A stretch of DNA of 64,000 bases. Origin: Alphaproteobacteria bacterium LSUCC0396 (GTDB taxonomy: Bacteria > Pseudomonadota > Alphaproteobacteria > Puniceispirillales > Puniceispirillaceae). The notes beneath the pieces were generated by a model. It ran no database searches. It saw only the letters and a program-made list of their open reading frames with translations, and was not told where the DNA came from. Below are positions 1-64,000 of the stretch, in pieces; the stretch's first letter is position 1; each line of letters begins with the position of its first letter. The stretch lies in NCBI GenBank assembly GCA_041228345.1, contig CP166131.1:62001-126000 (forward strand). Direction: 5' to 3'. Made by a program: the position numbers and the translations under genes.

Positions 1-723
1 GGCAGTGGCGGCTCGGCGGCGACAGTTATTGGCGGTGCGGCGGTTCATGTCGCGCTAAACGAGTTTGTTGCGGCAGGTAAGGGCATTGCGGCGGGTGTAT
101 TGGGGTGTGATGCTGATCAAATCACCTTTGATGCTGGCCTGTTCAGCAACCCTGCAGAACCTGCGCGGCCGCCCATGAGCTGGGCCGATATTGCCAGCCA
201 CAGTAACGAAGCGGGCGGGATGAGCGTGCTTGGCGAGTTTTTACCGCCAGATGTGACCTATCCGAACGGCTGTCATATCTGTGAGGTCGAAATTGATCCG
301 GCAACCGGCAAGGTTAGTTTTGCTGATTATGTTGTTGTCGAAGATGTCGGCACCGTGCTGAATGCGGATCTTGTTGAGGGCCAGATGCATGGCGGAATTG
401 CCCAAGGCGTCGGGCAGGCGCTGGGTGAAATTCTGCATTTCGACGAGTCCGGCCAGCTGATCACCGGTTCATTTATGGATTACCAAATGCCAATCGCGGC
501 AGATTTTCCGAATTTTCGGATTTCAACAATTGCCGTGCCGACCAAGATAAATCCGCTTGGTGCGAAGGGGGTTGGTGAGGCCGGAACCGTTGGGGCTTTA
601 GCGGCCACAATGAATGCTATAGTTGATGCGATGGCTTGCGCCGGTGTTGCCGCATTTGAAATGCCGGCAACGCCGCATCGGGTCTGGCAGGCACTGCAAG
701 ACGCCAAAAAATCAGCTAGTTAG
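1..723 (+). CDS. Molybdenum hydroxylase large subunit (CoxL / xanthine dehydrogenase family), 3' part
   Basis: The reading frame is open from the first base, so the start lies outside the window and about 240 C-terminal residues are present. The family binds molybdopterin cytosine dinucleotide and oxidises CO, aldehydes or N-heterocycles, with FAD and 2Fe-2S partner subunits. The fragment opens with GSGGSAATVIGG, and the GVGEAGT motif at about residues 190-196 carries the catalytic glutamate (E193 of the fragment) expected in this family. The ending (MPATPHRVWQAL) is typical of CoxL-type proteins. The active-site loop that separates true CO dehydrogenases (form I) from form II or other hydroxylases is not in the window, so the substrate is unknown. 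Its stop overlaps the stop of the convergent DUF2244 gene. Confidence 0.88.
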   Translation, partial: GSGGSAATVIGGAAVHVALNEFVAAGKGIAAGVLGCDADQITFDAGLFSNPAEPARPPMSWADIASHSNEAGGMSVLGEFLPPDVTYPNGCHICEVEIDPATGKVSFADYVVVEDVGTVLNADLVEGQMHGGIAQGVGQALGEILHFDESGQLITGSFMDYQMPIAADFPNFRISTIAVPTKINPLGAKGVGEAGTVGALAATMNAIVDAMACAGVAAFEMPATPHRVWQALQDAKKSAS

Positions 724-1241
724 CCCTGCGCGGCGCGGTCACGGGCTGATCTGGATCGCGCCACCATGCCGTCAATTTCATGCCGCAGCTTGGCCTTTTC
801 AATTGGGTGCAGAAACGCCCCAATTTCGGTTTCGACGCCGTGACTGGAAAGGATTACGCGCTGGCGGTAGCGCGCCGAAGGTGCGGGTGCTGTCGGCGGG
901 CTTAACTGTACCCGAAGCCAGCCAACGGGAAATTCTGAAACGGCCGCGTTTCCATGTTCGTCCCGATGCTCAACCTTTAGGGTTTCGGTCGTTGTTTCAA
1001 TGGTTTCGCGTACCTTTGCGGCGCGGTAATTCAGTTTGAATGCACCCCAGACAATCAATAATTCGAGGCCTAAAAATCCAATAACTGGCCATGCACCAGC
1101 CAGAAAAAAGCCCAGTCCGATGGTGAACAGCAATCCAGCCAATAGCCCAATCACAATTGCAAAGCCCTTTGGCGATAGCGAGCGGTGCGGCCAGATTGTC
1201 AACCGTTCCAGCGGTTGCGGTTTTGAAGAGTTTTCAACCAT
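720..1241 (-). CDS. DUF2244 family membrane protein
   Basis: This 173-residue protein has two closely spaced hydrophobic segments at about residues 27-48 and 50-68, flanked by a basic N-terminal region and a soluble C-terminal half with a predicted beta-rich core and a helical, Arg-rich end. The pattern matches the DUF2244 family, small integral membrane proteins common in Alphaproteobacteria and often near cytochrome oxidase genes; the biochemical role is unknown. It starts with ATG at 1241 and converges with the molybdenum hydroxylase gene, the two stop codons overlapping by a few bases. Confidence 0.75.
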   Translation of the reverse strand: MVENSSKPQPLERLTIWPHRSLSPKGFAIVIGLLAGLLFTIGLGFFLAGAWPVIGFLGLELLIVWGAFKLNYRAAKVRETIETTTETLKVEHRDEHGNAAVSEFPVGWLRVQLSPPTAPAPSARYRQRVILSSHGVETEIGAFLHPIEKAKLRHEIDGMVARSRSARDRAAQG

Positions 1242-1381
1242 TGGCTAAGAAGATGGTGATCTAGCAGCATAGCGTCAAGATGGCACCGCTCATTACGGTG
1301 CAGATTGCTGTTCGCCTTATGATGGTTTCGAGCCTATAAGGGGGGAACGGAACCGATAGAGCGGAGAGGGATTTCGGGGTA

Positions 1382-1717
1382 ATGAATTATATTTATAAGA
1401 TTTGTGATAGATCCCTTTGGGCGGCGGCGGAGCAAGCTGGCCGGTTTACCGGCGCGGAAATTGATTTAAAAGACGGATTTATCCATTTTTCTACTGCAGA
1501 TCAGCTTGCCGAGACATTACGTCTGCATTTCGCCGGCCGAACCGGCCTATGCCTGATCACGGTCGATGCCAGCGTTTTAAAGATTAAGTGGGAACCGGCA
1601 AGAAGCGGCGATTTATTCCCGCATCTTTATGATGATTTGCCATTATCGGCGGTGCGGTCAGTTGACGATCTGAACGTTGGTTCGGATGGGATTCATCACT
1701 TGCCTAGCCAGCTTTGA
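1382..1717 (+). CDS. DUF952 family protein
   Basis: This 111-residue protein begins YIYKICDRSLW, contains the DGFIHFSTADQL block at about residues 31-42 and ends with a W-x-P...FPHLY region, all characteristic of DUF952. The fold is thought to be related to glutathione-S-transferase-associated or ADP-ribosyl-type small domains, but no function is established. The ATG at 1382 follows a purine-rich stretch (gagagg). A short inverted repeat (GCACCG/CGGTGC, about 1281-1300) lies in the leader. The 3' end overlaps the convergent HIT gene by about 22 bases. Confidence 0.8.
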   Translation: MNYIYKICDRSLWAAAEQAGRFTGAEIDLKDGFIHFSTADQLAETLRLHFAGRTGLCLITVDASVLKIKWEPARSGDLFPHLYDDLPLSAVRSVDDLNVGSDGIHHLPSQL

Positions 1718-2100
1718 ACGGTTGAAATCCGCGCCGTTTTAGTGGCGTCGCTAAGCGGTTCTGATGTGCCATGCCCCCATATCGGATTTGGCCATGCAGC
1801 GTCGTCAGTATGGCGTGCCACGATATGAAAATGCAGTTGCGGTACCATATTGCCAATAGCCGCACTATTGATTTTGCTGGCATCACAATGTTGCTTTAGC
1901 GCCTTGCCGAGCATTCGCGCCAGTTTCCACAAGGATTGAGCGGTTTTTTCATCAAGATCATGCAGCTCGGTTGCGCTGACTTCTGGCACGATCATCAGCC
2001 AGAAAAACCGCGAATCATTTACCAGCCGTATTTGCAATGACCCCACCCGCGCCACAAGAAACGTGTCTTTGGCAAGGGTGGGGTGCAGGGTAAATGACAT
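1696..2100 (-). CDS. HIT family (histidine triad) nucleotide-binding protein
   Basis: This 134-residue HIT-superfamily protein is likely to hydrolyse or bind a nucleotide (Ap4A- or AMP-conjugate type). The triad region reads QLHFHIVAR at about residues 88-96, so the first histidine of the classic HxHxH is glutamine while the two following histidines, including the expected nucleophile, are kept. The subsequent WPNPIWG block is typical of the proteobacterial subgroup with this Q variant. The reading frame is open further upstream, but the ATG at 2100 gives the family length and the longer frame would run into the neighbouring dehydrogenase gene. The precise substrate is unknown. Confidence 0.85.
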   Translation of the reverse strand: MSFTLHPTLAKDTFLVARVGSLQIRLVNDSRFFWLMIVPEVSATELHDLDEKTAQSLWKLARMLGKALKQHCDASKINSAAIGNMVPQLHFHIVARHTDDAAWPNPIWGHGTSEPLSDATKTARISTVQSWLGK

Positions 2101-2110
2101 TTTAGCTGGG

Positions 2111-3187
2111 TTATCCGGCAACAATTTTGGCGATGCCGGTGCCACAAGTAACAGTGTCGGCCTTGCCACCAAGGTCGCCCGTGCGCAGGTCTGGCGTTGA
2201 AAGTGCACTATCAATTGCATCAGTGATACACTTAGCAGCCTCGGCATAACCTAGATGTTCAAGCATCATTGCGCCCGCCCAGATTTGCCCAACCGGATTT
2301 GCAATGCCTTTGCCAGCAATGTCTGGTGCAGAGCCATGTACAGGTTCAAACAGCGATGGAAACAGCCGTTCAGGGTTGATATTGCCCGATGGTGCAACGC
2401 CGATCGTGCCGGTACAGGCAGGGCCAAGATCGGACAGGATATCGCCAAACAGGTTTGACGCCACAACAACGTCAAACCAGTCAGGGTGAAGAACGAAATT
2501 GGCTGTCAGGATGTCGATATGGTATTTATCCCAGCTGATATCGGGATAGGATTTTGCCACCGCTTGAACGCGCTCATCCCAATAGGGCATAGTGATCGAG
2601 ATACCATTTGATTTTGTTGCCGATGTCAGATGCTTGCGCGGGCGGCTTTGCGCCAATTCAAAGGCGAATTTCAGCACCCGATCAACGCCAATCCGCGTCA
2701 TCACGCTTTGCTGGGTAACAAACTCACGGTCGGTATCCGGGAACATGCGCCCGCCAACTGATGAATATTCGCCTTCGGTGTTTTCACGAACAATCATCAT
2801 ATCAACATCGCCCGGCCCACGATTTGCCAGCGGTGACGGCACGCCCGGCAGCAGTTTTACCGGCCGTAAATTGACATATTGATCGAATTCGCGCCGGAAT
2901 AGGATCAGCGATCCCCATAGCGAAATATGGTCGGGAATGCCATCAGGCCAACCAACGGCACCAAAATAAATGGCATCATGCTTGCCGATTTGGGTTTTCC
3001 AGTCATCCGGCATCATCTGCCCATGCTTGGCATAATAGTCATAGCTCGCAAAGTCGAAATGGTCGAAATGCAGGTTGATATCAAACCGGTCCATTGCGGC
3101 CTGTATCACGCGCAGCCCCTCGGGAATAACTTCTTTTCCAATCCCGTCACCGGGAATGACCGCAATATTCAGTCTGTTTTTCGACAT
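2111..3187 (-). CDS. Tartrate / D-malate dehydrogenase (isocitrate/isopropylmalate dehydrogenase family)
   Basis: This 358-residue NAD(P)-dependent oxidative decarboxylase belongs to the isopropylmalate/isocitrate dehydrogenase superfamily. The N-terminus has IPGDGIGKEV, the substrate-binding RENTEGEYSS stretch lies around residue 135, the metal-binding aspartates lie in NLFGDILSDLG, and the adenine-binding HGSAPDIAGKGIANP follows. The sequence around the RENTEGEYS loop and the long N-terminal tyrosine-rich region fit tartrate dehydrogenase/D-malate dehydrogenase (TtuC/DmlA) better than LeuB. The ATG at 3187 is preceded by GGAGACAG. It lies 10 bases upstream of the HIT gene on the same strand. 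Likely role: tartrate, D-malate or related 2-hydroxy acid catabolism in the cytosol. Confidence 0.88.
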   Translation of the reverse strand: MSKNRLNIAVIPGDGIGKEVIPEGLRVIQAAMDRFDINLHFDHFDFASYDYYAKHGQMMPDDWKTQIGKHDAIYFGAVGWPDGIPDHISLWGSLILFRREFDQYVNLRPVKLLPGVPSPLANRGPGDVDMMIVRENTEGEYSSVGGRMFPDTDREFVTQQSVMTRIGVDRVLKFAFELAQSRPRKHLTSATKSNGISITMPYWDERVQAVAKSYPDISWDKYHIDILTANFVLHPDWFDVVVASNLFGDILSDLGPACTGTIGVAPSGNINPERLFPSLFEPVHGSAPDIAGKGIANPVGQIWAGAMMLEHLGYAEAAKCITDAIDSALSTPDLRTGDLGGKADTVTCGTGIAKIVAG

Positions 3188-3295
3188 TTCTGTCTCCGTT
3201 TGTTTCAGTGGGGCCGATAACCGACGAGGGCATAGAATGGTCGTTTGCACACCGCTCTACAAGGTGTTTTTGGTGGGTTTTTACGTCTCTAATGG

Positions 3296-4339
3296 CTAGA
3301 ACGGCATCGGAAAACGGCGATAGGTGGCGGCGATATCATCCAAGACTTCAGCCGTCAGCGTCAAATCTACAGCGCCTAAGGCCTCGCCGAGCTGGTCAAG
3401 GTCAGTGGCACCAAAAATGGCCGAAGTCATGAAGGGCCGTTGCATCGCCCATGCTAGCGCCATCTGGCTCGGTTTTAGCCGATGTTTTGCGGCAATCCCC
3501 ATATAGGCATCAAGTGCCGGCCATAATCCATCGCAAATTCGCCCGCCAAGATTGGCAACATGGCTTCGCCTCGACCCCTCAGGCGTTACATCACCGTTAT
3601 ATTTGCCGGTCAATAATCCAGCGGCAAGTGGTGAGAATGCCAGCAATCCGACCTTTTCGTGATGTGCAACCTCTGCCATATCAAGGTCAAAATGGCGGCA
3701 AAGCAGGCTATATTCATTCTGCACGCTGACCATACGGGGAAGGCCGTGGGTGGCGGCAATCGCCAGCCAGCGCATTGTTCCCCATGCGCTTTCATTCGAC
3801 AGGCCGACATGACGGATCTTGCCTGCACTCCGGCATTTTTCGAGATGATGCAGAACTTCGCTCATGTGATCTAATGTCTCATCGCTGGGTTGAGCGCTTG
3901 CATCAAAGTTCCAGTTTTGTCGAAACATATAGGATCCGCGATTCGGCCAATGTAGTTGATAAAGGTCGATATAATCAGTCTTTAAGGCACGAAGTGAGGC
4001 CTCAAGCGCCAGATCAATTGTTGCAGGCGAAATGGGGGCACCATCGCGAACATTCATATAGCCTTTGCCAGATACTTTTGTTGCCAGAATAATATCCTGG
4101 CGGCGGCCCGACTGGCCGATCCAGTCACCTAAAATACGTTCAGTATCGCCTTGGGTTTCCTTGGCAAGCGGATTGACCGGATACATCTCCGCTGTATCAA
4201 TGAAGTTAACGCCATGATCAAGCGCCATATCAATTTGCGCATGGGCTTCAACGGAGGTGTTTTGGCTGCCCCATGTCATCGAGCCTAGGCAAAGCGCGCT
4301 AACCGATATATCAGTGCGGCCAAGTTTATTATACTGCAT
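3296..4339 (-). CDS. tas: Tas-like NADP(H)-dependent aldo/keto reductase
   Basis: This 347-residue aldo/keto reductase is very close in length and layout to E. coli Tas: MQYNKLG start, the SMTWGSQN block, D/Y catalytic positions in NFIDTAEMYPV, Lys in ATKVSG, His in LYQLHWP, and the SVQNEYSLL and LLAFSPLAAGLLTGKY segments. The family reduces carbonyls with NADPH; the natural substrate of Tas is unknown. The ATG at 4339 was chosen over the in-frame start 42 bases upstream because it follows a GGGGG Shine-Dalgarno and matches the Tas N-terminus. About 110 bases separate it from the dehydrogenase downstream. Confidence 0.88.
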   Translation of the reverse strand: MQYNKLGRTDISVSALCLGSMTWGSQNTSVEAHAQIDMALDHGVNFIDTAEMYPVNPLAKETQGDTERILGDWIGQSGRRQDIILATKVSGKGYMNVRDGAPISPATIDLALEASLRALKTDYIDLYQLHWPNRGSYMFRQNWNFDASAQPSDETLDHMSEVLHHLEKCRSAGKIRHVGLSNESAWGTMRWLAIAATHGLPRMVSVQNEYSLLCRHFDLDMAEVAHHEKVGLLAFSPLAAGLLTGKYNGDVTPEGSRRSHVANLGGRICDGLWPALDAYMGIAAKHRLKPSQMALAWAMQRPFMTSAIFGATDLDQLGEALGAVDLTLTAEVLDDIAATYRRFPMPF

Positions 4340-4482
4340 GAACCCCCCATGGCTCCATCTCGGAAATGACAAAATGGTCAAATTGATGATTTGATTTCAG
4401 GTTTCTCTATAACTATCCAAAAAGGCGGTGGAATGCCAAGCAAATCTAACTATACTAGGCCAATTTCGTCGGGGTCGATTTT

Positions 4483-5823
4483 ATGCGTATTGCGGTTATT
4501 GGTTCGGGTATTTCCGGCTTGGCGTCAGCCTTTCTTTTGAACAGCATTGGTGATGTTTACCTTTTTGAAAAGGCCGCGCGTCTTGGCGGGCATAGCAACA
4601 CTGTCGATGCCGTGTTTGACGATGTCGCGGTGCCAGTTGATACTGGCTTTATCGTTTACAACCCTCTGAATTATCCTAACCTGATTCAGCTTTTCGACCT
4701 TTTGTCAGTGCCTAATCAAGCGACAGATATGTCGTTTTCAGTGTCGCTTGGTGGCGGGCAGATGGAATATGAAGGGTCGGTCAAGGGTTTGCTTGCACAG
4801 CCTGAAAACCTGCTGAAAAAGCGTTATTGGTCGATGCTGTCCGATCTAGTTCGGTTTTATAAAACGGCACAGCGTCAGGCAGATCAGGGGCCGCGTTACG
4901 AAACTTTGGGCCAGTTTGTCGCGCGCCTCGGCTATGGATCAGCCTTTGTCGATGACCATCTGGTGCCGATGGGCGCCGCCATTTGGTCGGCGACGTCACA
5001 TTCGATGATGGAGTTTCCGGTGCGCTCTTTCATGCGCTTTATGGAAAACCATAAATTGCTCAATTTTATCGACCGGCCACAATGGCGCACGGTCAAAGGC
5101 GGTTCACGCGAATATGTTCAGCGCATTGCAGACAAGCTGGATAAGCGGGTTCACTGCGAGGTCGATATTATTGGCTTACGCCGCACCAATGCTGGTGTTA
5201 TGGTGAATATAAGAGGGCAGGGGGAGATATGGTTCGACAAGGTCATTATGGCAGCCCATGCCGATCAGTCGCTGGCGTTAATGGGTGACGCAACACCGCT
5301 TGAGCGTGAAATTCTTGGGGCGTTTGCGTTTCAGAATAATCATGCGGTGCTGCATTCTGATGCGTCACTTATGCCGAAACGTCGCGGCGCGTGGGCTGCG
5401 TGGAACTATGTCTCGGAGGGGCCGTTAAGTCCGGCAGGTGGGAATGAAGCTAGCCCAAAATCAGCCGCCAGTGATTTGTGTCTAACCTATTGGATGAACC
5501 GTTTGCAATCGATCGATCTAGCCTATCCGCTATATGAAACTTTAAATCCGGTGCGTATGCCTGACCCGGCATTGACGCATGGCAGTTTTGACTATCGCCA
5601 CCCAATTTTTGATGCCGCAGCGATTGCGGCGCAACCACGCCTTGGTGAAATTCAGGGGCAAAACGGACTGTTCTTTGCAGGTGCATGGACTGGATATGGT
5701 TTCCATGAGGATGGGTTGAAATCGGCTGTTGCCATCGCGCAAACATTAGGTGCTGATATTCCGTGGAAAACCGGTGTTAAACCCTATTGCAAAAATGGTG
5801 ACACGGCGCTGGATACTGCCTGA
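4483..5823 (+). CDS. FAD-dependent amine-oxidase-like oxidoreductase
   Basis: This 446-residue flavoprotein has an N-terminal Rossmann dinucleotide-binding motif (VIGSGISG, residues 5-12), the LGGHSNT segment of the amine oxidase/protoporphyrinogen oxidase superfamily, and a C-terminal FAD-binding FAGAWTGYGFHEDGLKSA block near residues 394-410. Together with the next two genes it forms the conserved set FAD oxidoreductase-DUF1365-cyclopropane-fatty-acid-synthase-like methyltransferase. In Rhodobacter and other proteobacteria related sets belong to singlet-oxygen or light-stress regulons and are linked to fatty-acid modification; that role is inferred here. The stop overlaps the next ATG (ATGA). 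Confidence 0.85.
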   Translation: MRIAVIGSGISGLASAFLLNSIGDVYLFEKAARLGGHSNTVDAVFDDVAVPVDTGFIVYNPLNYPNLIQLFDLLSVPNQATDMSFSVSLGGGQMEYEGSVKGLLAQPENLLKKRYWSMLSDLVRFYKTAQRQADQGPRYETLGQFVARLGYGSAFVDDHLVPMGAAIWSATSHSMMEFPVRSFMRFMENHKLLNFIDRPQWRTVKGGSREYVQRIADKLDKRVHCEVDIIGLRRTNAGVMVNIRGQGEIWFDKVIMAAHADQSLALMGDATPLEREILGAFAFQNNHAVLHSDASLMPKRRGAWAAWNYVSEGPLSPAGGNEASPKSAASDLCLTYWMNRLQSIDLAYPLYETLNPVRMPDPALTHGSFDYRHPIFDAAAIAAQPRLGEIQGQNGLFFAGAWTGYGFHEDGLKSAVAIAQTLGADIPWKTGVKPYCKNGDTALDTA

Positions 5824-6635
5824 TGACGGCTCTCAACGCGGCTTGCGATATTGTGGTCTCGGACATTGTTCATACGCGGCATGGCGGTGATCATCATCCT
5901 GCATCGCATGTTTTACGCCGATCTGGCTTGTCGATATTGATTGATCTTGATCATCTGGCTGAAGCCAATCGTCAAAGCCTGTTTTTTTCAGTCGACAGCT
6001 TTAATCTTCTTGGGTTTCAACAGCGCGATCATGGGCCAAATTTCAAATCCAAAGCGCCGCTTGTGCCGCTGGGTGATTATGTGCGCCAAATTGCGGCTGA
6101 GCTGATTCCTGAAAAAAGCGTCAAAACTGCACATTTACTAACATTTCCGCGAATTCTTGGCGCCGGTTTTAATCCGCTCTCGGTCTATGTTGCGCGCGAT
6201 GCTGCAGGCTGTGATCTGCTGTATATCTATGAGGTGCGCAATACATTTGGGGATATGCACGCCTATATTGGAACGCCGTCATTGAGGTCTGCGACATTAG
6301 AGGCTGAAAAGATTTTCCATGTTTCGCCATTTTTTCCGGTTGAGGGGCGCTATCGGCTGCGAGTAAGGCTTGATAATGGTGTGGTCAGGCTGGCCATGCG
6401 TTATTTGATTGCTGATCGGCCAGCATTGACGGCAACTATGCGTGGCACGCGTATCAAGCTGGCGACCCGCAGCCTGTTCCATAGTTTGTTTGCGGCTAGG
6501 CAATTTCCCTTTCGGCCGATAATTTCAATCCATTTTGAAGCCTTGAAATTATGGCTAAAAAAGGTACCGTTTTACCCACGACCGGTTCCGCCGCCCCGTT
6601 GGTCGCGCGCAAAAGATTTTGATGAGGCAAATTAA
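5823..6635 (+). CDS. DUF1365 family protein
   Basis: This 270-residue DUF1365 protein has an early VVSDIVHTRHGG motif (RH/H residues conserved in the family), LIDLDHL, FGPNFKS-like and GFNPLSVYVARD segments, and a YEVRNTFGDMHAY block. The biochemical activity is not established. It almost always sits between a flavin oxidoreductase and a CFA-synthase-like methyltransferase, as here, so an acyl-chain-modifying role is the usual inference. The start overlaps the upstream stop and only 3 bases separate it from the next gene, indicating one transcript. Confidence 0.88.
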   Translation: MTALNAACDIVVSDIVHTRHGGDHHPASHVLRRSGLSILIDLDHLAEANRQSLFFSVDSFNLLGFQQRDHGPNFKSKAPLVPLGDYVRQIAAELIPEKSVKTAHLLTFPRILGAGFNPLSVYVARDAAGCDLLYIYEVRNTFGDMHAYIGTPSLRSATLEAEKIFHVSPFFPVEGRYRLRVRLDNGVVRLAMRYLIADRPALTATMRGTRIKLATRSLFHSLFAARQFPFRPIISIHFEALKLWLKKVPFYPRPVPPPRWSRAKDFDEAN

Positions 6636-6638
6636 GTA

Positions 6639-7829
6639 ATGGTTTCTAGGTTTTTGCGGCAGCATCAAAATAGCCTGCTTTTCAGTATTTTGGATAATTT
6701 ACAAAGTGGTGAGGTTTTGCTGACCATGCCCGATGGTGTGCAAAAGCGTTTTGCTGGCCCGACGGCGGGGCCTAAGGCGGATCTTACAATTCACAGCCAA
6801 GATGCGGTGTACCGTATTCTAAGCGACGGCAAAATGGGCTTTTGCGAGGCGTTTATGGATGGGCTGGTCAGTTCTGAGAGCCTGCCGCAATTGATTGAGT
6901 TGGCAGCGCGCCATGATGCTTATTTTGAAGAGCGGCTGAAAACCAACCTGTTACGAAAATGGGGGTTACGCCTGTTTCATCAATTGCGCCGAAATAGCAA
7001 GAGCGGGTCGGCCAAGAACATCGCGCACCATTATGACCTCGGCAACAGCTTTTATCAGGCATGGCTGGACCCAACCATGACCTATTCCTCGGCGGTTTTT
7101 GATTCGGATGATGATGACCTGACAAAGGCACAATTGAACAAATATAAGCGCCTTGCCGAACTTGCCGATATTCAGCCAGGTGATCGGGTTCTGGAAATTG
7201 GCTGTGGCTGGGGCGGTTTTGCCAAATATGTGACCAGCGAAATTGGTGCGAGCGTGACGGGTATCACCATTTCAAAAGAACAGTTTACCTATGCCAATAA
7301 CGTTATTCACGAAGCTGGACTTGAGGATAAGGTGGATTTACGGTTGATGGATTACCGTGATTTGCAAGGCCACTTTGATAAAATCGTATCAATTGAAATG
7401 TTTGAGGCTGTTGGTAAAGATTATTGGCCGACCTATTTTGAGATCATGTCCAAGGTTTTGAGAAAAGGGGGGCGTGCGGTGATCCAGTCGATCACCATTG
7501 ATCATGCTGCCTATCATTCTTACGAAAACCAGCCTGATTTTATCCAGCGCTATATTTTTCCCGGTGGTATGCTGCCGTCATTACCGATGCTGGAAAAGCC
7601 GCTAGCTGAAGCCGGATTGCATCTGGTAAGTGAGCACGGTTATGCCAGTCATTATGCGCGCACGCTTGATCAGTGGCGGCAAAGGTTTAACGCCGCGTGG
7701 CCGCAATTTGCTGAACCGCAGTTTGATCATCGTTTCAAGCGGATGTGGGACCTGTATCTAGCCTATTGTGAGGGCGGATTTCGCGCCGGCATGATCGATG
7801 TTAAACAAATGCTTTTGATGCATAAATAA
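6639..7829 (+). CDS. cfa: Cyclopropane-fatty-acyl-phospholipid synthase family methyltransferase
   Basis: This 396-residue SAM-dependent methyltransferase has the CFA-family signature HYDLGNSFYQAWLDPTMTYS at residues 131-150, the SAM motif LEIGCGWGGFA at 185-195, an SIEMFEAVG stretch and a QRYIFPGG block near residue 306. The family transfers a methylene or methyl group from SAM onto double bonds of membrane phospholipid acyl chains at the cytoplasmic membrane surface. The neighbouring FAD oxidoreductase and DUF1365 genes suggest a modified product (methylated or further oxidised acyl chain) rather than plain cyclopropanation, but this cannot be told from sequence alone. It is the last gene of a three-gene operon. 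Confidence 0.92.
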   Translation: MVSRFLRQHQNSLLFSILDNLQSGEVLLTMPDGVQKRFAGPTAGPKADLTIHSQDAVYRILSDGKMGFCEAFMDGLVSSESLPQLIELAARHDAYFEERLKTNLLRKWGLRLFHQLRRNSKSGSAKNIAHHYDLGNSFYQAWLDPTMTYSSAVFDSDDDDLTKAQLNKYKRLAELADIQPGDRVLEIGCGWGGFAKYVTSEIGASVTGITISKEQFTYANNVIHEAGLEDKVDLRLMDYRDLQGHFDKIVSIEMFEAVGKDYWPTYFEIMSKVLRKGGRAVIQSITIDHAAYHSYENQPDFIQRYIFPGGMLPSLPMLEKPLAEAGLHLVSEHGYASHYARTLDQWRQRFNAAWPQFAEPQFDHRFKRMWDLYLAYCEGGFRAGMIDVKQMLLMHK

Positions 7830-7889
7830 CCCAAAAAGCATACCGATATGGGCGCACAAGGGTGTGGGCGCATCTATTCATCGCGCCTT

Positions 7890-8333
7890 TTACGCTGATT
7901 TTAGCCGAAACAGCTTTAGAATCGGCCGGATGAGTGCGCCAATGAACGGCAAAAATCGCAGCAACTGGCTGGCGCTATCCCAATGGTCAATATGTTTGCA
8001 AATTTTCCCATCAAGATCGACATGAACCTCGGTCATGCCTTCAAATAAAAGGTTGGTATGGGGCCAGCTCTTTAATTTGCCAGTCATCCGCCACCGAAGA
8101 TAGCTGGCGGTTTTAGAATGTGCGACATCGCTGACCGTAAAGCGCGGGTCAATGCAGGTTTCATACATATGATCAAAAACCCGGCGAAAGCCAGCTTTGC
8201 CATGAATTACATTGAACGGATCGGCGAAAAACACATCCTCGGCAACAAGTTCATATAGCGTTTCAACATTGTCCGGGGTGAGCGCAGTAAAGGCTGTTAC
8301 GTAAGCGTCAACGTGAAGCGTCTTTTTAGCCAT
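7890..8333 (-). CDS. NTF2-like (SnoaL-type) fold protein
   Basis: This 147-residue protein has the NTF2-like pattern: an N-terminal helix pair, LYELVAEDVFFADPFNVIHGKAG, then beta strands ending in FEGMTEVHVDLDGKICKHIDHWD. A hydrophobic C-terminal tail (LRFLPFIGALIRPILKLF) follows, unusual for a soluble NTF2 domain and possibly a membrane contact. Homologues accompany the FAD oxidoreductase/DUF1365/CFA cluster in other proteobacteria. Here it converges on the CFA gene and lies 38 bases downstream of the dehydrogenase gene on the same strand. The enzymatic role is unknown. Confidence 0.75.
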   Translation of the reverse strand: MAKKTLHVDAYVTAFTALTPDNVETLYELVAEDVFFADPFNVIHGKAGFRRVFDHMYETCIDPRFTVSDVAHSKTASYLRWRMTGKLKSWPHTNLLFEGMTEVHVDLDGKICKHIDHWDSASQLLRFLPFIGALIRPILKLFRLKSA

Positions 8334-8371
8334 GAAAAATCCTCAATATCGTGATGGTGACAATCAAATGA

Positions 8372-9115
8372 TTAAAACGCTCCAGTCTGTTTTCCGACAA
8401 GACGGAAAAATAGCCGGTCAGGCAAAAATCGTAAAAGTCCCATTTTGCGAGTGAATGATTTTGGAAAGTTTATGGAAAAATCATTAGTTTTCATGCCATT
8501 GATAATTTCAATGGCAGCGGTGTCGCAGCTAATTAGGTCGGGCATCTCGAAATCATTAACTGCGGTGGCCTCACTTTCTACGAACCCCGGGCAAATAATC
8601 TGCAATTTAATACCATAGGGAAATAGATCGAAATACAACGACTCTGCCAGTGATATCAGGGCGGCTTTGGTGGGGCCATATGCGGCCGATTTCGGTAAGC
8701 CTCGCCAACCGGCGACTGAAGATACAATTGCAATGTGGCCCTGGCCAGCACTGACCATGTCCGGCACCAGTGCCGCCAAAGCATTGACCACGCCAAGGTA
8801 ATTGATCCGCATATGATGCTCATAGACCGCCGGATCAATCTTCGTGCCATCTTGTGGCTGATAGATGCCGGCATTCAAAATAGCCACGTCAATCGGGCCT
8901 GAATTGGACTTGGCGTTGGTGATTGCCGCCATGAGTGCTGCTGGATCACCAACATCAGCTATAAAGCCCTGAAATCTTTCATCCCGCTGCGACAGCTCTT
9001 TGAGGCGTTGCTGGCGTCGGGCTATACCACTGACTTGATGACCTTTAGCCGATATTTTTTTTGAGAGCGCAGCTCCGATACCAGATGAAGAGCCTGTGAT
9101 TAAGTAATGTGCCAT
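8372..9115 (-). CDS. Short-chain dehydrogenase/reductase (SDR)
   Basis: This 247-residue classical SDR has the TGSSSGIG cofactor motif (7-14), NAG at 81-83, catalytic Ser around 132-133, and Tyr146/Lys150 in YGPTK. The C-terminal third ends with a hydrophobic LLRFLPDRLFFRLVG segment that may contact membrane or lipid. The substrate is unknown; linkage to the CFA-type cluster suggests a lipid or acyl substrate. Only 6 bases separate it from the stop of tonB upstream on the same strand and no strong Shine-Dalgarno is visible, so it is probably now read from the B12-cassette transcript or from a promoter inside tonB. Confidence 0.88.
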   Translation of the reverse strand: MAHYLITGSSSGIGAALSKKISAKGHQVSGIARRQQRLKELSQRDERFQGFIADVGDPAALMAAITNAKSNSGPIDVAILNAGIYQPQDGTKIDPAVYEHHMRINYLGVVNALAALVPDMVSAGQGHIAIVSSVAGWRGLPKSAAYGPTKAALISLAESLYFDLFPYGIKLQIICPGFVESEATAVNDFEMPDLISCDTAAIEIINGMKTNDFSINFPKSFTRKMGLLRFLPDRLFFRLVGKQTGAF

Positions 9116-9121
9116 TGTTAT

Positions 9122-10255
9122 TTAACTACTACTTCTTAATTTCACGGGAAAATTGGCAAAATCTAACTCTAAACCGACTGGTGCAGAGGGAAATCTGCCA
9201 GATGCTTCAATCGCCCGAACTAAATTTTCAACGGATGTGTCGGTCTCAGATGCTCCGATAATCTCAATGCTCAAAATTTCTCCAGTATTGCTTATTTTGA
9301 AGCTAATTTTTACGTCATGAGTCAATTTTATTTTCAGAGTTCGTTCCACAATATCATTTCGGACTGCCGTCGCCCAATTTTTGAGTAGCTTTTTTTTGCG
9401 AGCTGACTCCGCTTTAGGATTAGAAAAGTTAGATTGAGCAGTACCAAGTTGATTATTTGTGATTAAATTTGACTTCTTTTCATGCGCTCGTGTTTTTGGT
9501 GCGTCTTTTAGAAGTTCAGACATGCCAGTTTTTTTGTTACTTATTGAATGTAAATTGTCCGGGGCTTCAGTTCTGAAGATTTTAGATTGAATTTCTTTTC
9601 CATCCGGTTCCACGGCGAACTTTTTATCCAGTTTCAAGTCAATCTGGTCTGTTGGTGGTTGCCACTCACTTGCTTTAACCGAATGAAGGAGAGGGGGGGC
9701 TGGCGTTTTAAATCGAATTGATGACTTTGAGTTGGGAACAGCTCCATCGTTTATGGTGATTTTATCTCTACGCTCTGTTTTTTTAAAACTTAGATTGCTG
9801 GAGCTGTAATTTTTTATAGCTATCTTTTGACTAGAGTGTTCTCCAGGCGACTCCTGTTTTGCGACCACTAAAGGCTTTGGCTTTGGCTTGGGGATCGTTT
9901 TTAGCTTATTCACTGAAATAGTTTTTGATAAAGCTCCGGTCTCAGACATAAATCTGGACTGATAACTGATTGTTTCATTGGAAATAATGTCGGTTTTTGG
10001 GGCAGTTTTGGGAGTTGTTTTTGGAGCTGTCTCAGCATTGTCTTTGGGTAATTCTTTTTTTGGCAACTCAGGCGTTTCTGGCTGGTAAACAACGAATTCG
10101 ATCGCTTTGAAGCCATTATTTTCATCCCTGATCTTGGCTTTATAAGCTTCGTTAAAGCCTATTAGTATGGATGCATGAATCAAAATTGATATTAGCCAGC
10201 TAGGTGATTTTATAGAAATAAGTTTCTGATTTGTTATGGAAATTTTTTTCAACAT
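9122..10255 (-). CDS. tonB: TonB family energy transducer
   Basis: This 377-residue protein has one N-terminal membrane helix (about residues 19-35) carrying the S-x3-H pair (S23, H27) conserved in TonB for interaction with ExbB/ExbD. A long Pro/Lys/Thr-rich periplasmic spacer with repeated PKTxPKT and PKPKPKP runs follows, then a C-terminal TonB domain (about 290-377) with VKISFKISNTGEILSIEI and FPSAP. It would deliver proton-motive energy to the BtuB-like receptor of the same cassette. No exbB/exbD genes are in the window, so these must come from elsewhere. The start overlaps the stop of the ABC ATPase gene. Base composition is clearly AT-rich. Confidence 0.88.
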   Translation of the reverse strand: MLKKISITNQKLISIKSPSWLISILIHASILIGFNEAYKAKIRDENNGFKAIEFVVYQPETPELPKKELPKDNAETAPKTTPKTAPKTDIISNETISYQSRFMSETGALSKTISVNKLKTIPKPKPKPLVVAKQESPGEHSSQKIAIKNYSSSNLSFKKTERRDKITINDGAVPNSKSSIRFKTPAPPLLHSVKASEWQPPTDQIDLKLDKKFAVEPDGKEIQSKIFRTEAPDNLHSISNKKTGMSELLKDAPKTRAHEKKSNLITNNQLGTAQSNFSNPKAESARKKKLLKNWATAVRNDIVERTLKIKLTHDVKISFKISNTGEILSIEIIGASETDTSVENLVRAIEASGRFPSAPVGLELDFANFPVKLRSSS

Positions 10256-10959
10256 AAGAAAATTTCCTTGTAATACTCTCCGCTTAATAATTGCTTTGGC
10301 GAGCCATCCGCCACAACTTTGCCAGCTTTGACTCCTACAAAGCGGGAAAAGTAATTTTGCGCAAGGTCAATATCATGTAGTGAGGCAATTATAGTTAGGC
10401 CAGTTTCAGATAGTTCCTTCATAAGCGAAAGCACGGACACTTTTTGAATAGGATCAAGGCTGGCTAGCGGTTCATCCAAAAATATTGTCGATGTTTGTTG
10501 AATAAGCGCCCGAGCAATAAGCACGGAAGTTAATTCGCCACCTGATAGGGAGCTTATTTTTCTGGTCCCCAATTTCAGCGTATTTGTTGCTAATAGTGCA
10601 TCCTTGATTGTAAAGCGCATTGCTCTTGGTGAGCCTGAACTTAGGTCATTACGGTCTCTAAAACTTTGTAAAGTAAAACTCAGCAACGTTTCAACGCTAA
10701 CATCCCAAACAATTTCACGCGTTTGTGGCACCCAAGCGGCCAGCCGCGCTCGGCCTTCAAAGCCTTGTGATGAAATATTGGATATTCCATGGTGTGGGAT
10801 AAGCCCTATAATTGCTTTCATTAGCGTTGATTTACCAGCCCCATTCAAGCCAACAATCCCTACGGCTTCGCCCACATTCACGACGAGGGAGGTGGGCTTA
10901 ACGAGCTGTGCCCCATTTATCGTCACGCTAAGATTCGAGGTTTCGATAGCGTAAGTCAT
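10249..10959 (-). CDS. btuD: Cobalamin/Fe-siderophore-type ABC transporter ATPase (BtuD-like)
   Basis: This 236-residue ABC ATPase has Walker A GLNGAGKST (37-45), Q-loop Q79, signature LSGGE (138-142), Walker B TIFLDEPLASLD (158-169) and a downstream H-loop (IASLHDIDLA). It belongs to the FecE/BtuD group that powers import of cobalamin or ferric siderophores. The assignment to vitamin B12 rests on the riboswitch and the adjacent btuB/F/C-like genes rather than on residues of the ATPase itself. It begins one base after the permease stop. Confidence 0.88.
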   Translation of the reverse strand: MTYAIETSNLSVTINGAQLVKPTSLVVNVGEAVGIVGLNGAGKSTLMKAIIGLIPHHGISNISSQGFEGRARLAAWVPQTREIVWDVSVETLLSFTLQSFRDRNDLSSGSPRAMRFTIKDALLATNTLKLGTRKISSLSGGELTSVLIARALIQQTSTIFLDEPLASLDPIQKVSVLSLMKELSETGLTIIASLHDIDLAQNYFSRFVGVKAGKVVADGSPKQLLSGEYYKEIFLC

Positions 10960-10960
10960 C

Positions 10961-11947
10961 TTAACCCCTCTGTTTGCTTACTAAATAGAGAAAAAACGGC
11001 GTTCCTAAAAGCGCAGTCAGCACGCCAAGTTTTATTTCACTGGCAGTCGGCAACAAACGAATGCTTATGTCGGATAAAAGCACCAGCAGGGCGGCGATCG
11101 GTGGCGTCCAGATTAGTGTCTTTCCAGGCTCATGCTCAACGAATGGCCGGACAATGTGCGGTGTCACTAGTCCCACAAAGCCAACAATTCCAACCACAGA
11201 CGTAATAGAGCCCACAGTTAGCGCTGTACCGATCAGGGTGTCACGTCGCAATTTTGGAATGTTGACGCCAGTAGAAGCGGCAGTTTCTTCCCCTAATGTC
11301 ATTAGATTAAGACTGTTAGCATTACGTAGCAAAAATAATGAGCCTAGTATCACTAATGGCGTCGACATAATAACATGAGAATAAGATACATCGGTAACCG
11401 ACCCAAGCATCCAGAAAACAATTTCATTAATAGCAAAGGGGTTTTCTGAAAGGCTGAGTATCAGAGTGGTAAAAGCGCCAGATAGAGACGAAATTCCAAT
11501 GCCTATAAGGATGACGCTATGTTTGTTCGAGGCATTGTTAGTCAGCCTTAGAAGAGCCCACGATGCAATGGCAGCAAAACTGAGAGAAAAGGCCGGTGTG
11601 TAATAAAAACCCAAAGCACTAAAGCCGAGTCCAATTGAGAAAACGGCACCAAGTGCGGCGGCAGAACTAATGCCAACAACACTTGGCTCAGCAAGCGGGT
11701 TGCGAAGAAAGCCTTGCAGACAAGCGCCGGCAATTCCAAGTCCAAAGCCAACAATCAGACACATCAAGGTCCGTGGCATGCGAAGGTCCCAAAGAATGAT
11801 GGAATCAGGGCTGCTAATGCCATAAAGCGGTGATGAAATCGCAGAAAAAAAATCAATTTCTACATGCCCAATTTGGAGTGAGGCATATGATCCAATGGCT
11901 AAAAGGATTACGACAATGCTTCCCAATTTTGCCTGATCAAGTAGCAT
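10961..11947 (-). CDS. btuC: Cobalamin-type ABC transporter permease (BtuC/FecCD family)
   Basis: This FecCD-family permease of 328 residues has about ten hydrophobic helices. Family blocks are visible: LWDLRMPRTLMCLIVGFGLG, the GACLQGFLRNPLAEPSVVGIS motif in the N-terminal third, and GIVGFVGLVTPHIVRP, which forms the ATPase-coupling region. The ATG at 11947 is preferred to a TTG 15 bases upstream. It overlaps the substrate-binding protein gene by 11 bases. With BtuD and BtuF it forms a cytoplasmic-membrane importer, probably for cobalamin given the riboswitch. Confidence 0.88.
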   Translation of the reverse strand: MLLDQAKLGSIVVILLAIGSYASLQIGHVEIDFFSAISSPLYGISSPDSIILWDLRMPRTLMCLIVGFGLGIAGACLQGFLRNPLAEPSVVGISSAAALGAVFSIGLGFSALGFYYTPAFSLSFAAIASWALLRLTNNASNKHSVILIGIGISSLSGAFTTLILSLSENPFAINEIVFWMLGSVTDVSYSHVIMSTPLVILGSLFLLRNANSLNLMTLGEETAASTGVNIPKLRRDTLIGTALTVGSITSVVGIVGFVGLVTPHIVRPFVEHEPGKTLIWTPPIAALLVLLSDISIRLLPTASEIKLGVLTALLGTPFFLYLVSKQRG

Positions 11948-12803
11948 TGTTTTTACCCACAAGCTTAATGTATTCGCGGTTCAATCTAATTATCAGATCA
12001 ACCACCTTGGTTGTGCCACACGACCAGTCCTTAGTTTCAATGAAAAGCGCTTTGGACTTGCCTTTACCTTTCATTAAAGCCGGATGATAAAGGGGGAAGC
12101 CACTTTTGTCGTTGAAGCTTTTATCACCATCCAAAATCAACACGTTAGGGGCTGATTTCACCAACGCTTCTGCGGATATGTAGCGCCCTTCTTCATGACC
12201 AAGAAATTTAGAATAGCTACTAAATCCAGATCGATTAATTATATCTGAAATCAGTGAATTATTTCCATGAACATATCTATTAGTTGAGTATTGTAGTGCA
12301 ACTATCTGTTTTCGATAATTAAGATCGATTTTAGGGGATTTTAAAAGCTTTACCAGTTCTTGCGCTCTGCCGTCTGCATTTAATAACCTTCCTAATATTT
12401 GAATATTCTTTTCGATATCATTAATCGACCTTGCAAAGTCGATGAGTCGTACCTCAACTCCAAGTTTTTCAAGAGCAAATTTTGTTTTTACTGATGAAAA
12501 ATTTGAAGCTAAGACCAATGATGGTCTCAGTGCGTAAATTGCCTCTGCATTGAAGGTAACTTTATGTAAATCACTAACTTGATGACTGATGTGCGAGTAA
12601 CGAGTGTCATCCGCAAGAGCGGATACAGCAATTAAGTTTTTTGTGCCGATAAGCGCCACAACTAGCGAGTCTATGCAGATGTTGGTTGTTATGACGCGAG
12701 CTGGTTGGTTTCCGTTTTTATCTGAGGCTGACACGACCAATGGAAAGCTGATCAAGCAAATGAAAAACAATATGTAGGTTATGTTCGATAATGATCTTAT
12801 CAT
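11937..12803 (-). CDS. btuF: Periplasmic cobalamin/siderophore-binding protein (BtuF-like)
   Basis: This 288-residue class III periplasmic binding protein has an N-terminal signal peptide (about residues 1-26, ending LVVSAS). The ARVITTNICIDSLVVALIG start of lobe 1, the EAIYALRPSLVLAS stretch, a long connecting helix and a second lobe with ALVKSAPNVLILDGD match BtuF/FhuD-type proteins. Cobalamin as ligand is inferred from the riboswitch-led operon. It lies 7 bases downstream of the outer-membrane receptor gene and overlaps the permease gene. Confidence 0.85.
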   Translation of the reverse strand: MIRSLSNITYILFFICLISFPLVVSASDKNGNQPARVITTNICIDSLVVALIGTKNLIAVSALADDTRYSHISHQVSDLHKVTFNAEAIYALRPSLVLASNFSSVKTKFALEKLGVEVRLIDFARSINDIEKNIQILGRLLNADGRAQELVKLLKSPKIDLNYRKQIVALQYSTNRYVHGNNSLISDIINRSGFSSYSKFLGHEEGRYISAEALVKSAPNVLILDGDKSFNDKSGFPLYHPALMKGKGKSKALFIETKDWSCGTTKVVDLIIRLNREYIKLVGKNNAT

Positions 12804-12810
12804 GTTGTTC

Positions 12811-14679
12811 CTACCATCTTGAAGCAGCTGTTAGGTGGAAGGATCGCCCTGGATTGCGGTAACCCCATGTGTCTGAACTATTGCCGTCAAACAGGTTTGA
12901 TATTCCTGCACCAAACCTAATACCATTAAAATTCCAGGATGATTTCAGGCCGAAAATAGTGTAGTCGGGCATTTTTTGGGACGCGTAGTCTGTTGGATAA
13001 ATGTCACGATTTCCAGCAATATTTTTTAAGTTCAGTTCTATTATGCCGTCGTTAGCACCCCAAAAATACTGGCCTCTTATGAACAATTCGTGCCGTGGAC
13101 GGCGAACCTCTATTTCCTTATTAGCGTCTCGCGAAATAACATAGGTATAGTTTGAATGGACTGATGTTTTTTCAGATGGATATGCTTGAAACTCTAACTC
13201 CACGCCATGCCTGTTACTTTTTCCCGATAAGTTTGTTGGGAAATAGGCTGGCCAAGGCCCCGCTTTTATTTCATCGGTAAGGGTTTCTTTGAATGCTGTG
13301 ATTTTGAGTGTGCTTTTGGCTAATGAGAATCCTTGCTTCACGCCAAGGGAATAACTGAGATTCTTCTCTGGCTTTAAATTAGGGTTGCCGGTCGTGTCAT
13401 AACAAGCGGGCCCTCCGTAAATTTCACAATAACTTGGGTTTACTACGCCAGTGCCTGAGTCGAACGTTATCGTGGTGTTGTCAGATAGCGGCTTCAATGC
13501 AGCCAGTTTCCATGTTTTTGCAGTTGCGAACTGCTCACTACTTTCTGACCGATATCCCGCTTGTAGCGAGGTTGCGTCTGGAAATCGGTGTCTAAATTCA
13601 AGACCAAAAGCAATTGGCTCTCGCTTGAGGGCGGGAGCCAAATTATTTTTGTCTGTAGATTTTTCAACAATAAATGAACCACTTGTGGTTGCTTCATTCA
13701 GGCTGCCTCCCTGGAAGGATCTGTGAAGATGGTATTTCATGGTCCAGCTGGTGATATTGGCGGTCGCAGTGCGTACACCATTTTCATCTATTGAACTCTT
13801 GTATTGAGTGCTTCTGAGGCTTAGTTCATGCGACGAGCGACCACCATTAAACAACCTTTTTATGTTAAGCCCGCCGAGCATTTCGTCTCGTTTGCCGGTG
13901 TATGGTTTGTCAATTACGTAATCGAGGTGTGATTGAGGAGTATAGTCAACCCCGTCATAATCATAGGTTTCGTTGGCGATACGGAGATTGAATTTTATAT
14001 CCGTGCCGTTATCCGTTGTGCTGTTTGAACGCCATCGGAGTGTGTCTCTTTTTATGCCATCTTTGTCGCCATTTAAATACGAAGCATCGTGGCCCTGATC
14101 TTCTTCAATGCTTGCAGAAATTAGGGCTTGAGTTTTTCCAATTAAAAAGTTTTGGCTGAAATCAATAAAGTTCTGTTTGCCCGCGCTCATTTCTAAAGCT
14201 GTAAACTGTTCCCTTGATGGAGCTTTCGTTATGATGTTTATCACTCCTGATGAGGCCGATGGACCAAAGAACACGGTCTGAGGTCCCCTCATGATTTCTA
14301 TCCTCTCAACCTGTGAGGCAGAAATGCCAGAGAAGTAATATTCGTCATCCGCACCGCCGCCAGCTTCTATCCCGTCAATCAGAACTAAAATGTGGTTTCC
14401 TTCTCCTCCTCTTATTCTAACTTGGTTGGTGGCGCTGCCAGTACTGCTAACATTTAGGCCAGGTATGGCTCTCAGGAGTTGCGCAATGTTTTTATCTGTT
14501 GCTTCTACGATATCTTGTTGTGATATAATGCTGTGTGGCGTTGCGATATGCGCGGAGGAAACCGGATTATTTCCCCCAGATATTATAATATCATCAAGTT
14601 CAAATGTTTCCTGGGCGCCAGCACTGGTTGCCAACAGTGATAATACGGCTGCTGTTAGGCGTACTTTTCTTCTGTTCAT
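12811..14679 (-). CDS. btuB: TonB-dependent outer-membrane receptor (BtuB-like)
   Basis: This 622-residue TonB-dependent receptor has a signal peptide (about 1-22, cleavage after AGA). A TonB-box-like FELDDIIISG stretch is followed by a plug domain with IAQLLRAIPGLNVSS, QVRIRGGEGNHILVLIDG and IEIMRGPQTVFFGPSASSGVINIIT, then a C-terminal beta barrel ending in a terminal tryptophan (LTAASRW), as usual for outer-membrane proteins. The upstream cobalamin riboswitch and the BtuF/C/D and TonB genes downstream make vitamin B12 or another corrinoid the probable substrate. The ATG at 14679 follows GGGAG. The gene is AT-richer than the flanks. Confidence 0.9.
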   Translation of the reverse strand: MNRRKVRLTAAVLSLLATSAGAQETFELDDIIISGGNNPVSSAHIATPHSIISQQDIVEATDKNIAQLLRAIPGLNVSSTGSATNQVRIRGGEGNHILVLIDGIEAGGGADDEYYFSGISASQVERIEIMRGPQTVFFGPSASSGVINIITKAPSREQFTALEMSAGKQNFIDFSQNFLIGKTQALISASIEEDQGHDASYLNGDKDGIKRDTLRWRSNSTTDNGTDIKFNLRIANETYDYDGVDYTPQSHLDYVIDKPYTGKRDEMLGGLNIKRLFNGGRSSHELSLRSTQYKSSIDENGVRTATANITSWTMKYHLHRSFQGGSLNEATTSGSFIVEKSTDKNNLAPALKREPIAFGLEFRHRFPDATSLQAGYRSESSEQFATAKTWKLAALKPLSDNTTITFDSGTGVVNPSYCEIYGGPACYDTTGNPNLKPEKNLSYSLGVKQGFSLAKSTLKITAFKETLTDEIKAGPWPAYFPTNLSGKSNRHGVELEFQAYPSEKTSVHSNYTYVISRDANKEIEVRRPRHELFIRGQYFWGANDGIIELNLKNIAGNRDIYPTDYASQKMPDYTIFGLKSSWNFNGIRFGAGISNLFDGNSSDTWGYRNPGRSFHLTAASRW

Positions 14680-14696
14680 CTATATTCTCCCGCACT

Positions 14697-14719
14697 AATT
14701 GAGCTTTTTGAGCTCAATT
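14697..14719 (-). promoter_or_regulatory. Hairpin just upstream of the btuB ribosome-binding site (candidate expression platform)
   Basis: A perfect 9-bp inverted repeat (AATTGAGCT/AGCTCAATT, 5-base loop) ends 7 bases before the GGGAG Shine-Dalgarno of btuB. There is no T-run after it on the minus strand, so it does not look like a terminator. Its position between aptamer and start codon suggests that it takes part in riboswitch control of translation; the mechanism is inferred. Confidence 0.5.
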
Positions 14720-14799
14720 GGGTCCACGTTTCAGTTAGCACCAAAGCTAACCAATCAAAGTTGACACCATTACGGGTATGCCGCAGTCAGCTCAGCCCT

Positions 14800-14980
14800 T
14801 TGCAAAGCAACACGGTTGTCACGCTTGGCAGGTCTCCTGGCTAGCAGCTCATCACCTGGTCTTTCCTTCCCACCCCGATGGGGCAGTGGACTCACAAGAC
14901 AGGCTAACTGCTTACAGTTGCAAAGGGCAGCTCGTGTTTAAAGTCCACGATTCCCTTTTAAGTGCTTTATGCACACCAAA
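14800..14980 (-). promoter_or_regulatory. Adenosylcobalamin (B12) riboswitch aptamer
   Basis: On the minus strand the leader of btuB contains the conserved cobalamin-aptamer blocks in order: an AAAGGGAATC block near 14949-14960, the GCTGCCC...GCAACTGTAAGCAG block (14908-14931) and a near-perfect B12 box GCTAGCCAGGAGACCTGCC at 14827-14845. These are known to fold into a structure that binds adenosylcobalamin and represses the downstream gene. The edges are approximate because the outer P1 helix is imperfect by eye. Confidence 0.92.
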
Positions 14981-15602
14981 CGTAGAAACATTATTTGATT
15001 CTTGCGAATAGTCTACTTAATTTTTTTTTTAACATTTACCGATGAATACATGGAATTTTTTGAGCCGATTAATAAGGCCAGCCATTGGAACGTCAGGTTT
15101 CAATGTTTTTGTTTTAGGTTGGAAAAGCTTTTTGCTGGGCATCATGCGTTTCGCAGCGCGACTCCTTAAACCAAGTTGAAACTGTGCTGCGTCACAACAA
15201 GACGATACCATCAGCGAACTTTGTTCAAAAGAATTTGGAGTGTATTGGTTTTGTGATAGCGATCGAAGTGTCTTGTGCGCTGGGAGTGATGGTACGATGA
15301 CCCTCTTTTTCCTGTTAATGAACCTCGCAAAAATACTGTTTTACCAGTAGCTGGGGTTGTTCACTGCTGATAGCATCACATCGACAGTGATGCTCACCGG
15401 CGCGATACCGATTGGTAGTTGTTTTAGGTGAAAGCTTAATCAAATCTCGCCTGATCATCTGTTTATCACGTTTCCTACGCCCATTTATTGCTGATGGGAG
15501 ACAAATTGTTCGTTGCTGCCTTTGGCTGAGAACTGCATAATTAAATGAAGGGTGCCTGCACTTATTCGCTTTGCAGGGGGCCATTGCACAGGAGAGACAG
15601 AT
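14981..15602. other. Intergenic region between the B12 riboswitch and DUF2842 gene
   Basis: About 620 bases without a convincing gene. It should hold the promoter of the minus-strand btu operon and that of the plus-strand DUF2842 gene. A run of 11 T lies near 15018-15028. A minus-strand frame of 60 codons (15029-15211) encodes a basic, Cys-containing peptide with no recognised family; I do not call it a gene. A perfect 8-bp hairpin is at 15372-15394. Confidence 0.5.
15372..15394. repeat. Perfect 8-bp inverted repeat, 7-base loop
   Basis: AGCATCAC and GTGATGCT flank the loop ATCGACA. No T-run follows on either strand, so it is not a typical intrinsic terminator. It could be an operator or part of an untranslated RNA; nothing in the neighbourhood decides between them. 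Confidence 0.5.
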
Positions 15603-15806
15603 ATGACACGTTGGCGGCATTTGACCGTTGCAATTGGGCTTGTGCCGGCATTGACTATCTATGTCGGTTTGGTGATGCAGATTGCAGATATGGTAACCGA
15701 TATTCATATGTTTTTTGATTTTCTGTTTTATCTCATCGCGGGACTGGCATGGATACCGGCAGCCAGTAGGGTTGTCGGCTGGTTGGCGAGACATGAAAGT
15801 CATTAA
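15603..15806 (+). CDS. DUF2842-like small membrane protein
   Basis: This 67-residue protein has two hydrophobic helices (about residues 6-26 and 34-58), the second ending FYLIAGLAWIPAAS, which resembles the FYxVAGLxWxxPA pattern of DUF2842, a small membrane protein family of Alphaproteobacteria with unknown role. The ATG at 15603 follows GGAGAGACAG, a good ribosome-binding site; an in-frame start 51 bases upstream lacks one. Confidence 0.65.
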   Translation: MTRWRHLTVAIGLVPALTIYVGLVMQIADMVTDIHMFFDFLFYLIAGLAWIPAASRVVGWLARHESH

Positions 15807-15916
15807 AGCAGCAAAGTTACAGCAAGCCTGTTCAGCGACCAACATTGCGGCAGCTGGTTTCGACCCGGCTGGTTTCACCCCAGTTTTGGTGCTTTCTGGC
15901 AGTGTTGGCTTTGATC

Positions 15917-16492
15917 ATGTTTAGGCGGCGTATTACGGATTTTTTTGAGCGCGCCGCACATGCCAATAATCCTGCCGCGCCAACAGCCGAAACCAAAGCC
16001 GCGCTGGAACCTGATCAGGCGGTGTATCGCCCGCTAGGAGACGCAATTGAGACTGCCACAGAATTGATGCAACAATATGGGCTGACCGGTTGGCGGGTTA
16101 AGTTGGATCATGCGCGTCGTCGCGCTGGACAATGCGATTACAATACCAAGGTTATTTCCCTGTCGCGGCTTTACGTCCGCAATGCTGATAAAGCGCATAT
16201 CCGCGATACAATCCTGCATGAAATCGCACATGCACTTGTTGGGCCGCACCATGGGCATGATGCGGTCTGGCGTCAAAAAGCGCGTGAAATAGGCTGCACT
16301 GCCACGCGCTGTCATACGCTAAGCTTCTCTCGCGCGCGGTGGATTATGCAATGTCCAAATGGTTGTTTTTCTATAGAGCGCCACCGGCGTAAATCAGGTC
16401 TTGTTTGTGCCAAATGCAAAACTGCAGTTAGTTTTATTCCGCGAGAAGCGGCGCTGAATGGTAAGGCTGCAACATGCAGTGATGCCGAGTAG
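15917..16492 (+). CDS. SprT-like zinc metalloprotease domain protein
   Basis: This protein of about 191 residues has a SprT-like domain: LMQQYGLTGWRVKLDHARRRAG-type N-terminal strand/helix, then the zinc-binding HEIAHAL motif with a following His in GPHHGHDAVWRQKAREIGC, and a C-terminal zinc-ribbon-like part with CPNGC and CAKC. SprT/Spartan-type proteins are metalloproteases or putative proteases; the eukaryotic relatives cleave DNA-protein crosslinks. The bacterial role is unclear. The start is uncertain: ATG 15917 gives MFRRRITDF, while an upstream TTG at 15845 would add a hydrophobic segment (FWCFLAVLALIMF) that could be a membrane anchor. It is 8 bases before the oxygenase-like gene. Confidence 0.8.
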   Translation: MFRRRITDFFERAAHANNPAAPTAETKAALEPDQAVYRPLGDAIETATELMQQYGLTGWRVKLDHARRRAGQCDYNTKVISLSRLYVRNADKAHIRDTILHEIAHALVGPHHGHDAVWRQKAREIGCTATRCHTLSFSRARWIMQCPNGCFSIERHRRKSGLVCAKCKTAVSFIPREAALNGKAATCSDAE

Positions 16493-16500
16493 CGCCGCTG

Positions 16501-17148
16501 ATGTTGGCCGCAACACCAATGTTTACGCTTGATCCGGAGAGGCTTGTTATTTTGCGGCAAGCATTGGTCCGTTTAGCAAGGCCGAACCGGAGGTGGGTCA
16601 GTTTTGCCTACCTTCGTGATAATGAGCTGGCCTGTCTGCGTAACCTAGCCCAAGATCAGGAGTTTCGAACTGCACGCCCTCAAGTAAATTATCGAGGCCG
16701 TCAGACCGTGCAGGATTTTGACATCTGTTTTCCGGCACCGCGCGTGGGGGCATTTGACGAGTTTGCGCATTTTTTGGAAACCGGGCTTTATCAGGCAGGA
16801 AAAATGATGCCGCAGTCACCATTCTGCGAGGTGTTCAGATTTAATGACTTTGCCATTCAGCGCTATGCCCCCAAATCAAGAGGCATCGGCATTCACCGTG
16901 ACGGATTGCGATATCGCCATATCGTGGTGATTGTTACGCTGGCTGGTCAGTCAAGATTATTTGCGACCGAAACCCGCAGCGGCGAGGTGCGTCATGTAAT
17001 TGATGATCGGCCGGGACGCATCGTTTTACTATCGGCATCGCAATTTGCCGGTCGTGATGATGAGGCTGCACGGCCGTTGCATGGTGTAGATCGGGTTCGT
17101 CATGGTCGCTTATCAATCGGGTTGCGGGTAGAGGTTCTAGAAAAATAA
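16501..17148 (+). CDS. 2-oxoglutarate/Fe(II)-dependent oxygenase-like protein
   Basis: This 215-residue protein is not tied to a named enzyme. The centre has QRYAPKSRGIGIHRDGLRY with an H-x-D pair, and the C-terminal part has RPLHGVDRVRHGRLSIGLR with a later His and an Arg spaced as in the HxD...H...R signature of the double-stranded beta-helix 2OG-Fe(II) oxygenases (AlkB- or prolyl-hydroxylase-like). A hydroxylase or demethylase is therefore likely; the substrate is unknown. No clear Shine-Dalgarno precedes the ATG; a second ATG at 16519 is possible. It is probably cotranscribed with the SprT-like gene. Confidence 0.6.
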   Translation: MLAATPMFTLDPERLVILRQALVRLARPNRRWVSFAYLRDNELACLRNLAQDQEFRTARPQVNYRGRQTVQDFDICFPAPRVGAFDEFAHFLETGLYQAGKMMPQSPFCEVFRFNDFAIQRYAPKSRGIGIHRDGLRYRHIVVIVTLAGQSRLFATETRSGEVRHVIDDRPGRIVLLSASQFAGRDDEAARPLHGVDRVRHGRLSIGLRVEVLEK

Positions 17149-17301
17149 TTTGGTTCGTCGCTTGTCAGTTTGCTTAAAGCTTGGCAAGCTTGGTTTCTGG
17201 AGCGTTGTTTTCTTGCTCCGCTCATCAGCTTGTGACCACGGTATACAAGCGTTTTTGAGAATGGTGCCTGATCCACGCGAGTTCCAGCTAGAGTTGATGC
17301 C

Positions 17302-17317
17302 TGGCCCTTTTTGGCCA
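17302..17317 (+). promoter_or_regulatory. Short hairpin before the hpf ribosome-binding site
   Basis: TGGCC and GGCCA flank a CTTTTT loop, ending about 7 bases before the GGGGG Shine-Dalgarno of the hibernation factor gene. It may influence translation of that gene; this is only a structural observation. Confidence 0.35.
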
Positions 17318-17337
17318 AAGATCGGGGGTTTTTATCC

Positions 17338-17940
17338 ATGCAAATTAGTATCTCTGGAAAAAATATGGATACAGGGCTTGCTTTTAAGGAGCATGCACAT
17401 GTTTCCCTAAACAATGTTGTCGAAAAATACTTTCACAATGCCGTAAGCGGCAACGTAACTTTGGAAAAGGCTGATTCGGGTTTCACGGTTAAAACCCGTG
17501 TGATGCTATCACGCCGAATGGAGCTCGAGGCAACCGGTCGAGCGGCTGACGCGCATGCGGCACTTGACGCAGCGATCGAACATGCTGAAAAGAGGTTGCG
17601 GCGGCATAAAAGACGACTGAAAAATCACCGTGGTGCACTTACTCATGCCGAAGAGGATGATATTGATATTGCGCGGATGGCGGTTTACGCCGGTGCGGCT
17701 CAATTGCCCGAAATGGGAGTGGAAGAGGATGACCTTTTGCCGGTGGTTGCTGAAATGTCATATGACATTGAGGTGCTGACCGTTGAGCAGGCGGTTATGC
17801 GGCTTGAACTTGGTGGAACGAATATGCTGATGTTCCGTAATGCTGGCCATTTTGGCCTGAATGTTGTGCATATTCGCGATGATGGCTCAATCGGCTGGAT
17901 TGACCCGCGTGGTGCGCGGCGGCTGGCTACGCCTTCCTAG
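17338..17940 (+). CDS. hpf: Long-form ribosome hibernation promoting factor
   Basis: This 200-residue protein has an N-terminal S30AE/YfiA domain (MQISISGKNMDTG start, residues 1-100, rich in basic residues near AEKRLRRHKRRLKNH) and a C-terminal S30AE_C dimerisation domain (about 143-200: VLTVEQAVMRLELGG...FRNAGHFGLNVVHIRDDGSIGWIDP). Long HPF dimerises and pairs 70S ribosomes into inactive 100S particles in stationary phase. The ATG at 17338 gives the family start; an in-frame TTG further upstream would add residues not seen in the family. No rpoN or ptsN neighbour is present. Confidence 0.93.
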   Translation: MQISISGKNMDTGLAFKEHAHVSLNNVVEKYFHNAVSGNVTLEKADSGFTVKTRVMLSRRMELEATGRAADAHAALDAAIEHAEKRLRRHKRRLKNHRGALTHAEEDDIDIARMAVYAGAAQLPEMGVEEDDLLPVVAEMSYDIEVLTVEQAVMRLELGGTNMLMFRNAGHFGLNVVHIRDDGSIGWIDPRGARRLATPS

Positions 17941-17957
17941 AACAGGTTAACCTGTTC
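17940..17957. terminator. Palindrome at the end of hpf (possible terminator or operator)
   Basis: GAACAGGTTAACCTGTTC is a perfect 18-base palindrome starting on the last base of the hpf stop codon. As RNA it folds into a 7-bp stem with a TTAA loop, but only CATTTG follows, so it is a weak intrinsic terminator. A dimeric regulator site is an alternative. Confidence 0.4.
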
Positions 17958-18380
17958 CATTTGTGTAAGTGCTTGGAGAAAAGGCTCGCCACAGTGAGCC
18001 GGGGCCGGTGACCTGTTTTTGCTCTTTGCGAGGCCTGATGGAATTCACGCTATCAGTTGGATTTGCATTGTCCCACCGCGTTTTTTTCGCCATGTGCTTC
18101 TGGCAATAGACTGGCATGAAGGCCACCAAAATGGGAAATCTCGACCAGTTGCGCATTATAAGCTGAAAGGTCGACGATATAAACGATCGTAGCTATTACC
18201 AAAACCGCATTGGCACCGATAAATTGCGCTGAGTAAAAGAGTCTGGCTTTAACTTATCGTCAAAACACTTGCTCCGCGATAGCCGAATTCAGGGAGGCGT
18301 GTTTTGACTATGCCAGGTCTGTTTTTGGATGATGTTGTTGCTGACGACTGCTAGCGTTTTCAGTAACCCATGAGGTGCCG
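17958..18380. other. Intergenic region upstream of the MttB-family gene
   Basis: About 420 bases with no convincing gene; small frames on both strands lack family features and ribosome-binding sites. It contains an inverted repeat (18259-18308) and probably the promoter of the methyltransferase gene. Confidence 0.5.
18259..18308. repeat. 10-bp inverted repeat upstream of the MttB-family gene
   Basis: GTCAAAACAC (18259-18268) and GTGTTTTGAC (18299-18308) are perfect inverted copies separated by 30 bases, ending 72 bases before the methyltransferase start. They could be paired operator half-sites or the stem of a leader RNA. Confidence 0.5.
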
Positions 18381-19946
18381 ATGCTTGAACCTGATCAGCC
18401 AGTGTCCATACGCTTGTCGAAACGTAGACGTAATGCTGCAAATGCATCTGCGCGGTCTTTTTTGGCTGATCAGCTCGATTGGGCACCGCCGCATTATAGC
18501 GACCCACCAATTGAGCCGATTGATGCGGACGGCATCGCGGCGATCCATGATGCCAGTATGCGGGTTCTCGAAGATATCGGCATTTTGTTTTTGAACGATA
18601 CGGCGCTTGATATCTTGGCCAAGGAAGGCTGCAGTGTCGATTACGGCACCAAGCAGGTGCGCATGGATCGTGACTGGGTTATGCAACAGGTGGCAAAGGC
18701 GCCATCGCACATCACGATCACACCGCGAAACCCGGATCGCACCATTACGTTTGGCGGGCGGCATTTTAATTTTGGACAGGTGGCATCGCCGCCAAATGTC
18801 ATGGATATAGATCATGGGCGGCGTCCGGGAACACGCGCCGATTTTCAAAACTTTATCAAGTTAGCGCAAAGCTATAACTGCATTCACTTTAGTTGCGGTT
18901 ATCCGGTTGAACCATTGGATATGCACCCGTCGGTTCGGCATCTCGATTGCCTTTATGACAAGCTGGTACTGACTGATAAGGTAGTTCATGCCTATTCGCT
19001 TGGTGCCGAACGGATTGAGGATGCGATGGAGATGGTACGCATTGCAGCCGGATTGACCCATGAGGAATTTGACGCCAGCCCGCGTATGTTTACCAATATC
19101 AACTCGACCTCGCCGCTAAAGCATGATTGGCCGATGCTCGACGGGGCAATGCGCATGGCAGTGCGGGGCCAGATGGTGGTAATCTCGCCCTTTACGCTGG
19201 CTGGTGCGATGGCACCTGTTACAATTGTTGGTGCAATTGTCCAGCAAAATGCCGAGGCGCTTGGCGCAATAGCCTTGTTGCAGTCAGTGCGCACTGGTGC
19301 GCCAGTGATGTATGGTGCTTTCACAAGTAATGTTGACATGAAAACCGGTGCGCCGGCTTTTGGTACGCCGGAATATATTCGTGCGATGCAGATTTCTGGG
19401 CAAATGGCACGCTATTATAATTTACCATTTCGTGCGTCAAACGCGAATGCCGCTAACGCCCCTGATGCGCAGGCGATCTGGGAATCGGCTTTCTCGTTAC
19501 AGGGCAGCTGTTCGGGTGGGGCAAACCTGATTTATCATGCCGCTGGATGGATGGAAGGGGGGCTGTCAGCCAGTTTCGAGAAGTTCATCATTGATTGCGA
19601 AATGTTGCAGCAGATCATTTATGCGCAAAAACCGATCATTGTTGATGTTGCCACTCTTGCGGTTAGCGCAATTGACGAGGTTGGACCACATGGCCATTTC
19701 TTTGGTTGCAAGCATACCCAAGAACGGTATCGCGAGGCATTTTACACGCCACTATTATCCGATTGGCGCAATTATGAGACATGGCAAGAGGCTGGCAGCC
19801 TATGGGCGCATCAGCGTGCTAACACTCAGTTCAAACAGGTTTTGAATGAATATATCCCGCCACCAATGGACCCTGCTATCCATGATGAATTGCGTGACTT
19901 TGTTGACCGGCGCAAGGCTGAAGGTGGTGCCCCAACTGATTTCTAG
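18381..19946 (+). CDS. MttB-family (trimethylamine/glycine betaine methyltransferase-like) protein without pyrrolysine
   Basis: This 521-residue protein of the MttB superfamily has an N-terminal AIHDASMRVLEDIGILFL helix, FTNINSTSPLKHDWPMLDGAM and the glycine-rich C-terminal half. True MttB reads through an amber codon for pyrrolysine; this frame has none, so it belongs to the non-pyrrolysine branch, whose characterised member MtgB demethylates glycine betaine onto a corrinoid protein. Many Alphaproteobacteria carry several such genes with unknown substrates. No corrinoid protein (MttC) gene is adjacent. ATG 18381 is preceded by GAGG; a GTG 6 bases upstream is possible. Confidence 0.85.
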   Translation: MLEPDQPVSIRLSKRRRNAANASARSFLADQLDWAPPHYSDPPIEPIDADGIAAIHDASMRVLEDIGILFLNDTALDILAKEGCSVDYGTKQVRMDRDWVMQQVAKAPSHITITPRNPDRTITFGGRHFNFGQVASPPNVMDIDHGRRPGTRADFQNFIKLAQSYNCIHFSCGYPVEPLDMHPSVRHLDCLYDKLVLTDKVVHAYSLGAERIEDAMEMVRIAAGLTHEEFDASPRMFTNINSTSPLKHDWPMLDGAMRMAVRGQMVVISPFTLAGAMAPVTIVGAIVQQNAEALGAIALLQSVRTGAPVMYGAFTSNVDMKTGAPAFGTPEYIRAMQISGQMARYYNLPFRASNANAANAPDAQAIWESAFSLQGSCSGGANLIYHAAGWMEGGLSASFEKFIIDCEMLQQIIYAQKPIIVDVATLAVSAIDEVGPHGHFFGCKHTQERYREAFYTPLLSDWRNYETWQEAGSLWAHQRANTQFKQVLNEYIPPPMDPAIHDELRDFVDRRKAEGGAPTDF

Positions 19947-19974
19947 CGGTTTTCAATATCACGGCAGATAAAGT

Positions 19975-20994
19975 CTAGAAAAACGGTTTTGCGTCCAATG
20001 CGCGTTTAAACATATCGGCGTCGATATTACCGCCTGAAGCAACCGCAACAATTGTTTGTGCGTCTTTGGGAATTTGTGCAGTTAATGCCGCTGCAACCGC
20101 AACTGCGCCGCCCGGCTCAACAATAATTTTAAGGTGCTTGAACAATGTTGCAACGGTTTTAAGCACATGTTCATCACTAACAACGGCGCCGCCTGATAGA
20201 TGTGTGCGGTTGATCGGAAAGGTTAACACGCCGGGTTCTGGCGTAACAATAGCGTCACAAATAGACGTTTTTTCGGTCTGAGCGCGTTGCCGCTCGCCGC
20301 TTTCCAGTGAGCGTTTCGTATCATCGTAAAATTCGGGCTCAGCGCACCAAATCTTTGTGTCGGGAAAATGCGCGTGAAGCGCGATACTAGTGCCGGCAAT
20401 CAGGCCGCCACCGCCGCAACAGCATAACAACGCATCAGGCACAATTCCCATCGCAGCAGCTTGGCGGGCGATTTCCAGACCAACAGTGCCCTGACCGGCG
20501 ATTACCCGCACATCATCATAGGGTTTAATAAGGTCAGCATTCAATTTCTGGCTGAGTGCAGCACCAATATCTTCGCGAGATTCTGAATAGCGATCATAGG
20601 TTACAACTTCGGCGCCATAGGCCTTGGTTCCCTCAATTTTTGTGGTTGGGGTATCGGCTGGCATGATAATGGTGGCATTGATACCGCGGGTTGTTACCGC
20701 GCGCGCGACGCCTTGAGCATGATTTCCGCTGGAAAAGGCAACAACGTGGCGAACCTCATCGCCAAGGCTCCAGACCGCATTTGTTGCGCCGCGTAGCTTA
20801 AATGATCCGGTATGCTGCAACGCCTCAGCCTTGATTAAAAGCCGAAAACCAAGGAAATCATTGAGCCGTGGTGACTCCAGCAATGGGGTTTTGAAAATAT
20901 GGGGACGGATACGGTTTGCCGCAGCTTCGATGGTGGCAATATCAATCTGTAATGCGCCCTCAGGCGTTTGTGGCAGCAGGGGTGTTTGTGACAT
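19975..20994 (-). CDS. Threonine/serine dehydratase-like PLP enzyme
   Basis: This 339-residue fold-type II PLP enzyme has the Schiff-base lysine in HTGSFKLRGATNAV (about residues 61-74), the substrate loop SSGNHAQGVA, and the phosphate-binding CCGGGGLIAG. No ACT domain follows, so it resembles catabolic threonine dehydratase, serine racemase or 3-hydroxyaspartate dehydratase rather than the regulated biosynthetic form at 35.9-37.1 kb. The exact substrate is not resolved by sequence. It converges on the MttB-family gene with a 28-base gap. Confidence 0.88.
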   Translation of the reverse strand: MSQTPLLPQTPEGALQIDIATIEAAANRIRPHIFKTPLLESPRLNDFLGFRLLIKAEALQHTGSFKLRGATNAVWSLGDEVRHVVAFSSGNHAQGVARAVTTRGINATIIMPADTPTTKIEGTKAYGAEVVTYDRYSESREDIGAALSQKLNADLIKPYDDVRVIAGQGTVGLEIARQAAAMGIVPDALLCCCGGGGLIAGTSIALHAHFPDTKIWCAEPEFYDDTKRSLESGERQRAQTEKTSICDAIVTPEPGVLTFPINRTHLSGGAVVSDEHVLKTVATLFKHLKIIVEPGGAVAVAAALTAQIPKDAQTIVAVASGGNIDADMFKRALDAKPFF

Positions 20995-21267
20995 TGACGG
21001 ACTTTCGAAATAAAAAAGTTTAGCCGAGTCAGACCCGACAACAGCAAAAGTTAGAGGCTTTCGTAAACCGCGTCAATTGAGGCAGATGACACGGCAATTT
21101 GCGCCGCCCGATAAAATTGTCATTGGGGTGCGTGCGCGGGAAGCTGATTAACATTTTGAACGGCATAATGATTATCGGCCCAGATGATTGATGACTTGTG
21201 TTTACCTGGCGGCATGCCTATTTTACCGGAACATGGAATTCGGCGTCACGCCGCAGGGAGAAGAACA

Positions 21268-22170
21268 ATGTCACCAGCACCAACAAAAGCATTTTTTTCT
21301 GGATCTTGCACAGCCCTTGTCACGCCTTTTAAAGGCGGGCAGCTGGACAAGGACGCATTTTGCAAGCTGGTTGACTGGCAGATAGAAAATGGTACTGCAG
21401 GCCTGATCCCTGTTGGCACAACAGGCGAGTCGCCAACATTGTCGCATGAAGAGCATGATGTTGTTGTCGAACTATGTATCAAACAGGCGGCAGGCCGTGT
21501 GCCGGTAATCGCTGGGGCGGGATCGAACAGTACCGCCGAGGCTGTCAGGCTTGCACGGCATGGCGCGGCCGCTGGTGCTGACGCGGTGTTGATTGTCAGC
21601 CCCTATTATAACAAGCCAACGCAAGACGGGCTTTATCAGCATTTTTCTGCGGTCGCCAAGGCGGTAAGCGTGCCGGTGATTGTTTATGATATTCCCGGCC
21701 GGTCGATCGTTAAGGTTAATGACGAGACATTAGCGCGTCTGGCGGCAGATCATGCCAATATTAACGGAATTAAGGACGCAACTGCCGATGTTGGGCGTCC
21801 GACTCGCATCCGTAATCTGCTTGGCGCAGATTTTGCCCAATTATCGGGTGAAGACGCCACCGCATTGCCATATCTCGCAGCTGGCGGCCATGGCTGTATT
21901 TCGGTCACGGCAAATGTTGCGCCAAAGCTGCTTAGTAAAATGCACGCTGCGTGGGCAGCTGGCGATATTGCAACCGCCCAGAGCATCAATGAGCGTCTGA
22001 TGCCGTTGCATGACGCGATGTTCTGTGAGGCAAGCCCGGGCCCTGTCAAATATGCGGCAGAATTGCTGGGGATTTGTTCAAGCGAAACCCGCTTGCCGCT
22101 TTGCGAAATTGCCCAAGACAGTAAAGCCCGTGTCGAGGCTGCTCTGCGCAGCGCTGGCCTGCTCAATTAA
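21268..22170 (+). CDS. dapA: 4-hydroxy-tetrahydrodipicolinate synthase
   Basis: This 300-residue class I aldolase-type lyase condenses pyruvate with aspartate semialdehyde in lysine and diaminopimelate synthesis. Visible are GSCTALVTPF near the N-terminus, GTTGESPTL, the catalytic tyrosine in SPYYNKPTQ, and the Schiff-base lysine in GIKDATAD. ATG 21268 follows GGGAGAAG; upstream in-frame codons lack a good site. A small hairpin (CGGCG/CGCCG, 21241-21253) precedes the Shine-Dalgarno. smpB follows on the same strand. Confidence 0.96.
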   Translation: MSPAPTKAFFSGSCTALVTPFKGGQLDKDAFCKLVDWQIENGTAGLIPVGTTGESPTLSHEEHDVVVELCIKQAAGRVPVIAGAGSNSTAEAVRLARHGAAAGADAVLIVSPYYNKPTQDGLYQHFSAVAKAVSVPVIVYDIPGRSIVKVNDETLARLAADHANINGIKDATADVGRPTRIRNLLGADFAQLSGEDATALPYLAAGGHGCISVTANVAPKLLSKMHAAWAAGDIATAQSINERLMPLHDAMFCEASPGPVKYAAELLGICSSETRLPLCEIAQDSKARVEAALRSAGLLN

Positions 22171-22209
22171 CGGCATTGCTGTCAACTTGTCAGCGTGATT
22201 GGATCTATC

Positions 22210-22680
22210 ATGGCCAAAGGCACAATCTCTACCGGACGAATTGCGGAAAACCGTAAGGCGCGGCATGAGTATCAGATTGAGGAAAAGGTCGAAGCTGGAC
22301 TGATTTTACTCGGTAGCGAGGTCAAATCTTTACGCAATGGCCGTGCCAGCATCGCCGAATCTTATGCTGGCGAAGATCGGGGGCGGCTGGTGCTGTTCAA
22401 CGCGAACATCCCGATTTATGAGCCTGCGCGTGTAAACCATGAGCCAAAACGCCCGCGCGAATTGCTGGTTAAGGTGCGTGAGCGCAACCGTATGCTGGGG
22501 CTAATCCGGCGCGAGGGCATGACGCTTGTCCCACTCGCAATGTATTTCAATGATCGCGGCGTTGCCAAAATTCAAATTGGTTTGGCAAAAGGGCGCAAAA
22601 AGCAGGATAAACGACAGGCCGACAAGGACCGGACATGGAATCGCGACAAGGCGCGCCTGTTGCGAACCCGAAATAACTAG
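22210..22680 (+). CDS. smpB: SsrA-binding protein SmpB
   Basis: This 156-residue protein binds tmRNA and brings it to stalled ribosomes for trans-translation. The family blocks are clear: ISTGRIAENRKARHEY, EAGLILLGSEVKSLRNGRA, LLVKVRERNRMLGLI and the basic C-terminal tail with KKQDKRQADKDRTWNRDK. The ATG at 22210 gives the usual length; a GTG 15 bases upstream is possible. No tmRNA gene was recognised in the window. The 3' end is 15 bases from the convergent NYN-domain gene. Confidence 0.97.
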   Translation: MAKGTISTGRIAENRKARHEYQIEEKVEAGLILLGSEVKSLRNGRASIAESYAGEDRGRLVLFNANIPIYEPARVNHEPKRPRELLVKVRERNRMLGLIRREGMTLVPLAMYFNDRGVAKIQIGLAKGRKKQDKRQADKDRTWNRDKARLLRTRNN

Positions 22681-22695
22681 CAAACTAATATTTGG

Positions 22696-23244
22696 CTAGG
22701 CCGATACCGCCTCATTTGCACGTGGTGGGCGCGCAATCTGGTCTCGAATATTATCCATTTCGATAAAAACATCGGCCATCCGCCGCAGGGAGTCAGCTGC
22801 CATTGGCGGCGATGTCTTGGTCGTCGAGACAACCGTAACCCGAACACCGATGCCTTGCACATCCTCAAGAAGCCGGCAGAAATCACCATCACCCGAAAAC
22901 AGAATCGCATGGTCGATGTGCGGTGCCAGCTTTAGCATATCAAGCGCCAGTTCCATATCCATATTGCCCTTGGTACGCTTTTTACCGGTTTCAGGGTCAG
23001 TGAATTCACGGGTTAATTTGCTAACGACGGCAAACCCATTGTAATCAAGCCAGTCAATCAACGGTCTTAATGGCGAGAATTCCTGATCTTCGGGCAGGGC
23101 GGTGTAATAATAGGCCCTGATCAGATTGGCATCTTGGCTAAAATACTGGTGCAGTCTAGCGTAATCGATGTCCATGTTCAGTAATCGTGTTGCGGCATAA
23201 AAGTTTGAGCCATCAATAAAAAGTGCGGTTTTTTCAAAGTTCAT
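22696..23244 (-). CDS. NYN domain (LabA/DUF88 family) protein
   Basis: This 182-residue NYN (PIN-like) domain protein of the LabA/DUF88 group has an N-terminal acidic FIDGSNFY (D11), a central KGNMDMELALDMLKLAPH with acidic residues, and SGDGDFCRLL, the set of aspartates expected to bind metal in a ribonuclease active site. Such proteins are predicted RNases of unknown target. It is followed within 15 bases by the end of convergent smpB. Confidence 0.85.
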   Translation of the reverse strand: MNFEKTALFIDGSNFYAATRLLNMDIDYARLHQYFSQDANLIRAYYYTALPEDQEFSPLRPLIDWLDYNGFAVVSKLTREFTDPETGKKRTKGNMDMELALDMLKLAPHIDHAILFSGDGDFCRLLEDVQGIGVRVTVVSTTKTSPPMAADSLRRMADVFIEMDNIRDQIARPPRANEAVSA

Positions 23245-23503
23245 TTGTGCATTCCATAGGTCAATAAATTACAAATTCATACTAAACTATAAGCCTTGTA
23301 TCGAACCGCACCGCTTGGGATTTTTCAAGTAAAAAGCTCGTAAAATAGGGGTTTTTGCACTTTTTATGCTTAGGTTTTCACCAAATTCTGTTTTTGTGAT
23401 ATCCGGCATTTGGTGGCTGATCAGCGTGGTGATTTGTGCTAATCACGAGGGACCAAACACCCCGGTTACCGGCGCGTTTAAAAAGATTGTGTAAGGATAA
23501 GGG

Positions 23504-24007
23504 ATGATATCGCGGCTATTTATCGGTTTGGGGGCAAATCTGACGCCAGAGGGATATGACAGTCCGCGCGATGGTTGTGTTGCAGCCGTTGCCGCGCTTG
23601 CAGGTGAAGGGGTGCGGATTGCGGCGATATCAAATTGGTACGAGTCAGCGCCCGTACCAATGTCTGATCAGCCTTGGTATCTGAATGCTGTTGCTGCTGC
23701 GGAAACCGAACTTGACGCAGCGCATACGCTGGCGGCGCTTCATCGGATCGAGCGCCGGTTTGGTCGGGTGCGCGGTGTGCTGCGCAACGCGGCGCGGGTG
23801 CTAGACCTCGATTTACTCGATTTTGCCGGGTTTGTGCATGAAAGTGAGGTGTTATCACTGCCGCATCCAAGACTTCATGAGCGTGCTTTTGTGTTACTGC
23901 CGTTAAATGAGTTATGTCCCGACTGGGTGCATCCTGTTACCGGCATCACCATCGCGGCATTAATCAAAAATATTCCTGCCGAGCAACAAATCAGGCTTGC
24001 TGATTAA
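23504..24007 (+). CDS. folK: 2-amino-4-hydroxy-6-hydroxymethyldihydropteridine pyrophosphokinase
   Basis: This 167-residue HPPK adds pyrophosphate from ATP to hydroxymethyldihydropterin in folate synthesis. It begins LFIGLGANL, continues to ISNWYESAPVPMSDQPWYLNAVAA, has the RRFGRVRGVLRNAARVLDLDLL block with the Mg/ATP-binding D-x-D, and the LPHPRLHERAFVL motif. ATG 23504 follows AAGGATAAGGG. About 195 bases separate it from rpoZ. It is a standalone enzyme rather than a fusion to FolB or FolP. Confidence 0.95.
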   Translation: MISRLFIGLGANLTPEGYDSPRDGCVAAVAALAGEGVRIAAISNWYESAPVPMSDQPWYLNAVAAAETELDAAHTLAALHRIERRFGRVRGVLRNAARVLDLDLLDFAGFVHESEVLSLPHPRLHERAFVLLPLNELCPDWVHPVTGITIAALIKNIPAEQQIRLAD

Positions 24008-24203
24008 TCGTCCACCGGTTGAGTGTTGTAAATGCCGCTTTTTGCTTGTTCAGATTGCAAATTTGCGCTAAACCCCGACTATATTTTACCGAATTTAGGG
24101 GATGAGTGGCGTATCCGGCATGACATGTCAGGCTGGGCTCCGGCCAAACTGGTGTGTTGCAATTAGGTTCCACCATTTTTCCCCCACCATTGAGGAGACA
24201 ACC

Positions 24204-24614
24204 ATGGCACGCGTCACCGTTGAAGACTGTATCGAGAAAATCCCCAATCGGTTTGACCTTGTATTGACTGCTGGGCAGCGTGCACGTGGCATCTTGAAAG
24301 GCGATTTGCCGACCATTGATCGTGATAACGATAAGAACCCGGTGATTGCGCTTCGTGAAATCGCCGCGGAAACGGTTGACCTTGGGGTGCTTGGGGAAGG
24401 CTTGATCAAAAAGCTGCAGCGCGTCGCCATTCGTCAAGAACAGGAAACCCGCGATGACGCGGCGATCGCGGCCGAAGTTGATTTGTCGGAAATGATTGGT
24501 GATTACAGCGACGATGATGGCGAAAACAGCGGCATGCAGATTGCCAGTGCTGAAGAATTAGAGCCATCCGGCTTTGAAGATGTTGACCTGTCTGAAATGC
24601 AGGGTGAAGATTAA
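24204..24614 (+). CDS. rpoZ: RNA polymerase omega subunit
   Basis: This 136-residue omega subunit begins [21 protein letters not shown], followed by AGQRARGI and the [14 protein letters not shown] helix, all diagnostic. The C-terminal half is acidic ([16 protein letters not shown] and [11 protein letters not shown]), a length and charge usual in Alphaproteobacteria. The ATG at 24204 follows GAGGAG; a longer in-frame start has no site. Omega helps assemble RNA polymerase and, in many bacteria, forms part of the ppGpp site, which fits with the rsh gene directly downstream. Confidence 0.96.
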
Positions 24615-24690
24615 GCCGAGGGCCAGCGCGACACGATATCCTTTTTGAGGGGTCTGCCGGCTGGAAAAGGCTAATCGGCTTGGCAGCAAC

Positions 24691-26835
24691 ATGATTGAAG
24701 CAGCGGACGATCTTTATAAAAAGATAAAAGCTTATGATCCGTCGGTTGACGGAGAAAAGCTGCATCGCGCCTTTGTCTTTGGTATGGAGGCGCATGAAGG
24801 CCAAACACGCGCGTCTGGTGAGCCTTATTACACCCATCCTATTGCGGTTGCGAATATTTTGGTGGATATGCACCTTGACCTTGATACGGTCATTACCGCG
24901 TTGTTGCATGATACTGTTGAAGATTGTGATGTGACGCTCGACACGCTTGGCGATGCGTTTGGTCCAAGTGTTGCCCAGCTGGTTGATGGGGTAACAAAAC
25001 TAAGCCGGATTGGCCTGCAAACCGGACAAAATAATATGCAGGCCGAGAATTTTCGAAAACTATTGCTGGCAATGAGTGAAGATGTTCGGGTGCTGCTGGT
25101 CAAACTGGCTGACCGCACGCATAATATGGCGACCATCTGGCATATCTCAAAATCGGAAAAACGCGCGCGTATCGCCCGTGAGACATTGGAAATTTATGCG
25201 CCGCTGGCAGAACGGATTGGCGTCACGAACCTCCAGCAATCGCTGGAAAACGCTGCGTTCGGTGTATTACATGAAGAAATGGCGGAAACCATCACGGCGC
25301 GACTTGATTATATGGTGCAGGAATCGGAAATCGTAATTCCGATGATTAGCGTTGAATTACAAGATGTTGTGGAACGCGGTGGCGTTGAATGCAGCGTCGG
25401 TGGTCGGTTAAAATCGGCCTATTCGATCTGGCGCAAAATGCAGCGCAAAAAAGTCACGATGGATCAGCTTTCGGACATTATGGCCTTTCGGGTTTTGGTG
25501 CCGAGTACGGAAGATTGCTATCGTGCGCTTGGCAGTATTCACGCGGCCTATCCCAATGTCATGGGGCGGTTTAAGGATTATATTTCTACGCCAAAGCGCA
25601 ATGGCTATCAATCGCTTCATACAGGCGTTATTGGGCCAGAGAATCACAAAATCGAAATTCAGGTGCGTACCCCTGAAATGCATAAGATCGCCGAGTATGG
25701 TGTGGCGGCGCATTGGAATTATAAAGATCCCGCATCTGATAAAAATGTCCGTAAATTTGGATGGATACAAGAATTAGTTGGTATTCTAGATGAAGAAGCG
25801 GGTGCCGAAGAATTCCTTGAACATACGAAAATGGATTTGTATCACGATCAGGTTTTTTGCTTTACCCCGCGTGGTGACCTTATTGCGTTGCCCAAAGGCG
25901 CGACGGCGGTCGATTTCGCTTATGCGGTTCATTCCAAAGTCGGACAGAAATGCTGCGGTGTCCGCATTAACGGGAAAAACCGCCAACTGGCGACTGAACT
26001 GGAAAATGGTGATCAGGTCGACATCATTACGAAAGCCACGGCACACCCGCTTGCGGAATGGGAAAATTTTGTCAAAACCGGCCGGGCTAAGTCGGGAATC
26101 CGGCGTGCGGTGCGGGCTGAACGCGCGGTTGAGTTCAGCCGGGTTGGAAAATCAATTTTACAAAAAGCATTCGTCGAGGTGAATAAACCGCTAAAAAAAC
26201 GGGCCTTGGACAAGATTCCAGAGATTTTTGGCGTGCAGAAGCCTGAAGATTTATTTGCGCTGGTTGGCGAGGGGCGTATGCAGCCCGAACTGGTGATTGA
26301 AAAAATGTTTCCCGATCTTGCAAAAAGCAAAAAGCGGGTTCGGCCAACCGGCGAAACCAATCGTGACCAGGCTAAATCAGGCACACCAATGTTAAAGATA
26401 CAAGGTGGTAATTCGGGAATTGCCATAACCATGGCGCGTTGTTGTCACCCGCTGCCGGGTGAGGATATTGTAGGGATTTTTACCACTGGAAAAGGGGTGA
26501 CGGTGCATCGCGCCGATTGCGGCACCCTCGTTGATTTCAGCGATATGCCTGAATTATGGATGGATGTCGGTTGGGAACACGAAGGGCCAAAGCGTGTCAT
26601 GGGGCGGTTGAATACGGTGCTGTCAAACGAGCCGGGCGCACTGGCTGCCGTGGCCACGATTATTGGTCAGCAAGGCGGCAATATCTCGAATATTCACCTG
26701 ACTGATCGAAGTGCAGATTTTTTTAGTTTTCAGCTTGACCTTGAGGTGAAGGATGTTGAACACATGCGCAGCGTCATTGCCGCACTTCAGGCGAACAATT
26801 TCGTGGAACGTGTTGAGCGTACAAGCAATGTCTAG
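24691..26835 (+). CDS. spoT: Bifunctional (p)ppGpp synthetase/hydrolase (RelA/SpoT homologue)
   Basis: This 714-residue long RSH protein has an HD hydrolase domain at the N-terminus with H49 and HDTVED (73-78), a synthetase domain (about 230-345), a TGS domain (about 385-445: VFCFTPRGDLIALPKGATAVDFAYAVHSKVG split across two strands), and a C-terminal zinc-finger/ACT region (about 560-714; CCHPLPGEDIVGI and SNIHLTDR). The intact HD motif argues for hydrolase as well as synthetase activity, as for the single Rsh of most Alphaproteobacteria. It controls the stringent response. The ATG has a poor Shine-Dalgarno. Confidence 0.96.
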   Translation: MIEAADDLYKKIKAYDPSVDGEKLHRAFVFGMEAHEGQTRASGEPYYTHPIAVANILVDMHLDLDTVITALLHDTVEDCDVTLDTLGDAFGPSVAQLVDGVTKLSRIGLQTGQNNMQAENFRKLLLAMSEDVRVLLVKLADRTHNMATIWHISKSEKRARIARETLEIYAPLAERIGVTNLQQSLENAAFGVLHEEMAETITARLDYMVQESEIVIPMISVELQDVVERGGVECSVGGRLKSAYSIWRKMQRKKVTMDQLSDIMAFRVLVPSTEDCYRALGSIHAAYPNVMGRFKDYISTPKRNGYQSLHTGVIGPENHKIEIQVRTPEMHKIAEYGVAAHWNYKDPASDKNVRKFGWIQELVGILDEEAGAEEFLEHTKMDLYHDQVFCFTPRGDLIALPKGATAVDFAYAVHSKVGQKCCGVRINGKNRQLATELENGDQVDIITKATAHPLAEWENFVKTGRAKSGIRRAVRAERAVEFSRVGKSILQKAFVEVNKPLKKRALDKIPEIFGVQKPEDLFALVGEGRMQPELVIEKMFPDLAKSKKRVRPTGETNRDQAKSGTPMLKIQGGNSGIAITMARCCHPLPGEDIVGIFTTGKGVTVHRADCGTLVDFSDMPELWMDVGWEHEGPKRVMGRLNTVLSNEPGALAAVATIIGQQGGNISNIHLTDRSADFFSFQLDLEVKDVEHMRSVIAALQANNFVERVERTSNV

Positions 26836-26867
26836 GCTTGGGCTTGTTGTTATAATGGATAGTTAGA

Positions 26868-27500
26868 ATGTTTCGCCGCCGTAAACCCTTGAGTATGCTT
26901 AGCCAGTTGCGCGCATTTATTTGGCCGGAACGCGGTTTTCGCCGCCTGTTTTCATACCTTTTTCAACGAATTATTCGGCTGCCCGGGTCGCCGGCGTCTA
27001 TCGCAAGTGGCTTTGCCGCAGGCGTTGCAGCGTCATTTACGCCGTTCCTTGGACTTCATTTTATCGTTGCAGCGGCGTTGGCGATGCTGTTTCGGGGCAA
27101 TGTTCTGGCCTCTGCGATTGGTACTTTTTTTGGCAATCCATGGACATTTATTTTCATTTGGCTGGCCGATTACAAGGTCGGTCTTGCTATCATCCACAGC
27201 CTTGGTTATGGCGCTGGTCTTCATGTTTTATCAATTGACGAGGTGATTGGTATTATGAACAGTGCGTGGCAGTTCGTGTCATTTTCTGGAACAATGAGCT
27301 GGGCTGAAATGTCGCTTGACCTAGAACAGGTTTTCATGCCGCTACTAATTGGTGGTACGGTGCTTGGCGCAGTCGCCGGGGTTGTTTCCTTTTTGATAAC
27401 CCTATGGGCGGTAAAGGGCTGGCGGCTGCATCGTGCAAGACGGCTGGAAAAAGCCGCAGCACGAGCCGCGTTGACGAGAAAAGACAATGCTGCCCGTTAG
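26868..27500 (+). CDS. DUF2062 membrane protein
   Basis: This 210-residue integral membrane protein has three or four hydrophobic segments and the DUF2062 motifs: SPASIASGFAAGVAASFTPFLGLHFI, GNVLASAIGTFFGNPWTF and a C-terminal hydrophobic helix before a basic tail. The family has no established function. In Alphaproteobacteria it often sits between rsh and pdxJ, as here. It ends 5 bases before the pdxJ start. Confidence 0.88.
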   Translation: MFRRRKPLSMLSQLRAFIWPERGFRRLFSYLFQRIIRLPGSPASIASGFAAGVAASFTPFLGLHFIVAAALAMLFRGNVLASAIGTFFGNPWTFIFIWLADYKVGLAIIHSLGYGAGLHVLSIDEVIGIMNSAWQFVSFSGTMSWAEMSLDLEQVFMPLLIGGTVLGAVAGVVSFLITLWAVKGWRLHRARRLEKAAARAALTRKDNAAR

Positions 27501-27505
27501 CGGGA

Positions 27506-28300
27506 ATGAGGCATTTAACGGTGAATGACGAGGGTGTTTTGCAACATCAATTTAAACCATTACGCCTTGGCGTGAATATCGACCATGTCGCAACCTTGCG
27601 GAATGCGCGTGGCGGTGTGCATCCAGATCCAGTTGCCGCAGCGTTACTTGCAATCAAGGCCGGGGCCGACGGCATCACAGCGCATCTTCGCGAAGATCGG
27701 CGGCATATTAGTGATGATGATATTGCCGCGATCCGGCAGGCCATTGACGCGCCGCTGAATTTTGAAATGGCGGCAACTGCCGAGATGGTTGCAATCGCCC
27801 TCAAAACCAAGCCGAATGCTGCCTGCATAGTTCCAGAAAGACGCGAAGAGGTAACAACAGAGGGCGGGCTTGCCGTTGTTGGGCATGAAGATAGGCTAGC
27901 TGACATGCTTGGCCCGCTAAAGCAAGCTGGTATTCGTTTGTCGTTATTTATTGAGGCCAATCCAGCTGTTATTGATGCGGCCAAGGCAATTGGTGCTGAT
28001 ATTGTCGAGCTTCATACCGGGCGTTATTGTCATGATGCCCAAGGTCGCACCGGCGAGTTAATGCGGATCAAGCAGGCGGCACGGCATAGCGCAAGCCTCG
28101 GCATTGAAACGCATGCCGGACATGGGCTTGGATTTGATACGGTTGGCGCAATAGCGGCGATTGCGGAAATGGAAGAACTTAATATTGGTCATTTTCTAAT
28201 CGGTGAGAGCGTTTTTTGCGGTCTTGAGGCCGCGATTGCCAAAATGCGTCACCTGATGGATGCCGCGCGTGCAGACGCGCAAAAGCGGATGATTACATGA
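27506..28300 (+). CDS. pdxJ: Pyridoxine 5'-phosphate synthase
   Basis: This 264-residue PdxJ condenses 1-deoxyxylulose 5-phosphate with 1-amino-acetone 3-phosphate in the DXP-dependent vitamin B6 pathway. Motifs include LGVNIDHVATLRNARGG, GITAHLREDRRHI, LNFEMAAT with the active-site Glu, and GIETHAGHGLGFDTV. An upstream in-frame extension overlaps the DUF2062 gene; ATG 27506 is preferred. The stop overlaps the acpS start (ATGA). dxr, in this window, produces from the same precursor. Confidence 0.96.
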   Translation: MRHLTVNDEGVLQHQFKPLRLGVNIDHVATLRNARGGVHPDPVAAALLAIKAGADGITAHLREDRRHISDDDIAAIRQAIDAPLNFEMAATAEMVAIALKTKPNAACIVPERREEVTTEGGLAVVGHEDRLADMLGPLKQAGIRLSLFIEANPAVIDAAKAIGADIVELHTGRYCHDAQGRTGELMRIKQAARHSASLGIETHAGHGLGFDTVGAIAAIAEMEELNIGHFLIGESVFCGLEAAIAKMRHLMDAARADAQKRMIT

Positions 28301-28716
28301 TCCTTGGCATTGGCACTGATCTTGTCGATAGTCGCCGAATTCAAGCGGCAATGAACCAGTATCCCGATAAATTTGTAAAACGGGTATTTACCGATGCCGA
28401 GATAAACGCCGCTGAAAAGACCGGTAATCCGGCCGGTTATCTGGCCAAACGCTTTGCCGTGAAAGAAGCGGTTTATAAGGCGTTGAGCGCGTCTGGAGTG
28501 GCGGGATGTGGCTGGCGTGAGGCGGAAACTCTATCCGCATCGTCAGGTGCGCCGATCGTGAATTTGACCGGACGCTGTAAAACGGCGCTTGAGACAATGA
28601 CGCCGGATGGGTATAACGCCAATCTGGCCGTGTCACTTAGCGACGAGCCACCCTATGCCTTGGCATTTATCGTGATTAGCGCCGTACCGGCTGAATGGAT
28701 CAAATCAAATGAGTAA
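28297..28716 (+). CDS. acpS: Holo-acyl-carrier-protein synthase
   Basis: This 139-residue AcpS transfers phosphopantetheine from CoA to acyl carrier protein. The start ILGIGTDLVDSRRI carries the Mg-binding Asp, and RFAVKEAVYKALS carries the conserved Glu and Lys. Its start overlaps pdxJ and its 3' end overlaps lepB by 8 bases, so all are read as one transcript. Confidence 0.96.
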   Translation: MILGIGTDLVDSRRIQAAMNQYPDKFVKRVFTDAEINAAEKTGNPAGYLAKRFAVKEAVYKALSASGVAGCGWREAETLSASSGAPIVNLTGRCKTALETMTPDGYNANLAVSLSDEPPYALAFIVISAVPAEWIKSNE

Positions 28717-29443
28717 AAAACGTCAGGAAAGCAAATTTGAGCTTATCAAAACCGTATTTTTTGCTGGTCTCATAGCGCTAGGGTTCCGGTCGTTTCTTTT
28801 TGAGCCATTTAATATTCCGTCAGGGTCGATGGTGCCAACATTGCTTGTGGGCGATTACCTGTTTGTCTCAAAATTTTCATATGGATATTCGCGCTACTCG
28901 TTTCCGTTTGGTATCGCACCGTTTGACGGGCGTGTTTTCGAGGATACGCCAGAGCGCGGTGACGTTGCTGTGTTCCGCCAGCCAACCGATCCCGATGTTG
29001 TTTTTATCAAGCGGATTGTTGGCTTGCCCGGCGACCGGGTTCAGGTTCGTGACGGGGTGCTGCATATCAATGATGTTGCCGTTAAGCGGACATATTTGGG
29101 GCAGGCGACAGCTGGTAACGGCTTTGCGGTGATGAATTTCAAGGTTTATGAGGAAACCCTGCCGAACGGATCGCGCCACTTGATCCAAGAGCGTTCGGAC
29201 GAGGACTATTATGACAATACGCCGGTTTTTGAGGTTCCTAAGCGACATTATTTCATGATGGGTGATAATCGGGATAATTCACGTGATAGCCGCACAACCG
29301 CAGTTGGTATGGTGCCAGAAACAAATCTGGTGGGCCGGGCAGACCGTCTGTTTTTCAGCCATAATGGCAATGCGCGGATCTGGGAATTCTGGAAATGGCC
29401 ATTCGCAATCCGCTATGGCCGCATTGGAGATGGCATTATTTAA
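28709..29443 (+). CDS. lepB: Signal peptidase I
   Basis: This 244-residue protein has a single N-terminal membrane helix (about 12-28) and the S26 peptidase boxes: NIPSGSMVPTL with catalytic Ser40, and FIKRIVGLPGDR with catalytic Lys101, then YFMMGDNRDNSRDSR. It removes signal peptides from exported proteins at the outer face of the cytoplasmic membrane. The lepB-rnc-era order is widely conserved. The last base of its stop overlaps the rnc start. Confidence 0.96.
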   Translation: MSKKRQESKFELIKTVFFAGLIALGFRSFLFEPFNIPSGSMVPTLLVGDYLFVSKFSYGYSRYSFPFGIAPFDGRVFEDTPERGDVAVFRQPTDPDVVFIKRIVGLPGDRVQVRDGVLHINDVAVKRTYLGQATAGNGFAVMNFKVYEETLPNGSRHLIQERSDEDYYDNTPVFEVPKRHYFMMGDNRDNSRDSRTTAVGMVPETNLVGRADRLFFSHNGNARIWEFWKWPFAIRYGRIGDGII

Positions 29444-30123
29444 TGAGTGCGGACCCGCTGGAAAAGCTTGAACAGGCCATCGGCCATCAGTTTACTGACC
29501 GAAAAATTCTGCACGAAGCGTTGAGCCATTCAAGCTGTACCGAATCTTCACAAAGCTATGAGCGGTTGGAATTTCTGGGTGACCGCGTTTTGGGGCTGTT
29601 GTTAGCGGATCATTTCTTTGCCGAGTTTCCTGACGATGATGAGGGTGCATTGTCATTGCGGCTGCATGGTGAGGCGCGCATGTCGACCTTGGCAGAAATA
29701 GCCAAAACCTTGCATCTTGCCGATTATATCAAATCTCAAAACGGGTTTGATATTGCGCAGAATGACGGAGTGCTGGCAGATGTTGTCGAAAGTTTAATGG
29801 CGGCAATCTATCTTGATGCGGGGTTGTTGCCGGCACGCGCCTTTTTGAACAGGCATTGGCCGCTAAACACTGCCGCTGATGCGCGCAATGAAAAAGACGC
29901 CAAATCCAGTTTACAGGAATGGAGCCTGCAACGCGGCCATGGCTTGCCCGTCTATCGGCAAGTGGCGAAATCTGGCCCTGATCATGCGCCAAAAATGACC
30001 TATGAGGTTAAAATAAAGGGGTATGACGCAGTCATTGCCACCGCCGGCAGCCGCAAAATCGCCGAACAAACCGCAGCAGCAGCCTTGCTGAAAAAGCTGC
30101 AAGAAAGGACTTCAGCTTTATGA
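29443..30123 (+). CDS. rnc: Ribonuclease III
   Basis: This 226-residue RNase III has the signature ERLEFLGDRVL (40-50) with the catalytic/metal acidic residues E43 and D47, the VVESLMAAIYLD second acidic site, and a C-terminal double-stranded RNA-binding domain (about 155-224, ending with AEQTAAAALLKKL). It processes rRNA precursors and structured mRNAs. It overlaps era by ATGA, so expression of the two is coupled. Confidence 0.97.
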   Translation: MSADPLEKLEQAIGHQFTDRKILHEALSHSSCTESSQSYERLEFLGDRVLGLLLADHFFAEFPDDDEGALSLRLHGEARMSTLAEIAKTLHLADYIKSQNGFDIAQNDGVLADVVESLMAAIYLDAGLLPARAFLNRHWPLNTAADARNEKDAKSSLQEWSLQRGHGLPVYRQVAKSGPDHAPKMTYEVKIKGYDAVIATAGSRKIAEQTAAAALLKKLQERTSAL

Positions 30124-31070
30124 GTGATCACAACGACGATACCGAAACCCCGGTAACAACAGGTTTGTCACCTATCGATACAAAGGCCGGTTTTGTTGCT
30201 TTGATTGGCGCACCGAACGCTGGAAAATCAACATTAATGAACGCCATGGTTGGCCATAAAGTGTCAATCGTAACACCCAAAGTGCAGACCACGCGAAGCC
30301 GCATTCGGGGCATTGCGATGCATAAAAATGTGCAAATGGTTTTTGTGGATACCCCCGGTATTTTCACCCCTAAGCGCCGGTTGGATCGGGCGATGGTGCA
30401 GGCGGCTTGGCAAGGTGCTGAGGATGGCGATGTTCTATTGCTTTTGCATGATTGTGCGCGACGTTTGATTGACGATGATACAAGCAATGTTCTGAACAAA
30501 CTGGCCGCATCGGGGCGGCGGGCTTCGCTGGTTTTGAACAAGATTGATCTGGCACCGCAGGAGCGTTTATTGGAACGCGCTGACGAGATGTCAAAAATCT
30601 ATGAGTTTGAGCGAATTTTCATGGTTTCGGCCGAAACCGGAAATGGCGTTAATGATTTGAAATCATGGCTGGCCAGCAAAATGCCAAGAAGTCCATTCCT
30701 ATTTGATCCTGACGATTTATCGGATATGCCGCTGCGATTGCTGGCGGCTGAAACGCTGCGCGAAAAGCTGTTTTTGAATCTTCATCAAGAACTGCCCTAT
30801 CAATTGACAGTGGAAACTGAAAGCTGGGAAGATCGCGACGATGGTAGTGTCGAGGTCCACCTGTCGATTTATGTCGCCCGTGAGGGGCATCGCGGCATCA
30901 TCCTTGGCAAGGGCGGGCAGACCATGCGCCGCATTGGTACCGCCGCGCGCAAAGAGCTGGAACTGGCATTAGAACGACGGGTGCATCTGTTTTCACACGT
31001 TAAGTACCGAAAAGACTGGATGGATGACTCGGCTCGCTATAATTTGTGGGATCTAGATTATAATGCCTGA
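30120..31070 (+). CDS. era: GTPase Era
   Basis: This 316-residue protein has a GTPase domain with Walker A GAPNAGKST (30-38), DTPGIF, and NKID, and a C-terminal KH domain with VAREGHRGIILGKGGQTMRRI. Era assists 30S subunit assembly by binding the 3' end of 16S rRNA. An N-terminal extension of about 20 residues precedes the G domain, common in this class. Its end overlaps recO. Confidence 0.97.
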   Translation: MSDHNDDTETPVTTGLSPIDTKAGFVALIGAPNAGKSTLMNAMVGHKVSIVTPKVQTTRSRIRGIAMHKNVQMVFVDTPGIFTPKRRLDRAMVQAAWQGAEDGDVLLLLHDCARRLIDDDTSNVLNKLAASGRRASLVLNKIDLAPQERLLERADEMSKIYEFERIFMVSAETGNGVNDLKSWLASKMPRSPFLFDPDDLSDMPLRLLAAETLREKLFLNLHQELPYQLTVETESWEDRDDGSVEVHLSIYVAREGHRGIILGKGGQTMRRIGTAARKELELALERRVHLFSHVKYRKDWMDDSARYNLWDLDYNA

Positions 31071-31803
31071 TTGGCAGGCTGAGGCGATCATTCTTTCGGT
31101 TCGCCCCCATGGCGAAGGCAGCGCAATTTTATCAGTTTTGACGGCTGATTATGGCCGTCATGCCGGTCTGGTCCGCGGCGGCGCGTCAGCAAAGATGCGC
31201 GGCGTTATGCAGCCAGGAAACCGGGTGCGGATCAGCTGGCGGGCGCGGCTCAGCGAACAGCTTGGCCAGATGCAGGTTGAATTGATCCAATCAATACCAG
31301 CGTTATTACTGGATTCGCCCCTACGCCTATCTGGTGTTGCCTCAATGTGCGCATTGCTTGATGGCGCCTTGCCCGAGCGTGAGGCACAGCCGGGCCTCTA
31401 TGAGGGAAGTGCGGCGCTGCTTGAGCTGATTGTTCTGGATGATGAAAACGCTGGCTGGATTGAAGGCTATGTGCGCTGGGAATTGGGGCTGCTAGCGGCG
31501 GTTGGTTACAGGCTTGATCTGGCCCGATGTGTCGCTAGCGGCCAAACGAATGATTTAGCCTATGTAAGCCCAAAATCAGGCGGTGCGGTGGCACGCTATC
31601 AGGCTGGCAGCTTTGCTAGCCGGATGCTGATGCTGCCAGCATTTCTTGGCGGCGTTGACTGCGGCAAGCATGACTGGATTGCCGGACTGGATCTGACTGG
31701 CCATTTTTTATCCAAGCGGGTTTTTGCTGCGCATAATTTAGACTTGCCAGCGCAACGTAAACGTCTAGCCGATATGGTTGATAGTCGTTATAACGGCAGG
31801 TAA
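31063..31803 (+). CDS. recO: DNA repair protein RecO
   Basis: This 246-residue protein starts WQAEAIILSVRPHGEGSAILSVLTADYGRHAGLVRGG, the typical RecO OB-fold, and has an all-helical C-terminal region with FARCVASG-like variation (LARCVASG) and AYVSPKSGGAVA. The zinc-binding cysteines of some RecO proteins are absent. It works with RecF/RecR to load RecA. It overlaps era by 8 bases. Confidence 0.93.
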   Translation: MPDWQAEAIILSVRPHGEGSAILSVLTADYGRHAGLVRGGASAKMRGVMQPGNRVRISWRARLSEQLGQMQVELIQSIPALLLDSPLRLSGVASMCALLDGALPEREAQPGLYEGSAALLELIVLDDENAGWIEGYVRWELGLLAAVGYRLDLARCVASGQTNDLAYVSPKSGGAVARYQAGSFASRMLMLPAFLGGVDCGKHDWIAGLDLTGHFLSKRVFAAHNLDLPAQRKRLADMVDSRYNGR

Positions 31804-31823
31804 TGAAGTGATGAGGCCAATTT

Positions 31824-34046
31824 ATGCGTGATGATGTTGAAATTCCCATTGGTGGGCGTATTGAACCAACCGCTTTTTCTGATGCCTTGTCAGAACGCTA
31901 TCTTGCCTATGCGTTATCAACCATCACGTCGCGCTCGCTTCCCGATGTGCGTGACGGGTTAAAGCCGGTTCACCGCCGGCTGTTGTTTGCGATGCGCCAG
32001 CTAAAGCTGGATCCGGGTCAGGGATTTAAGAAATCGGCGCGTGTTGTCGGCGACGTGATGGGTAAATTCCACCCGCATGGTGATGCGGCGATTTATGACG
32101 CAATGGTGCGCTTGGCACAGGAATTTGCAATGCGCTATTGCCTTGTCGAAGGGCAGGGGAATTTTGGCAATATTGACGGCGATAACGCGGCGGCGATGCG
32201 GTATACCGAGGCGCGGATGACCGAAGTGGCGCGTCTGTTGCTTGATGGCATTGACGAAGATGCGGTCGATTTCCGGCCCACTTATGATGGTGAAGCTGAA
32301 GAGCCATGTTTGTTGCCGGCTGGCATTCCAAATTTGCTGGCGAATGGTGCGCAAGGCATTGCCGTTGGCATGGCAACATCAATTCCGCCACATAATATCA
32401 TCGAACTTGCCGATGCCTCTTTGCATCTGATCAAACACCCCAATGCCTCGATTGAAACCTTGATGAATTATGTCAAAGGGCCTGATTTTCCGACCGGCGG
32501 GCTGTTGATCGAGCCCGAGGCATCAATCAAAGAAGCCTATTCAACGGGGCGAGGCGGTTTTCGGGTTCGGGCTAAATGGGAGGTTGAGACTGAAAAGGGG
32601 GGGGCATGGCAAATTGTCGTGACCGAAATCCCGTATCAGGTGCAGAAATCACGATTGATTGAGCGGCTTGCCGAAATGCTGCAAGCAAAACGCCTGCCCG
32701 TGCTGGCCGATATTCGTGATGAGTCGGCCGAGGATATTCGTATCGTGCTTGAGCCAAAATCGCGACGGCTTGAGGCTGAAGTGGTTATGGAAAGTCTGTT
32801 TAAACTTTCCGATCTGGAAGTACGGGTGCCGCTGAATTTGAACGTTCTCGATGCCAATGGCCGTCCAATTGTGATGGATTTGCGGATGGCATTAAACGCT
32901 TGGCTGGCGCACCGCCGGGTTGTGCTGCAACGCCGCTCGCACCACCGGCTTGCCAAAATCGCCAGCCGTCTTGAAGTGCTTGATGGTTATCTCATTGTCT
33001 TTTTGAATATTGACGAGGTGATTGCCATCATCCGTGAGGCAGATCATCCGCGTGACGAATTGATGCGCCGCTTTGGGCTGACCGAAAATCAGGCGAATGC
33101 AGTGTTGGATATGCGTCTGCGCTCGCTTCGCCGGCTTGAGGAAATGGCGCTACGATCTGAGCGTGATAAGCTGGCAGCTGAGCAGGCAGAGTTGAAAGAA
33201 CTGCTTGGCGATGAGGAGAGGCAATGGTCATTTATTTCCATAGAAATCAAGGATATGAAAGCCACGTTTATTAAACAAGATAAGCGTAAAACTATCCTTG
33301 CAGACGCACCGAAAATTGATTTTGACCCAACTGAAATTCTGGTTGAACGCGAACCGATTACAGTGATTTGTTCGGCCAATGGCTGGATCAGGGCGATGCG
33401 CGGCCATCAGGATCTGGATAGTGATTTCAAATATAAGGAAGGCGATTCAGCAGGTCATGTGCTGCATGCCGAAACGACTGACAAAATCCTGCTATTTGCT
33501 GATAATGGCCGTTTCTACACGCTGTCAGGCGATAAATTACCGCGTGGACGCGGCTTTGGCGAGCCGGTTAGCCTAATGGTTGATCTGCCTGCCGATTGCG
33601 ATATCGTTAAATTATTGCTTGCCGGTGACGGGAAAATGCTGGTTGCGGCCAGCACCGGTCATGGGCTTGTGGTCGATATGCAGGGCGCCTTGGCGCAAAC
33701 GCGCAATGGCAAACAGGTTCTCAATCTTTCGGGAACTGCAAGGGCTGTCGCATGCGCGATTGTCGCGGGCGATACGGTTGCATCGGTTGGCGTTAACCGG
33801 AAATTGATTATTTTCGGCCTTGATGAGGTTCCTGAAATGGGACGCGGAAAAGGCGTTATTTTACAGAGATTTAAGGATGGTGGCCTTGCCGATATCACGG
33901 TTTTTGATCGGGCAAAGGGGCTGTCTTGGTTGGCAGGCGGCGGGCGTGTGCGCACCGAAACCGACCTATCGACTTGGCTGGCGCGCCGTGGTGGTGCTGG
34001 AAAATTGCCGCCAAACGGCTTTCCGCGTCCGGCAAAATTCACCTAG
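31824..34046 (+). CDS. parC: DNA topoisomerase IV subunit A
   Basis: This 740-residue type IIA topoisomerase subunit has the winged-helix region LPDVRDGLKPVHRR, HPHGDAAIYDA, and the catalytic tyrosine Y127 in AAAMRYTEARM. A coiled-coil-bearing centre and a C-terminal beta-propeller-like region follow. The length and the lack of the GyrA box fit ParC. The position equivalent to E. coli ParC Ser80 is alanine (A87). It decatenates daughter chromosomes together with ParE, whose gene is not in the window. It is last in the rpoZ-to-parC run. Confidence 0.93.
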   Translation: MRDDVEIPIGGRIEPTAFSDALSERYLAYALSTITSRSLPDVRDGLKPVHRRLLFAMRQLKLDPGQGFKKSARVVGDVMGKFHPHGDAAIYDAMVRLAQEFAMRYCLVEGQGNFGNIDGDNAAAMRYTEARMTEVARLLLDGIDEDAVDFRPTYDGEAEEPCLLPAGIPNLLANGAQGIAVGMATSIPPHNIIELADASLHLIKHPNASIETLMNYVKGPDFPTGGLLIEPEASIKEAYSTGRGGFRVRAKWEVETEKGGAWQIVVTEIPYQVQKSRLIERLAEMLQAKRLPVLADIRDESAEDIRIVLEPKSRRLEAEVVMESLFKLSDLEVRVPLNLNVLDANGRPIVMDLRMALNAWLAHRRVVLQRRSHHRLAKIASRLEVLDGYLIVFLNIDEVIAIIREADHPRDELMRRFGLTENQANAVLDMRLRSLRRLEEMALRSERDKLAAEQAELKELLGDEERQWSFISIEIKDMKATFIKQDKRKTILADAPKIDFDPTEILVEREPITVICSANGWIRAMRGHQDLDSDFKYKEGDSAGHVLHAETTDKILLFADNGRFYTLSGDKLPRGRGFGEPVSLMVDLPADCDIVKLLLAGDGKMLVAASTGHGLVVDMQGALAQTRNGKQVLNLSGTARAVACAIVAGDTVASVGVNRKLIIFGLDEVPEMGRGKGVILQRFKDGGLADITVFDRAKGLSWLAGGGRVRTETDLSTWLARRGGAGKLPPNGFPRPAKFT

Positions 34047-34179
34047 CATCCTTTTAGCGTGTTCGGGTGACGTGTTCGGGTGACGTGCTTGGGTGACGTG
34101 ATTTGGGTGACGTGATTTGGGTGACGTGATTTGGGTGACGTGATTTGGCTGGATCAATTTTATTCGGGCAAAATTCACC
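34031..34179 (+). repeat. Flanked 13-14 bp tandem repeat array after parC
   Basis: From 34059 to 34152 a unit of the form GTGATTTGGGTGAC or GTGTTCGGGTGAC occurs about seven times in a row: two GTGTTCGGGTGAC, one GTGCTTGGGTGAC, three GTGATTTGGGTGAC and a diverged last copy. The array is flanked by two direct copies of GGCAAAATTCACC (34031-34043, in the end of parC, and 34167-34179). This arrangement suggests slippage plus a larger duplication; copy number may vary between strains. Confidence 0.85.
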
Positions 34180-34224
34180 AAGAAACGGGCCGGAAATATC
34201 CTGTTCCGCGGTAAAGCCCTTGTC

Positions 34225-35043
34225 TTACCGCGCCCCATTAACGATGGGGATTTCAGCATCTTCATCGATGTCGGTAATCAACATCTGACCCGGTTTGTGG
34301 GTGATTGATATTGGTGGTTTAGCGTTAAGAATGGCTACTTGCGGGGTCACACCGCACGCCCAGAAAACCGCAATCTCACCATCCCCAACCGGCGCAGCAT
34401 GGCCCCAATCAGGGGCATTAAGATCGTCAATGCCAATCGCTGCTGGGCCACCCCAATGAACCGGCGCACCATGCGCCATCGGAAACGTTGCAGATATCGC
34501 GCGCACCATATCCAGCTTGTCTTGTGGGATTGCGCGCATGCTCACGACCATTGGACCTGAAAAGGGGCCAGCTTCAATCGTTTTGATGTTAGTTTTGAAC
34601 ATTGGCACGGTGCGATCATTGTCGATATGCCAAACCTTGATACCAGCGCGGATCAGCGCATGCTCAAAGGTAAATGAGCAGCCAAGCGCAAATCCGACCA
34701 TGTGATCGTCCCAAAGCGCGGTAATATCACTGACTGTGTCATCAAGCACGCCGTGCCGATAAATATGGTAGGATGGCACGTCCGAGCGGATATCAATATC
34801 GGCACCAAGCGTTCGCATAAACGGTGATCCGGTATCCGTAACGCCAACAAGCGGGCACGGTTTTGGGTTGCGTTGGCAAAACCGCATGAAATCCAGCGCA
34901 TAGGATTGATCAAGAATCACAAGATTGGCCTGCAAAAAGCCATTTGCGAGGCCGGATGTGTGATCGCAATAGGAACCTGATCTGATTTTAGCGCGAATTG
35001 TGGGTTGATCGACCTCGCGTAATTGTTCAAAAGACGTATCCAC
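34225..35043 (-). CDS. DUF1445 family putative hydro-lyase / D-glutamate cyclase
   Basis: This 272-residue protein has the family pattern: an RAKIRSGSYCDHTSGLANGF start, FCQRNPKPCPLVGVTDTGSP, FALGCSFTFEHAL, and FSGPMVVSMRAI plus WACGVTPQ near the end. The mitochondrial relative is a D-glutamate cyclase; bacterial members are annotated as putative hydro-lyases and are often next to amino-acid or allophanate genes. The GTG start at 35043 is preceded by GGAG. It is 29 bases downstream of the transferase gene. Confidence 0.85.
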   Translation of the reverse strand: MDTSFEQLREVDQPTIRAKIRSGSYCDHTSGLANGFLQANLVILDQSYALDFMRFCQRNPKPCPLVGVTDTGSPFMRTLGADIDIRSDVPSYHIYRHGVLDDTVSDITALWDDHMVGFALGCSFTFEHALIRAGIKVWHIDNDRTVPMFKTNIKTIEAGPFSGPMVVSMRAIPQDKLDMVRAISATFPMAHGAPVHWGGPAAIGIDDLNAPDWGHAAPVGDGEIAVFWACGVTPQVAILNAKPPISITHKPGQMLITDIDEDAEIPIVNGAR

Positions 35044-35072
35044 AATAATCTCCTAATGACCCAAGCCGCGGG

Positions 35073-35819
35073 TTAGGCCGACGAGGCGAGGGCGCCATCG
35101 GCGGCTTGCCAAAAACCCTCTTTGAAAATTTCGGCAGGGCCAAAACGCGCCTTATAGGCCATCTTGCGACTTTCGGCGACATAATAGCCAAGATAAAGCC
35201 ATGCCAGCGACAAATCCTTGGCGATGTCCATCATGTCGGTCACCATAAAAGTGCCAAGCGAACGATCACTCTGCTCTGCATCAAAAAAACTGTAAACAGC
35301 GCTTAATCCATCAGATTGAAGATCGGCAAGCACCGCGCCAACCAGCATATCCGCGCTGTCATAATAACTGATCAACACTGTTTCGATCGGGCTGTTATTG
35401 ATCATGCTCACAAAATCATGCTGATCCATGCGCGCCATTTGCCCATCATCATGCCGTTTTGTGACATAGGATTTAAACAGGCGGTAATGCGCGGTTGTCG
35501 GGTCTGGGCTTGATATGCGCCGTGTCAGATCACTGTTTTTCTTAATGATCCTAGCCATATTTCGGCTAGGGATAAATCTATTGACGTCAACGCGCCACGG
35601 CAAGCAGGCAGTGCATTGCGGGCAGGCCGGCCGGTAAACCCAGTTTTCCACACGCCGAAAGCCGGCGCGGGCCAGCCCATCATGACAATTAGGGTTTTCT
35701 GTAATATCAACCGCGATGCGCTGTTCAGTCTGACCCTCAATATAGGGGCAGTCACTGCGCATGCTCAGCCGCATGGAAAGCGGTATCTTGCGGTGTAACC
35801 GTTTATCCTGATCCATCAT
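35073..35819 (-). CDS. bpt: Arginyl/leucyl-tRNA-protein transferase (Ate/Bpt family)
   Basis: This 248-residue transferase moves an amino acid from aminoacyl-tRNA to the N-terminus of a protein, marking it for ClpS/ClpAP degradation. Conserved are CPYIEGQ with the first cysteine, YRPACPQCTACLPWRVDV with CxxC, and FGPAEIF-type C-terminal ending. Bacterial Bpt adds leucine; eukaryotic ATE1 adds arginine; the sequence alone suggests the bacterial group. The ATG at 35819 was chosen over an upstream TTG (35858). Confidence 0.9.
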   Translation of the reverse strand: MMDQDKRLHRKIPLSMRLSMRSDCPYIEGQTEQRIAVDITENPNCHDGLARAGFRRVENWVYRPACPQCTACLPWRVDVNRFIPSRNMARIIKKNSDLTRRISSPDPTTAHYRLFKSYVTKRHDDGQMARMDQHDFVSMINNSPIETVLISYYDSADMLVGAVLADLQSDGLSAVYSFFDAEQSDRSLGTFMVTDMMDIAKDLSLAWLYLGYYVAESRKMAYKARFGPAEIFKEGFWQAADGALASSA

Positions 35820-35884
35820 GCTAGAGTGCCCAAAAGGCCTATCGCAAATCAAGGTCAAACATCGAGATAAACAGTTAATTTTTG

Positions 35885-37102
35885 TTAGCTGGCGCTATCA
35901 TCGAGCTGGCGAACCTGAAAATTGGCGGCGCGGAGTGCAGCAATTATTTCGTCAACATGGTCAGGCCCGCGGGTTTCGACAACGGCGTCAATCTTTGCCA
36001 GCTTTGCCGGTACATCAAAAAATAGCCTTTGATGATAGATCTCGACGATATTGCCGCCGCATTTGCCAATACTGGTTGAAATTGCCGCAAGCATTCCGGG
36101 CTCATCGGAAATATCAATCCGTAATCGCGCAATCCGGCCATCAACCGCCATATTTCGATTGAGAATTGATGCGAGCAGGCGGGGGTCAATATTGCCGCCG
36201 CAAATCACTGTGCCAATTTTTTTGCCAGCGAATAGGCCGGGATTGGCGTAAATTGCGGCGATACCAGCGGCACCAGCGCCTTCGGCGACAATGCGCTGTT
36301 GTTCAATAAGCGCGCCAACAGCCCATTCAAGGGCGCGTTCATTCACCAGCAGGATATCATCAACCAATGCGTCAACAACCGGCAGCGTGACCCCGCCGGG
36401 TTTCTTGACCGCGATGCCTTCGGCGAGGGTTTCCCCGCCGCAAGTGATGTCTTCGCCTGCAATGGCCAGTTTCATGCTGGGGTAAAGTTCGGTCTGGACG
36501 CCATAAATCTTTATATTCGGGCGCATATCGCGGGCAATGGTGGCAATGCCGCCAATCAAACCGCCGCCGCCTATCGGCACAACAAGAATATCCAAATCCG
36601 GCTGGTCGGTAAGCATTTCAAGACCGGCAGTGCCTTGCCCCATCATCACCAATTCATTGTCATAAGGGTGGATCAGCGTCAGACCATTGGCCTTTATCAA
36701 TTCATTTACCGTACCTTCGCATTCATTCAGATTACGCCCCTCAAGCACAACCTTCGCCCCAAAGGCACGAGTGCGGGCAACCTTGGCAAAAGGCGTTTGC
36801 GCTGGCATGACAATGGTTGCGGGGATGCCCATATGTTCGGCGTGATAGGCAACCGCCTGTGCATGGTTGCCCGCCGACATGGCAATCACCCCGCGTCGGC
36901 GCTGTTCATCGGTTAGGCCAAGCATCGCATTTAACGCACCACGCGCTTTGAATGATGATGTGTGTTGCAGGCATTCCAGCTTTAAATAGAGATCACAGCC
37001 GAGATTGCGCGACAACATCGGGGCCTCGAGCATTGGTGTGCGAATAACCCGCCCGTTAAGTAGATCAGCCGTTCGCCGGATTTGATCAGCACTTACTGCC
37101 AT
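35885..37102 (-). CDS. ilvA: Threonine ammonia-lyase (biosynthetic type with ACT domain)
   Basis: This 405-residue PLP enzyme converts threonine to 2-oxobutyrate for isoleucine synthesis. Residues include the Schiff-base Lys in TSSFKARGALNAM, SAGNHAQAVAYHAEHMG, and a tetraglycine GGGGLIGG phosphate loop. A C-terminal ACT-type regulatory domain (about 325-405, LRIDISDEPGMLAAISTSIGK) allows feedback control. It differs from the ACT-less paralogue at 20 kb. ATG 37102 follows GGGGGAAC. Confidence 0.93.
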   Translation of the reverse strand: MAVSADQIRRTADLLNGRVIRTPMLEAPMLSRNLGCDLYLKLECLQHTSSFKARGALNAMLGLTDEQRRRGVIAMSAGNHAQAVAYHAEHMGIPATIVMPAQTPFAKVARTRAFGAKVVLEGRNLNECEGTVNELIKANGLTLIHPYDNELVMMGQGTAGLEMLTDQPDLDILVVPIGGGGLIGGIATIARDMRPNIKIYGVQTELYPSMKLAIAGEDITCGGETLAEGIAVKKPGGVTLPVVDALVDDILLVNERALEWAVGALIEQQRIVAEGAGAAGIAAIYANPGLFAGKKIGTVICGGNIDPRLLASILNRNMAVDGRIARLRIDISDEPGMLAAISTSIGKCGGNIVEIYHQRLFFDVPAKLAKIDAVVETRGPDHVDEIIAALRAANFQVRQLDDSAS

Positions 37103-37312
37103 TATCTGTTCCCCCTTATGGCAATCAGGCGCAAGAGACGATGATGATGGATTGTCTTTTTGTGCCCGTTAAGGATTTAATCCTATCAGCAACTATGGCT
37201 GATTGTCGTTACCTATCTCTGTCAAGCTGGCGGTGATTGCCTGATAACGACGGATAATAAACCGCGCTTGCCATCAATTGCGACCCTATCCCCATCTGGG
37301 CACGAAACCTTG

Positions 37313-37342
37313 AAAAAAAGCCAAAACCGGCGATTAACGCCG
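37313..37342 (-). terminator. Intrinsic terminator of hemB
   Basis: On the minus strand CGGCG-TTAAT-CGCCG forms a 5-bp stem at the hemB stop codon, followed by GTTTTGGC and a run of seven T. The stop codon lies in the loop. Confidence 0.6.
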
Positions 37343-38329
37343 AATCATACTGGCAATTTCAGGCGCAAAATAGGTCAAGATGGCATCGGCACCAGCGCGT
37401 TTGAAACAAATCATTGCCTCGAAAATGGTGCGCTCACGATCGAGCCACCCTTTTTCAAAAGACGCGCAGAGCATCGAATATTCGCCCGATACCTGATAGG
37501 CAATACAAGGCACACCAAATTCAGCCTTGGCCCGCGCCAAAATATCGAGATAGGGCATTCCCGGTTTGACAATAACCATGTCAGCCCCCTCGGCCAGATC
37601 AAGCGCGATTTCATGCATCGCCTCATCACCATTTGCCGGATCCATCTGATAGGTCGATTTTCCCGCCTTGCCAAGCGATGCACCAGCCCGAACCGCGTCA
37701 CGGAACGGCCCGTAAAATCCAGACGCATATTTCGCTGCATAGGCCATAATCTGCACATTCTGTTGGCCAGCTGCATCCAGCGCGGCGCGGATCTCGCCAA
37801 CCCGCCCATCCATCATATCCGATGGGGCGATAATGTCACAGCCGGCATTGGCCTGATGGACTGCCTGCTCACATAGAACTGCGATGGTTTCATCATTCAG
37901 AATTTCGCCTTGATCCAGCAATCCGTCATGTCCGTGGGAGGTAAAGGGATCAAGCGCAACATCACATATGACACCAAGGTCAGGATAGGCAGACTTCACC
38001 GCCGCAACCGCACGGCAAACAAGGTTATGCCCATCACGCGCAAGGCTGCCGGCGTCATCCTTCAAGGCCGCATCAATAGATGGGAAAATAGCAATTGCCG
38101 GAATGGTTAGCTCAACCGCCTTGGCTGCCTGCTGTAAAAGCCGGTCAATCGAATATCTGAAAACACCGGGCATTGCCGCAACCGGTTCGGCCATATCGTG
38201 ACCTTCGATGACAAAAAGTGGCCAGATCAGATCGGCTGTGTCTAGACGGTTTTCGGCAACAAGCCGGCGCGAAAATGCACGGTTACGATTGCGCCGCATC
38301 CTTGTGGATGGGTATTGACCTCTGATCAT
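37334..38329 (-). CDS. hemB: Delta-aminolevulinic acid dehydratase (porphobilinogen synthase)
   Basis: This 331-residue HemB joins two 5-aminolevulinate molecules into porphobilinogen. Motifs: MRRNRNRAFSRRL N-terminal region, DVALDPFTSHGHDG metal-site block, DIIAPSDMMDGRV, AKYASGFYGPFRDA with a Schiff-base Lys, and VKPGMPYLDI with the second Lys. The ATG at 38329 is preferred over an upstream TTG. A terminator follows. Confidence 0.96.
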   Translation of the reverse strand: MIRGQYPSTRMRRNRNRAFSRRLVAENRLDTADLIWPLFVIEGHDMAEPVAAMPGVFRYSIDRLLQQAAKAVELTIPAIAIFPSIDAALKDDAGSLARDGHNLVCRAVAAVKSAYPDLGVICDVALDPFTSHGHDGLLDQGEILNDETIAVLCEQAVHQANAGCDIIAPSDMMDGRVGEIRAALDAAGQQNVQIMAYAAKYASGFYGPFRDAVRAGASLGKAGKSTYQMDPANGDEAMHEIALDLAEGADMVIVKPGMPYLDILARAKAEFGVPCIAYQVSGEYSMLCASFEKGWLDRERTIFEAMICFKRAGADAILTYFAPEIASMIRR

Positions 38330-38393
38330 GGGCTGGTTATCCGTATCTGATCTAAAAACCAACTATTCATAACGATCTGGGAACGTTTCTGCA

Positions 38394-39455
38394 ATGGCAC
38401 AGACGCATATTCACAATGACGTTACCGGCGTTGCTGGCCTGATCACTCTTGATCGTCCAAAAGCACTAAACGCATTGACGGCAGAGATGGTAGCAGAGAT
38501 CCGTGCAATTTTAATGGACTGGCGCAATGATCCGGCGATCGGCCATGTCGTGATTGCCAGCAGTGCAGCGCGTGCCTTTTGCGCGGGCGGCGATATCCGG
38601 CAAGCGCGTGATACCATTCTGGCCGGAAGTTTTGGTGAGGCAGACGCGTTTTTCCGGGGTGAGTATCTGGTTGATCTTGCAATCGCTGAATTTGGGAAAC
38701 CCATTATTGCGCTTTGTGATGGGGTGGTGATGGGTGGTGGGGCAGGGCTTGCCCAGCATTGCACGCATATCATTATGACCGAGACCACACGCTTTGCGAT
38801 GCCGGAAACCAGCATTGGTCTGTTCCCTGATGTCGGGGCCAGCCTGTTTCTTGGGCGTTGTCCCTTGCCGGTTGCACGGTTGCTTGGCATGACCGGATAT
38901 ATTATCCAAGGCGCCGATTGCATGATGCTGGGGCTGGCCACATCAATGCTGCCATCCGATCAGGTTGAAACCGTAAAAGCCGCTTTACTGGCCTGTGCAA
39001 CGGCCGATATTGATGATGTGATTAGGCGTTTTGAGACCGATCCGGGCGTGCCAGCATTAAACCATCATATGCCGGTAATTAATCATATTTTTGCGGGTGA
39101 TGTGACGCCGGAAGACATGCAGGAACGCGCCCTAGACCTTGCCCAATTGCGCCCAAATGACAAGCTAGTTCGCCATGTCAATGAGGCCTTTTACAGTCGA
39201 TGTCCAGTGTCGATCAAGCTGTTTTGGCGTTTGTTGTATGAGGCTGATCGCATTACCAATGTGACCGAAGCGCTGTCGCTGGATTTTCACCTAGCGATGC
39301 GAATGATTCGGCGCCCTGACTATGTCGAGGGGGTGCGTGCTGTTCTCGTTGACCGCGATAACGCCCCAAAATGGTCGCCAGACAGCCTTCAACTAGTAGA
39401 TAAGACGTTATTGGACGATCTTTTTAACGAAGACGGGTTGCCGCCCTTGTGTTAA
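38394..39455 (+). CDS. 3-hydroxyisobutyryl-CoA hydrolase-like (enoyl-CoA hydratase/isomerase family)
   Basis: This 353-residue crotonase-fold protein is longer than plain enoyl-CoA hydratases and has the HIBYL-CoA hydrolase pattern: LDRPKALNALT, oxyanion-hole AFCAGGDIR, VVMGGGAGL, MPETSIGLFPDVGASLFL, and C-terminal VEGVRAVLVDRDNAPKW. This hydrolase works in valine degradation. No other valine-catabolism gene is in the window, so the function is inferred. The divergent hemB gene is 64 bases away. Confidence 0.88.
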   Translation: MAQTHIHNDVTGVAGLITLDRPKALNALTAEMVAEIRAILMDWRNDPAIGHVVIASSAARAFCAGGDIRQARDTILAGSFGEADAFFRGEYLVDLAIAEFGKPIIALCDGVVMGGGAGLAQHCTHIIMTETTRFAMPETSIGLFPDVGASLFLGRCPLPVARLLGMTGYIIQGADCMMLGLATSMLPSDQVETVKAALLACATADIDDVIRRFETDPGVPALNHHMPVINHIFAGDVTPEDMQERALDLAQLRPNDKLVRHVNEAFYSRCPVSIKLFWRLLYEADRITNVTEALSLDFHLAMRMIRRPDYVEGVRAVLVDRDNAPKWSPDSLQLVDKTLLDDLFNEDGLPPLC

Positions 39456-39559
39456 AGGCAATCTCATCCTAATTTGGCGCTCTTAAAGCTGGGTTAGGGA
39501 TTGCGGTTTAATTCAGCCAATAAATGATGAATGCGCCATCTTCTATAGAAGGAAAACAG

Positions 39560-40876
39560 ATGCGTTTAAGCCAGTATTTTCTACCTGTTTTAAAAGAAAC
39601 CCCGAAAGAGGCTCAGATCGCCTCGCATCGCCTGATGCTTCGCGCGGGGATGATCCAGCAATCTAGTGCTGGTATCTATTCATGGCTGCCGCTTGGCAAG
39701 CGGGTTCTGGATAAGATCGCCACTATTGTTCGTGAAGAGCAGGATCGCGCTGGGGCGCTTGAAATTTTGATGCCCACGCTGCAACCGGCAGAAATCTGGC
39801 AGGAGTCCGGTCGCTATGACGATTATGGTGCAGAGATGCTGCGCATCAAAGACCGGCACGACCGTGATATGCTTTATGGGCCAACCAATGAAGAACAGGT
39901 TACCGATATTTTTCGCTCGCACGTCCGCAGCTATAAGGCGTTGCCGCTGAACCTCTATCATATTCAGTGGAAGTTTCGTGATGAGGTGCGGCCACGTTTC
40001 GGCATTATGCGGGGACGTGAATTTCTGATGAAAGATGCCTATTCGTTTGATCTGGATGGTGAGGCCGCACGCATCGCCTATAATAAAATGTTTGTCTCAT
40101 ACCTGAAAACCTTTGCGCGGATGGGGCTGACGGCAATCCCGATGGAGGCAGATACTGGTCCGATCGGCGGTGATATGAGCCATGAATTTATCATTTTGGC
40201 CGAGACCGGCGAGAGCGGTGTTTATTTTCACAAAGACTGGCTGAAAACCGACCTTCTGGCCGATATTGACTATGATGCTGATTTACAGCCGTTTGTTGAT
40301 AGGTTTACATCAATCTATGCGCGTGCAGATGAAAAGCATGACCCCGCCAATTGTCCGGTTGCCGATGATGATCTTATGACCATGCGCGGTATTGAAATTG
40401 GTCATATATTCTATTTTGGTACAAAATATTCAGCGGCCATGAGGGCTACGGTCAGCGGTCCTGATGGCAAGAATGTGCCGGTGCATATGGGGTCGTACGG
40501 CATTGGCGTCTCTCGCCTCGTTGGCGGTATTATCGAGGCTAGCCACGATGATAAGGGTATTATCTGGCCGGATTCGGTGGCGCCATTCGGTGTTGCGGTG
40601 GTCAATCTAAAGCCGGGGGATGCCATTTGTGATGCAACGTGCCAGTCATTATATGATGCGCTGGCGGCAGCGGGGCATGATCCGCTTCTTGACGATCGTG
40701 ACGAAAGACCGGGCGCAAAGCTCGCGGCGATGGATTTGATTGGTATACCGTGGCAGATTGTTGTTGGGCCGCGCGGAATGGAAAATGGCGTGGTCGAGGT
40801 AAAGCGGCGTAAATCGGGTGAAACTAGCGAAGTTTCGCCAGAGTCGGCACTAACGATGGTAGGCACGAAAACATAA
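39560..40876 (+). CDS. proS: Prolyl-tRNA synthetase
   Basis: This 438-residue class II synthetase is the short ProS type of Alphaproteobacteria, without the large editing insertion found in the approximately 570-residue bacterial form. It has [26 protein letters not shown], motif 2 [29 protein letters not shown] split around the loop, [11 protein letters not shown] motif 3, and a C-terminal anticodon domain. ATG 39560 follows GAAGGAAAAC; the reading frame extends 36 bases further but without a site. Confidence 0.96.
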
Positions 40877-40916
40877 GGTTTCTGGCAGTTCAGGCAGCGG
40901 CGAAAAGGGCTATTTG

Positions 40917-42173
40917 ATGAGATATTTTTTCTCTCCGGTTGAACGGATGTTAGCGTTTCGCTATATGCGATCGCGCCGCGCCGAGGGGTTTATATCGGTA
41001 ATTGCCTGGTTTTCGCTTGCGGGGATCACGCTTGGCGTTGCAACGCTGATTGTTGTGATGTCGGTGATGAACGGGTTTCGGGCTGAGCTGGTTGGCCGGA
41101 TACTTGGGCTGAACGGCCATGTTGCTGTTTATTCCAGCAAGCCGGGCGGGATCGCAGATTTTGATCAGCTGGCCCTTAAAATAACCGATATGCGTGATGT
41201 AATCGCTGTTACGCCGCAAATCGAAGGTCAAGTGATGGCAACGCAGAACCGTGTCAGCGTCGGTGCGGTCGTGCGCGGGGTGCGCTGGTCTGATCTTGCG
41301 GTGCGCAAACCGCTATGGAATTCGCTTGGCGAGGCTGAAATCTATGGTTTCCGGGACGGGGGCGGGGTGTTGATTGGCCGTGAAATGGCGTTCAAACTTG
41401 GGGTGACATCTGGCGATAGTGTGACTTTGACCACCGCCAAGGGCAAGGCAACCGCATTTGGCACTGTGCCAACCCGCCGTAAATTCAAAATTGTGGGTAT
41501 CTTTAATGTTGGTATGTACGAATATGATTCCAGCTTTGTCTTTATGCCTCTTGATCTGTCAGCTGGATTTTTAGGTTATGAAAACACCGTATCCGGTCTT
41601 GAAATTTATGTATCAGCGCCCGAAAAGATTGCTGTGCTTCGTCAGTCCGTAAGGCAGGTTGTTGGCGATGATCTGCGCGTTTTTGACTGGGTTGAGCGCA
41701 ACCGCAGCTTTTTGAACGCCTTAAGGGTTGAGCGCAACGTCATGTTCCTGATTTTGACGCTGATCATCCTCGTTGCGGCCTTTAACATCATTTCGTCAAT
41801 GATCATGCTAGTCCGGTCAAAAAATGCTGATATCGCCGTATTGCGAACCATGGGAGCGAGTGGCGGCAGCATAATGCGCATATTTTTGATGACGGGGGCA
41901 AGCATCGGCATTGTTGGCACTATTACGGGTACGCTGGCGGGGATGCTGTTCTGTTGGAATATTGATGCGATCAAAGGGGCGATCGAAAGTCTGTCGGGGG
42001 CTGAGTTATTTGCAGCGGAGATTTATTTCCTGTCTAATCTGCCTGCAAAAATTGATCCGCAGGAAGTTCTGATGGTCGTGCTGATGGCATTGGGGTTGTC
42101 GTTTGTGGCCAGCCTCTATCCGGCATGGCGTGCATCTAGAATCGCGCCGGCTGAGGCATTGCGCTATGAGTGA
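40917..42173 (+). CDS. lolC: Lipoprotein-releasing ABC transporter permease (LolC/LolE-type)
   Basis: This 418-residue permease has an N-terminal membrane helix (about 24-48), a large periplasmic domain (about 50-270) and three further helices with the MacB/FtsX-type motif ending with [20 protein letters not shown]. With LolD it extracts lipoproteins from the inner membrane and passes them to LolA. Only one permease gene is present here, as common in Alphaproteobacteria where one protein does both LolC and LolE jobs. The last bases overlap lolD. Confidence 0.93.
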   Translation: MRYFFSPVERMLAFRYMRSRRAEGFISVIAWFSLAGITLGVATLIVVMSVMNGFRAELVGRILGLNGHVAVYSSKPGGIADFDQLALKITDMRDVIAVTPQIEGQVMATQNRVSVGAVVRGVRWSDLAVRKPLWNSLGEAEIYGFRDGGGVLIGREMAFKLGVTSGDSVTLTTAKGKATAFGTVPTRRKFKIVGIFNVGMYEYDSSFVFMPLDLSAGFLGYENTVSGLEIYVSAPEKIAVLRQSVRQVVGDDLRVFDWVERNRSFLNALRVERNVMFLILTLIILVAAFNIISSMIMLVRSKNADIAVLRTMGASGGSIMRIFLMTGASIGIVGTITGTLAGMLFCWNIDAIKGAIESLSGAELFAAEIYFLSNLPAKIDPQEVLMVVLMALGLSFVASLYPAWRASRIAPAEALRYE

Positions 42174-42873
42174 TATCGAAACTGCAAAATCATCCGGACC
42201 TTTGCTGGAATTACGCAATATCCAGCGCAGCTATTTCCAAGGTACGGTTAAACTTGACGTTCTGACCGATGCCAGCCTCGCCGTTAATGCTGGCGAAATG
42301 AAGGCACTGGTTGGCCCATCAGGATCAGGTAAATCGACATTGCTGAATATTGCCGGTCTTTTGGAGCGGCCAGATGCTGGCGCAGTGTTTGTTGATGGTG
42401 TGGAAGCTGGCGAGCTGGGCCGTTCACGACGTGGACGATTACGGCGAACCCATATCGGCTTTGTTTTTCAGTTTCACCGCCTTTTACCCGAATTTTCTGC
42501 GCATGAAAATGTGATGATACCGCAGATGCTAAACGGGCTTGATCGTGATGAGGCGGCCACCCGCGCCGAGCAATTGCTTGCAATGGTTGGATTGCAAGCG
42601 CGTGCAGATTTTCGCCCCGGTTTGTTGTCGGGCGGCGAGCAGCAGCGTGTGGCGATTGCACGTGCGGTGGCGAATGCGCCGCGTGTGCTACTTGCTGATG
42701 AGCCGACCGGCAATCTTGACCCTGATACAGCAAAAGATGTGTTTCACCACCTCTCGACCATTACACGGGCAACTGGTACCGCGGCATTGGTGGTTACGCA
42801 TAATCAACAAATTGCTCTAAAGATGGACTCGGTGCTGACGATTGCCGATGGTAAAATCATCTCAATTGGCTAG
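42166..42873 (+). CDS. lolD: Lipoprotein-releasing ABC transporter ATPase
   Basis: This 235-residue ATPase has Walker [10 protein letters not shown] (50-58), the signature [15 protein letters not shown], Walker [13 protein letters not shown], and VVTHNQQ with the switch His. It overlaps the permease gene by 8 bases, so the two are coupled. It drives lipoprotein release from the inner membrane. Confidence 0.95.
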
Positions 42874-42935
42874 ATTTACGGCGCGGCTTTGGGGTAGTGT
42901 CAGGGGGCTTCCTTGTTGATTGCTGAAAGCCTGTA

Positions 42936-45900
42936 ATGCCCGCCAATTTTGTCCATCTCAGACTGCATAGTGCCTATTCGCTGGCCGAATCAACACTGCG
43001 CATAAAATCTCTGGCGTCATTGATTGCCGATGACCGGCAGCCGGCCGCGGCGATTACCGATACAAATAATATGTTCGGTGCGCTTGAATTTGCGCAAACG
43101 ATGGCAAGCGCTGGCGTTCAGCCGATCATGGGCACCCAGATCAATCTCAAAGACTCACAAGGTCAGGGCGAGATTGTACTTTTGGCGAAAAACGACCTTG
43201 GCTATACGAACCTCTCAAAATTGCTGTCAAAGACTTTGCTTGAGGCTGATGCGGTGCATGATCCGGCCTGTTCGCTGGATGATTTGGCGGCCCATGCTGA
43301 TGGGCTTATCCTGTTAAGTGGCGGCGCCTTGGCTGGCTTTATTGGGGCACCGGCTGGTGACGGTAGGCCGGCCTTGGCGGGTGCGCGCGCCGATCAGCTT
43401 GCGGCCTTGTTCGGTGATAGGTTCTATATCGAATTGCAACGTCATGGCCTTGGCGTGGAACGGGCGGCAGAACCGCATCTACTAACGATTGCTGACCGGC
43501 TGAATGCGGCGTTGGTTGCGACCAATGACTGCCGTTTTGAAAATGCTGAGATGAGCCAGCCGCATGATACGCTGGTCTGTATCGGCACCGGCAGAAAGTT
43601 TTCCGAGGCTGATCGCCCACGTTTTTCGCCGGAGCATTACTTTAAAAGCTCTGTCCAAATGACAGAATTATTTGCAGATATACCTGAGGCAATTGCCAAT
43701 ACATTGGTCATCGCCAAACGGTGTAGCACGATGGCAAAACAGCATGATCCGATCTTGCCACCATTTGAGTCTGCTGATGGTCGGAACGAGGAGGAGGAAC
43801 TCACTACGCAGGCAGAGGCCGGGTTGCAGGGGCGCTTGGAAGGTCACGTTTTCACTGACGAGATGGATCAGGCTGCGCGTGACGAGGCGGCAAAGCCATA
43901 TTTTGACCGTCTGAGTTTTGAGCTGAATGTCATCAAACAAATGGGCTTTCCGGGGTATTTCCTGATTGTTGCTGATTTCATTCAATGGGCCAAAGCGCAA
44001 AATATTCCAGTTGGGCCCGGTCGTGGTTCGGGTGCTGGATCGGTTGTTGCTTGGGCGTTATTGATTACCGATCTTGATCCGCTGAAATGGGGGCTGCTGT
44101 TTGAACGGTTTTTGAACCCTGAACGCGTATCCATGCCCGATTTTGATATTGATTTCTGTCAGGATCGCCGGGATGAGGTGATCAGCTATGTTCAGGATAA
44201 ATACGGTCACGATAAAGTTGCGCAAATCATCACATTCGGGTCATTGCAGGCGCGGGCTGCCTTGCGTGATGTGGGGCGTGTGCTGGAAATGCCTTACGGG
44301 CAGGTTGACCGAATTGCCAAATTGATCCCGAATAACCCGGCCAAGCCGACAACGATTGCGCAGGCGCTTGTGTCTGAAGAGGAATTGCGCCAGCAGCGCC
44401 GCGATGATGAACAGGTTGCCGATCTGATTGATGTGTCGATGAAACTTGAAGGGCTTTACCGGCACGCCTCTACCCATGCAGCGGGGCTGGTTATCGGTGA
44501 TCGGCCGCTTGCTGAGTTGGTACCGCTTTACCGCGATCCGCGATCCGATATGCCGGTGACGCAATTCAACATGAAATGGGTGGAAAAGGCCGGCCTTGTT
44601 AAATTCGACTTTCTCGGGCTTAAAACCCTGACCGTTTTGCAGCGGGCGGTCGAGTTTATTGGCGAAAGAGGGATCGAGCTTGATCTGGGGTCAATCCCGC
44701 TTGATGACCAGCCGACCTTTGAAATGCTGTCCAATGGTGACACGGTTGGCGTGTTTCAGCTGGAATCCAGCGGGATGCGTGATGTGCTGCGCGGGCTAAA
44801 GCCTGACCGTTTTGAAGATATTATTGCCGTAGTGGCGCTCTATCGGCCGGGGCCAATGGAAAACATCAAGGATTATGTTGCCCGAAAACATGATCCTTCG
44901 CAGATCACCTATATGCACCCTGATCTAGAGCCTGTTTTGGCCGAGACCTATGGCATTATGATTTATCAGGAGCAGGTGCAACAAGCGGCGCGTGTGCTTG
45001 CTGATTACACGCTTGGTGCTGCGGATATTCTGCGCCGTGCGATGGGTAAAAAGATTAAAGAGGAGATGGACGAACAGCGGCAGATTTTTATCGCCGGGGC
45101 AACAAAGCGCGGGCTGTCGGAACAGTTGGCATCTGATGTTTTTGACCAGATCGCGGCCTTTGCTGGCTATGGATTTAACAAATCACACGCGGCCGCCTAT
45201 GCGCTGGTGTCTTATCAGACTGCCTATCTAAAGGCGAATTATCCTGTTGAATTTTTGGCGGCGTCGATGGCGCTTGACGCAGGGAATACCGAGAAGCTGG
45301 CAGTGTTCCGACAGGAATGTCAGCAAAAGAACATTGCCGTTTTACCGCCTGATATCAATCAATCATCGTCTGGCTTCGCCGTTGAAAAAATAAACATAAA
45401 TGGCGGCGATGGTGAATTGGCCATTCGCTATGCACTGTCAGCCGTGAAAAATGTTGGTGCCGAGGCGATGAGCCGCCTCACTGAAATTAGAGATGTTGAA
45501 GGGCACTTTTCGTCCTTAAAGCATTTTCTTCAGCGATTGCCGCGCGAAGTGATTAATCGGCGTCAGATGGAAGGGCTTGTGCGGGCAGGTGCGCTTGATA
45601 ATATTCACAAAAACCGTCGTGAACTGATTGAAAATATGGATTTAATCCTTTCCCATGCAGACACAATGCGCCGCGAGGCCGAGTCTAATCAGGTCAGTCT
45701 GTTTGGTGGTGATGCTGCGGTGATTGACGATAGTATCAGATTGCGCGAGATGGCTGATTGGGCTGGTATGGATCGGCTGAAAGAGGAGTTTGATGCGCTT
45801 GGTCTGTACCTGTCGGCGCATCCGCTGGATAGCTATGCAAATCAGCTTGGACGTCTGCGGGTAACATCGCACGCTGAGCTGACCGATCAGGTGAAAACTG

Positions 45901-46391
45901 GCCGCGCGCCGCAGCGTGTTAATCTGGCCGGATCAGTCACGGCGAAACAGGTGCGTGTATCACAGCGGGGCAACCGTTTTGCCTTTGTTCAACTTACCGA
46001 TCAAACGGGTGTGTTTGAAGTAACGTTCTTTTCCGACGTTTTAGCTGAAGCCAATGATTTGCTGGACCGGGAAAAGCCGTTGCTGATCGTAGCCAACCTC
46101 AAAGTTGAGGATAACGGGCCGCGTTTGCTGGCAGCTCGTGTTGAATTGCTTGATGATGCTATTGCTGCATGGCACGGCGGGGTTGCACTCTGGGTTCAGG
46201 ATGAAAAGCCGCTGATAAGGCTAAAAGAGGCCCTAAAAGCCGATGGACCCGGCAAGGCTGAGGTGAAGATTCAGCTTAATATCAAGGGGCAGGATGTTTG
46301 TATCGGGCTTCCCGGCAGGTTCAAGTTAAGCGGTGATTTGCGGCAGGAGTTACGGCGGATGCCCGGCATCCTTAACGTTCAGGAATTATAG
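42936..46391 (+). CDS. dnaE: DNA polymerase III alpha subunit
   Basis: This 1151-residue replicative polymerase has an N-terminal PHP domain (HLRLHSAYSLAES near residue 7), the palm domain with GPGRGSGAGSVVAWAL and the catalytic PDFDIDF at about 404-410, thumb and finger regions with GIMIYQEQVQQ and NKSHAAAYALVSYQTAYLKANYP, and a C-terminal OB-fold domain (about 985-1060: VTAKQVRVSQRGNRFAFVQLTD). No separate N-terminal exonuclease domain exists, as expected of DnaE. Confidence 0.97.
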   Translation: MPANFVHLRLHSAYSLAESTLRIKSLASLIADDRQPAAAITDTNNMFGALEFAQTMASAGVQPIMGTQINLKDSQGQGEIVLLAKNDLGYTNLSKLLSKTLLEADAVHDPACSLDDLAAHADGLILLSGGALAGFIGAPAGDGRPALAGARADQLAALFGDRFYIELQRHGLGVERAAEPHLLTIADRLNAALVATNDCRFENAEMSQPHDTLVCIGTGRKFSEADRPRFSPEHYFKSSVQMTELFADIPEAIANTLVIAKRCSTMAKQHDPILPPFESADGRNEEEELTTQAEAGLQGRLEGHVFTDEMDQAARDEAAKPYFDRLSFELNVIKQMGFPGYFLIVADFIQWAKAQNIPVGPGRGSGAGSVVAWALLITDLDPLKWGLLFERFLNPERVSMPDFDIDFCQDRRDEVISYVQDKYGHDKVAQIITFGSLQARAALRDVGRVLEMPYGQVDRIAKLIPNNPAKPTTIAQALVSEEELRQQRRDDEQVADLIDVSMKLEGLYRHASTHAAGLVIGDRPLAELVPLYRDPRSDMPVTQFNMKWVEKAGLVKFDFLGLKTLTVLQRAVEFIGERGIELDLGSIPLDDQPTFEMLSNGDTVGVFQLESSGMRDVLRGLKPDRFEDIIAVVALYRPGPMENIKDYVARKHDPSQITYMHPDLEPVLAETYGIMIYQEQVQQAARVLADYTLGAADILRRAMGKKIKEEMDEQRQIFIAGATKRGLSEQLASDVFDQIAAFAGYGFNKSHAAAYALVSYQTAYLKANYPVEFLAASMALDAGNTEKLAVFRQECQQKNIAVLPPDINQSSSGFAVEKININGGDGELAIRYALSAVKNVGAEAMSRLTEIRDVEGHFSSLKHFLQRLPREVINRRQMEGLVRAGALDNIHKNRRELIENMDLILSHADTMRREAESNQVSLFGGDAAVIDDSIRLREMADWAGMDRLKEEFDALGLYLSAHPLDSYANQLGRLRVTSHAELTDQVKTGRAPQRVNLAGSVTAKQVRVSQRGNRFAFVQLTDQTGVFEVTFFSDVLAEANDLLDREKPLLIVANLKVEDNGPRLLAARVELLDDAIAAWHGGVALWVQDEKPLIRLKEALKADGPGKAEVKIQLNIKGQDVCIGLPGRFKLSGDLRQELRRMPGILNVQEL

Positions 46392-46601
46392 CGGTGGGCT
46401 GCTGGCGGCTGAGTATCTGGGTAATATTGCCATTTTCACCGGTAAGGCTTGCTTTTCCAACCGGTTGATAGTAAGTAACCGGCTAATTCACACATGGGGG
46501 CGGCCCCCGCGCAGCAAACTCTGCGTGATGGGCCATCCGGTGAGGGCAGGTGCCTTTCATTTCCCTCATGGAGGTTCAACCGGAGAACAGGAGTAATTTT
46601 T
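46392..46601 (+). promoter_or_regulatory. rpsB leader region with candidate promoter
   Basis: TTGCTT at 46449-46454 and TAAGTA at 46472-46477 are spaced 17 bases, a plausible promoter in the gap between dnaE and rpsB. Several potential stems follow: GGGGG/CCCCC around 46497-46509 and TGAGGG/CCCTCA around 46541-46568. A structured ribosomal-protein leader is possible, but no known motif was recognised. Confidence 0.35.
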
Positions 46602-47450
46602 ATGGCTCTCCCTACATTTACTATGCGCCAAATGCTTGAAGCGGGCGTCCATTTCGGTCACAGCACACGTCGTTGGAATCCAAAGATGGAACCGTTCATC
46701 TTTGGCGAGCGCAACAAAACGCATATCCTTGACCTTCAGCAAACACAGCCAATGCTTCACGCAGCATTGAAAGCGTTGAGTGATGTAACCTCACGCGGTG
46801 GCCGTGTATTGTTTGTCGGTACCAAGCGTGCTGCTGCTGAAAAAATCGCTGAAACAGCGCAAAACTGTGGCCAATATTTTGTCAATCATCGCTGGCTTGG
46901 CGGTATGTTGACCAACTGGACAACCGTATCTCAGTCAATCCGCCGTCTGCGCGAGCTTGAAAGCCGCTTTGAAAGTGGTGAGGTCAACCAGCTGACCAAA
47001 AAAGAAGCGTTGCAGATCACCCGCGAGCAAGAAAAGCTTGAGCGTACGCTTGGCGGTATCAAAGAGATGGGCGGCATTCCTGATATGCTGTTTATCCTCG
47101 ACACAAATAAAGAAGCGATTGCCGTGCAGGAAGCCAACCGGCTTGGTATCCCCGTTGTTGCGGTTGTCGATAGCAATGCCAACCCTGACGGCGTCGACTA
47201 TCTTATTCCGGGCAATGATGACGCGATGCGCGCCATCACATTCTATTGTGAGCTGGCTCAGGCTGCGGTTCTGGACGGTCTGCAAACCGAACTGATGAAA
47301 TCAGGTGGTGACGCCGGTGAAGCTATTGAAGCACCGGTAGAACCTGCGCTTGAAGCCGCACCGGCTGAACCTGCGCTTGAAGCCGCGCCGGCTGAAGCTG
47401 AAGCCCCAGTTGAAGCAGCTGCAACTGACGATACGGCTGCGAGCGCCTAA
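46602..47450 (+). CDS. rpsB: 30S ribosomal protein S2
   Basis: This 282-residue S2 protein has the [23 protein letters not shown]-terminal block in two parts, [39 protein letters not shown] and VDSNANPD. A tail of about 45 residues rich in Ala, Glu and Pro follows the conserved domain. It contains two identical 9-residue repeats (EPALEAAPA) encoded by 27-bp direct repeats at 47340-47366 and 47367-47393. The ATG at 46602 is preceded by CAGGAG. Confidence 0.96.
47340..47393 (+). repeat. 27-bp tandem duplication in the rpsB tail
   Basis: Two 27-base units, differing by one base, encode EPALEAAPA twice. The multiple of three keeps the frame, so copy number can change without breaking rpsB. Confidence 0.9.
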
Positions 47451-47457
47451 ATCACAT

Positions 47458-47527
47458 TGCTGCCAGCGGGCTTTGGACCTGGTTCGTTGTCTGGCTCGTT
47501 GTCTGGCTTGGCGCCTTGCTGGCAGCA
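47458..47527 (+). terminator. Long-range 10-bp stem in the rpsB-tsf spacer
   Basis: TGCTGCCAGC (47458-47467) pairs perfectly with GCTGGCAGCA (47518-47527) across a 50-base loop that itself contains two copies of TCGTTGTCTGGC. Only ATTTG follows, so termination would be partial. Attenuation between rpsB and tsf or a processing site is likely. Confidence 0.5.
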
Positions 47528-47593
47528 TTTGAAATTTACGAAATGGCGGCACGCTGCCATTAATTTTGTCTTTATGAAATAAGGAACGATGAG

Positions 47594-48511
47594 ATGAGTG
47601 TTACTGCTGCTCTGGTAAAAGAACTGCGCGAGAAATCTGGCGCGGGCATGATGGATTGTAAAAAAGCCCTCGGTGAAACCGATGGTGATATGGACGCCGC
47701 TATCGACTGGCTGCGCACCAAAGGTCTGGCGGCTGCCGCTAAAAAATCGGGTCGTGTCGCGGCTGAAGGTTTGGTTGGTATCGCGGTTGCCGGCAGCAAA
47801 GGTGCTGTCGTTGAATTGAACGCTGAAACAGATTTTGTGGCACGCAACAGCGAATTTCAGGCATTTGCCTCGGCGCTTGCCAATTTGGCACTGAACGTAA
47901 CCGACATCGAAGCGCTGAAAGGTCTCGATTTTCCGGGAACCGGCCGAAATGTTGCCGATGAACTGACTCAGAAGATTGCTACCATTGGCGAAAATATGTC
48001 ACTTCGCCGTATGCAGACACTCGAAGTCAGCAATGGCGCCGTTGTGCCTTACATGCATAATGCAACCGCTGATGGCCTTGGCCGGATTGGTGTGCTTGTT
48101 GCTCTGGAATCAGCCGCTGATGAGGCTGCTCTGGTTGCGCTTGGCAAGCAGATTGCGATGCATATTGCAGCAACGTCACCTGCCAGCCTATCGATCGAAG
48201 ATCTGGATGCTGACGCTGTTGCCCGTGAGCGCGATGTTTTGATCGAACAGGCAAAAGCATCTGGCAAGCCACAGGAAATTGCCGAAAAGATGGTCGAAGG
48301 CCGGATGAAGAAATACTATCAGGAAGTTGTATTGCTCGAGCAGACATCTGTCATTGATGGTGAGACCCGCGTTGCCGACGTAATCGCGAAAGCTGAAAAA
48401 GATGCAGGCGCTGATATTGCCTTAAAGGCATTTGTCCGCTTTAATCTTGGCGAAGGTGTTGAGCGCGAAGAGTCTGATTTTGCCGCCGAAGTTGCAGCGC
48501 AACTGGCATAA
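47594..48511 (+). CDS. tsf: Elongation factor Ts
   Basis: This 305-residue nucleotide-exchange factor for EF-Tu starts with [24 protein letters not shown], has [13 protein letters not shown] in the core that contacts EF-Tu, and a duplicated dimerisation-type C-terminal half. rpsB-tsf-pyrH-frr is the canonical order. ATG 47594 follows AAGGAACGATG. Confidence 0.97.
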
Positions 48512-48552
48512 TTGGGGTTCAAACACGATCTATCTAAAGGAGTAGCCTGCCA

Positions 48553-49287
48553 GTGACAAAATCGTCCCAACCCGCATCGCCGCATGTCTATAACCGAGTG
48601 ATGCTGAAAATTTCTGGTGAATCCTTAATGGGAAAACTTCCCTATGGCATTGATCCTGAAATGGTTGGAACCGTTGCCCAGCAGGTCAAAGACGTTGTCG
48701 CCACAGGTGTCGAGGTTTGCCTCGTCATTGGTGGCGGCAATATTTTCCGCGGCATGTCAGGTGCCGCTGCCGGTATGGAACGCGCCACCGGCGATTATAT
48801 GGGCATGCTGGCAACCGTGATGAATGCATTGGCGATGCAGAATGCGCTTGAACAAATTGATGTTCCGGTGCGTGTACAATCGGCCCTTAACATCAGTGCT
48901 GTCTGCGAGCCTTACATCAGGCGTCGGGCGACGCGCCACCTCGAAAAAGGCCGCGTTGTCATCTTTGCCGCAGGGACAGGGAACCCGTTCTTTACGACCG
49001 ACACGGCCGCGGCATTGCGGGCGTCTGAGATGAATTGTCAGGCATTGCTGAAGGGCACGCGGGTCGATGGTGTTTATTCCGACGATCCTGAAAAGAACAA
49101 AGATGCAAAGCGATATGATAAGCTTAGCTATATGCAAGTCTTAACCGATGATTTGCGTGTTATGGATGCATCGGCAATTTCACTGTCACGAGAAAACAAT
49201 ATTCCAATCTTGGTGTTTTCGATTGAAACGCCAGGGGAGTTTGAACGCGTTGTAAAGCATGAGGGGCGATTTACCATCGTTTCCTGA
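48553..49287 (+). CDS. pyrH: UMP kinase
   Basis: This 244-residue bacterial UMP kinase has [19 protein letters not shown] and a [16 protein letters not shown] block. It phosphorylates UMP to UDP. The frame starts with GTG at 48553, chosen because AAAGGAGTAG precedes it and no ATG lies near; the first conserved residues lie 16 codons later. Confidence 0.96.
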
Positions 49288-49344
49288 TTTAAAAGATAAT
49301 GAAAAATGGTGGGGCAGCCCTACCGACCGTAATAGGGGATAATC

Positions 49345-49902
49345 ATGGCAGAACTTGACATTGATGATATTCAGCGCCGCATGGACGCAAGTTTGGCAAG
49401 CCTCAAAACCGAATTCATGGGGTTGCGTGCGGGGCGTGCCTCCACTGGTATGCTTGAGCCAATCATGGTCGATGCCTATGGATCAAAGATGCCGATGAAT
49501 CAGGTGGGAAACATCTCGGCACCTGAGCCACGGCTGTTGACCGTATCTGTTTGGGACGCATCAATGGCGCCAGCGGTTGAAAAGGCGATTCGCGAGTCTG
49601 ACCTTGGGCTGAACCCATCGGCCGAGGGCAGCCTTATTCGCGTGCCGATCCCCGATCTGTCTGAAGAACGCCGCAAGGATATGGTGAAGGTTGCTGGACG
49701 CTATGCTGAAGCGTGCCGTGTTGCGATCCGTAATGTTCGGCGCGACGGTATTGAAATTGCGCGTAAAGCCGAAAAAGATGGATTGATTTCTGAAGATGAC
49801 CGTCATGCGCAAGAAAATCAGGTTCAAAAACTTACCGACGAATTTGTAAAAAAGGTCGATGATGCTCTTTCGCATAAGGAAAAAGAGATAACGCAAGTAT
49901 GA
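49345..49902 (+). CDS. frr: Ribosome recycling factor
   Basis: This 185-residue RRF has LRAGRASTGMLEPIMVDAYG, NPSAEGSLIRVPIPDLSEERRKD in two blocks, and NVRRDGIE. It splits post-termination ribosomes with EF-G. ATG 49345 follows a GGGG stretch. uppS begins 34 bases downstream. Confidence 0.97.
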   Translation: MAELDIDDIQRRMDASLASLKTEFMGLRAGRASTGMLEPIMVDAYGSKMPMNQVGNISAPEPRLLTVSVWDASMAPAVEKAIRESDLGLNPSAEGSLIRVPIPDLSEERRKDMVKVAGRYAEACRVAIRNVRRDGIEIARKAEKDGLISEDDRHAQENQVQKLTDEFVKKVDDALSHKEKEITQV

Positions 49903-49936
49903 GTTGCGCTCTATTTCAATTTCGAAAAGGGTCGAA

Positions 49937-50683
49937 ATGCAGCAATCTTTGAATCATTTAGCAATTATTATGGATGGTAATCGCCGCTGGGCGAACGCGC
50001 ATGGTTTCGAGATTTTAAAGGGTCATCATCAGGGGGCAGACACATTGAAAGTGGTCAGCCGCGCCGCAATTGAATATAAGATCCGATGGTTGACCGTGTT
50101 CGCTTTTTCGGCTGAAAACTGGCAGCGCCCATCCAGTGAGGTTGCCGGCCTTTTGGCGCTGATGAAGCGTTTTATTCTTACCCAGTCACAAGAATTGATT
50201 GACCAAAATATCCGGCTGCGCATTGTTGGTCGGCGAGACCGCTTTTCGGATGAGCTGCAAAGTGCAATTCGCGATGTTGAAAAGCGCTCATCTGGCAATT
50301 CCGGCTTGAATCTGACAGTTGCGCTTGACTATGGTGGCCGTCAGGATATCGCGGCGGCGGCTGGACAAATAGCGCATGAAGTTGAAACAGGGTTGTTAAA
50401 GGCCAGTCAGGTCAATGATGATTTGTTGAAATCGCGGCTCTCGACCAGCGTGCTACCGCCGGTTGATCTGCTCATCCGAACTGGTGGTGAAAAGCGAATT
50501 TCGAACTTTTTGCTGTGGGATTTGCATTACGCCGAACTTTACTTCACGGATGTTTATTGGCCTGAATTCACCACAAAACATCTCTCGCAAGCCATGGATA
50601 GTTTCACGATGCGTGATCGCCGGTTTGGTGGGGCATCGGGTGATGTTGTCAAATTTCATATGGTGAAAAGTGATCTAGATTGA
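49937..50683 (+). CDS. uppS: Undecaprenyl diphosphate synthase
   Basis: This 248-residue cis-prenyltransferase has the IIMDGNRRWA motif with catalytic D13, TVFAFSAENWQRP, RTGGEKRISNFLLW and YFTDVYWPEF. It makes the C55 carrier lipid for peptidoglycan and surface polymers. The usual RTSGE serine is glycine here. ATG 49937 follows AAAAGGG. cdsA overlaps its stop. Confidence 0.96.
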   Translation: MQQSLNHLAIIMDGNRRWANAHGFEILKGHHQGADTLKVVSRAAIEYKIRWLTVFAFSAENWQRPSSEVAGLLALMKRFILTQSQELIDQNIRLRIVGRRDRFSDELQSAIRDVEKRSSGNSGLNLTVALDYGGRQDIAAAAGQIAHEVETGLLKASQVNDDLLKSRLSTSVLPPVDLLIRTGGEKRISNFLLWDLHYAELYFTDVYWPEFTTKHLSQAMDSFTMRDRRFGGASGDVVKFHMVKSDLD

Positions 50684-51450
50684 CCATTCTGGCAAAATCT
50701 TCAGGCACAATGCGCCGTCTGCTTGGCGCGATGCTGTTAATCCCAGTTGTGGGTTTAGTCTGGTATGACCAGAAAATCGCCGGGCTGGTGGTTTTATGCC
50801 TCGGCATTTTAATGGGTTTTGAGACAAAACGCATTCTTGCGCTCCCGGTGCCAATTGGTCTGATAGTTCTGGCGGTGATCAGCGTTCTAACAACGCCGCC
50901 ATGGCTTTTGAGCCCGTCCCCTTTGTTGATGTTATCATTGGCGGGGCTTGGGGCGATCGTCGTTGGCGTTTACGTCAGCCAGTTGGCAGCAATGTTTGTC
51001 GGATGGTTGTGCCTGTGCCTTGCCAGCGCCAATTTGCTGCTATCACAGCCATTAGGTCACGTCATTCTGCTGGCGTTGGCGGGGGTCATTGCGGCTTGTG
51101 ATAGTGCTGCCTATTTTGTCGGGCGCCGTGTCGGTGGGCCAAAATTATGGCCGAGGGTCAGCCCTAATAAAACGATTTCAGGCAGTCTTGGCGGATTGTT
51201 TGCTGCCATGCTGGGGACGATGCTGTTTTCAACGGTGCTTGGCTTTGCTGGCGCCGGTGAGGCCATATTTTTCGGATTGGTCATTGGTGTTTTGTCACAG
51301 GCAGGAGATTTGCTTGAATCCGCCGTGAAACGCAGCCTTAATGTCAAGGATAGCGGGTCAATTCTGCCGGGCCATGGCGGCCTACTTGATCGGTTTGACG
51401 GCTATGTCTTTGTTTTTCCAGCGGCATATGTATATCTTTTTGTTATCTAA
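50680..51450 (+). CDS. cdsA: Phosphatidate cytidylyltransferase
   Basis: This 256-residue integral membrane enzyme with about seven hydrophobic helices makes CDP-diacylglycerol. The C-terminal CdsA signature is intact: SAVKRSLNVKDSGSILPGHGG followed by LLDRFDG. The frame begins with TTG at 50680 overlapping the uppS stop (TTGA); an ATG at 50710 is an alternative start. Confidence 0.94.
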   Translation: MTILAKSSGTMRRLLGAMLLIPVVGLVWYDQKIAGLVVLCLGILMGFETKRILALPVPIGLIVLAVISVLTTPPWLLSPSPLLMLSLAGLGAIVVGVYVSQLAAMFVGWLCLCLASANLLLSQPLGHVILLALAGVIAACDSAAYFVGRRVGGPKLWPRVSPNKTISGSLGGLFAAMLGTMLFSTVLGFAGAGEAIFFGLVIGVLSQAGDLLESAVKRSLNVKDSGSILPGHGGLLDRFDGYVFVFPAAYVYLFVI

Positions 51451-51462
51451 TTGGTTTCGGTT

Positions 51463-52656
51463 ATGGCTGAGATAAGACATATTACGGTTCTGGGTGCAAC
51501 TGGCTCGATCGGGCAGAGCAGCCTTGAGTTAGTGCGCCAGCATCCAGAGCGTTTTGCTGTCCGCGCATTGGTCGCGGGAAAAGACTTTCAGGCGCTTGCG
51601 GCACTGGCGCATGAGTTCAAGCCAGAGATAATTGGTATTCACGAAACTACAAATCTCGCCCAATTAAAGGATTTGACTGGGACGCTTAACTGCCAAGTTG
51701 TAGCCGGTGAGGCGGCTTGCAGCGACATCGCAACTATTCCGGTTGATCTGGTGATTGCGGGCATTAGCGGTCTGGCTGGTCTGCCATCTGTTTTCGCGGC
51801 AGTCAACGCTGGGCAAACAGTGGCAATTGCCAATAAGGAAACACTGGTGTCGGCAGGCGCGGTCGTTACGCGGCGCGCTATCGAAGCAGGCGCGCATATC
51901 TTACCGATCGACAGCGAGCATAACGCTGTTTTCCAGTGCTGGAATGGGTGGAAGGGGCATCAATCTTCCGACACAGCAAATGCCCGTACTGCCGAATTAA
52001 GTCATATTTGCCTAACCGCATCGGGTGGGCCTTTTTTGACTCTCCCATTGGGTGAGTTTAGCGCGATTACGCCAGCGGCTGCGGTCAAGCATCCAAATTG
52101 GGAAATGGGTAAAAAGATTTCGATTGATAGCGCCACGATGATGAATAAGGGGTTAGAAGTCATTGAGGCACGTTGGCTTTTTGACCTTGGGCACGATAAG
52201 ATTGATGTTCTGGTTCACCCTCAGCAAGCAATCCACGGGCTGGTGCATTTTCGTGATGGGTCTGTGATCGCGCAGATGGGCGGGGCGGATATGCGGATAC
52301 CAATTTCTTACGCTATGGCATGGCCAGAGCGTCTTGATTGGCAGCCAGAGCCATTTGACCTTGCTGCGATGGGCAATCTAACTTTCCAAAATGTCGATCA
52401 AGATCGCTTTCCTTGCTATTACCTTGCGCGCCATGCGCTTGCTGCCGGCGGTAATGCGCCAGCTGTTTTAAACGCCGCTAATGAGGTTGCAGTTGAGTCG
52501 TTTTTAGCTGGTAATATCAGTTTTCCTGATATCGCGAGGGTTGTCGATGCGTGCCTGTCTTTGGGGCTGGATGGTGACTTAACCACCATTGAGGCGGTAT
52601 TTGCCATTGATCAGCGTGCCCGCGGCGAGGCGCGACAGATTGTGGCAGCGCGATAA
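51463..52656 (+). CDS. dxr: 1-deoxy-D-xylulose 5-phosphate reductoisomerase
   Basis: This 397-residue enzyme makes methylerythritol 4-phosphate with NADPH. Visible: VLGATGSIGQSSLELV (cofactor loop), IANKETLVSAG, PIDSEHNAVFQC with metal-binding D and E, LTASGGPF, and KISIDSATMMNKGLEVIEA. ATG 51463 was chosen over the upstream TTG. It supplies precursors used by UppS. Confidence 0.97.
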   Translation: MAEIRHITVLGATGSIGQSSLELVRQHPERFAVRALVAGKDFQALAALAHEFKPEIIGIHETTNLAQLKDLTGTLNCQVVAGEAACSDIATIPVDLVIAGISGLAGLPSVFAAVNAGQTVAIANKETLVSAGAVVTRRAIEAGAHILPIDSEHNAVFQCWNGWKGHQSSDTANARTAELSHICLTASGGPFLTLPLGEFSAITPAAAVKHPNWEMGKKISIDSATMMNKGLEVIEARWLFDLGHDKIDVLVHPQQAIHGLVHFRDGSVIAQMGGADMRIPISYAMAWPERLDWQPEPFDLAAMGNLTFQNVDQDRFPCYYLARHALAAGGNAPAVLNAANEVAVESFLAGNISFPDIARVVDACLSLGLDGDLTTIEAVFAIDQRARGEARQIVAAR

Positions 52657-52734
52657 GTTTTCAAAAATGGCTAAATTGGTCTAGATTACACCACTATTTG
52701 ATTTAATTTTTACTCGCTTCTTACAGGATGTCTC

Positions 52735-53817
52735 ATGCCCGATCTCGGCTTTACCGATCTAATCCTTGGCTTTTTGCTTTTAATCACGCCAGTGGTGTAT
52801 TTCCATGAGTTGGGCCATTATTGGGTGGCGCGAAAAGCCGGCGTCGTTGTTGAGGTTTTTTCAATTGGGTTTGGCCCTGAAATTTACGGATGGACAGCCA
52901 AAACGGGAACCCGGTGGCGCCTGTCGGCAATTCCGCTTGGTGGTTATGTTAAGATGCGCGGTGATGATGATGCGGCCAGCACACCCTCTGCCGCGGGCAC
53001 AGGCGTCACGGGCAGCTTTAGTAATGCGGGGCTTTATTGGCGAATGGCGATTGTCGCGGCAGGGCCGATTGCCAATTTTATTCTCGGGATTTTTCTATTT
53101 GCGGTCGTCTATATGTCGGTTGGCAAACAGATCATTCCGGCGGTTATCGGTGATGTAATCCCGAATATGCCAGCGGCCAGTGCCGGCCTAAAGCCGGGCG
53201 ATAAGGTGGTTGAGATCGACGGCATCGGGATTCGCGATTTCAACGATATGCGCGGGCTTGTTGTTGAAAGCCCCAATAAAACCCTTGGGTTCGTCATCCA
53301 GCGCGATGGACGCGATCTTAGTTTAGATATTACGCCGGCTCCCCAATTTAATGAGCAGCTGCAGATTGATATTGGCATCTTAGGCGTCAAATCACCGCCG
53401 GTTGGAGAGTTTCAGCGGCTTGGGCCTAGCGCTGCAATCATGGCGGCGTCGTCTGACGCGTTTCATATGTCTGTGGTGATCCTGCGCAGCCTTGGCCGCG
53501 CTGTTACTGGCAATATGCAGCAAGGCGAGGTCGGTGGCCCGGTTCGCATTGCCGAGATTTCGGGTGCCGTGCTTAATCAGGGAATTGTGCCATTTATTCT
53601 GTTAACCGCGGTTATTTCGATAAATCTTGGGCTGATTAATCTATTACCAATTCCTGCCCTAGACGGCGGGCATCTTACCTTTTTTATGCTTGAGGCACTG
53701 CGCGGCAAGCCACTGCCGCTTGGCTTTCAGGCAGCTTTGATGCGTGGCGGTATCGCCATTTTAATGGGTTTGACGCTGTTTCTCGTCGTGATTGATGTTG
53801 TACGGCTATTCCAATAG
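52735..53817 (+). CDS. rseP: RseP-type site-2 intramembrane metalloprotease
   Basis: This 360-residue membrane protease has HELGH (24-28) in the first helix, GYVKM, a PDZ domain (about 120-200: NMPAASAGLKPGDKVVEIDGI), and the third motif NLLPIPALDGGH. RseP-type enzymes cut membrane-anchored anti-sigma factors and leftover signal peptides. The location just upstream of bamA is conserved. ATG 52735 follows AGGATG. Confidence 0.95.
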   Translation: MPDLGFTDLILGFLLLITPVVYFHELGHYWVARKAGVVVEVFSIGFGPEIYGWTAKTGTRWRLSAIPLGGYVKMRGDDDAASTPSAAGTGVTGSFSNAGLYWRMAIVAAGPIANFILGIFLFAVVYMSVGKQIIPAVIGDVIPNMPAASAGLKPGDKVVEIDGIGIRDFNDMRGLVVESPNKTLGFVIQRDGRDLSLDITPAPQFNEQLQIDIGILGVKSPPVGEFQRLGPSAAIMAASSDAFHMSVVILRSLGRAVTGNMQQGEVGGPVRIAEISGAVLNQGIVPFILLTAVISINLGLINLLPIPALDGGHLTFFMLEALRGKPLPLGFQAALMRGGIAILMGLTLFLVVIDVVRLFQ

Positions 53818-53958
53818 CCGGTTAAAAGACAGCGGTTGCCTTTGTTTTAAAGCCTAAACTAGGCGATTTAATTATAGATTCGGCCATTGTTAGGCTTTCG
53901 CTATGCCGTTAGGCTGTCTATAGTTTTGCGTCTTATCTTGCTTGGGATCGGAAACTTC

Positions 53959-56238
53959 ATGCGCCTTACTGGTCTAATTCGCCTTATTTATGGTTTATTC
54001 CTTGCTCTCGTGGTGGCTCAGTCTGGCAATGCCCAGCTTGCAGATGATGGGGTACGGGTTACCGAAATTCGTGTTGAGGGAAATCGCCGTGTTGCGGGTG
54101 GAACTGTGCAATCTTATCTGCCGGTTCGGGTTGGTGATTTAACGTCACCAGCATCATTGAGTAACTCGCTGGAACGGCTTTATGAGACAAATCTATTCAA
54201 GGACATCAAACTAAATCTGGACGGGTCTGTTCTTCTTGTCTCGGTGGTTGAAAACCCAATTATCAACCGGGTTAATATTGAGGGAAATGACGTTCTTACT
54301 GATGAGCGTTTGCTCGAGATTATCGATGTTCAACCGCGCCGGGTTTACAATCGCAGTGTGGCGATTGAGGCCACCCGCAAGCTGATTGACATCTATCGCG
54401 CCAGTGGCCGCTTTGCCGCAGTGGTTGAACCAAAAATAATCGAGCTTGATGAGAATCGCGTCGACCTTGTCTTTGAGGTCAATGAAGGCCCGTTGATTAA
54501 AATTAGTTCAATCTCTTTTTCAGGTAACAATGCGTTCAGTGACCGTGCATTGCGCCAAAACATTGCGAGCCGCGAGACGCGCTGGTGGGCCTTCTTGTCT
54601 TCGACTGATAAATATGATGAGGGCAGACTTGACTATGATGTGCGGTTGCTGCGTCAATTTTATTTATCGCGCGGCTATGCCGATATTGTGGTCGATCGTG
54701 TGCGCGGCGGTATGCTTCCCGATCGCAGCGGGTTCGCAATTAGCTTTCTGATTAATGAGGGCGCGCGTTATCAGGTTAGCAACGTCACTGTTTCTAGCGC
54801 TATCGAGGGCATCGATCCGACCGAGTTAAAGCAGCTTGTCGATTTTGGTGACGATCGCTGGTATGACGTTCGCGCGCTTGAACAGGGTCTTCTTGATATC
54901 TCCAACCGGCTAGGGTCCTTTGGTTATGCCTTTGTAAATGTTGCGCCAGAGATAAAGACCTACCCAGAAACGGCGACCCTCGATATCGCAATTAACATTG
55001 AAAAGGCTCAGCGTAATTTTGTTGAGCGAATAGAGTTTGTTGATAATACACGTACCTTGGATCGCGTCATAAGACGGGAATTTGAGATTGTTGAGGGTGA
55101 TGCCTATAATCAGTTAAAAATTGATCGTTCAATCCGCAACGTCAAAAATCTGGGGTATTTTAGCGATGTGAAGGTTGCAACATTGCGAGGGTCTAGCCCA
55201 GAACAAACGGTCACAAAGGTTACAGTCGCTGAGCAATCAACAGGTGATTTTTCAATTGGGCTTGGCTATTCATCGCTGGATAAATCCAGCGTGTCCTTCG
55301 GCATCAACGAGCGTAATTTCATTGGCACTGGGCGCAGAGCCAGTCTATCGATCTCGACATCGGGGGCCGAGACCAACTTTAATATTGGCCTAACCGAGCC
55401 CTATTTGCAGGGGCGTGATCTTACCGGCAGCTTTGATGTCTTCAAAACAAAGAATAAAACCGACGAAACTACTGTGAATGAAACCGGGCTGTCGTTTGGT
55501 ATCGGCTTTGCTGCGGCACGCGATGTTTATCACCAGTTGAATTATGAGCTTAGCCAGTCAAAAACAACGATCGGCGCAACTACAGCTGAGTCCGTTACTG
55601 GCGAAGACGGCAAGTCTCGCCTGCGCTCATCAATCAAATATGTTCTATCAAAAGATACAAGGGACAGCCGGTTTGACCCTTCTCAGGGGTATCTTCTAGA
55701 GATGGATGAGACTTTGTCTGGATTTGGCGGTGACGTGAAGTTTTTGCGAACCCGGCTTTCAGCAGCTTATTACAAGCCCATGTTGTTTAAATCAGTTATT
55801 TTCGGAGTGTCGGGTAAATTGGGATATATTACCGGTCTTGGTGACAAGGTTACGCAATCCCAGCGCTTCTACCTCGGTGGTCGTGATGTCCGCGGATTTG
55901 GTTCTGGTGGTATCGGCCCACGCGATACTGGCTCGCTTGATGCTGTTGGCGGCAATAAAATGTATGCTGGCCGTGTGGAAATTGTATCGAGCCTAGGCCT
56001 TGATAAGGATACAGGCGTCAGATGGACAGTCTTTAGCGATGTTGGGTCACTATGGGGTACGGATTATCCAACTGGTGTGACAAATCCAAACACATCAAAG
56101 GCGCGCGCGAGTGTTGGGGCCGGTATTTACTGGATGACAGCGATTGGGCCATTGTCATTCTCATGGGCAAAGCCTGTCTCCAAAATGTCGCATGACACAA
56201 CAAAGGCATTCCAGTTCAATATTGGAACTAGGTTATAG
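53959..56238 (+). CDS. bamA: Outer-membrane protein assembly factor BamA
   Basis: This 759-residue protein has a signal peptide (about 1-26, ending GNAQ), five POTRA domains (about 30-410) and a C-terminal beta barrel with the VRGF motif at DVRGFGSGGIGPRD. It inserts beta-barrel proteins in the outer membrane. ATG 53959 follows GGGATCGGAAAC; the upstream in-frame ATG at 53887 would place a long extra segment before the signal peptide. Confidence 0.97.
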   Translation: MRLTGLIRLIYGLFLALVVAQSGNAQLADDGVRVTEIRVEGNRRVAGGTVQSYLPVRVGDLTSPASLSNSLERLYETNLFKDIKLNLDGSVLLVSVVENPIINRVNIEGNDVLTDERLLEIIDVQPRRVYNRSVAIEATRKLIDIYRASGRFAAVVEPKIIELDENRVDLVFEVNEGPLIKISSISFSGNNAFSDRALRQNIASRETRWWAFLSSTDKYDEGRLDYDVRLLRQFYLSRGYADIVVDRVRGGMLPDRSGFAISFLINEGARYQVSNVTVSSAIEGIDPTELKQLVDFGDDRWYDVRALEQGLLDISNRLGSFGYAFVNVAPEIKTYPETATLDIAINIEKAQRNFVERIEFVDNTRTLDRVIRREFEIVEGDAYNQLKIDRSIRNVKNLGYFSDVKVATLRGSSPEQTVTKVTVAEQSTGDFSIGLGYSSLDKSSVSFGINERNFIGTGRRASLSISTSGAETNFNIGLTEPYLQGRDLTGSFDVFKTKNKTDETTVNETGLSFGIGFAAARDVYHQLNYELSQSKTTIGATTAESVTGEDGKSRLRSSIKYVLSKDTRDSRFDPSQGYLLEMDETLSGFGGDVKFLRTRLSAAYYKPMLFKSVIFGVSGKLGYITGLGDKVTQSQRFYLGGRDVRGFGSGGIGPRDTGSLDAVGGNKMYAGRVEIVSSLGLDKDTGVRWTVFSDVGSLWGTDYPTGVTNPNTSKARASVGAGIYWMTAIGPLSFSWAKPVSKMSHDTTKAFQFNIGTRL

Positions 56239-56240
56239 TG

Positions 56241-56852
56241 ATGCAGGTATTAAACTATCTTAAGCCAACTACGCTGATGATCGCCTTGGTCATGGCGGTC
56301 AGCATAGCACCGGCGGGCTGGGCGCAATCCCCGCCCGATGAGACGCAGAATAGTCAGTCTATGGAAGTGCGCCGCATTGCCCTTGTTGATCTGGATGGCG
56401 TGCTGCGGGCCGCTGATGCGAATGGCCGTGTTCGTGAATTGCTGGACGGTCAGCGGGAAAAGTTTCAGGAAGAGTTTCGCGAGATTGAAGTTGATTTGCA
56501 GCAGAATGAGCGTGATTTGCTGGCGAAGCGAGAGCTGATTGCAAAAGAGGAATATGACAAGCTTGTGACGGCGTTTCAGGCGCGCGTATCCGAGGTGCAG
56601 AAAGAGATTCAGTACAAAAGGCAGTCGATAGACAATGCCTATCAAAAAGCTCTTGGCGATATCCGAACTTTGGCCATTGAAGTGATCACTCAAATCGCTG
56701 CTGAGCGGAAGATTGATCTGATTTTAAATCGCGACTCTAGCGTGATGTTTTTGCCACATTTGAATATTTCGAAAGAGGTGCTTTTGCGCCTGAATGATCG
56801 TACTAAAGATGCCCGCATCCAGATTGATATCAAAAAGCCGGTGGCGCAGTAG
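56241..56852 (+). CDS. skp: OmpH/Skp family periplasmic chaperone
   Basis: This protein of about 203 residues has a signal peptide ending GWAQ, the start of the domain at RRIALVDLDGVLRA, and a long charged coiled-coil (about 75-145), typical of Skp, which holds unfolded outer-membrane proteins. It starts within 3 bases of the bamA stop. ATG 56241 is preferred to the adjacent GTG at 56238. Confidence 0.88.
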   Translation: MQVLNYLKPTTLMIALVMAVSIAPAGWAQSPPDETQNSQSMEVRRIALVDLDGVLRAADANGRVRELLDGQREKFQEEFREIEVDLQQNERDLLAKRELIAKEEYDKLVTAFQARVSEVQKEIQYKRQSIDNAYQKALGDIRTLAIEVITQIAAERKIDLILNRDSSVMFLPHLNISKEVLLRLNDRTKDARIQIDIKKPVAQ

Positions 56853-56861
56853 GGCAGGTTA

Positions 56862-57878
56862 ATGTCGATCAATTCAGCATTTTACCAAATTCTCGAGGGG
56901 GTGACTGCTGGCGACCTTGCTGGCGCAATTGGTGCGGCTGAATTACACGGACCAGCAAAAACTGTAATTGCCGATATAACGGCCTTTGAAACTGCGACGC
57001 CCTCGGCTCTGATCTATCAGTCCAATCCTGATGCGGCAAAGACTTTAACAGTAAAACCGGTGATTGTAATTACCAATGATGCTTGTCTTCCGATGATTGA
57101 CGGCGGCAATAGCGCTCTGATTGTGCCGTCCCCAAGAATTGGGTTTGCACAGGCTCTATCGCATCTCATCCTGCCGCCGCCGATGGAATTTGACAGCACG
57201 GGGATCTCGCCGCTGGCAAATATTGCTAGTGGTGCGCATATCAACCCATCAGCCACCATCATGGCGCAAGCGAACGTTGGGGCTGGCACTGTGGTCGAGG
57301 CTGGCGCTGTTTTGCATCGCGGCGTTACCATTGGCGAAAACTGTTACATCGGATCAAATAGCGTAATATCGCATTGCATGATTGGTAATGCAGTTACCAT
57401 CGATGCTGGCTGCATTATTGGGGCGGCTGGGTTTGGTTTTGAAATGACCAAAGATGGGGCGGTTAAATTACCGCACCTTGGTCTGGTGATTATTGATGAT
57501 TTTGTGTCGATTGGCAGTGGCTGTGCAATTGATCGTGGCAGTCTTGGTAACACTGTTATTGGCGCTCATGTAATGATGGATAACCTCTGCCATATTGCCC
57601 ATAATGTAACAATAGGGCAGCGATCAATTGTCGCTGGTCAGTGCGGGATTTCGGGAAGTGTGACGGTAGGCGCTGGCGTTTCCATGGGCGGACAGGTCGG
57701 CATTGCACCGCATGTCACAATCGGTGATGGCGCGGTGCTGACGGCACGAAGCGGGGTGACAAAGGATGTTGCGGCAGGTGAACAGGTCGCCGGATTCCCA
57801 GCGGTGCCAAAGCGGCAGTTCTGGCGTGATCAGGCGGCAATTCGCCGGCTTGGCGCGGCCAAAACGTCAAAACCATAA
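56862..57878 (+). CDS. lpxD: UDP-3-O-(3-hydroxyacyl)glucosamine N-acyltransferase
   Basis: This 338-residue left-handed beta-helix acyltransferase carries many hexapeptide repeats from about 125 on, and [20 protein letters not shown] near the active site (catalytic His in AHNV). It adds the N-linked acyl chain in lipid A synthesis. ATG 56862 follows the skp stop by 9 bases. Confidence 0.96.
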
Positions 57879-57945
57879 TAAGCAGTGAAGTCACGTGGGA
57901 TTTGTATTATGAATGGGCCGGTAACGACCATAGAAGGATAGGCGA

Positions 57946-58404
57946 ATGGCGGAAAATATAGATGTTTTGAATATTGATCAGATTAAAAAACTGATCCCGC
58001 ACAGGGCGCCAATCCTGCTTATCGACCGTGTCGAGAATATTGTTCCCGACACCGAAGCCACCGGCATTAAAGCTGTTAGTGGGAATGAGCCGTATTTTGC
58101 TGGCCATTTCCCCGATTTTCCAGTGATGCCAGGCGTGTTAATTGTCGAGGCTATTGCCCAAACCGCATCCGTGATGGTGGCGGCAACGACCCCCGATTTT
58201 ACCACAGGAAAACTGGTTTTCTTTACCACGATTGAAAAGGCACGTTTCCGCCAGCCGGTTCGCCCCGGTGATGTGATTGAGATGCGCGTTGTCAAAACTG
58301 CCGCAAAGGGCCCGTTATGGAAATTTACCGGAACCGCCAAGGTTGCCGGAAAGCTGGTCGCCGAAGCTGAATTTGGTGCCATGATTGTTGACCCGGATCG
58401 CTAG
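57946..58404 (+). CDS. fabZ: 3-hydroxyacyl-ACP dehydratase
   Basis: This 152-residue hot-dog-fold dehydratase has IPHRAPILLIDRV, the catalytic HFPDFPVMPGVL with its His, and the second catalytic acid (Glu) in VEAIAQ. It acts in fatty-acid elongation and competes for the same 3-hydroxyacyl-ACP as LpxA and LpxD. lpxA follows after one base. Confidence 0.96.
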   Translation: MAENIDVLNIDQIKKLIPHRAPILLIDRVENIVPDTEATGIKAVSGNEPYFAGHFPDFPVMPGVLIVEAIAQTASVMVAATTPDFTTGKLVFFTTIEKARFRQPVRPGDVIEMRVVKTAAKGPLWKFTGTAKVAGKLVAEAEFGAMIVDPDR

Positions 58405-58405
58405 A

Positions 58406-59200
58406 ATGACCGAGTCGATTCATTCAACGGCAATTATATCACCATCGGCGCAGGTTGGTGCTGATGTAAAAATAGGCCCTTATTGTGTCATTGGCGAGCA
58501 TGCAGTGGTTGGTGATGGCGTTCATCTTCACGCACATGTTGCGATTGAGGGGCACACAACGCTTGGTGCCAATTGCGAGGTTTATCCTTTTGCCGTGCTA
58601 GGCTGTGCGCCTCAGCATACGCGCTATGCGGGCGAGCCGTCACGTCTGCTAATCGGGCAGCATTGCGTCATCCGCGAGCATGTCACGATGCACCCCGGAA
58701 CCGCTATTGATGCTATGGAGACGGTCGTTGGTGACAATGGGCTGTTTTTTGCTGGTGCTCATGTTGCACATGATTGTGTTGTAGGAAATAATGTTATCTT
58801 TGCGAATAACGTAGCACTCGGCGGTCATGTAAAGATCGGCGATCATGTCATGCTCGGAGGGTTTGCCGGCGTTCAGCAATGGTGCCGTGTTGGCGCACAT
58901 TCGATGATTGGCGCGCATAGCCTCGTTGATGCTGATATCATTCCCTTTTGCATCGCCGCCGGCAATCGCGCCCGCCTTGCAGGGGTCAATGTCATCGGTT
59001 TAGAGCGGCGCGGGTTCGCAGCCGAGACGATCACAGGATTGCGCGATCTGTTTCGCCAATTGATTAGGGGCAACGGGCTATTTGCGAGCCGGCTTAGTGA
59101 TGTGCGTGAAAAATTCAGCGGTACAGCTGAATGTGACCAATTATTTGCGTTTATTGATAATGCTGGCCGCAATGGTGTTTGCCAATCGTTCAAGCGCTAG
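58406..59200 (+). CDS. lpxA: UDP-N-acetylglucosamine acyltransferase
   Basis: This 264-residue hexapeptide-repeat protein does the first step of lipid A synthesis. It has IHSTAIISPSAQVGADVKIG, REHVTMHPGT, and AHVAHDCVVGNNVIFANN with the catalytic His, and a C-terminal helical domain. ATG 58406 lies one base after the fabZ stop. Confidence 0.97.
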   Translation: MTESIHSTAIISPSAQVGADVKIGPYCVIGEHAVVGDGVHLHAHVAIEGHTTLGANCEVYPFAVLGCAPQHTRYAGEPSRLLIGQHCVIREHVTMHPGTAIDAMETVVGDNGLFFAGAHVAHDCVVGNNVIFANNVALGGHVKIGDHVMLGGFAGVQQWCRVGAHSMIGAHSLVDADIIPFCIAAGNRARLAGVNVIGLERRGFAAETITGLRDLFRQLIRGNGLFASRLSDVREKFSGTAECDQLFAFIDNAGRNGVCQSFKR

Positions 59201-59246
59201 GCTGTCAATATTGCGGCAGAATTGCCAATAAGGGGGCGCCACAGCC

Positions 59247-60068
59247 ATGAAACGGCTTGCCATCATTGCAGGAAAGGGGCCTTTGCCGGGCGAGGTTGCC
59301 ATGGCAGCGATAGCCCAAGGCCATGAGGTTTTGATCCTGCCAATCGAAGGACAGGCAGACGCCGATTTCAGCGGCTATCAAACCGTGCCAATTCGCCTTG
59401 GGGCAATCAATAAGACCCGCAGCATCATGCTCGAGCATGGCATCCAGACATTGGTGATGGTTGGCAAGGTGGTCTGGCCGTCAATGGCTGCATTACGCCC
59501 GGATTTCGATGGGATGAAACTCCTTGGCAAGATGATCACCAAAGGTGATGATAACGCCCTTCGCCATGTTGCGGCCTATTTTGCTGAAAAGGGAATTGAA
59601 ACCATCGCAGTCGACATATTTCTACCAGATCGGAAAATGCCATCCGGCCTGATTGTTGGTCTGGCGCCTGACGGCGATGGCGAGGCGGCAATTTCACTTG
59701 GCATGGCGGTTTTGGACGCGTTGGGCGCGCATGATGTTGGCCAGTCCATTATCGTTCAAAACGGCCGGGTGATCGCCATTGAGGCTGCCGAGGGCAGTGA
59801 CGAGATGATTGCCCGTGCCAAGCCATTGCTTGATGCGGAAAGCGGGGTTGGCTGTTTGGTTAAGATGCGTAAAACCGCACAGGACACGCGCCTCGATATG
59901 CCCGTTATGGGCTGCGTTACAATTGAGGCGGCCGCCAAAGCAGGGCTATCACTTTTGGCGATTGAGGCAGATACCGTCCTTTTGGCCGACGATCTGGCGG
60001 CAATAAAAGCTGCTTGTGTTGCTGCAAATATGACCCTTATTGGCATTAACCGCAGCACAGCCAAATGA
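59247..60068 (+). CDS. lpxI: UDP-2,3-diacylglucosamine diphosphatase LpxI
   Basis: This 273-residue DUF1009 protein begins LAIIAGKGPLPGEVA, has a VGKVVWPSM block, and the C-terminal PVMGCVTIEAAAKAGLSLLAIEAD. LpxI makes lipid X in species that lack LpxH, mainly Alphaproteobacteria. It overlaps lpxB (ATGA). It stands in the usual lpxA-lpxI-lpxB order. Confidence 0.94.
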   Translation: MKRLAIIAGKGPLPGEVAMAAIAQGHEVLILPIEGQADADFSGYQTVPIRLGAINKTRSIMLEHGIQTLVMVGKVVWPSMAALRPDFDGMKLLGKMITKGDDNALRHVAAYFAEKGIETIAVDIFLPDRKMPSGLIVGLAPDGDGEAAISLGMAVLDALGAHDVGQSIIVQNGRVIAIEAAEGSDEMIARAKPLLDAESGVGCLVKMRKTAQDTRLDMPVMGCVTIEAAAKAGLSLLAIEADTVLLADDLAAIKAACVAANMTLIGINRSTAK

Positions 60069-61207
60069 CGGCGCCGATTTTCATCATTGCTGGCGAGACG
60101 TCCGGCGATCAACTTGCCGCGCATTTAATGCGCGCGGTGAATGCTGCCTATGACAGGCCGGAATGGATTGGTGTTGGCGGCCGGTTGATGCAGAACGAGG
60201 GGTTGACGGCATCATTGCAGGATATAAACGCGCTGTCGGTAATGGGTTTTGGCAGTGCTGTCATCGCCTATCCGCGCTTGTCACGTCTTGCTGATGATCT
60301 TGTTGATGCAGTGATGAAGGCGCGGCCCCGGCTTGTTCTAACGGTCGATAATAAAGGCTTTGCGATCCGGTTTGCAGCGCGGTTAAAACGGCGGATGAAG
60401 GCGGCGGGGTGGTCTGCGCCAATTGTTCATTGTGTTGCCCCAACAGTATGGGCATGGGGCGGCTGGCGCGCAAAGAAATTTGCCGCCATTATGGATGGGC
60501 TATTATGCCTGTTTCCGTTCGAGCCTGAATATTTTACCCCGCTTGGCCTTGACGCTCATTTTATTGGTCACCCAGAGGCGTTTGGTGATTTTTTAAAAGC
60601 AAAACAAGAGGATAAATCTAAGTCTTCACCCCCTAAAATCATCTTATTGCCGGGAAGTCGCCGCAGTGAAATCGCGCTTATCTTGCCGGAAATGCTGGCG
60701 GCTGCGGCGATTATCAGAACCCATGAACCTGCGAGCGAATTTGTGCTGCCTGCGGTACCACATCTTTTGCCGCTGATCCGTGATCTTACCGATGGTGAGG
60801 GGGTTGTAATTCTTGATCAGCCGCAAGGTTTAATTCCGGCTCTGCAGACTAGTGATGCGATGATTGCGACGTCAGGAACGGTTACTTTGCAGGCGGCGTT
60901 ATGTGGCACAATTGGCGTAACCTGTTACCGCACTGGCAGTATCAGCGGGTTCATTGGGCGGCGGCTGGTTGATTTTGATAAGGTTATTTTGCCAAATGCC
61001 ATTTTAGGCCGGCCGTTATATCCGTTTTATTTTCAGGAACAGGCGACAGGCACATCATTGGCAACAGCGGTAATGGATTGCCTTGCTGACAGCCAGGCCA
61101 AATCGAGGGCGCAGCAGGCGGCAATCGAGCTAAAACAGCGGTTAACCGGCAATCATGATCATTTTGATGAGATGATTATCAGGGCCTTAAAAAACTGGCT
61201 TGGTTGA
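60065..61207 (+). CDS. lpxB: Lipid A disaccharide synthase
   Basis: This 380-residue GT-B glycosyltransferase begins IFIIAGETSGDQLAA, has IVHCVAPTVWAWG, PFEPEYFTPLGLDAHFIGHP split across the loop, LPGSRRSEIALILP and SGTVTLQAAL. It joins lipid X with UDP-diacylglucosamine. The last 13 bases form half of the gltA terminator on the opposite strand. Confidence 0.97.
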   Translation: MTAPIFIIAGETSGDQLAAHLMRAVNAAYDRPEWIGVGGRLMQNEGLTASLQDINALSVMGFGSAVIAYPRLSRLADDLVDAVMKARPRLVLTVDNKGFAIRFAARLKRRMKAAGWSAPIVHCVAPTVWAWGGWRAKKFAAIMDGLLCLFPFEPEYFTPLGLDAHFIGHPEAFGDFLKAKQEDKSKSSPPKIILLPGSRRSEIALILPEMLAAAAIIRTHEPASEFVLPAVPHLLPLIRDLTDGEGVVILDQPQGLIPALQTSDAMIATSGTVTLQAALCGTIGVTCYRTGSISGFIGRRLVDFDKVILPNAILGRPLYPFYFQEQATGTSLATAVMDCLADSQAKSRAQQAAIELKQRLTGNHDHFDEMIIRALKNWLG

Positions 61208-61220
61208 CGAACCAAGCCAG
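61189..61220 (-). terminator. Intrinsic terminator of gltA, overlapping the end of lpxB
   Basis: CTGGCTTGGTT (61195-61205) and AACCAAGCCAG (61210-61220) make a perfect 11-bp stem with a 4-base loop. Read on the minus strand the stem is followed by TTTTTTAAGG, a classic intrinsic terminator, 30 bases past the gltA stop. On the plus strand it overlaps the lpxB stop and is followed by a T-rich but interrupted stretch, so it may also act for lpxB. Confidence 0.85.
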
Positions 61221-61249
61221 CAGATTTCATTTAAAATTTCCAACAATCT

Positions 61250-62557
61250 TTAGCGGGACTGAAGATCTTTATAAGGGCGCTGGGCTGGGCCTGTATAGAG
61301 CTGGCGCGGGCGGCCGATACGTTGTGTTGGATCAGTGATCATCTCGTTCCATTGCGCAATCCAGCCGGTGGTGCGTGCCACAGCAAACAGGACTGTAAAC
61401 ATTGAGGTCGGAAAGCCCATCGCCTTGAGAATAATGCCCGAATAGAAATCGACATTCGGATAAAGCTTCTTTTCGATGAAATAGCTGTCATTAACAGCCA
61501 ATTCCTCGAGCTCCATCGCCAGCTCAAGAAGCGCATCATTGACGCCAAGCTTGCCAAGAACGTCATGACACGCCTTGCGAAGAACCTTGGCGCGTGGATC
61601 GAAATTCTTGTAAACCCGATGCCCAAAACCAAACAGGCGGAACGGGTCATCCTTATCACGCGCTTTGTTGATAAATTCGGGGATGTTTTTCTTATTGCCA
61701 ATCTCGTTCAGCATATTCAACACGGCTTCGTTGGCACCGCCATGCGCAGGCCCCCACAATGAAGCAATTCCTGCTGCAATACAGGCAAATGGGTTTGCCC
61801 CAGATGATCCAGCAAGCCGGACAGTCGATGTAGAGGCATTTTGCTCGTGATCAGCGTGCAGGATGAATATTTTGTTCATTGCATCGGCAAGGATCGGATC
61901 CACATGATAGTCTTCAGCCGGTACCGCAAAACACATATGAAGGAAGTTTTCGGCATATTTCAGATTGTTGCGCGGGTAATTAAACGGCTGACCGAGCGAA
62001 TATTTATAGGCCATTGATGCCAAGGTTGGCATCTTGGCAATCAACCGCCTTGAGGCGATCATGCGCTGCAATGGGTCATGAATATCGGTTGAGTCGTGAT
62101 AGAACGCAGATAATGCACCGGTGACGCCGCAAAGGATTGCCATTGGATGGGCATCACGGCGGAACCCGCGTAAAAAGATGGATAGCTGCTCATGCACCAT
62201 CGTATGACGGGTAATTGCGGTATCAAACGCCTCTTTTTGTTCCGGATCGGGCAGCTCGCCTTCAAGCAGCAAATAGGCCAGCTCAAGAAAGTCAGCCTTT
62301 TCGGCGAGGTCCTCGATCGCATAGCCGCGATGCAACAACACCCCTTCATCACCATCAATATAGGTCAGCCCAGAAACGCATGATCCTGTCGCGCCATAGC
62401 CCGGATCAAAGGTAAACATTCCAGTTTCTGCATAAAGTTTGCGAATATCGATAACATCCGGCCCGATCGTTCCAGACGTGACTGGCAAGACCGTTGATTT
62501 TCCTGATGCGTTGTCAGTAACTGTTACGGATTTTTCGGAAGACGAATTGTCAGCCAT
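61250..62557 (-). CDS. gltA: Citrate synthase
   Basis: This 435-residue hexameric-type citrate synthase has an N-terminal beta region, [20 protein letters not shown] split around [22 protein letters not shown] with the first catalytic His, [15 protein letters not shown] with the second, and the catalytic Asp in DFYSGI. It starts the TCA cycle. It lies 94 bases downstream of gltX on the minus strand. Confidence 0.97.
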
Positions 62558-62651
62558 CAGCGGACCTCATGAAAAAAGTTATGTGACGAATACAGCGCTG
62601 AGCATCAGGCGACTGTGTCTACTGCGAGGAGCGTCCTAACGGTACTGCAAA

Positions 62652-64000
62652 TTAGCGTTGTGTGCAAGAGATCCGCAACCTGTGACTGGTCTCAGCCTGT
62701 CCCAAAGCCACCATAATATCAATGATTGACGGTGTTTGCTTCATGCCGGTAACAGCGGCGCGCAGAGGCAGCCCGATATCGCGCATTTTCATCCCGTTTT
62801 CAACAAGGTAGCCATTAACCGCTTCTTTCAATCCATCCAAGGTCCATGGCGCAGTTTCCAGCGCCCGATCAAGGTCAAGCAGGGTTTTCTTGGCGTCATC
62901 GTTTAAAAGGGCGGCCGCGTCATCCTCAATGGTGACCGCACCATCAATCAAAAGATAACCAACTGAACCAGCGATATCGAGGTGGGTCTTTGCGCGCTCC
63001 TTCAATAAAGGCAGGAGCGCTCGGATGCGAGATTTTGCGGCGTCAGACGGGCTGTTACCAGTTTCGGCAATTGTTTGTGTAATCATAGCACATAGCGTGT
63101 CATCATCCATGGTGCGAATGAAATGCGCATTTACATCACGTAATTTATCAGCATCAAAACGGGCAGGCGATTTACCAATCCGGCCAAGATCAAACAGCGA
63201 AACTGCATCATCACGGCTGATAATGTCCATGTCGCCGTAACTCCATCCCAGCTTTAAGAGATAGCTGAACATCGCGTCAGGCAGAAACCCCATATCGCGG
63301 TAGGCATCAACCCCAAGCGCGCCATGCCGTTTTGATAATTTTGCCCCGTCACTGCCATGGATAAGCGGAATATGTGCAAAGACCGGCACATCCCACCCCA
63401 TGCCCTGATAGACCATATATTGGCGAAACGCGTTGTTTAAATGATCATCGCCGCGAATCACGTGGGTAATACCCATGTCATGATCATCAACGACAACCGC
63501 CAACATATAGGTTGGCGACCCATCCGCCCGCAAAATCACCATGTCATCCAGCACATGGTTTTGCACGGTCACTGCGCCCTGAACCGCATCCAGAATTGTG
63601 GTGCTGCCCTCGCTTGGCATTTTCATGCGCACCACAAAAGGCGCATCAATCGGGGCCTCATCTGGGTTTTTGTCGCGCCACGGCGAACGGACAGCATGAC
63701 CAGATTGTTTGCTGGCCTCGCGGATCGCGGTCAGTTCATCATCAGTTAGATAACATTTATAGGCCGCACCAGCCTCGATTAACGCTAGCGCCACCTCATA
63801 ATGACGCTGGCTTTGCGCCGACTGGCTGATGGCTGGTTGATCACCGCCAAGCCCAAGCCAATCAAGCCCATCATGGATCGCGGCAATCGCCTCATCTGTT
63901 GACCGGGCCTTGTCAGTATCTTCAATTCGCAAAAGATAAGTGCCGCCGTGATGGCGCGCAAACAGCCAGTTGAAAAGGGCGGTCCGCGCCCCGCCAATAT
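62652..64000 (-). CDS. gltX: Glutamyl-tRNA synthetase, 5' end cut by the window edge
   Basis: This frame of about 449 codons stays open to the right edge. Its first visible residues IGGARTALFNWLFARHHGG are the part just after the initial H of the HIGH-like motif (HIGG in GltX), so about 10-20 N-terminal residues are missing. Then RIEDTD, the KLSKRHG version of the KMSKS loop, and the anticodon-binding helical domain follow. It charges tRNA-Glu (or tRNA-Gln in organisms using the amidotransferase route). A second copy of gltX is common in Alphaproteobacteria. Confidence 0.95.
   Translation of the reverse strand, partial: IGGARTALFNWLFARHHGGTYLLRIEDTDKARSTDEAIAAIHDGLDWLGLGGDQPAISQSAQSQRHYEVALALIEAGAAYKCYLTDDELTAIREASKQSGHAVRSPWRDKNPDEAPIDAPFVVRMKMPSEGSTTILDAVQGAVTVQNHVLDDMVILRADGSPTYMLAVVVDDHDMGITHVIRGDDHLNNAFRQYMVYQGMGWDVPVFAHIPLIHGSDGAKLSKRHGALGVDAYRDMGFLPDAMFSYLLKLGWSYGDMDIISRDDAVSLFDLGRIGKSPARFDADKLRDVNAHFIRTMDDDTLCAMITQTIAETGNSPSDAAKSRIRALLPLLKERAKTHLDIAGSVGYLLIDGAVTIEDDAAALLNDDAKKTLLDLDRALETAPWTLDGLKEAVNGYLVENGMKMRDIGLPLRAAVTGMKQTPSIIDIMVALGQAETSHRLRISCTQR

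Follow-up and report, generated by a model that had tools for sequence, protein, structure and literature searches.

Why do two genes that usually neighbour a set of lipid-associated genes stand, in a SAR116 genome, directly behind a vitamin B12 uptake operon? The question is raised by the window analysed here, a stretch of 64,000 nucleotides from a 2.59 Mb single-contig genome referred to below as G000 (other genomes are numbered G010 to G059 and so on, and genera g2 to g11). The reading we favour, at a probability of roughly 65%, is that the slot between a SprT-like gene and a short-chain dehydrogenase (SDR) gene carries a replaceable B12-supply island exchanged by recombination, and that in G000 the SDR and NTF2-like genes have joined the btu operon. 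In the genomes compared the slot holds either a cobalamin biosynthesis cluster or a riboswitch-led btuB-F-C-D-tonB uptake operon; lineages would trade the two versions through homologous recombination within the genes on either side.

The uptake operon and the genes behind it

The features of the locus, in window positions, are as follows.

15845..17940, plus strand: SprT-like gene, unknown gene and HPF, the slot's opposite flank, common to uptake and synthesis genomes
14810..14995, minus strand: cobalamin riboswitch aptamer (RF00174, 101.6 bits against a gathering threshold of 31.5, full model 1-189)
14680..14809, minus strand: expression platform, with an arm, CCCGTAATGG, that could pair with the btuB Shine-Dalgarno region GCGGGAG
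12811..14679, minus strand: BtuB-like TonB-dependent receptor (ORF with Pfam plug and barrel)
11937..12803, minus strand: BtuF-like periplasmic binding protein (Pfam Peripla_BP_2, 6.5e-14)
10961..11962, minus strand: BtuC-like FecCD permease (Pfam FecCD, 4.8e-80)
10249..10959, minus strand: BtuD-like ATPase (Pfam ABC_tran, 2.1e-18)
9122..10255, minus strand: TonB-like protein (Pfam TonB_2, only 4.7e-5), the 3' end of which is the end of the replaced segment
9116..9121, minus strand: tonB-SDR junction, 6 nt
8372..9115, minus strand: SDR (Pfam adh_short, 1.8e-40)
7890..8333, minus strand: NTF2/SnoaL-like protein (Pfam SnoaL_2, 2.7e-15)
6639..7829, plus strand: CFA-type methyltransferase (CMAS domain; UfaM-like by resemblance only)
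5823..6635, plus strand: DUF1365 protein (UfaO-like by domain)
4483..5823, plus strand: FAD-dependent oxidoreductase (amine-oxidase domain; UfaD-like by resemblance only)

The minus strand thus reads from the riboswitch through btuB-F-C-D-tonB into SDR and the NTF2-like gene, and the FAD, DUF1365 and CFA genes converge on the latter from the plus strand. The riboswitch is the sole RF00174 match in the genome (search with stricter filters). The receptor can be named BtuB-like only: against TIGR01779 it scores 174.6 bits, under the cut-off of 599.7 yet as its best NCBIfam match, and a B12 role is assigned to it from the riboswitch and from the mutual exclusion with cob genes described below. A FecCD permease, an ABC ATPase and a Peripla_BP_2 protein are encoded in one operon, as is typical of a BtuCDF-type ABC importer; in the profile search the BtuF-, BtuC- and BtuD-like proteins stayed below the B12-specific NCBIfam cut-offs. 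Successive genes along btuB-F-C-D-tonB are separated by 7 nt, overlap by 26 nt, are separated by 1 nt and overlap by 7 nt, so that the 6-nt spacing of tonB and SDR has the look of a further joint within the operon.

An earlier reading, made from the letters alone, had given 6 and 38 bases as the distances from tonB to SDR and from SDR to the NTF2-like gene, had seen no strong Shine-Dalgarno sequence before SDR, and had held that the pair normally accompanies the convergent FAD/DUF1365/CFA set. These claims are borne out. The ORF coordinates agree with both distances (the second spacer is 8334-8371); the SDR start is preceded by ...TTAAGAAGTAGTAGTTAAATAACA-ATG, with no Shine-Dalgarno sequence at the usual distance, and the NTF2-like gene has one of its own, GAGGA. 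SDR-NTF2 faces CFA-DUF1365-FAD in 43 of 51 family genomes, the remaining eight being cut by contig ends near SDR. The survey covered the surroundings of 54 SDR matches, that of the window among them, from 51 of the 61 genomes of the family. An E-value limit of 1e-40 kept out weak SDR paralogues, and a further three SDR loci lacking the lipid neighbours (in G012, G014 and G018) were set aside. The nearest named relatives of the window SDR are from Candidatus Puniceispirillum and SAR116 bacteria. To our knowledge no B12 role has been attributed to SDR and NTF2-like genes.

Two gene sets in one slot

The contents of the slot were compared across a genus sample of 16 genomes, one per species, so that any exchange seen is between species. 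The locus was readable in 11 genomes, some of them with the locus cut or split by contig ends; G016, G019, G020, G028 and G030 were left out of the state counts (no SDR found, and several contigs ending in the locus), G019, of the same species as the window genome, having almost none of the region. Uptake genes stand beside SDR in seven of the 11 (G000, G017, G023, G024, G025, G026 and G027) and cob genes in the other four (G018, G021, G022 and G029); none of the 11 readable loci has both. CobN was found in all four synthesis genomes and none of the seven uptake genomes, CbiC in three and none respectively (G018 is incomplete), and BtuC-like genes in six of the seven uptake genomes (G023 has a contig gap), the one such gene in a synthesis genome being a 35% match elsewhere in G018. 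B12-binding proteins are encoded in 10 of the 11 genomes, with none found in the incomplete G027, which suggests that importers also use B12.

The far flank, SprT-like, unknown gene and HPF followed by PALP and DHDPS, is common to both versions. SprT and SDR lie on a single contig in G000, G024, G025 and G026 with the uptake version and in G021 and G029 with the synthesis version, and in the other five the locus is split or truncated. The length of the slot is about 6.7 kb in G000, against 23.5 kb in G021 and 22.1 kb in G029. The cassette of G000 fills a slot which in sister species holds a cobalamin biosynthesis island of 22-24 kb. The island comprises cobC, a riboswitch, hupE, cobW, cobN, cobO and more; in G018, G021, G022 and G029 the region upstream of SDR contains cobC, hupE, cobW and cobN, directed away from SDR, and the riboswitch is found just downstream of cobC. 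Eleven further ORFs of the G021 slot encode CbiJ, CbiD, CbiC, CbiX, CbiG with a methylase domain, CobD/CbiB, a CobB/CobQ-type protein and four more proteins with tetrapyrrole methylase domains. Beyond the genus, hupE, cobW and cobN were found on the SDR side in nine genomes of three other genera (G010, G014, G015, G050, G051, G053, G054, G056 and G058), some with intervening genes. Given synthesis genes at the slot in this genus and in three others, synthesis was probably there before uptake in this part of the family. Six genera further off (g2, g6, g7, g8, g10 and g11) contributed 25 loci, in none of which did a cob or btu query match near SDR; several of these loci are on contigs with less than 3 kb upstream.

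The junction, the SDR leader and possible B12 control

The gap between tonB and SDR is 6 nt in G000, 7 nt in both G023 and G026, 10 nt in G025 and 1 nt in G024, where SDR has a TTG start; it is 158 nt in G017 and G027 and there holds a block similar to the SDR leader of the synthesis genome G018 (z 22-25). Room for the ancestral SDR leader is thus lacking in five of the seven uptake genomes, and a part of it survives in the other two. The five tight junctions are of about three kinds: those of G000, G023 and G026 are alike, that of G025 is weakly similar (z 3.4 with G000) and that of G024 is different. A non-coding leader precedes SDR in synthesis-type relatives, and in G000 tonB coding sequence stands in its place; over the 110 nt upstream of SDR, G000 shows no similarity to G021 (z -0.8) and a strong one to G026 (z 23). 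The leaders of the two synthesis genomes G021 and G029 themselves differ over 110 nt (z -0.3) and are similar over 200 nt (z 10.5). The sequence-only reading had supposed that the cassette landed between an ancestral promoter and the SDR gene, so that lipid-modification genes may now be under cobalamin-riboswitch control. It is supported in part, in that the leader has given way to tonB coding sequence and the operon enters SDR without a promoter gap. The landing as worded is not supported: the cassette takes the place of a whole cob island together with the ancestral SDR upstream region, the slot was already a B12 locus, and no uptake genome matches the landing picture exactly, G017 and G027 keeping part of the leader after tonB.

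In three of the four synthesis genomes (G018, G021 and G029, not G022) SDR is preceded, at a distance of 116-207 nt, by a TTGACA box with a TA-type -10; in the seven uptake genomes no TTGAC-type box was found within 300 nt of SDR. A second pattern, CTTCA[CA]A, lies 55-96 nt before SDR in 4/4 g4 and 8/8 usable g9 genomes; it also precedes SDR in G015, G041 and G000 (there inside tonB) and FAD in G015 and G059. Both patterns were picked after looking and are therefore leads, not tests. Among a few hand-chosen patterns in the 300 nt upstream, no promoter common to SDR and FAD was found. A simple consensus scan of the minus strand from 9759 to 8372 gave neither a promoter-like nor a terminator-like site. 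As far as these scans of the sequence go, SDR-NTF2 in G000 has no visible promoter of its own and is thus probably driven by the B12-controlled operon. We consider it likely that the pair is co-transcribed with the btu genes: SDR and NTF2-like would be the last two genes of the operon, transcription from upstream of the riboswitch would run through tonB into them, and translation of SDR would probably be coupled to termination of tonB 6 nt away.

How far B12 would reach along this transcript depends on the riboswitch. In G000, G023, G026 and G024 an arm, CCCGTNATGG, between the aptamer and btuB is predicted to mask the Shine-Dalgarno sequence (CGGGAG); in G025 and G017 the masking is less clear. 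The G000 platform contains no run of five or more U and shows no terminator; runs of five U are present in the folded stretch of G025, G023, G024 and G017. The platform thus looks translational in design, and distal genes need not respond to it. As it masks the ribosome-binding site of btuB and shows no terminator, any B12 effect on SDR, the fifth gene after btuB, would have to be indirect. With translation of btuB blocked by B12, the genes further along would be affected only by way of polarity or decay of the message. Because of this translational look, riboswitch control of SDR is less certain than co-transcription. That SDR-NTF2 expression falls when B12 is plentiful, through polarity on the untranslated btuB message, is a possibility we place a little below even odds.

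Alternatively, SDR-NTF2 may follow the btu operon by position only, served by a promoter inside tonB or by a riboswitch-insensitive transcript, with no B12 effect. Two promoter-like sites do lie inside tonB on the minus strand (10066-10037 and 9787-9759), the platform appears to mask the btuB ribosome-binding site only and has no terminator, and G017 and G027 retain their part-leader behind tonB. However, promoter-like sites over 4300-15400 are at chance level (17 against a mean of 18.6 in shuffles), those in tonB being no commoner than in shuffles, the gap leaves no promoter room in five uptake genomes, and the G000 SDR lacks a Shine-Dalgarno sequence of its own. We regard this explanation as unlikely, if still a serious competitor.

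Probable exchange of the two versions and known parallels

Returning to a replaceable island, a single BLAST match between the window and the synthesis genome G029 spans 1389-9115 and so stops at the start codon of SDR; homology with G021 also ends at 9115. With the uptake genome G026, homology continues to 9397 inside tonB. We infer that homologous recombination was very probably the mechanism of replacement. In G000 one crossover would probably lie in the 5' part of SDR, which would account for the loss of the ancestral leader. Raised divergence in the boundary genes has been described for replacement flexible genomic islands, which are replaced by homologous recombination (PMC4033161), and SDR codons 1-80 were compared with the rest of the gene in 15 genome pairs. 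Identity was 73 vs 89% for G000-G021 (ratio of divergence 2.47, p 5.5e-8), 76 vs 94% for G026-G029 (3.78, p 2.5e-11) and 77 vs 94% for G023-G029 (3.70); the uptake pair G023-G026 gave 96 vs 96%. There was no dip for G024-G022 (1.00) and hardly any for G017-G018 (1.22). Substitution at the boundary is therefore raised in G000/G021 and in G023 and G026/G029, not in G024/G022, that is in two of the three tight-junction lineages, and some controls are raised too: six synthesis-synthesis pairs gave 1.08-1.55 and G012-G013 gave 1.63 (G012 is unsettled), several of these seven pairs outside the contrast having p values of 0.01-0.04, and dips without a tight junction were seen in the uptake pair G017-G027 (1.95, p 7.5e-4) and in G027-G018 (2.13). 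The dip is no clean signature of recombination. On the other flank, identities over SprT and its neighbour are 83 and 79% for G026-G029 and 96 and 93% for G023-G026. Over its first 60 nt, SDR groups by B12 version (G000-G026 80%, G000-G021 67%); this was discarded, since the stretch is too short and the grouping is gone over 180 nt.

The same divergence could reflect relaxed or altered selection after a promoter change, or a generally faster 5' end, with no recombination boundary at all. The dip does include amino-acid changes (the first quarter of SDR is 70-74% identical in three pairs), and milder dips occur in the controls (up to 1.63, with 1.95 and 2.13 in the pairs with G027). Against this, third codon positions drop too (51 vs 77%, 60 vs 84%) and the G026-G029 step is sharp, identity rising from 82 to 95% near nt 240, so that we find this a rather improbable account of the dip.

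Switching of B12 state has been repeated. A species tree was built by a quick method from RpoB, AlaRS and part of what we take to be RpoC, and a second tree from the flank genes on the lipid side; both group the species alike, some forks inside the groups being weakly supported, and each needs at least five changes of state. Close kin are paired across states: uptake G000 with synthesis G021, G023 and G026 with G029, G017 and G027 with G018, and G024 with G022. Both versions could instead be ancient, having come down from an ancestor that was polymorphic for them, with exchange rare in recent times. In keeping with that, G017 and G027 are joined in the btu tree, with G025 close to them, as in the species tree, and CobC, HupE and CobW of G029 are nearest those of its closer relative G021 (67, 75 and 85%). 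Yet the species tree calls for no fewer than five switches, the sister species G023 and G026 are 97% identical in AlaRS and only 45% in BtuB and 50% in BtuF, and CobN, alone, places G029 nearer G018 (87%, from a partial piece) than G021 (83%). We hold long-standing polymorphism to be quite improbable, the kinship of the cob genes giving a mixed picture. The tonB 3' ends of G023 and G026, in contrast to their BtuB and BtuF, are nearly identical; the uptake version itself seems to have been exchanged in pieces. Simple insertion of the uptake operon upstream of SDR, with cob genes lost by unrelated decay, is very improbable, for although cassette G+C (0.37-0.47 per 500 bases) lies below most of the surroundings, the sister species' cob island occupies exactly the same slot between the same two flanks, the ancestral SDR upstream DNA is absent from G000 and not displaced, and none of the 11 loci holds both gene sets. 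Composition by itself was rejected as proof of recent insertion, since the data show a lower G+C and no more. No mobile-element family was found among the cassette proteins and the 11 searched ORFs of the G021 island.

The exchange of B12-supply versions has parallels in replacement flexible genomic islands, where aquatic bacteria carry different genes of like role in the same slot between homologous flanks (PMC4033161); different gene sets of like role between shared flanks are what we find at this slot. The cases described there concern exposed surface structures and lie within species. In contrast, the SAR116 slot holds two ways of obtaining a vitamin, differs between species of one genus, and its exchange alters the upstream region of a boundary gene. 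That SAR116 subclades lack complete cobalamin synthesis and have transport is already reported (PMC12262181); the main text of that paper contains neither the word riboswitch nor btuB, and its passages on the subject name no shared locus or exchange. Elsewhere B12 synthesis is reported in all genera covered (PMC8547437). A literature search on SAR116 and B12, B12 swaps at a shared locus and genes behind cobalamin riboswitches, with subscription journals mostly outside its scope, returned no description of such a swap.

The window operon resembles riboswitch-led btuB operons (RF00174) in its aptamer, its apparent masking of the ribosome-binding site and its uptake genes, and differs in continuing into SDR and the NTF2-like gene. 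The amine-oxidase, DUF1365 and CMAS domains found together at the locus (Pfam) recall UfaD, UfaO and UfaM by domain only. In R. sphaeroides the RpoE-ChrR core regulon includes an SDR (RSP_1087), a DUF1365 protein (UfaO), an amine-oxidase-like flavoprotein and a CFA-like methylase gene (PMC5507510), and furan fatty acids are made by UfaD, UfaO (DUF1365) and UfaM, RSP1087-1089 being dispensable (PMC7380195). Conservation of RSP_1087 is described as limited to Rhodobacteraceae (PMC3818230); the window SDR may therefore not be its orthologue, and orthology is not claimed. The four kinds of gene belong to one regulon there; here, unlike in that regulon, the SDR sits behind a B12 operon.

We tentatively suggest, as something less probable than its opposite, that one SAR116 locus carries a genus-wide interchangeable B12-supply allele flipping between synthesis and import by homologous recombination. 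The import version would, apparently repeatedly, have captured a membrane-lipid-associated gene pair because crossovers fall at the SDR start, placing it under a B12-riboswitch operon and linking B12 status to lipid or oxidative-stress genes in importers and not in makers. The making or importing of B12 shapes marine food webs, and with a single swapping locus one recombination event would be enough for B12 auxotrophy to appear or be reversed, so that slow gene decay would not be the only route. The swap also illustrates how the upstream region of a boundary gene can be rewired.

Receptor part of the uptake cassette

When the cassettes of the sister species G023 and G026 (loci L116, L138 and L117) were compared, BtuB and BtuF were highly divergent and the 3' ends of tonB near-identical. 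Judged from these sequences, it looks as if the receptor part of the uptake cassette is swapped separately from the rest, and perhaps it is phage pressure that lies behind this separate swapping.

Far flank of the B12 slot and the G019 assembly

The fourth gene past the B12 slot, the interval between the SprT-like and SDR genes, is an MttB-family gene (trimethylamine/glycine-betaine methyltransferase type; window 18375-19946). It was also found in four genomes of the window's genus (G021, G023, G024 and G026), and none was seen in the HPF-PALP interval of G017, G025 and G029. The AlaRS and RpoB pieces of G019, a 94% complete assembly labelled as the window's species, are 100% identical to those of the window's genome; window 1200-21000 is nearly without a match there, which probably reflects a variable locus that was missed in assembly or binning.

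Genes around SDR in other genera

Within the lipid gene set of other genera the NTF2-CFA interval holds an extra gene (e.g., L123:10754-11209), which a domain search of one copy, that of G015, identified as DUF3833; elsewhere the interval has ORFs of similar size. This interval is too small for such a gene in the genomes of the window's genus. Upstream of SDR, G010 and G015, members of other genera, carry an ORF of 1,024-1,026 aa that combines an APH, an M23 peptidase and a class-III aminotransferase domain:
L126:6683-9757, start divergent from SDR
L123:6375-9455, start divergent from SDR
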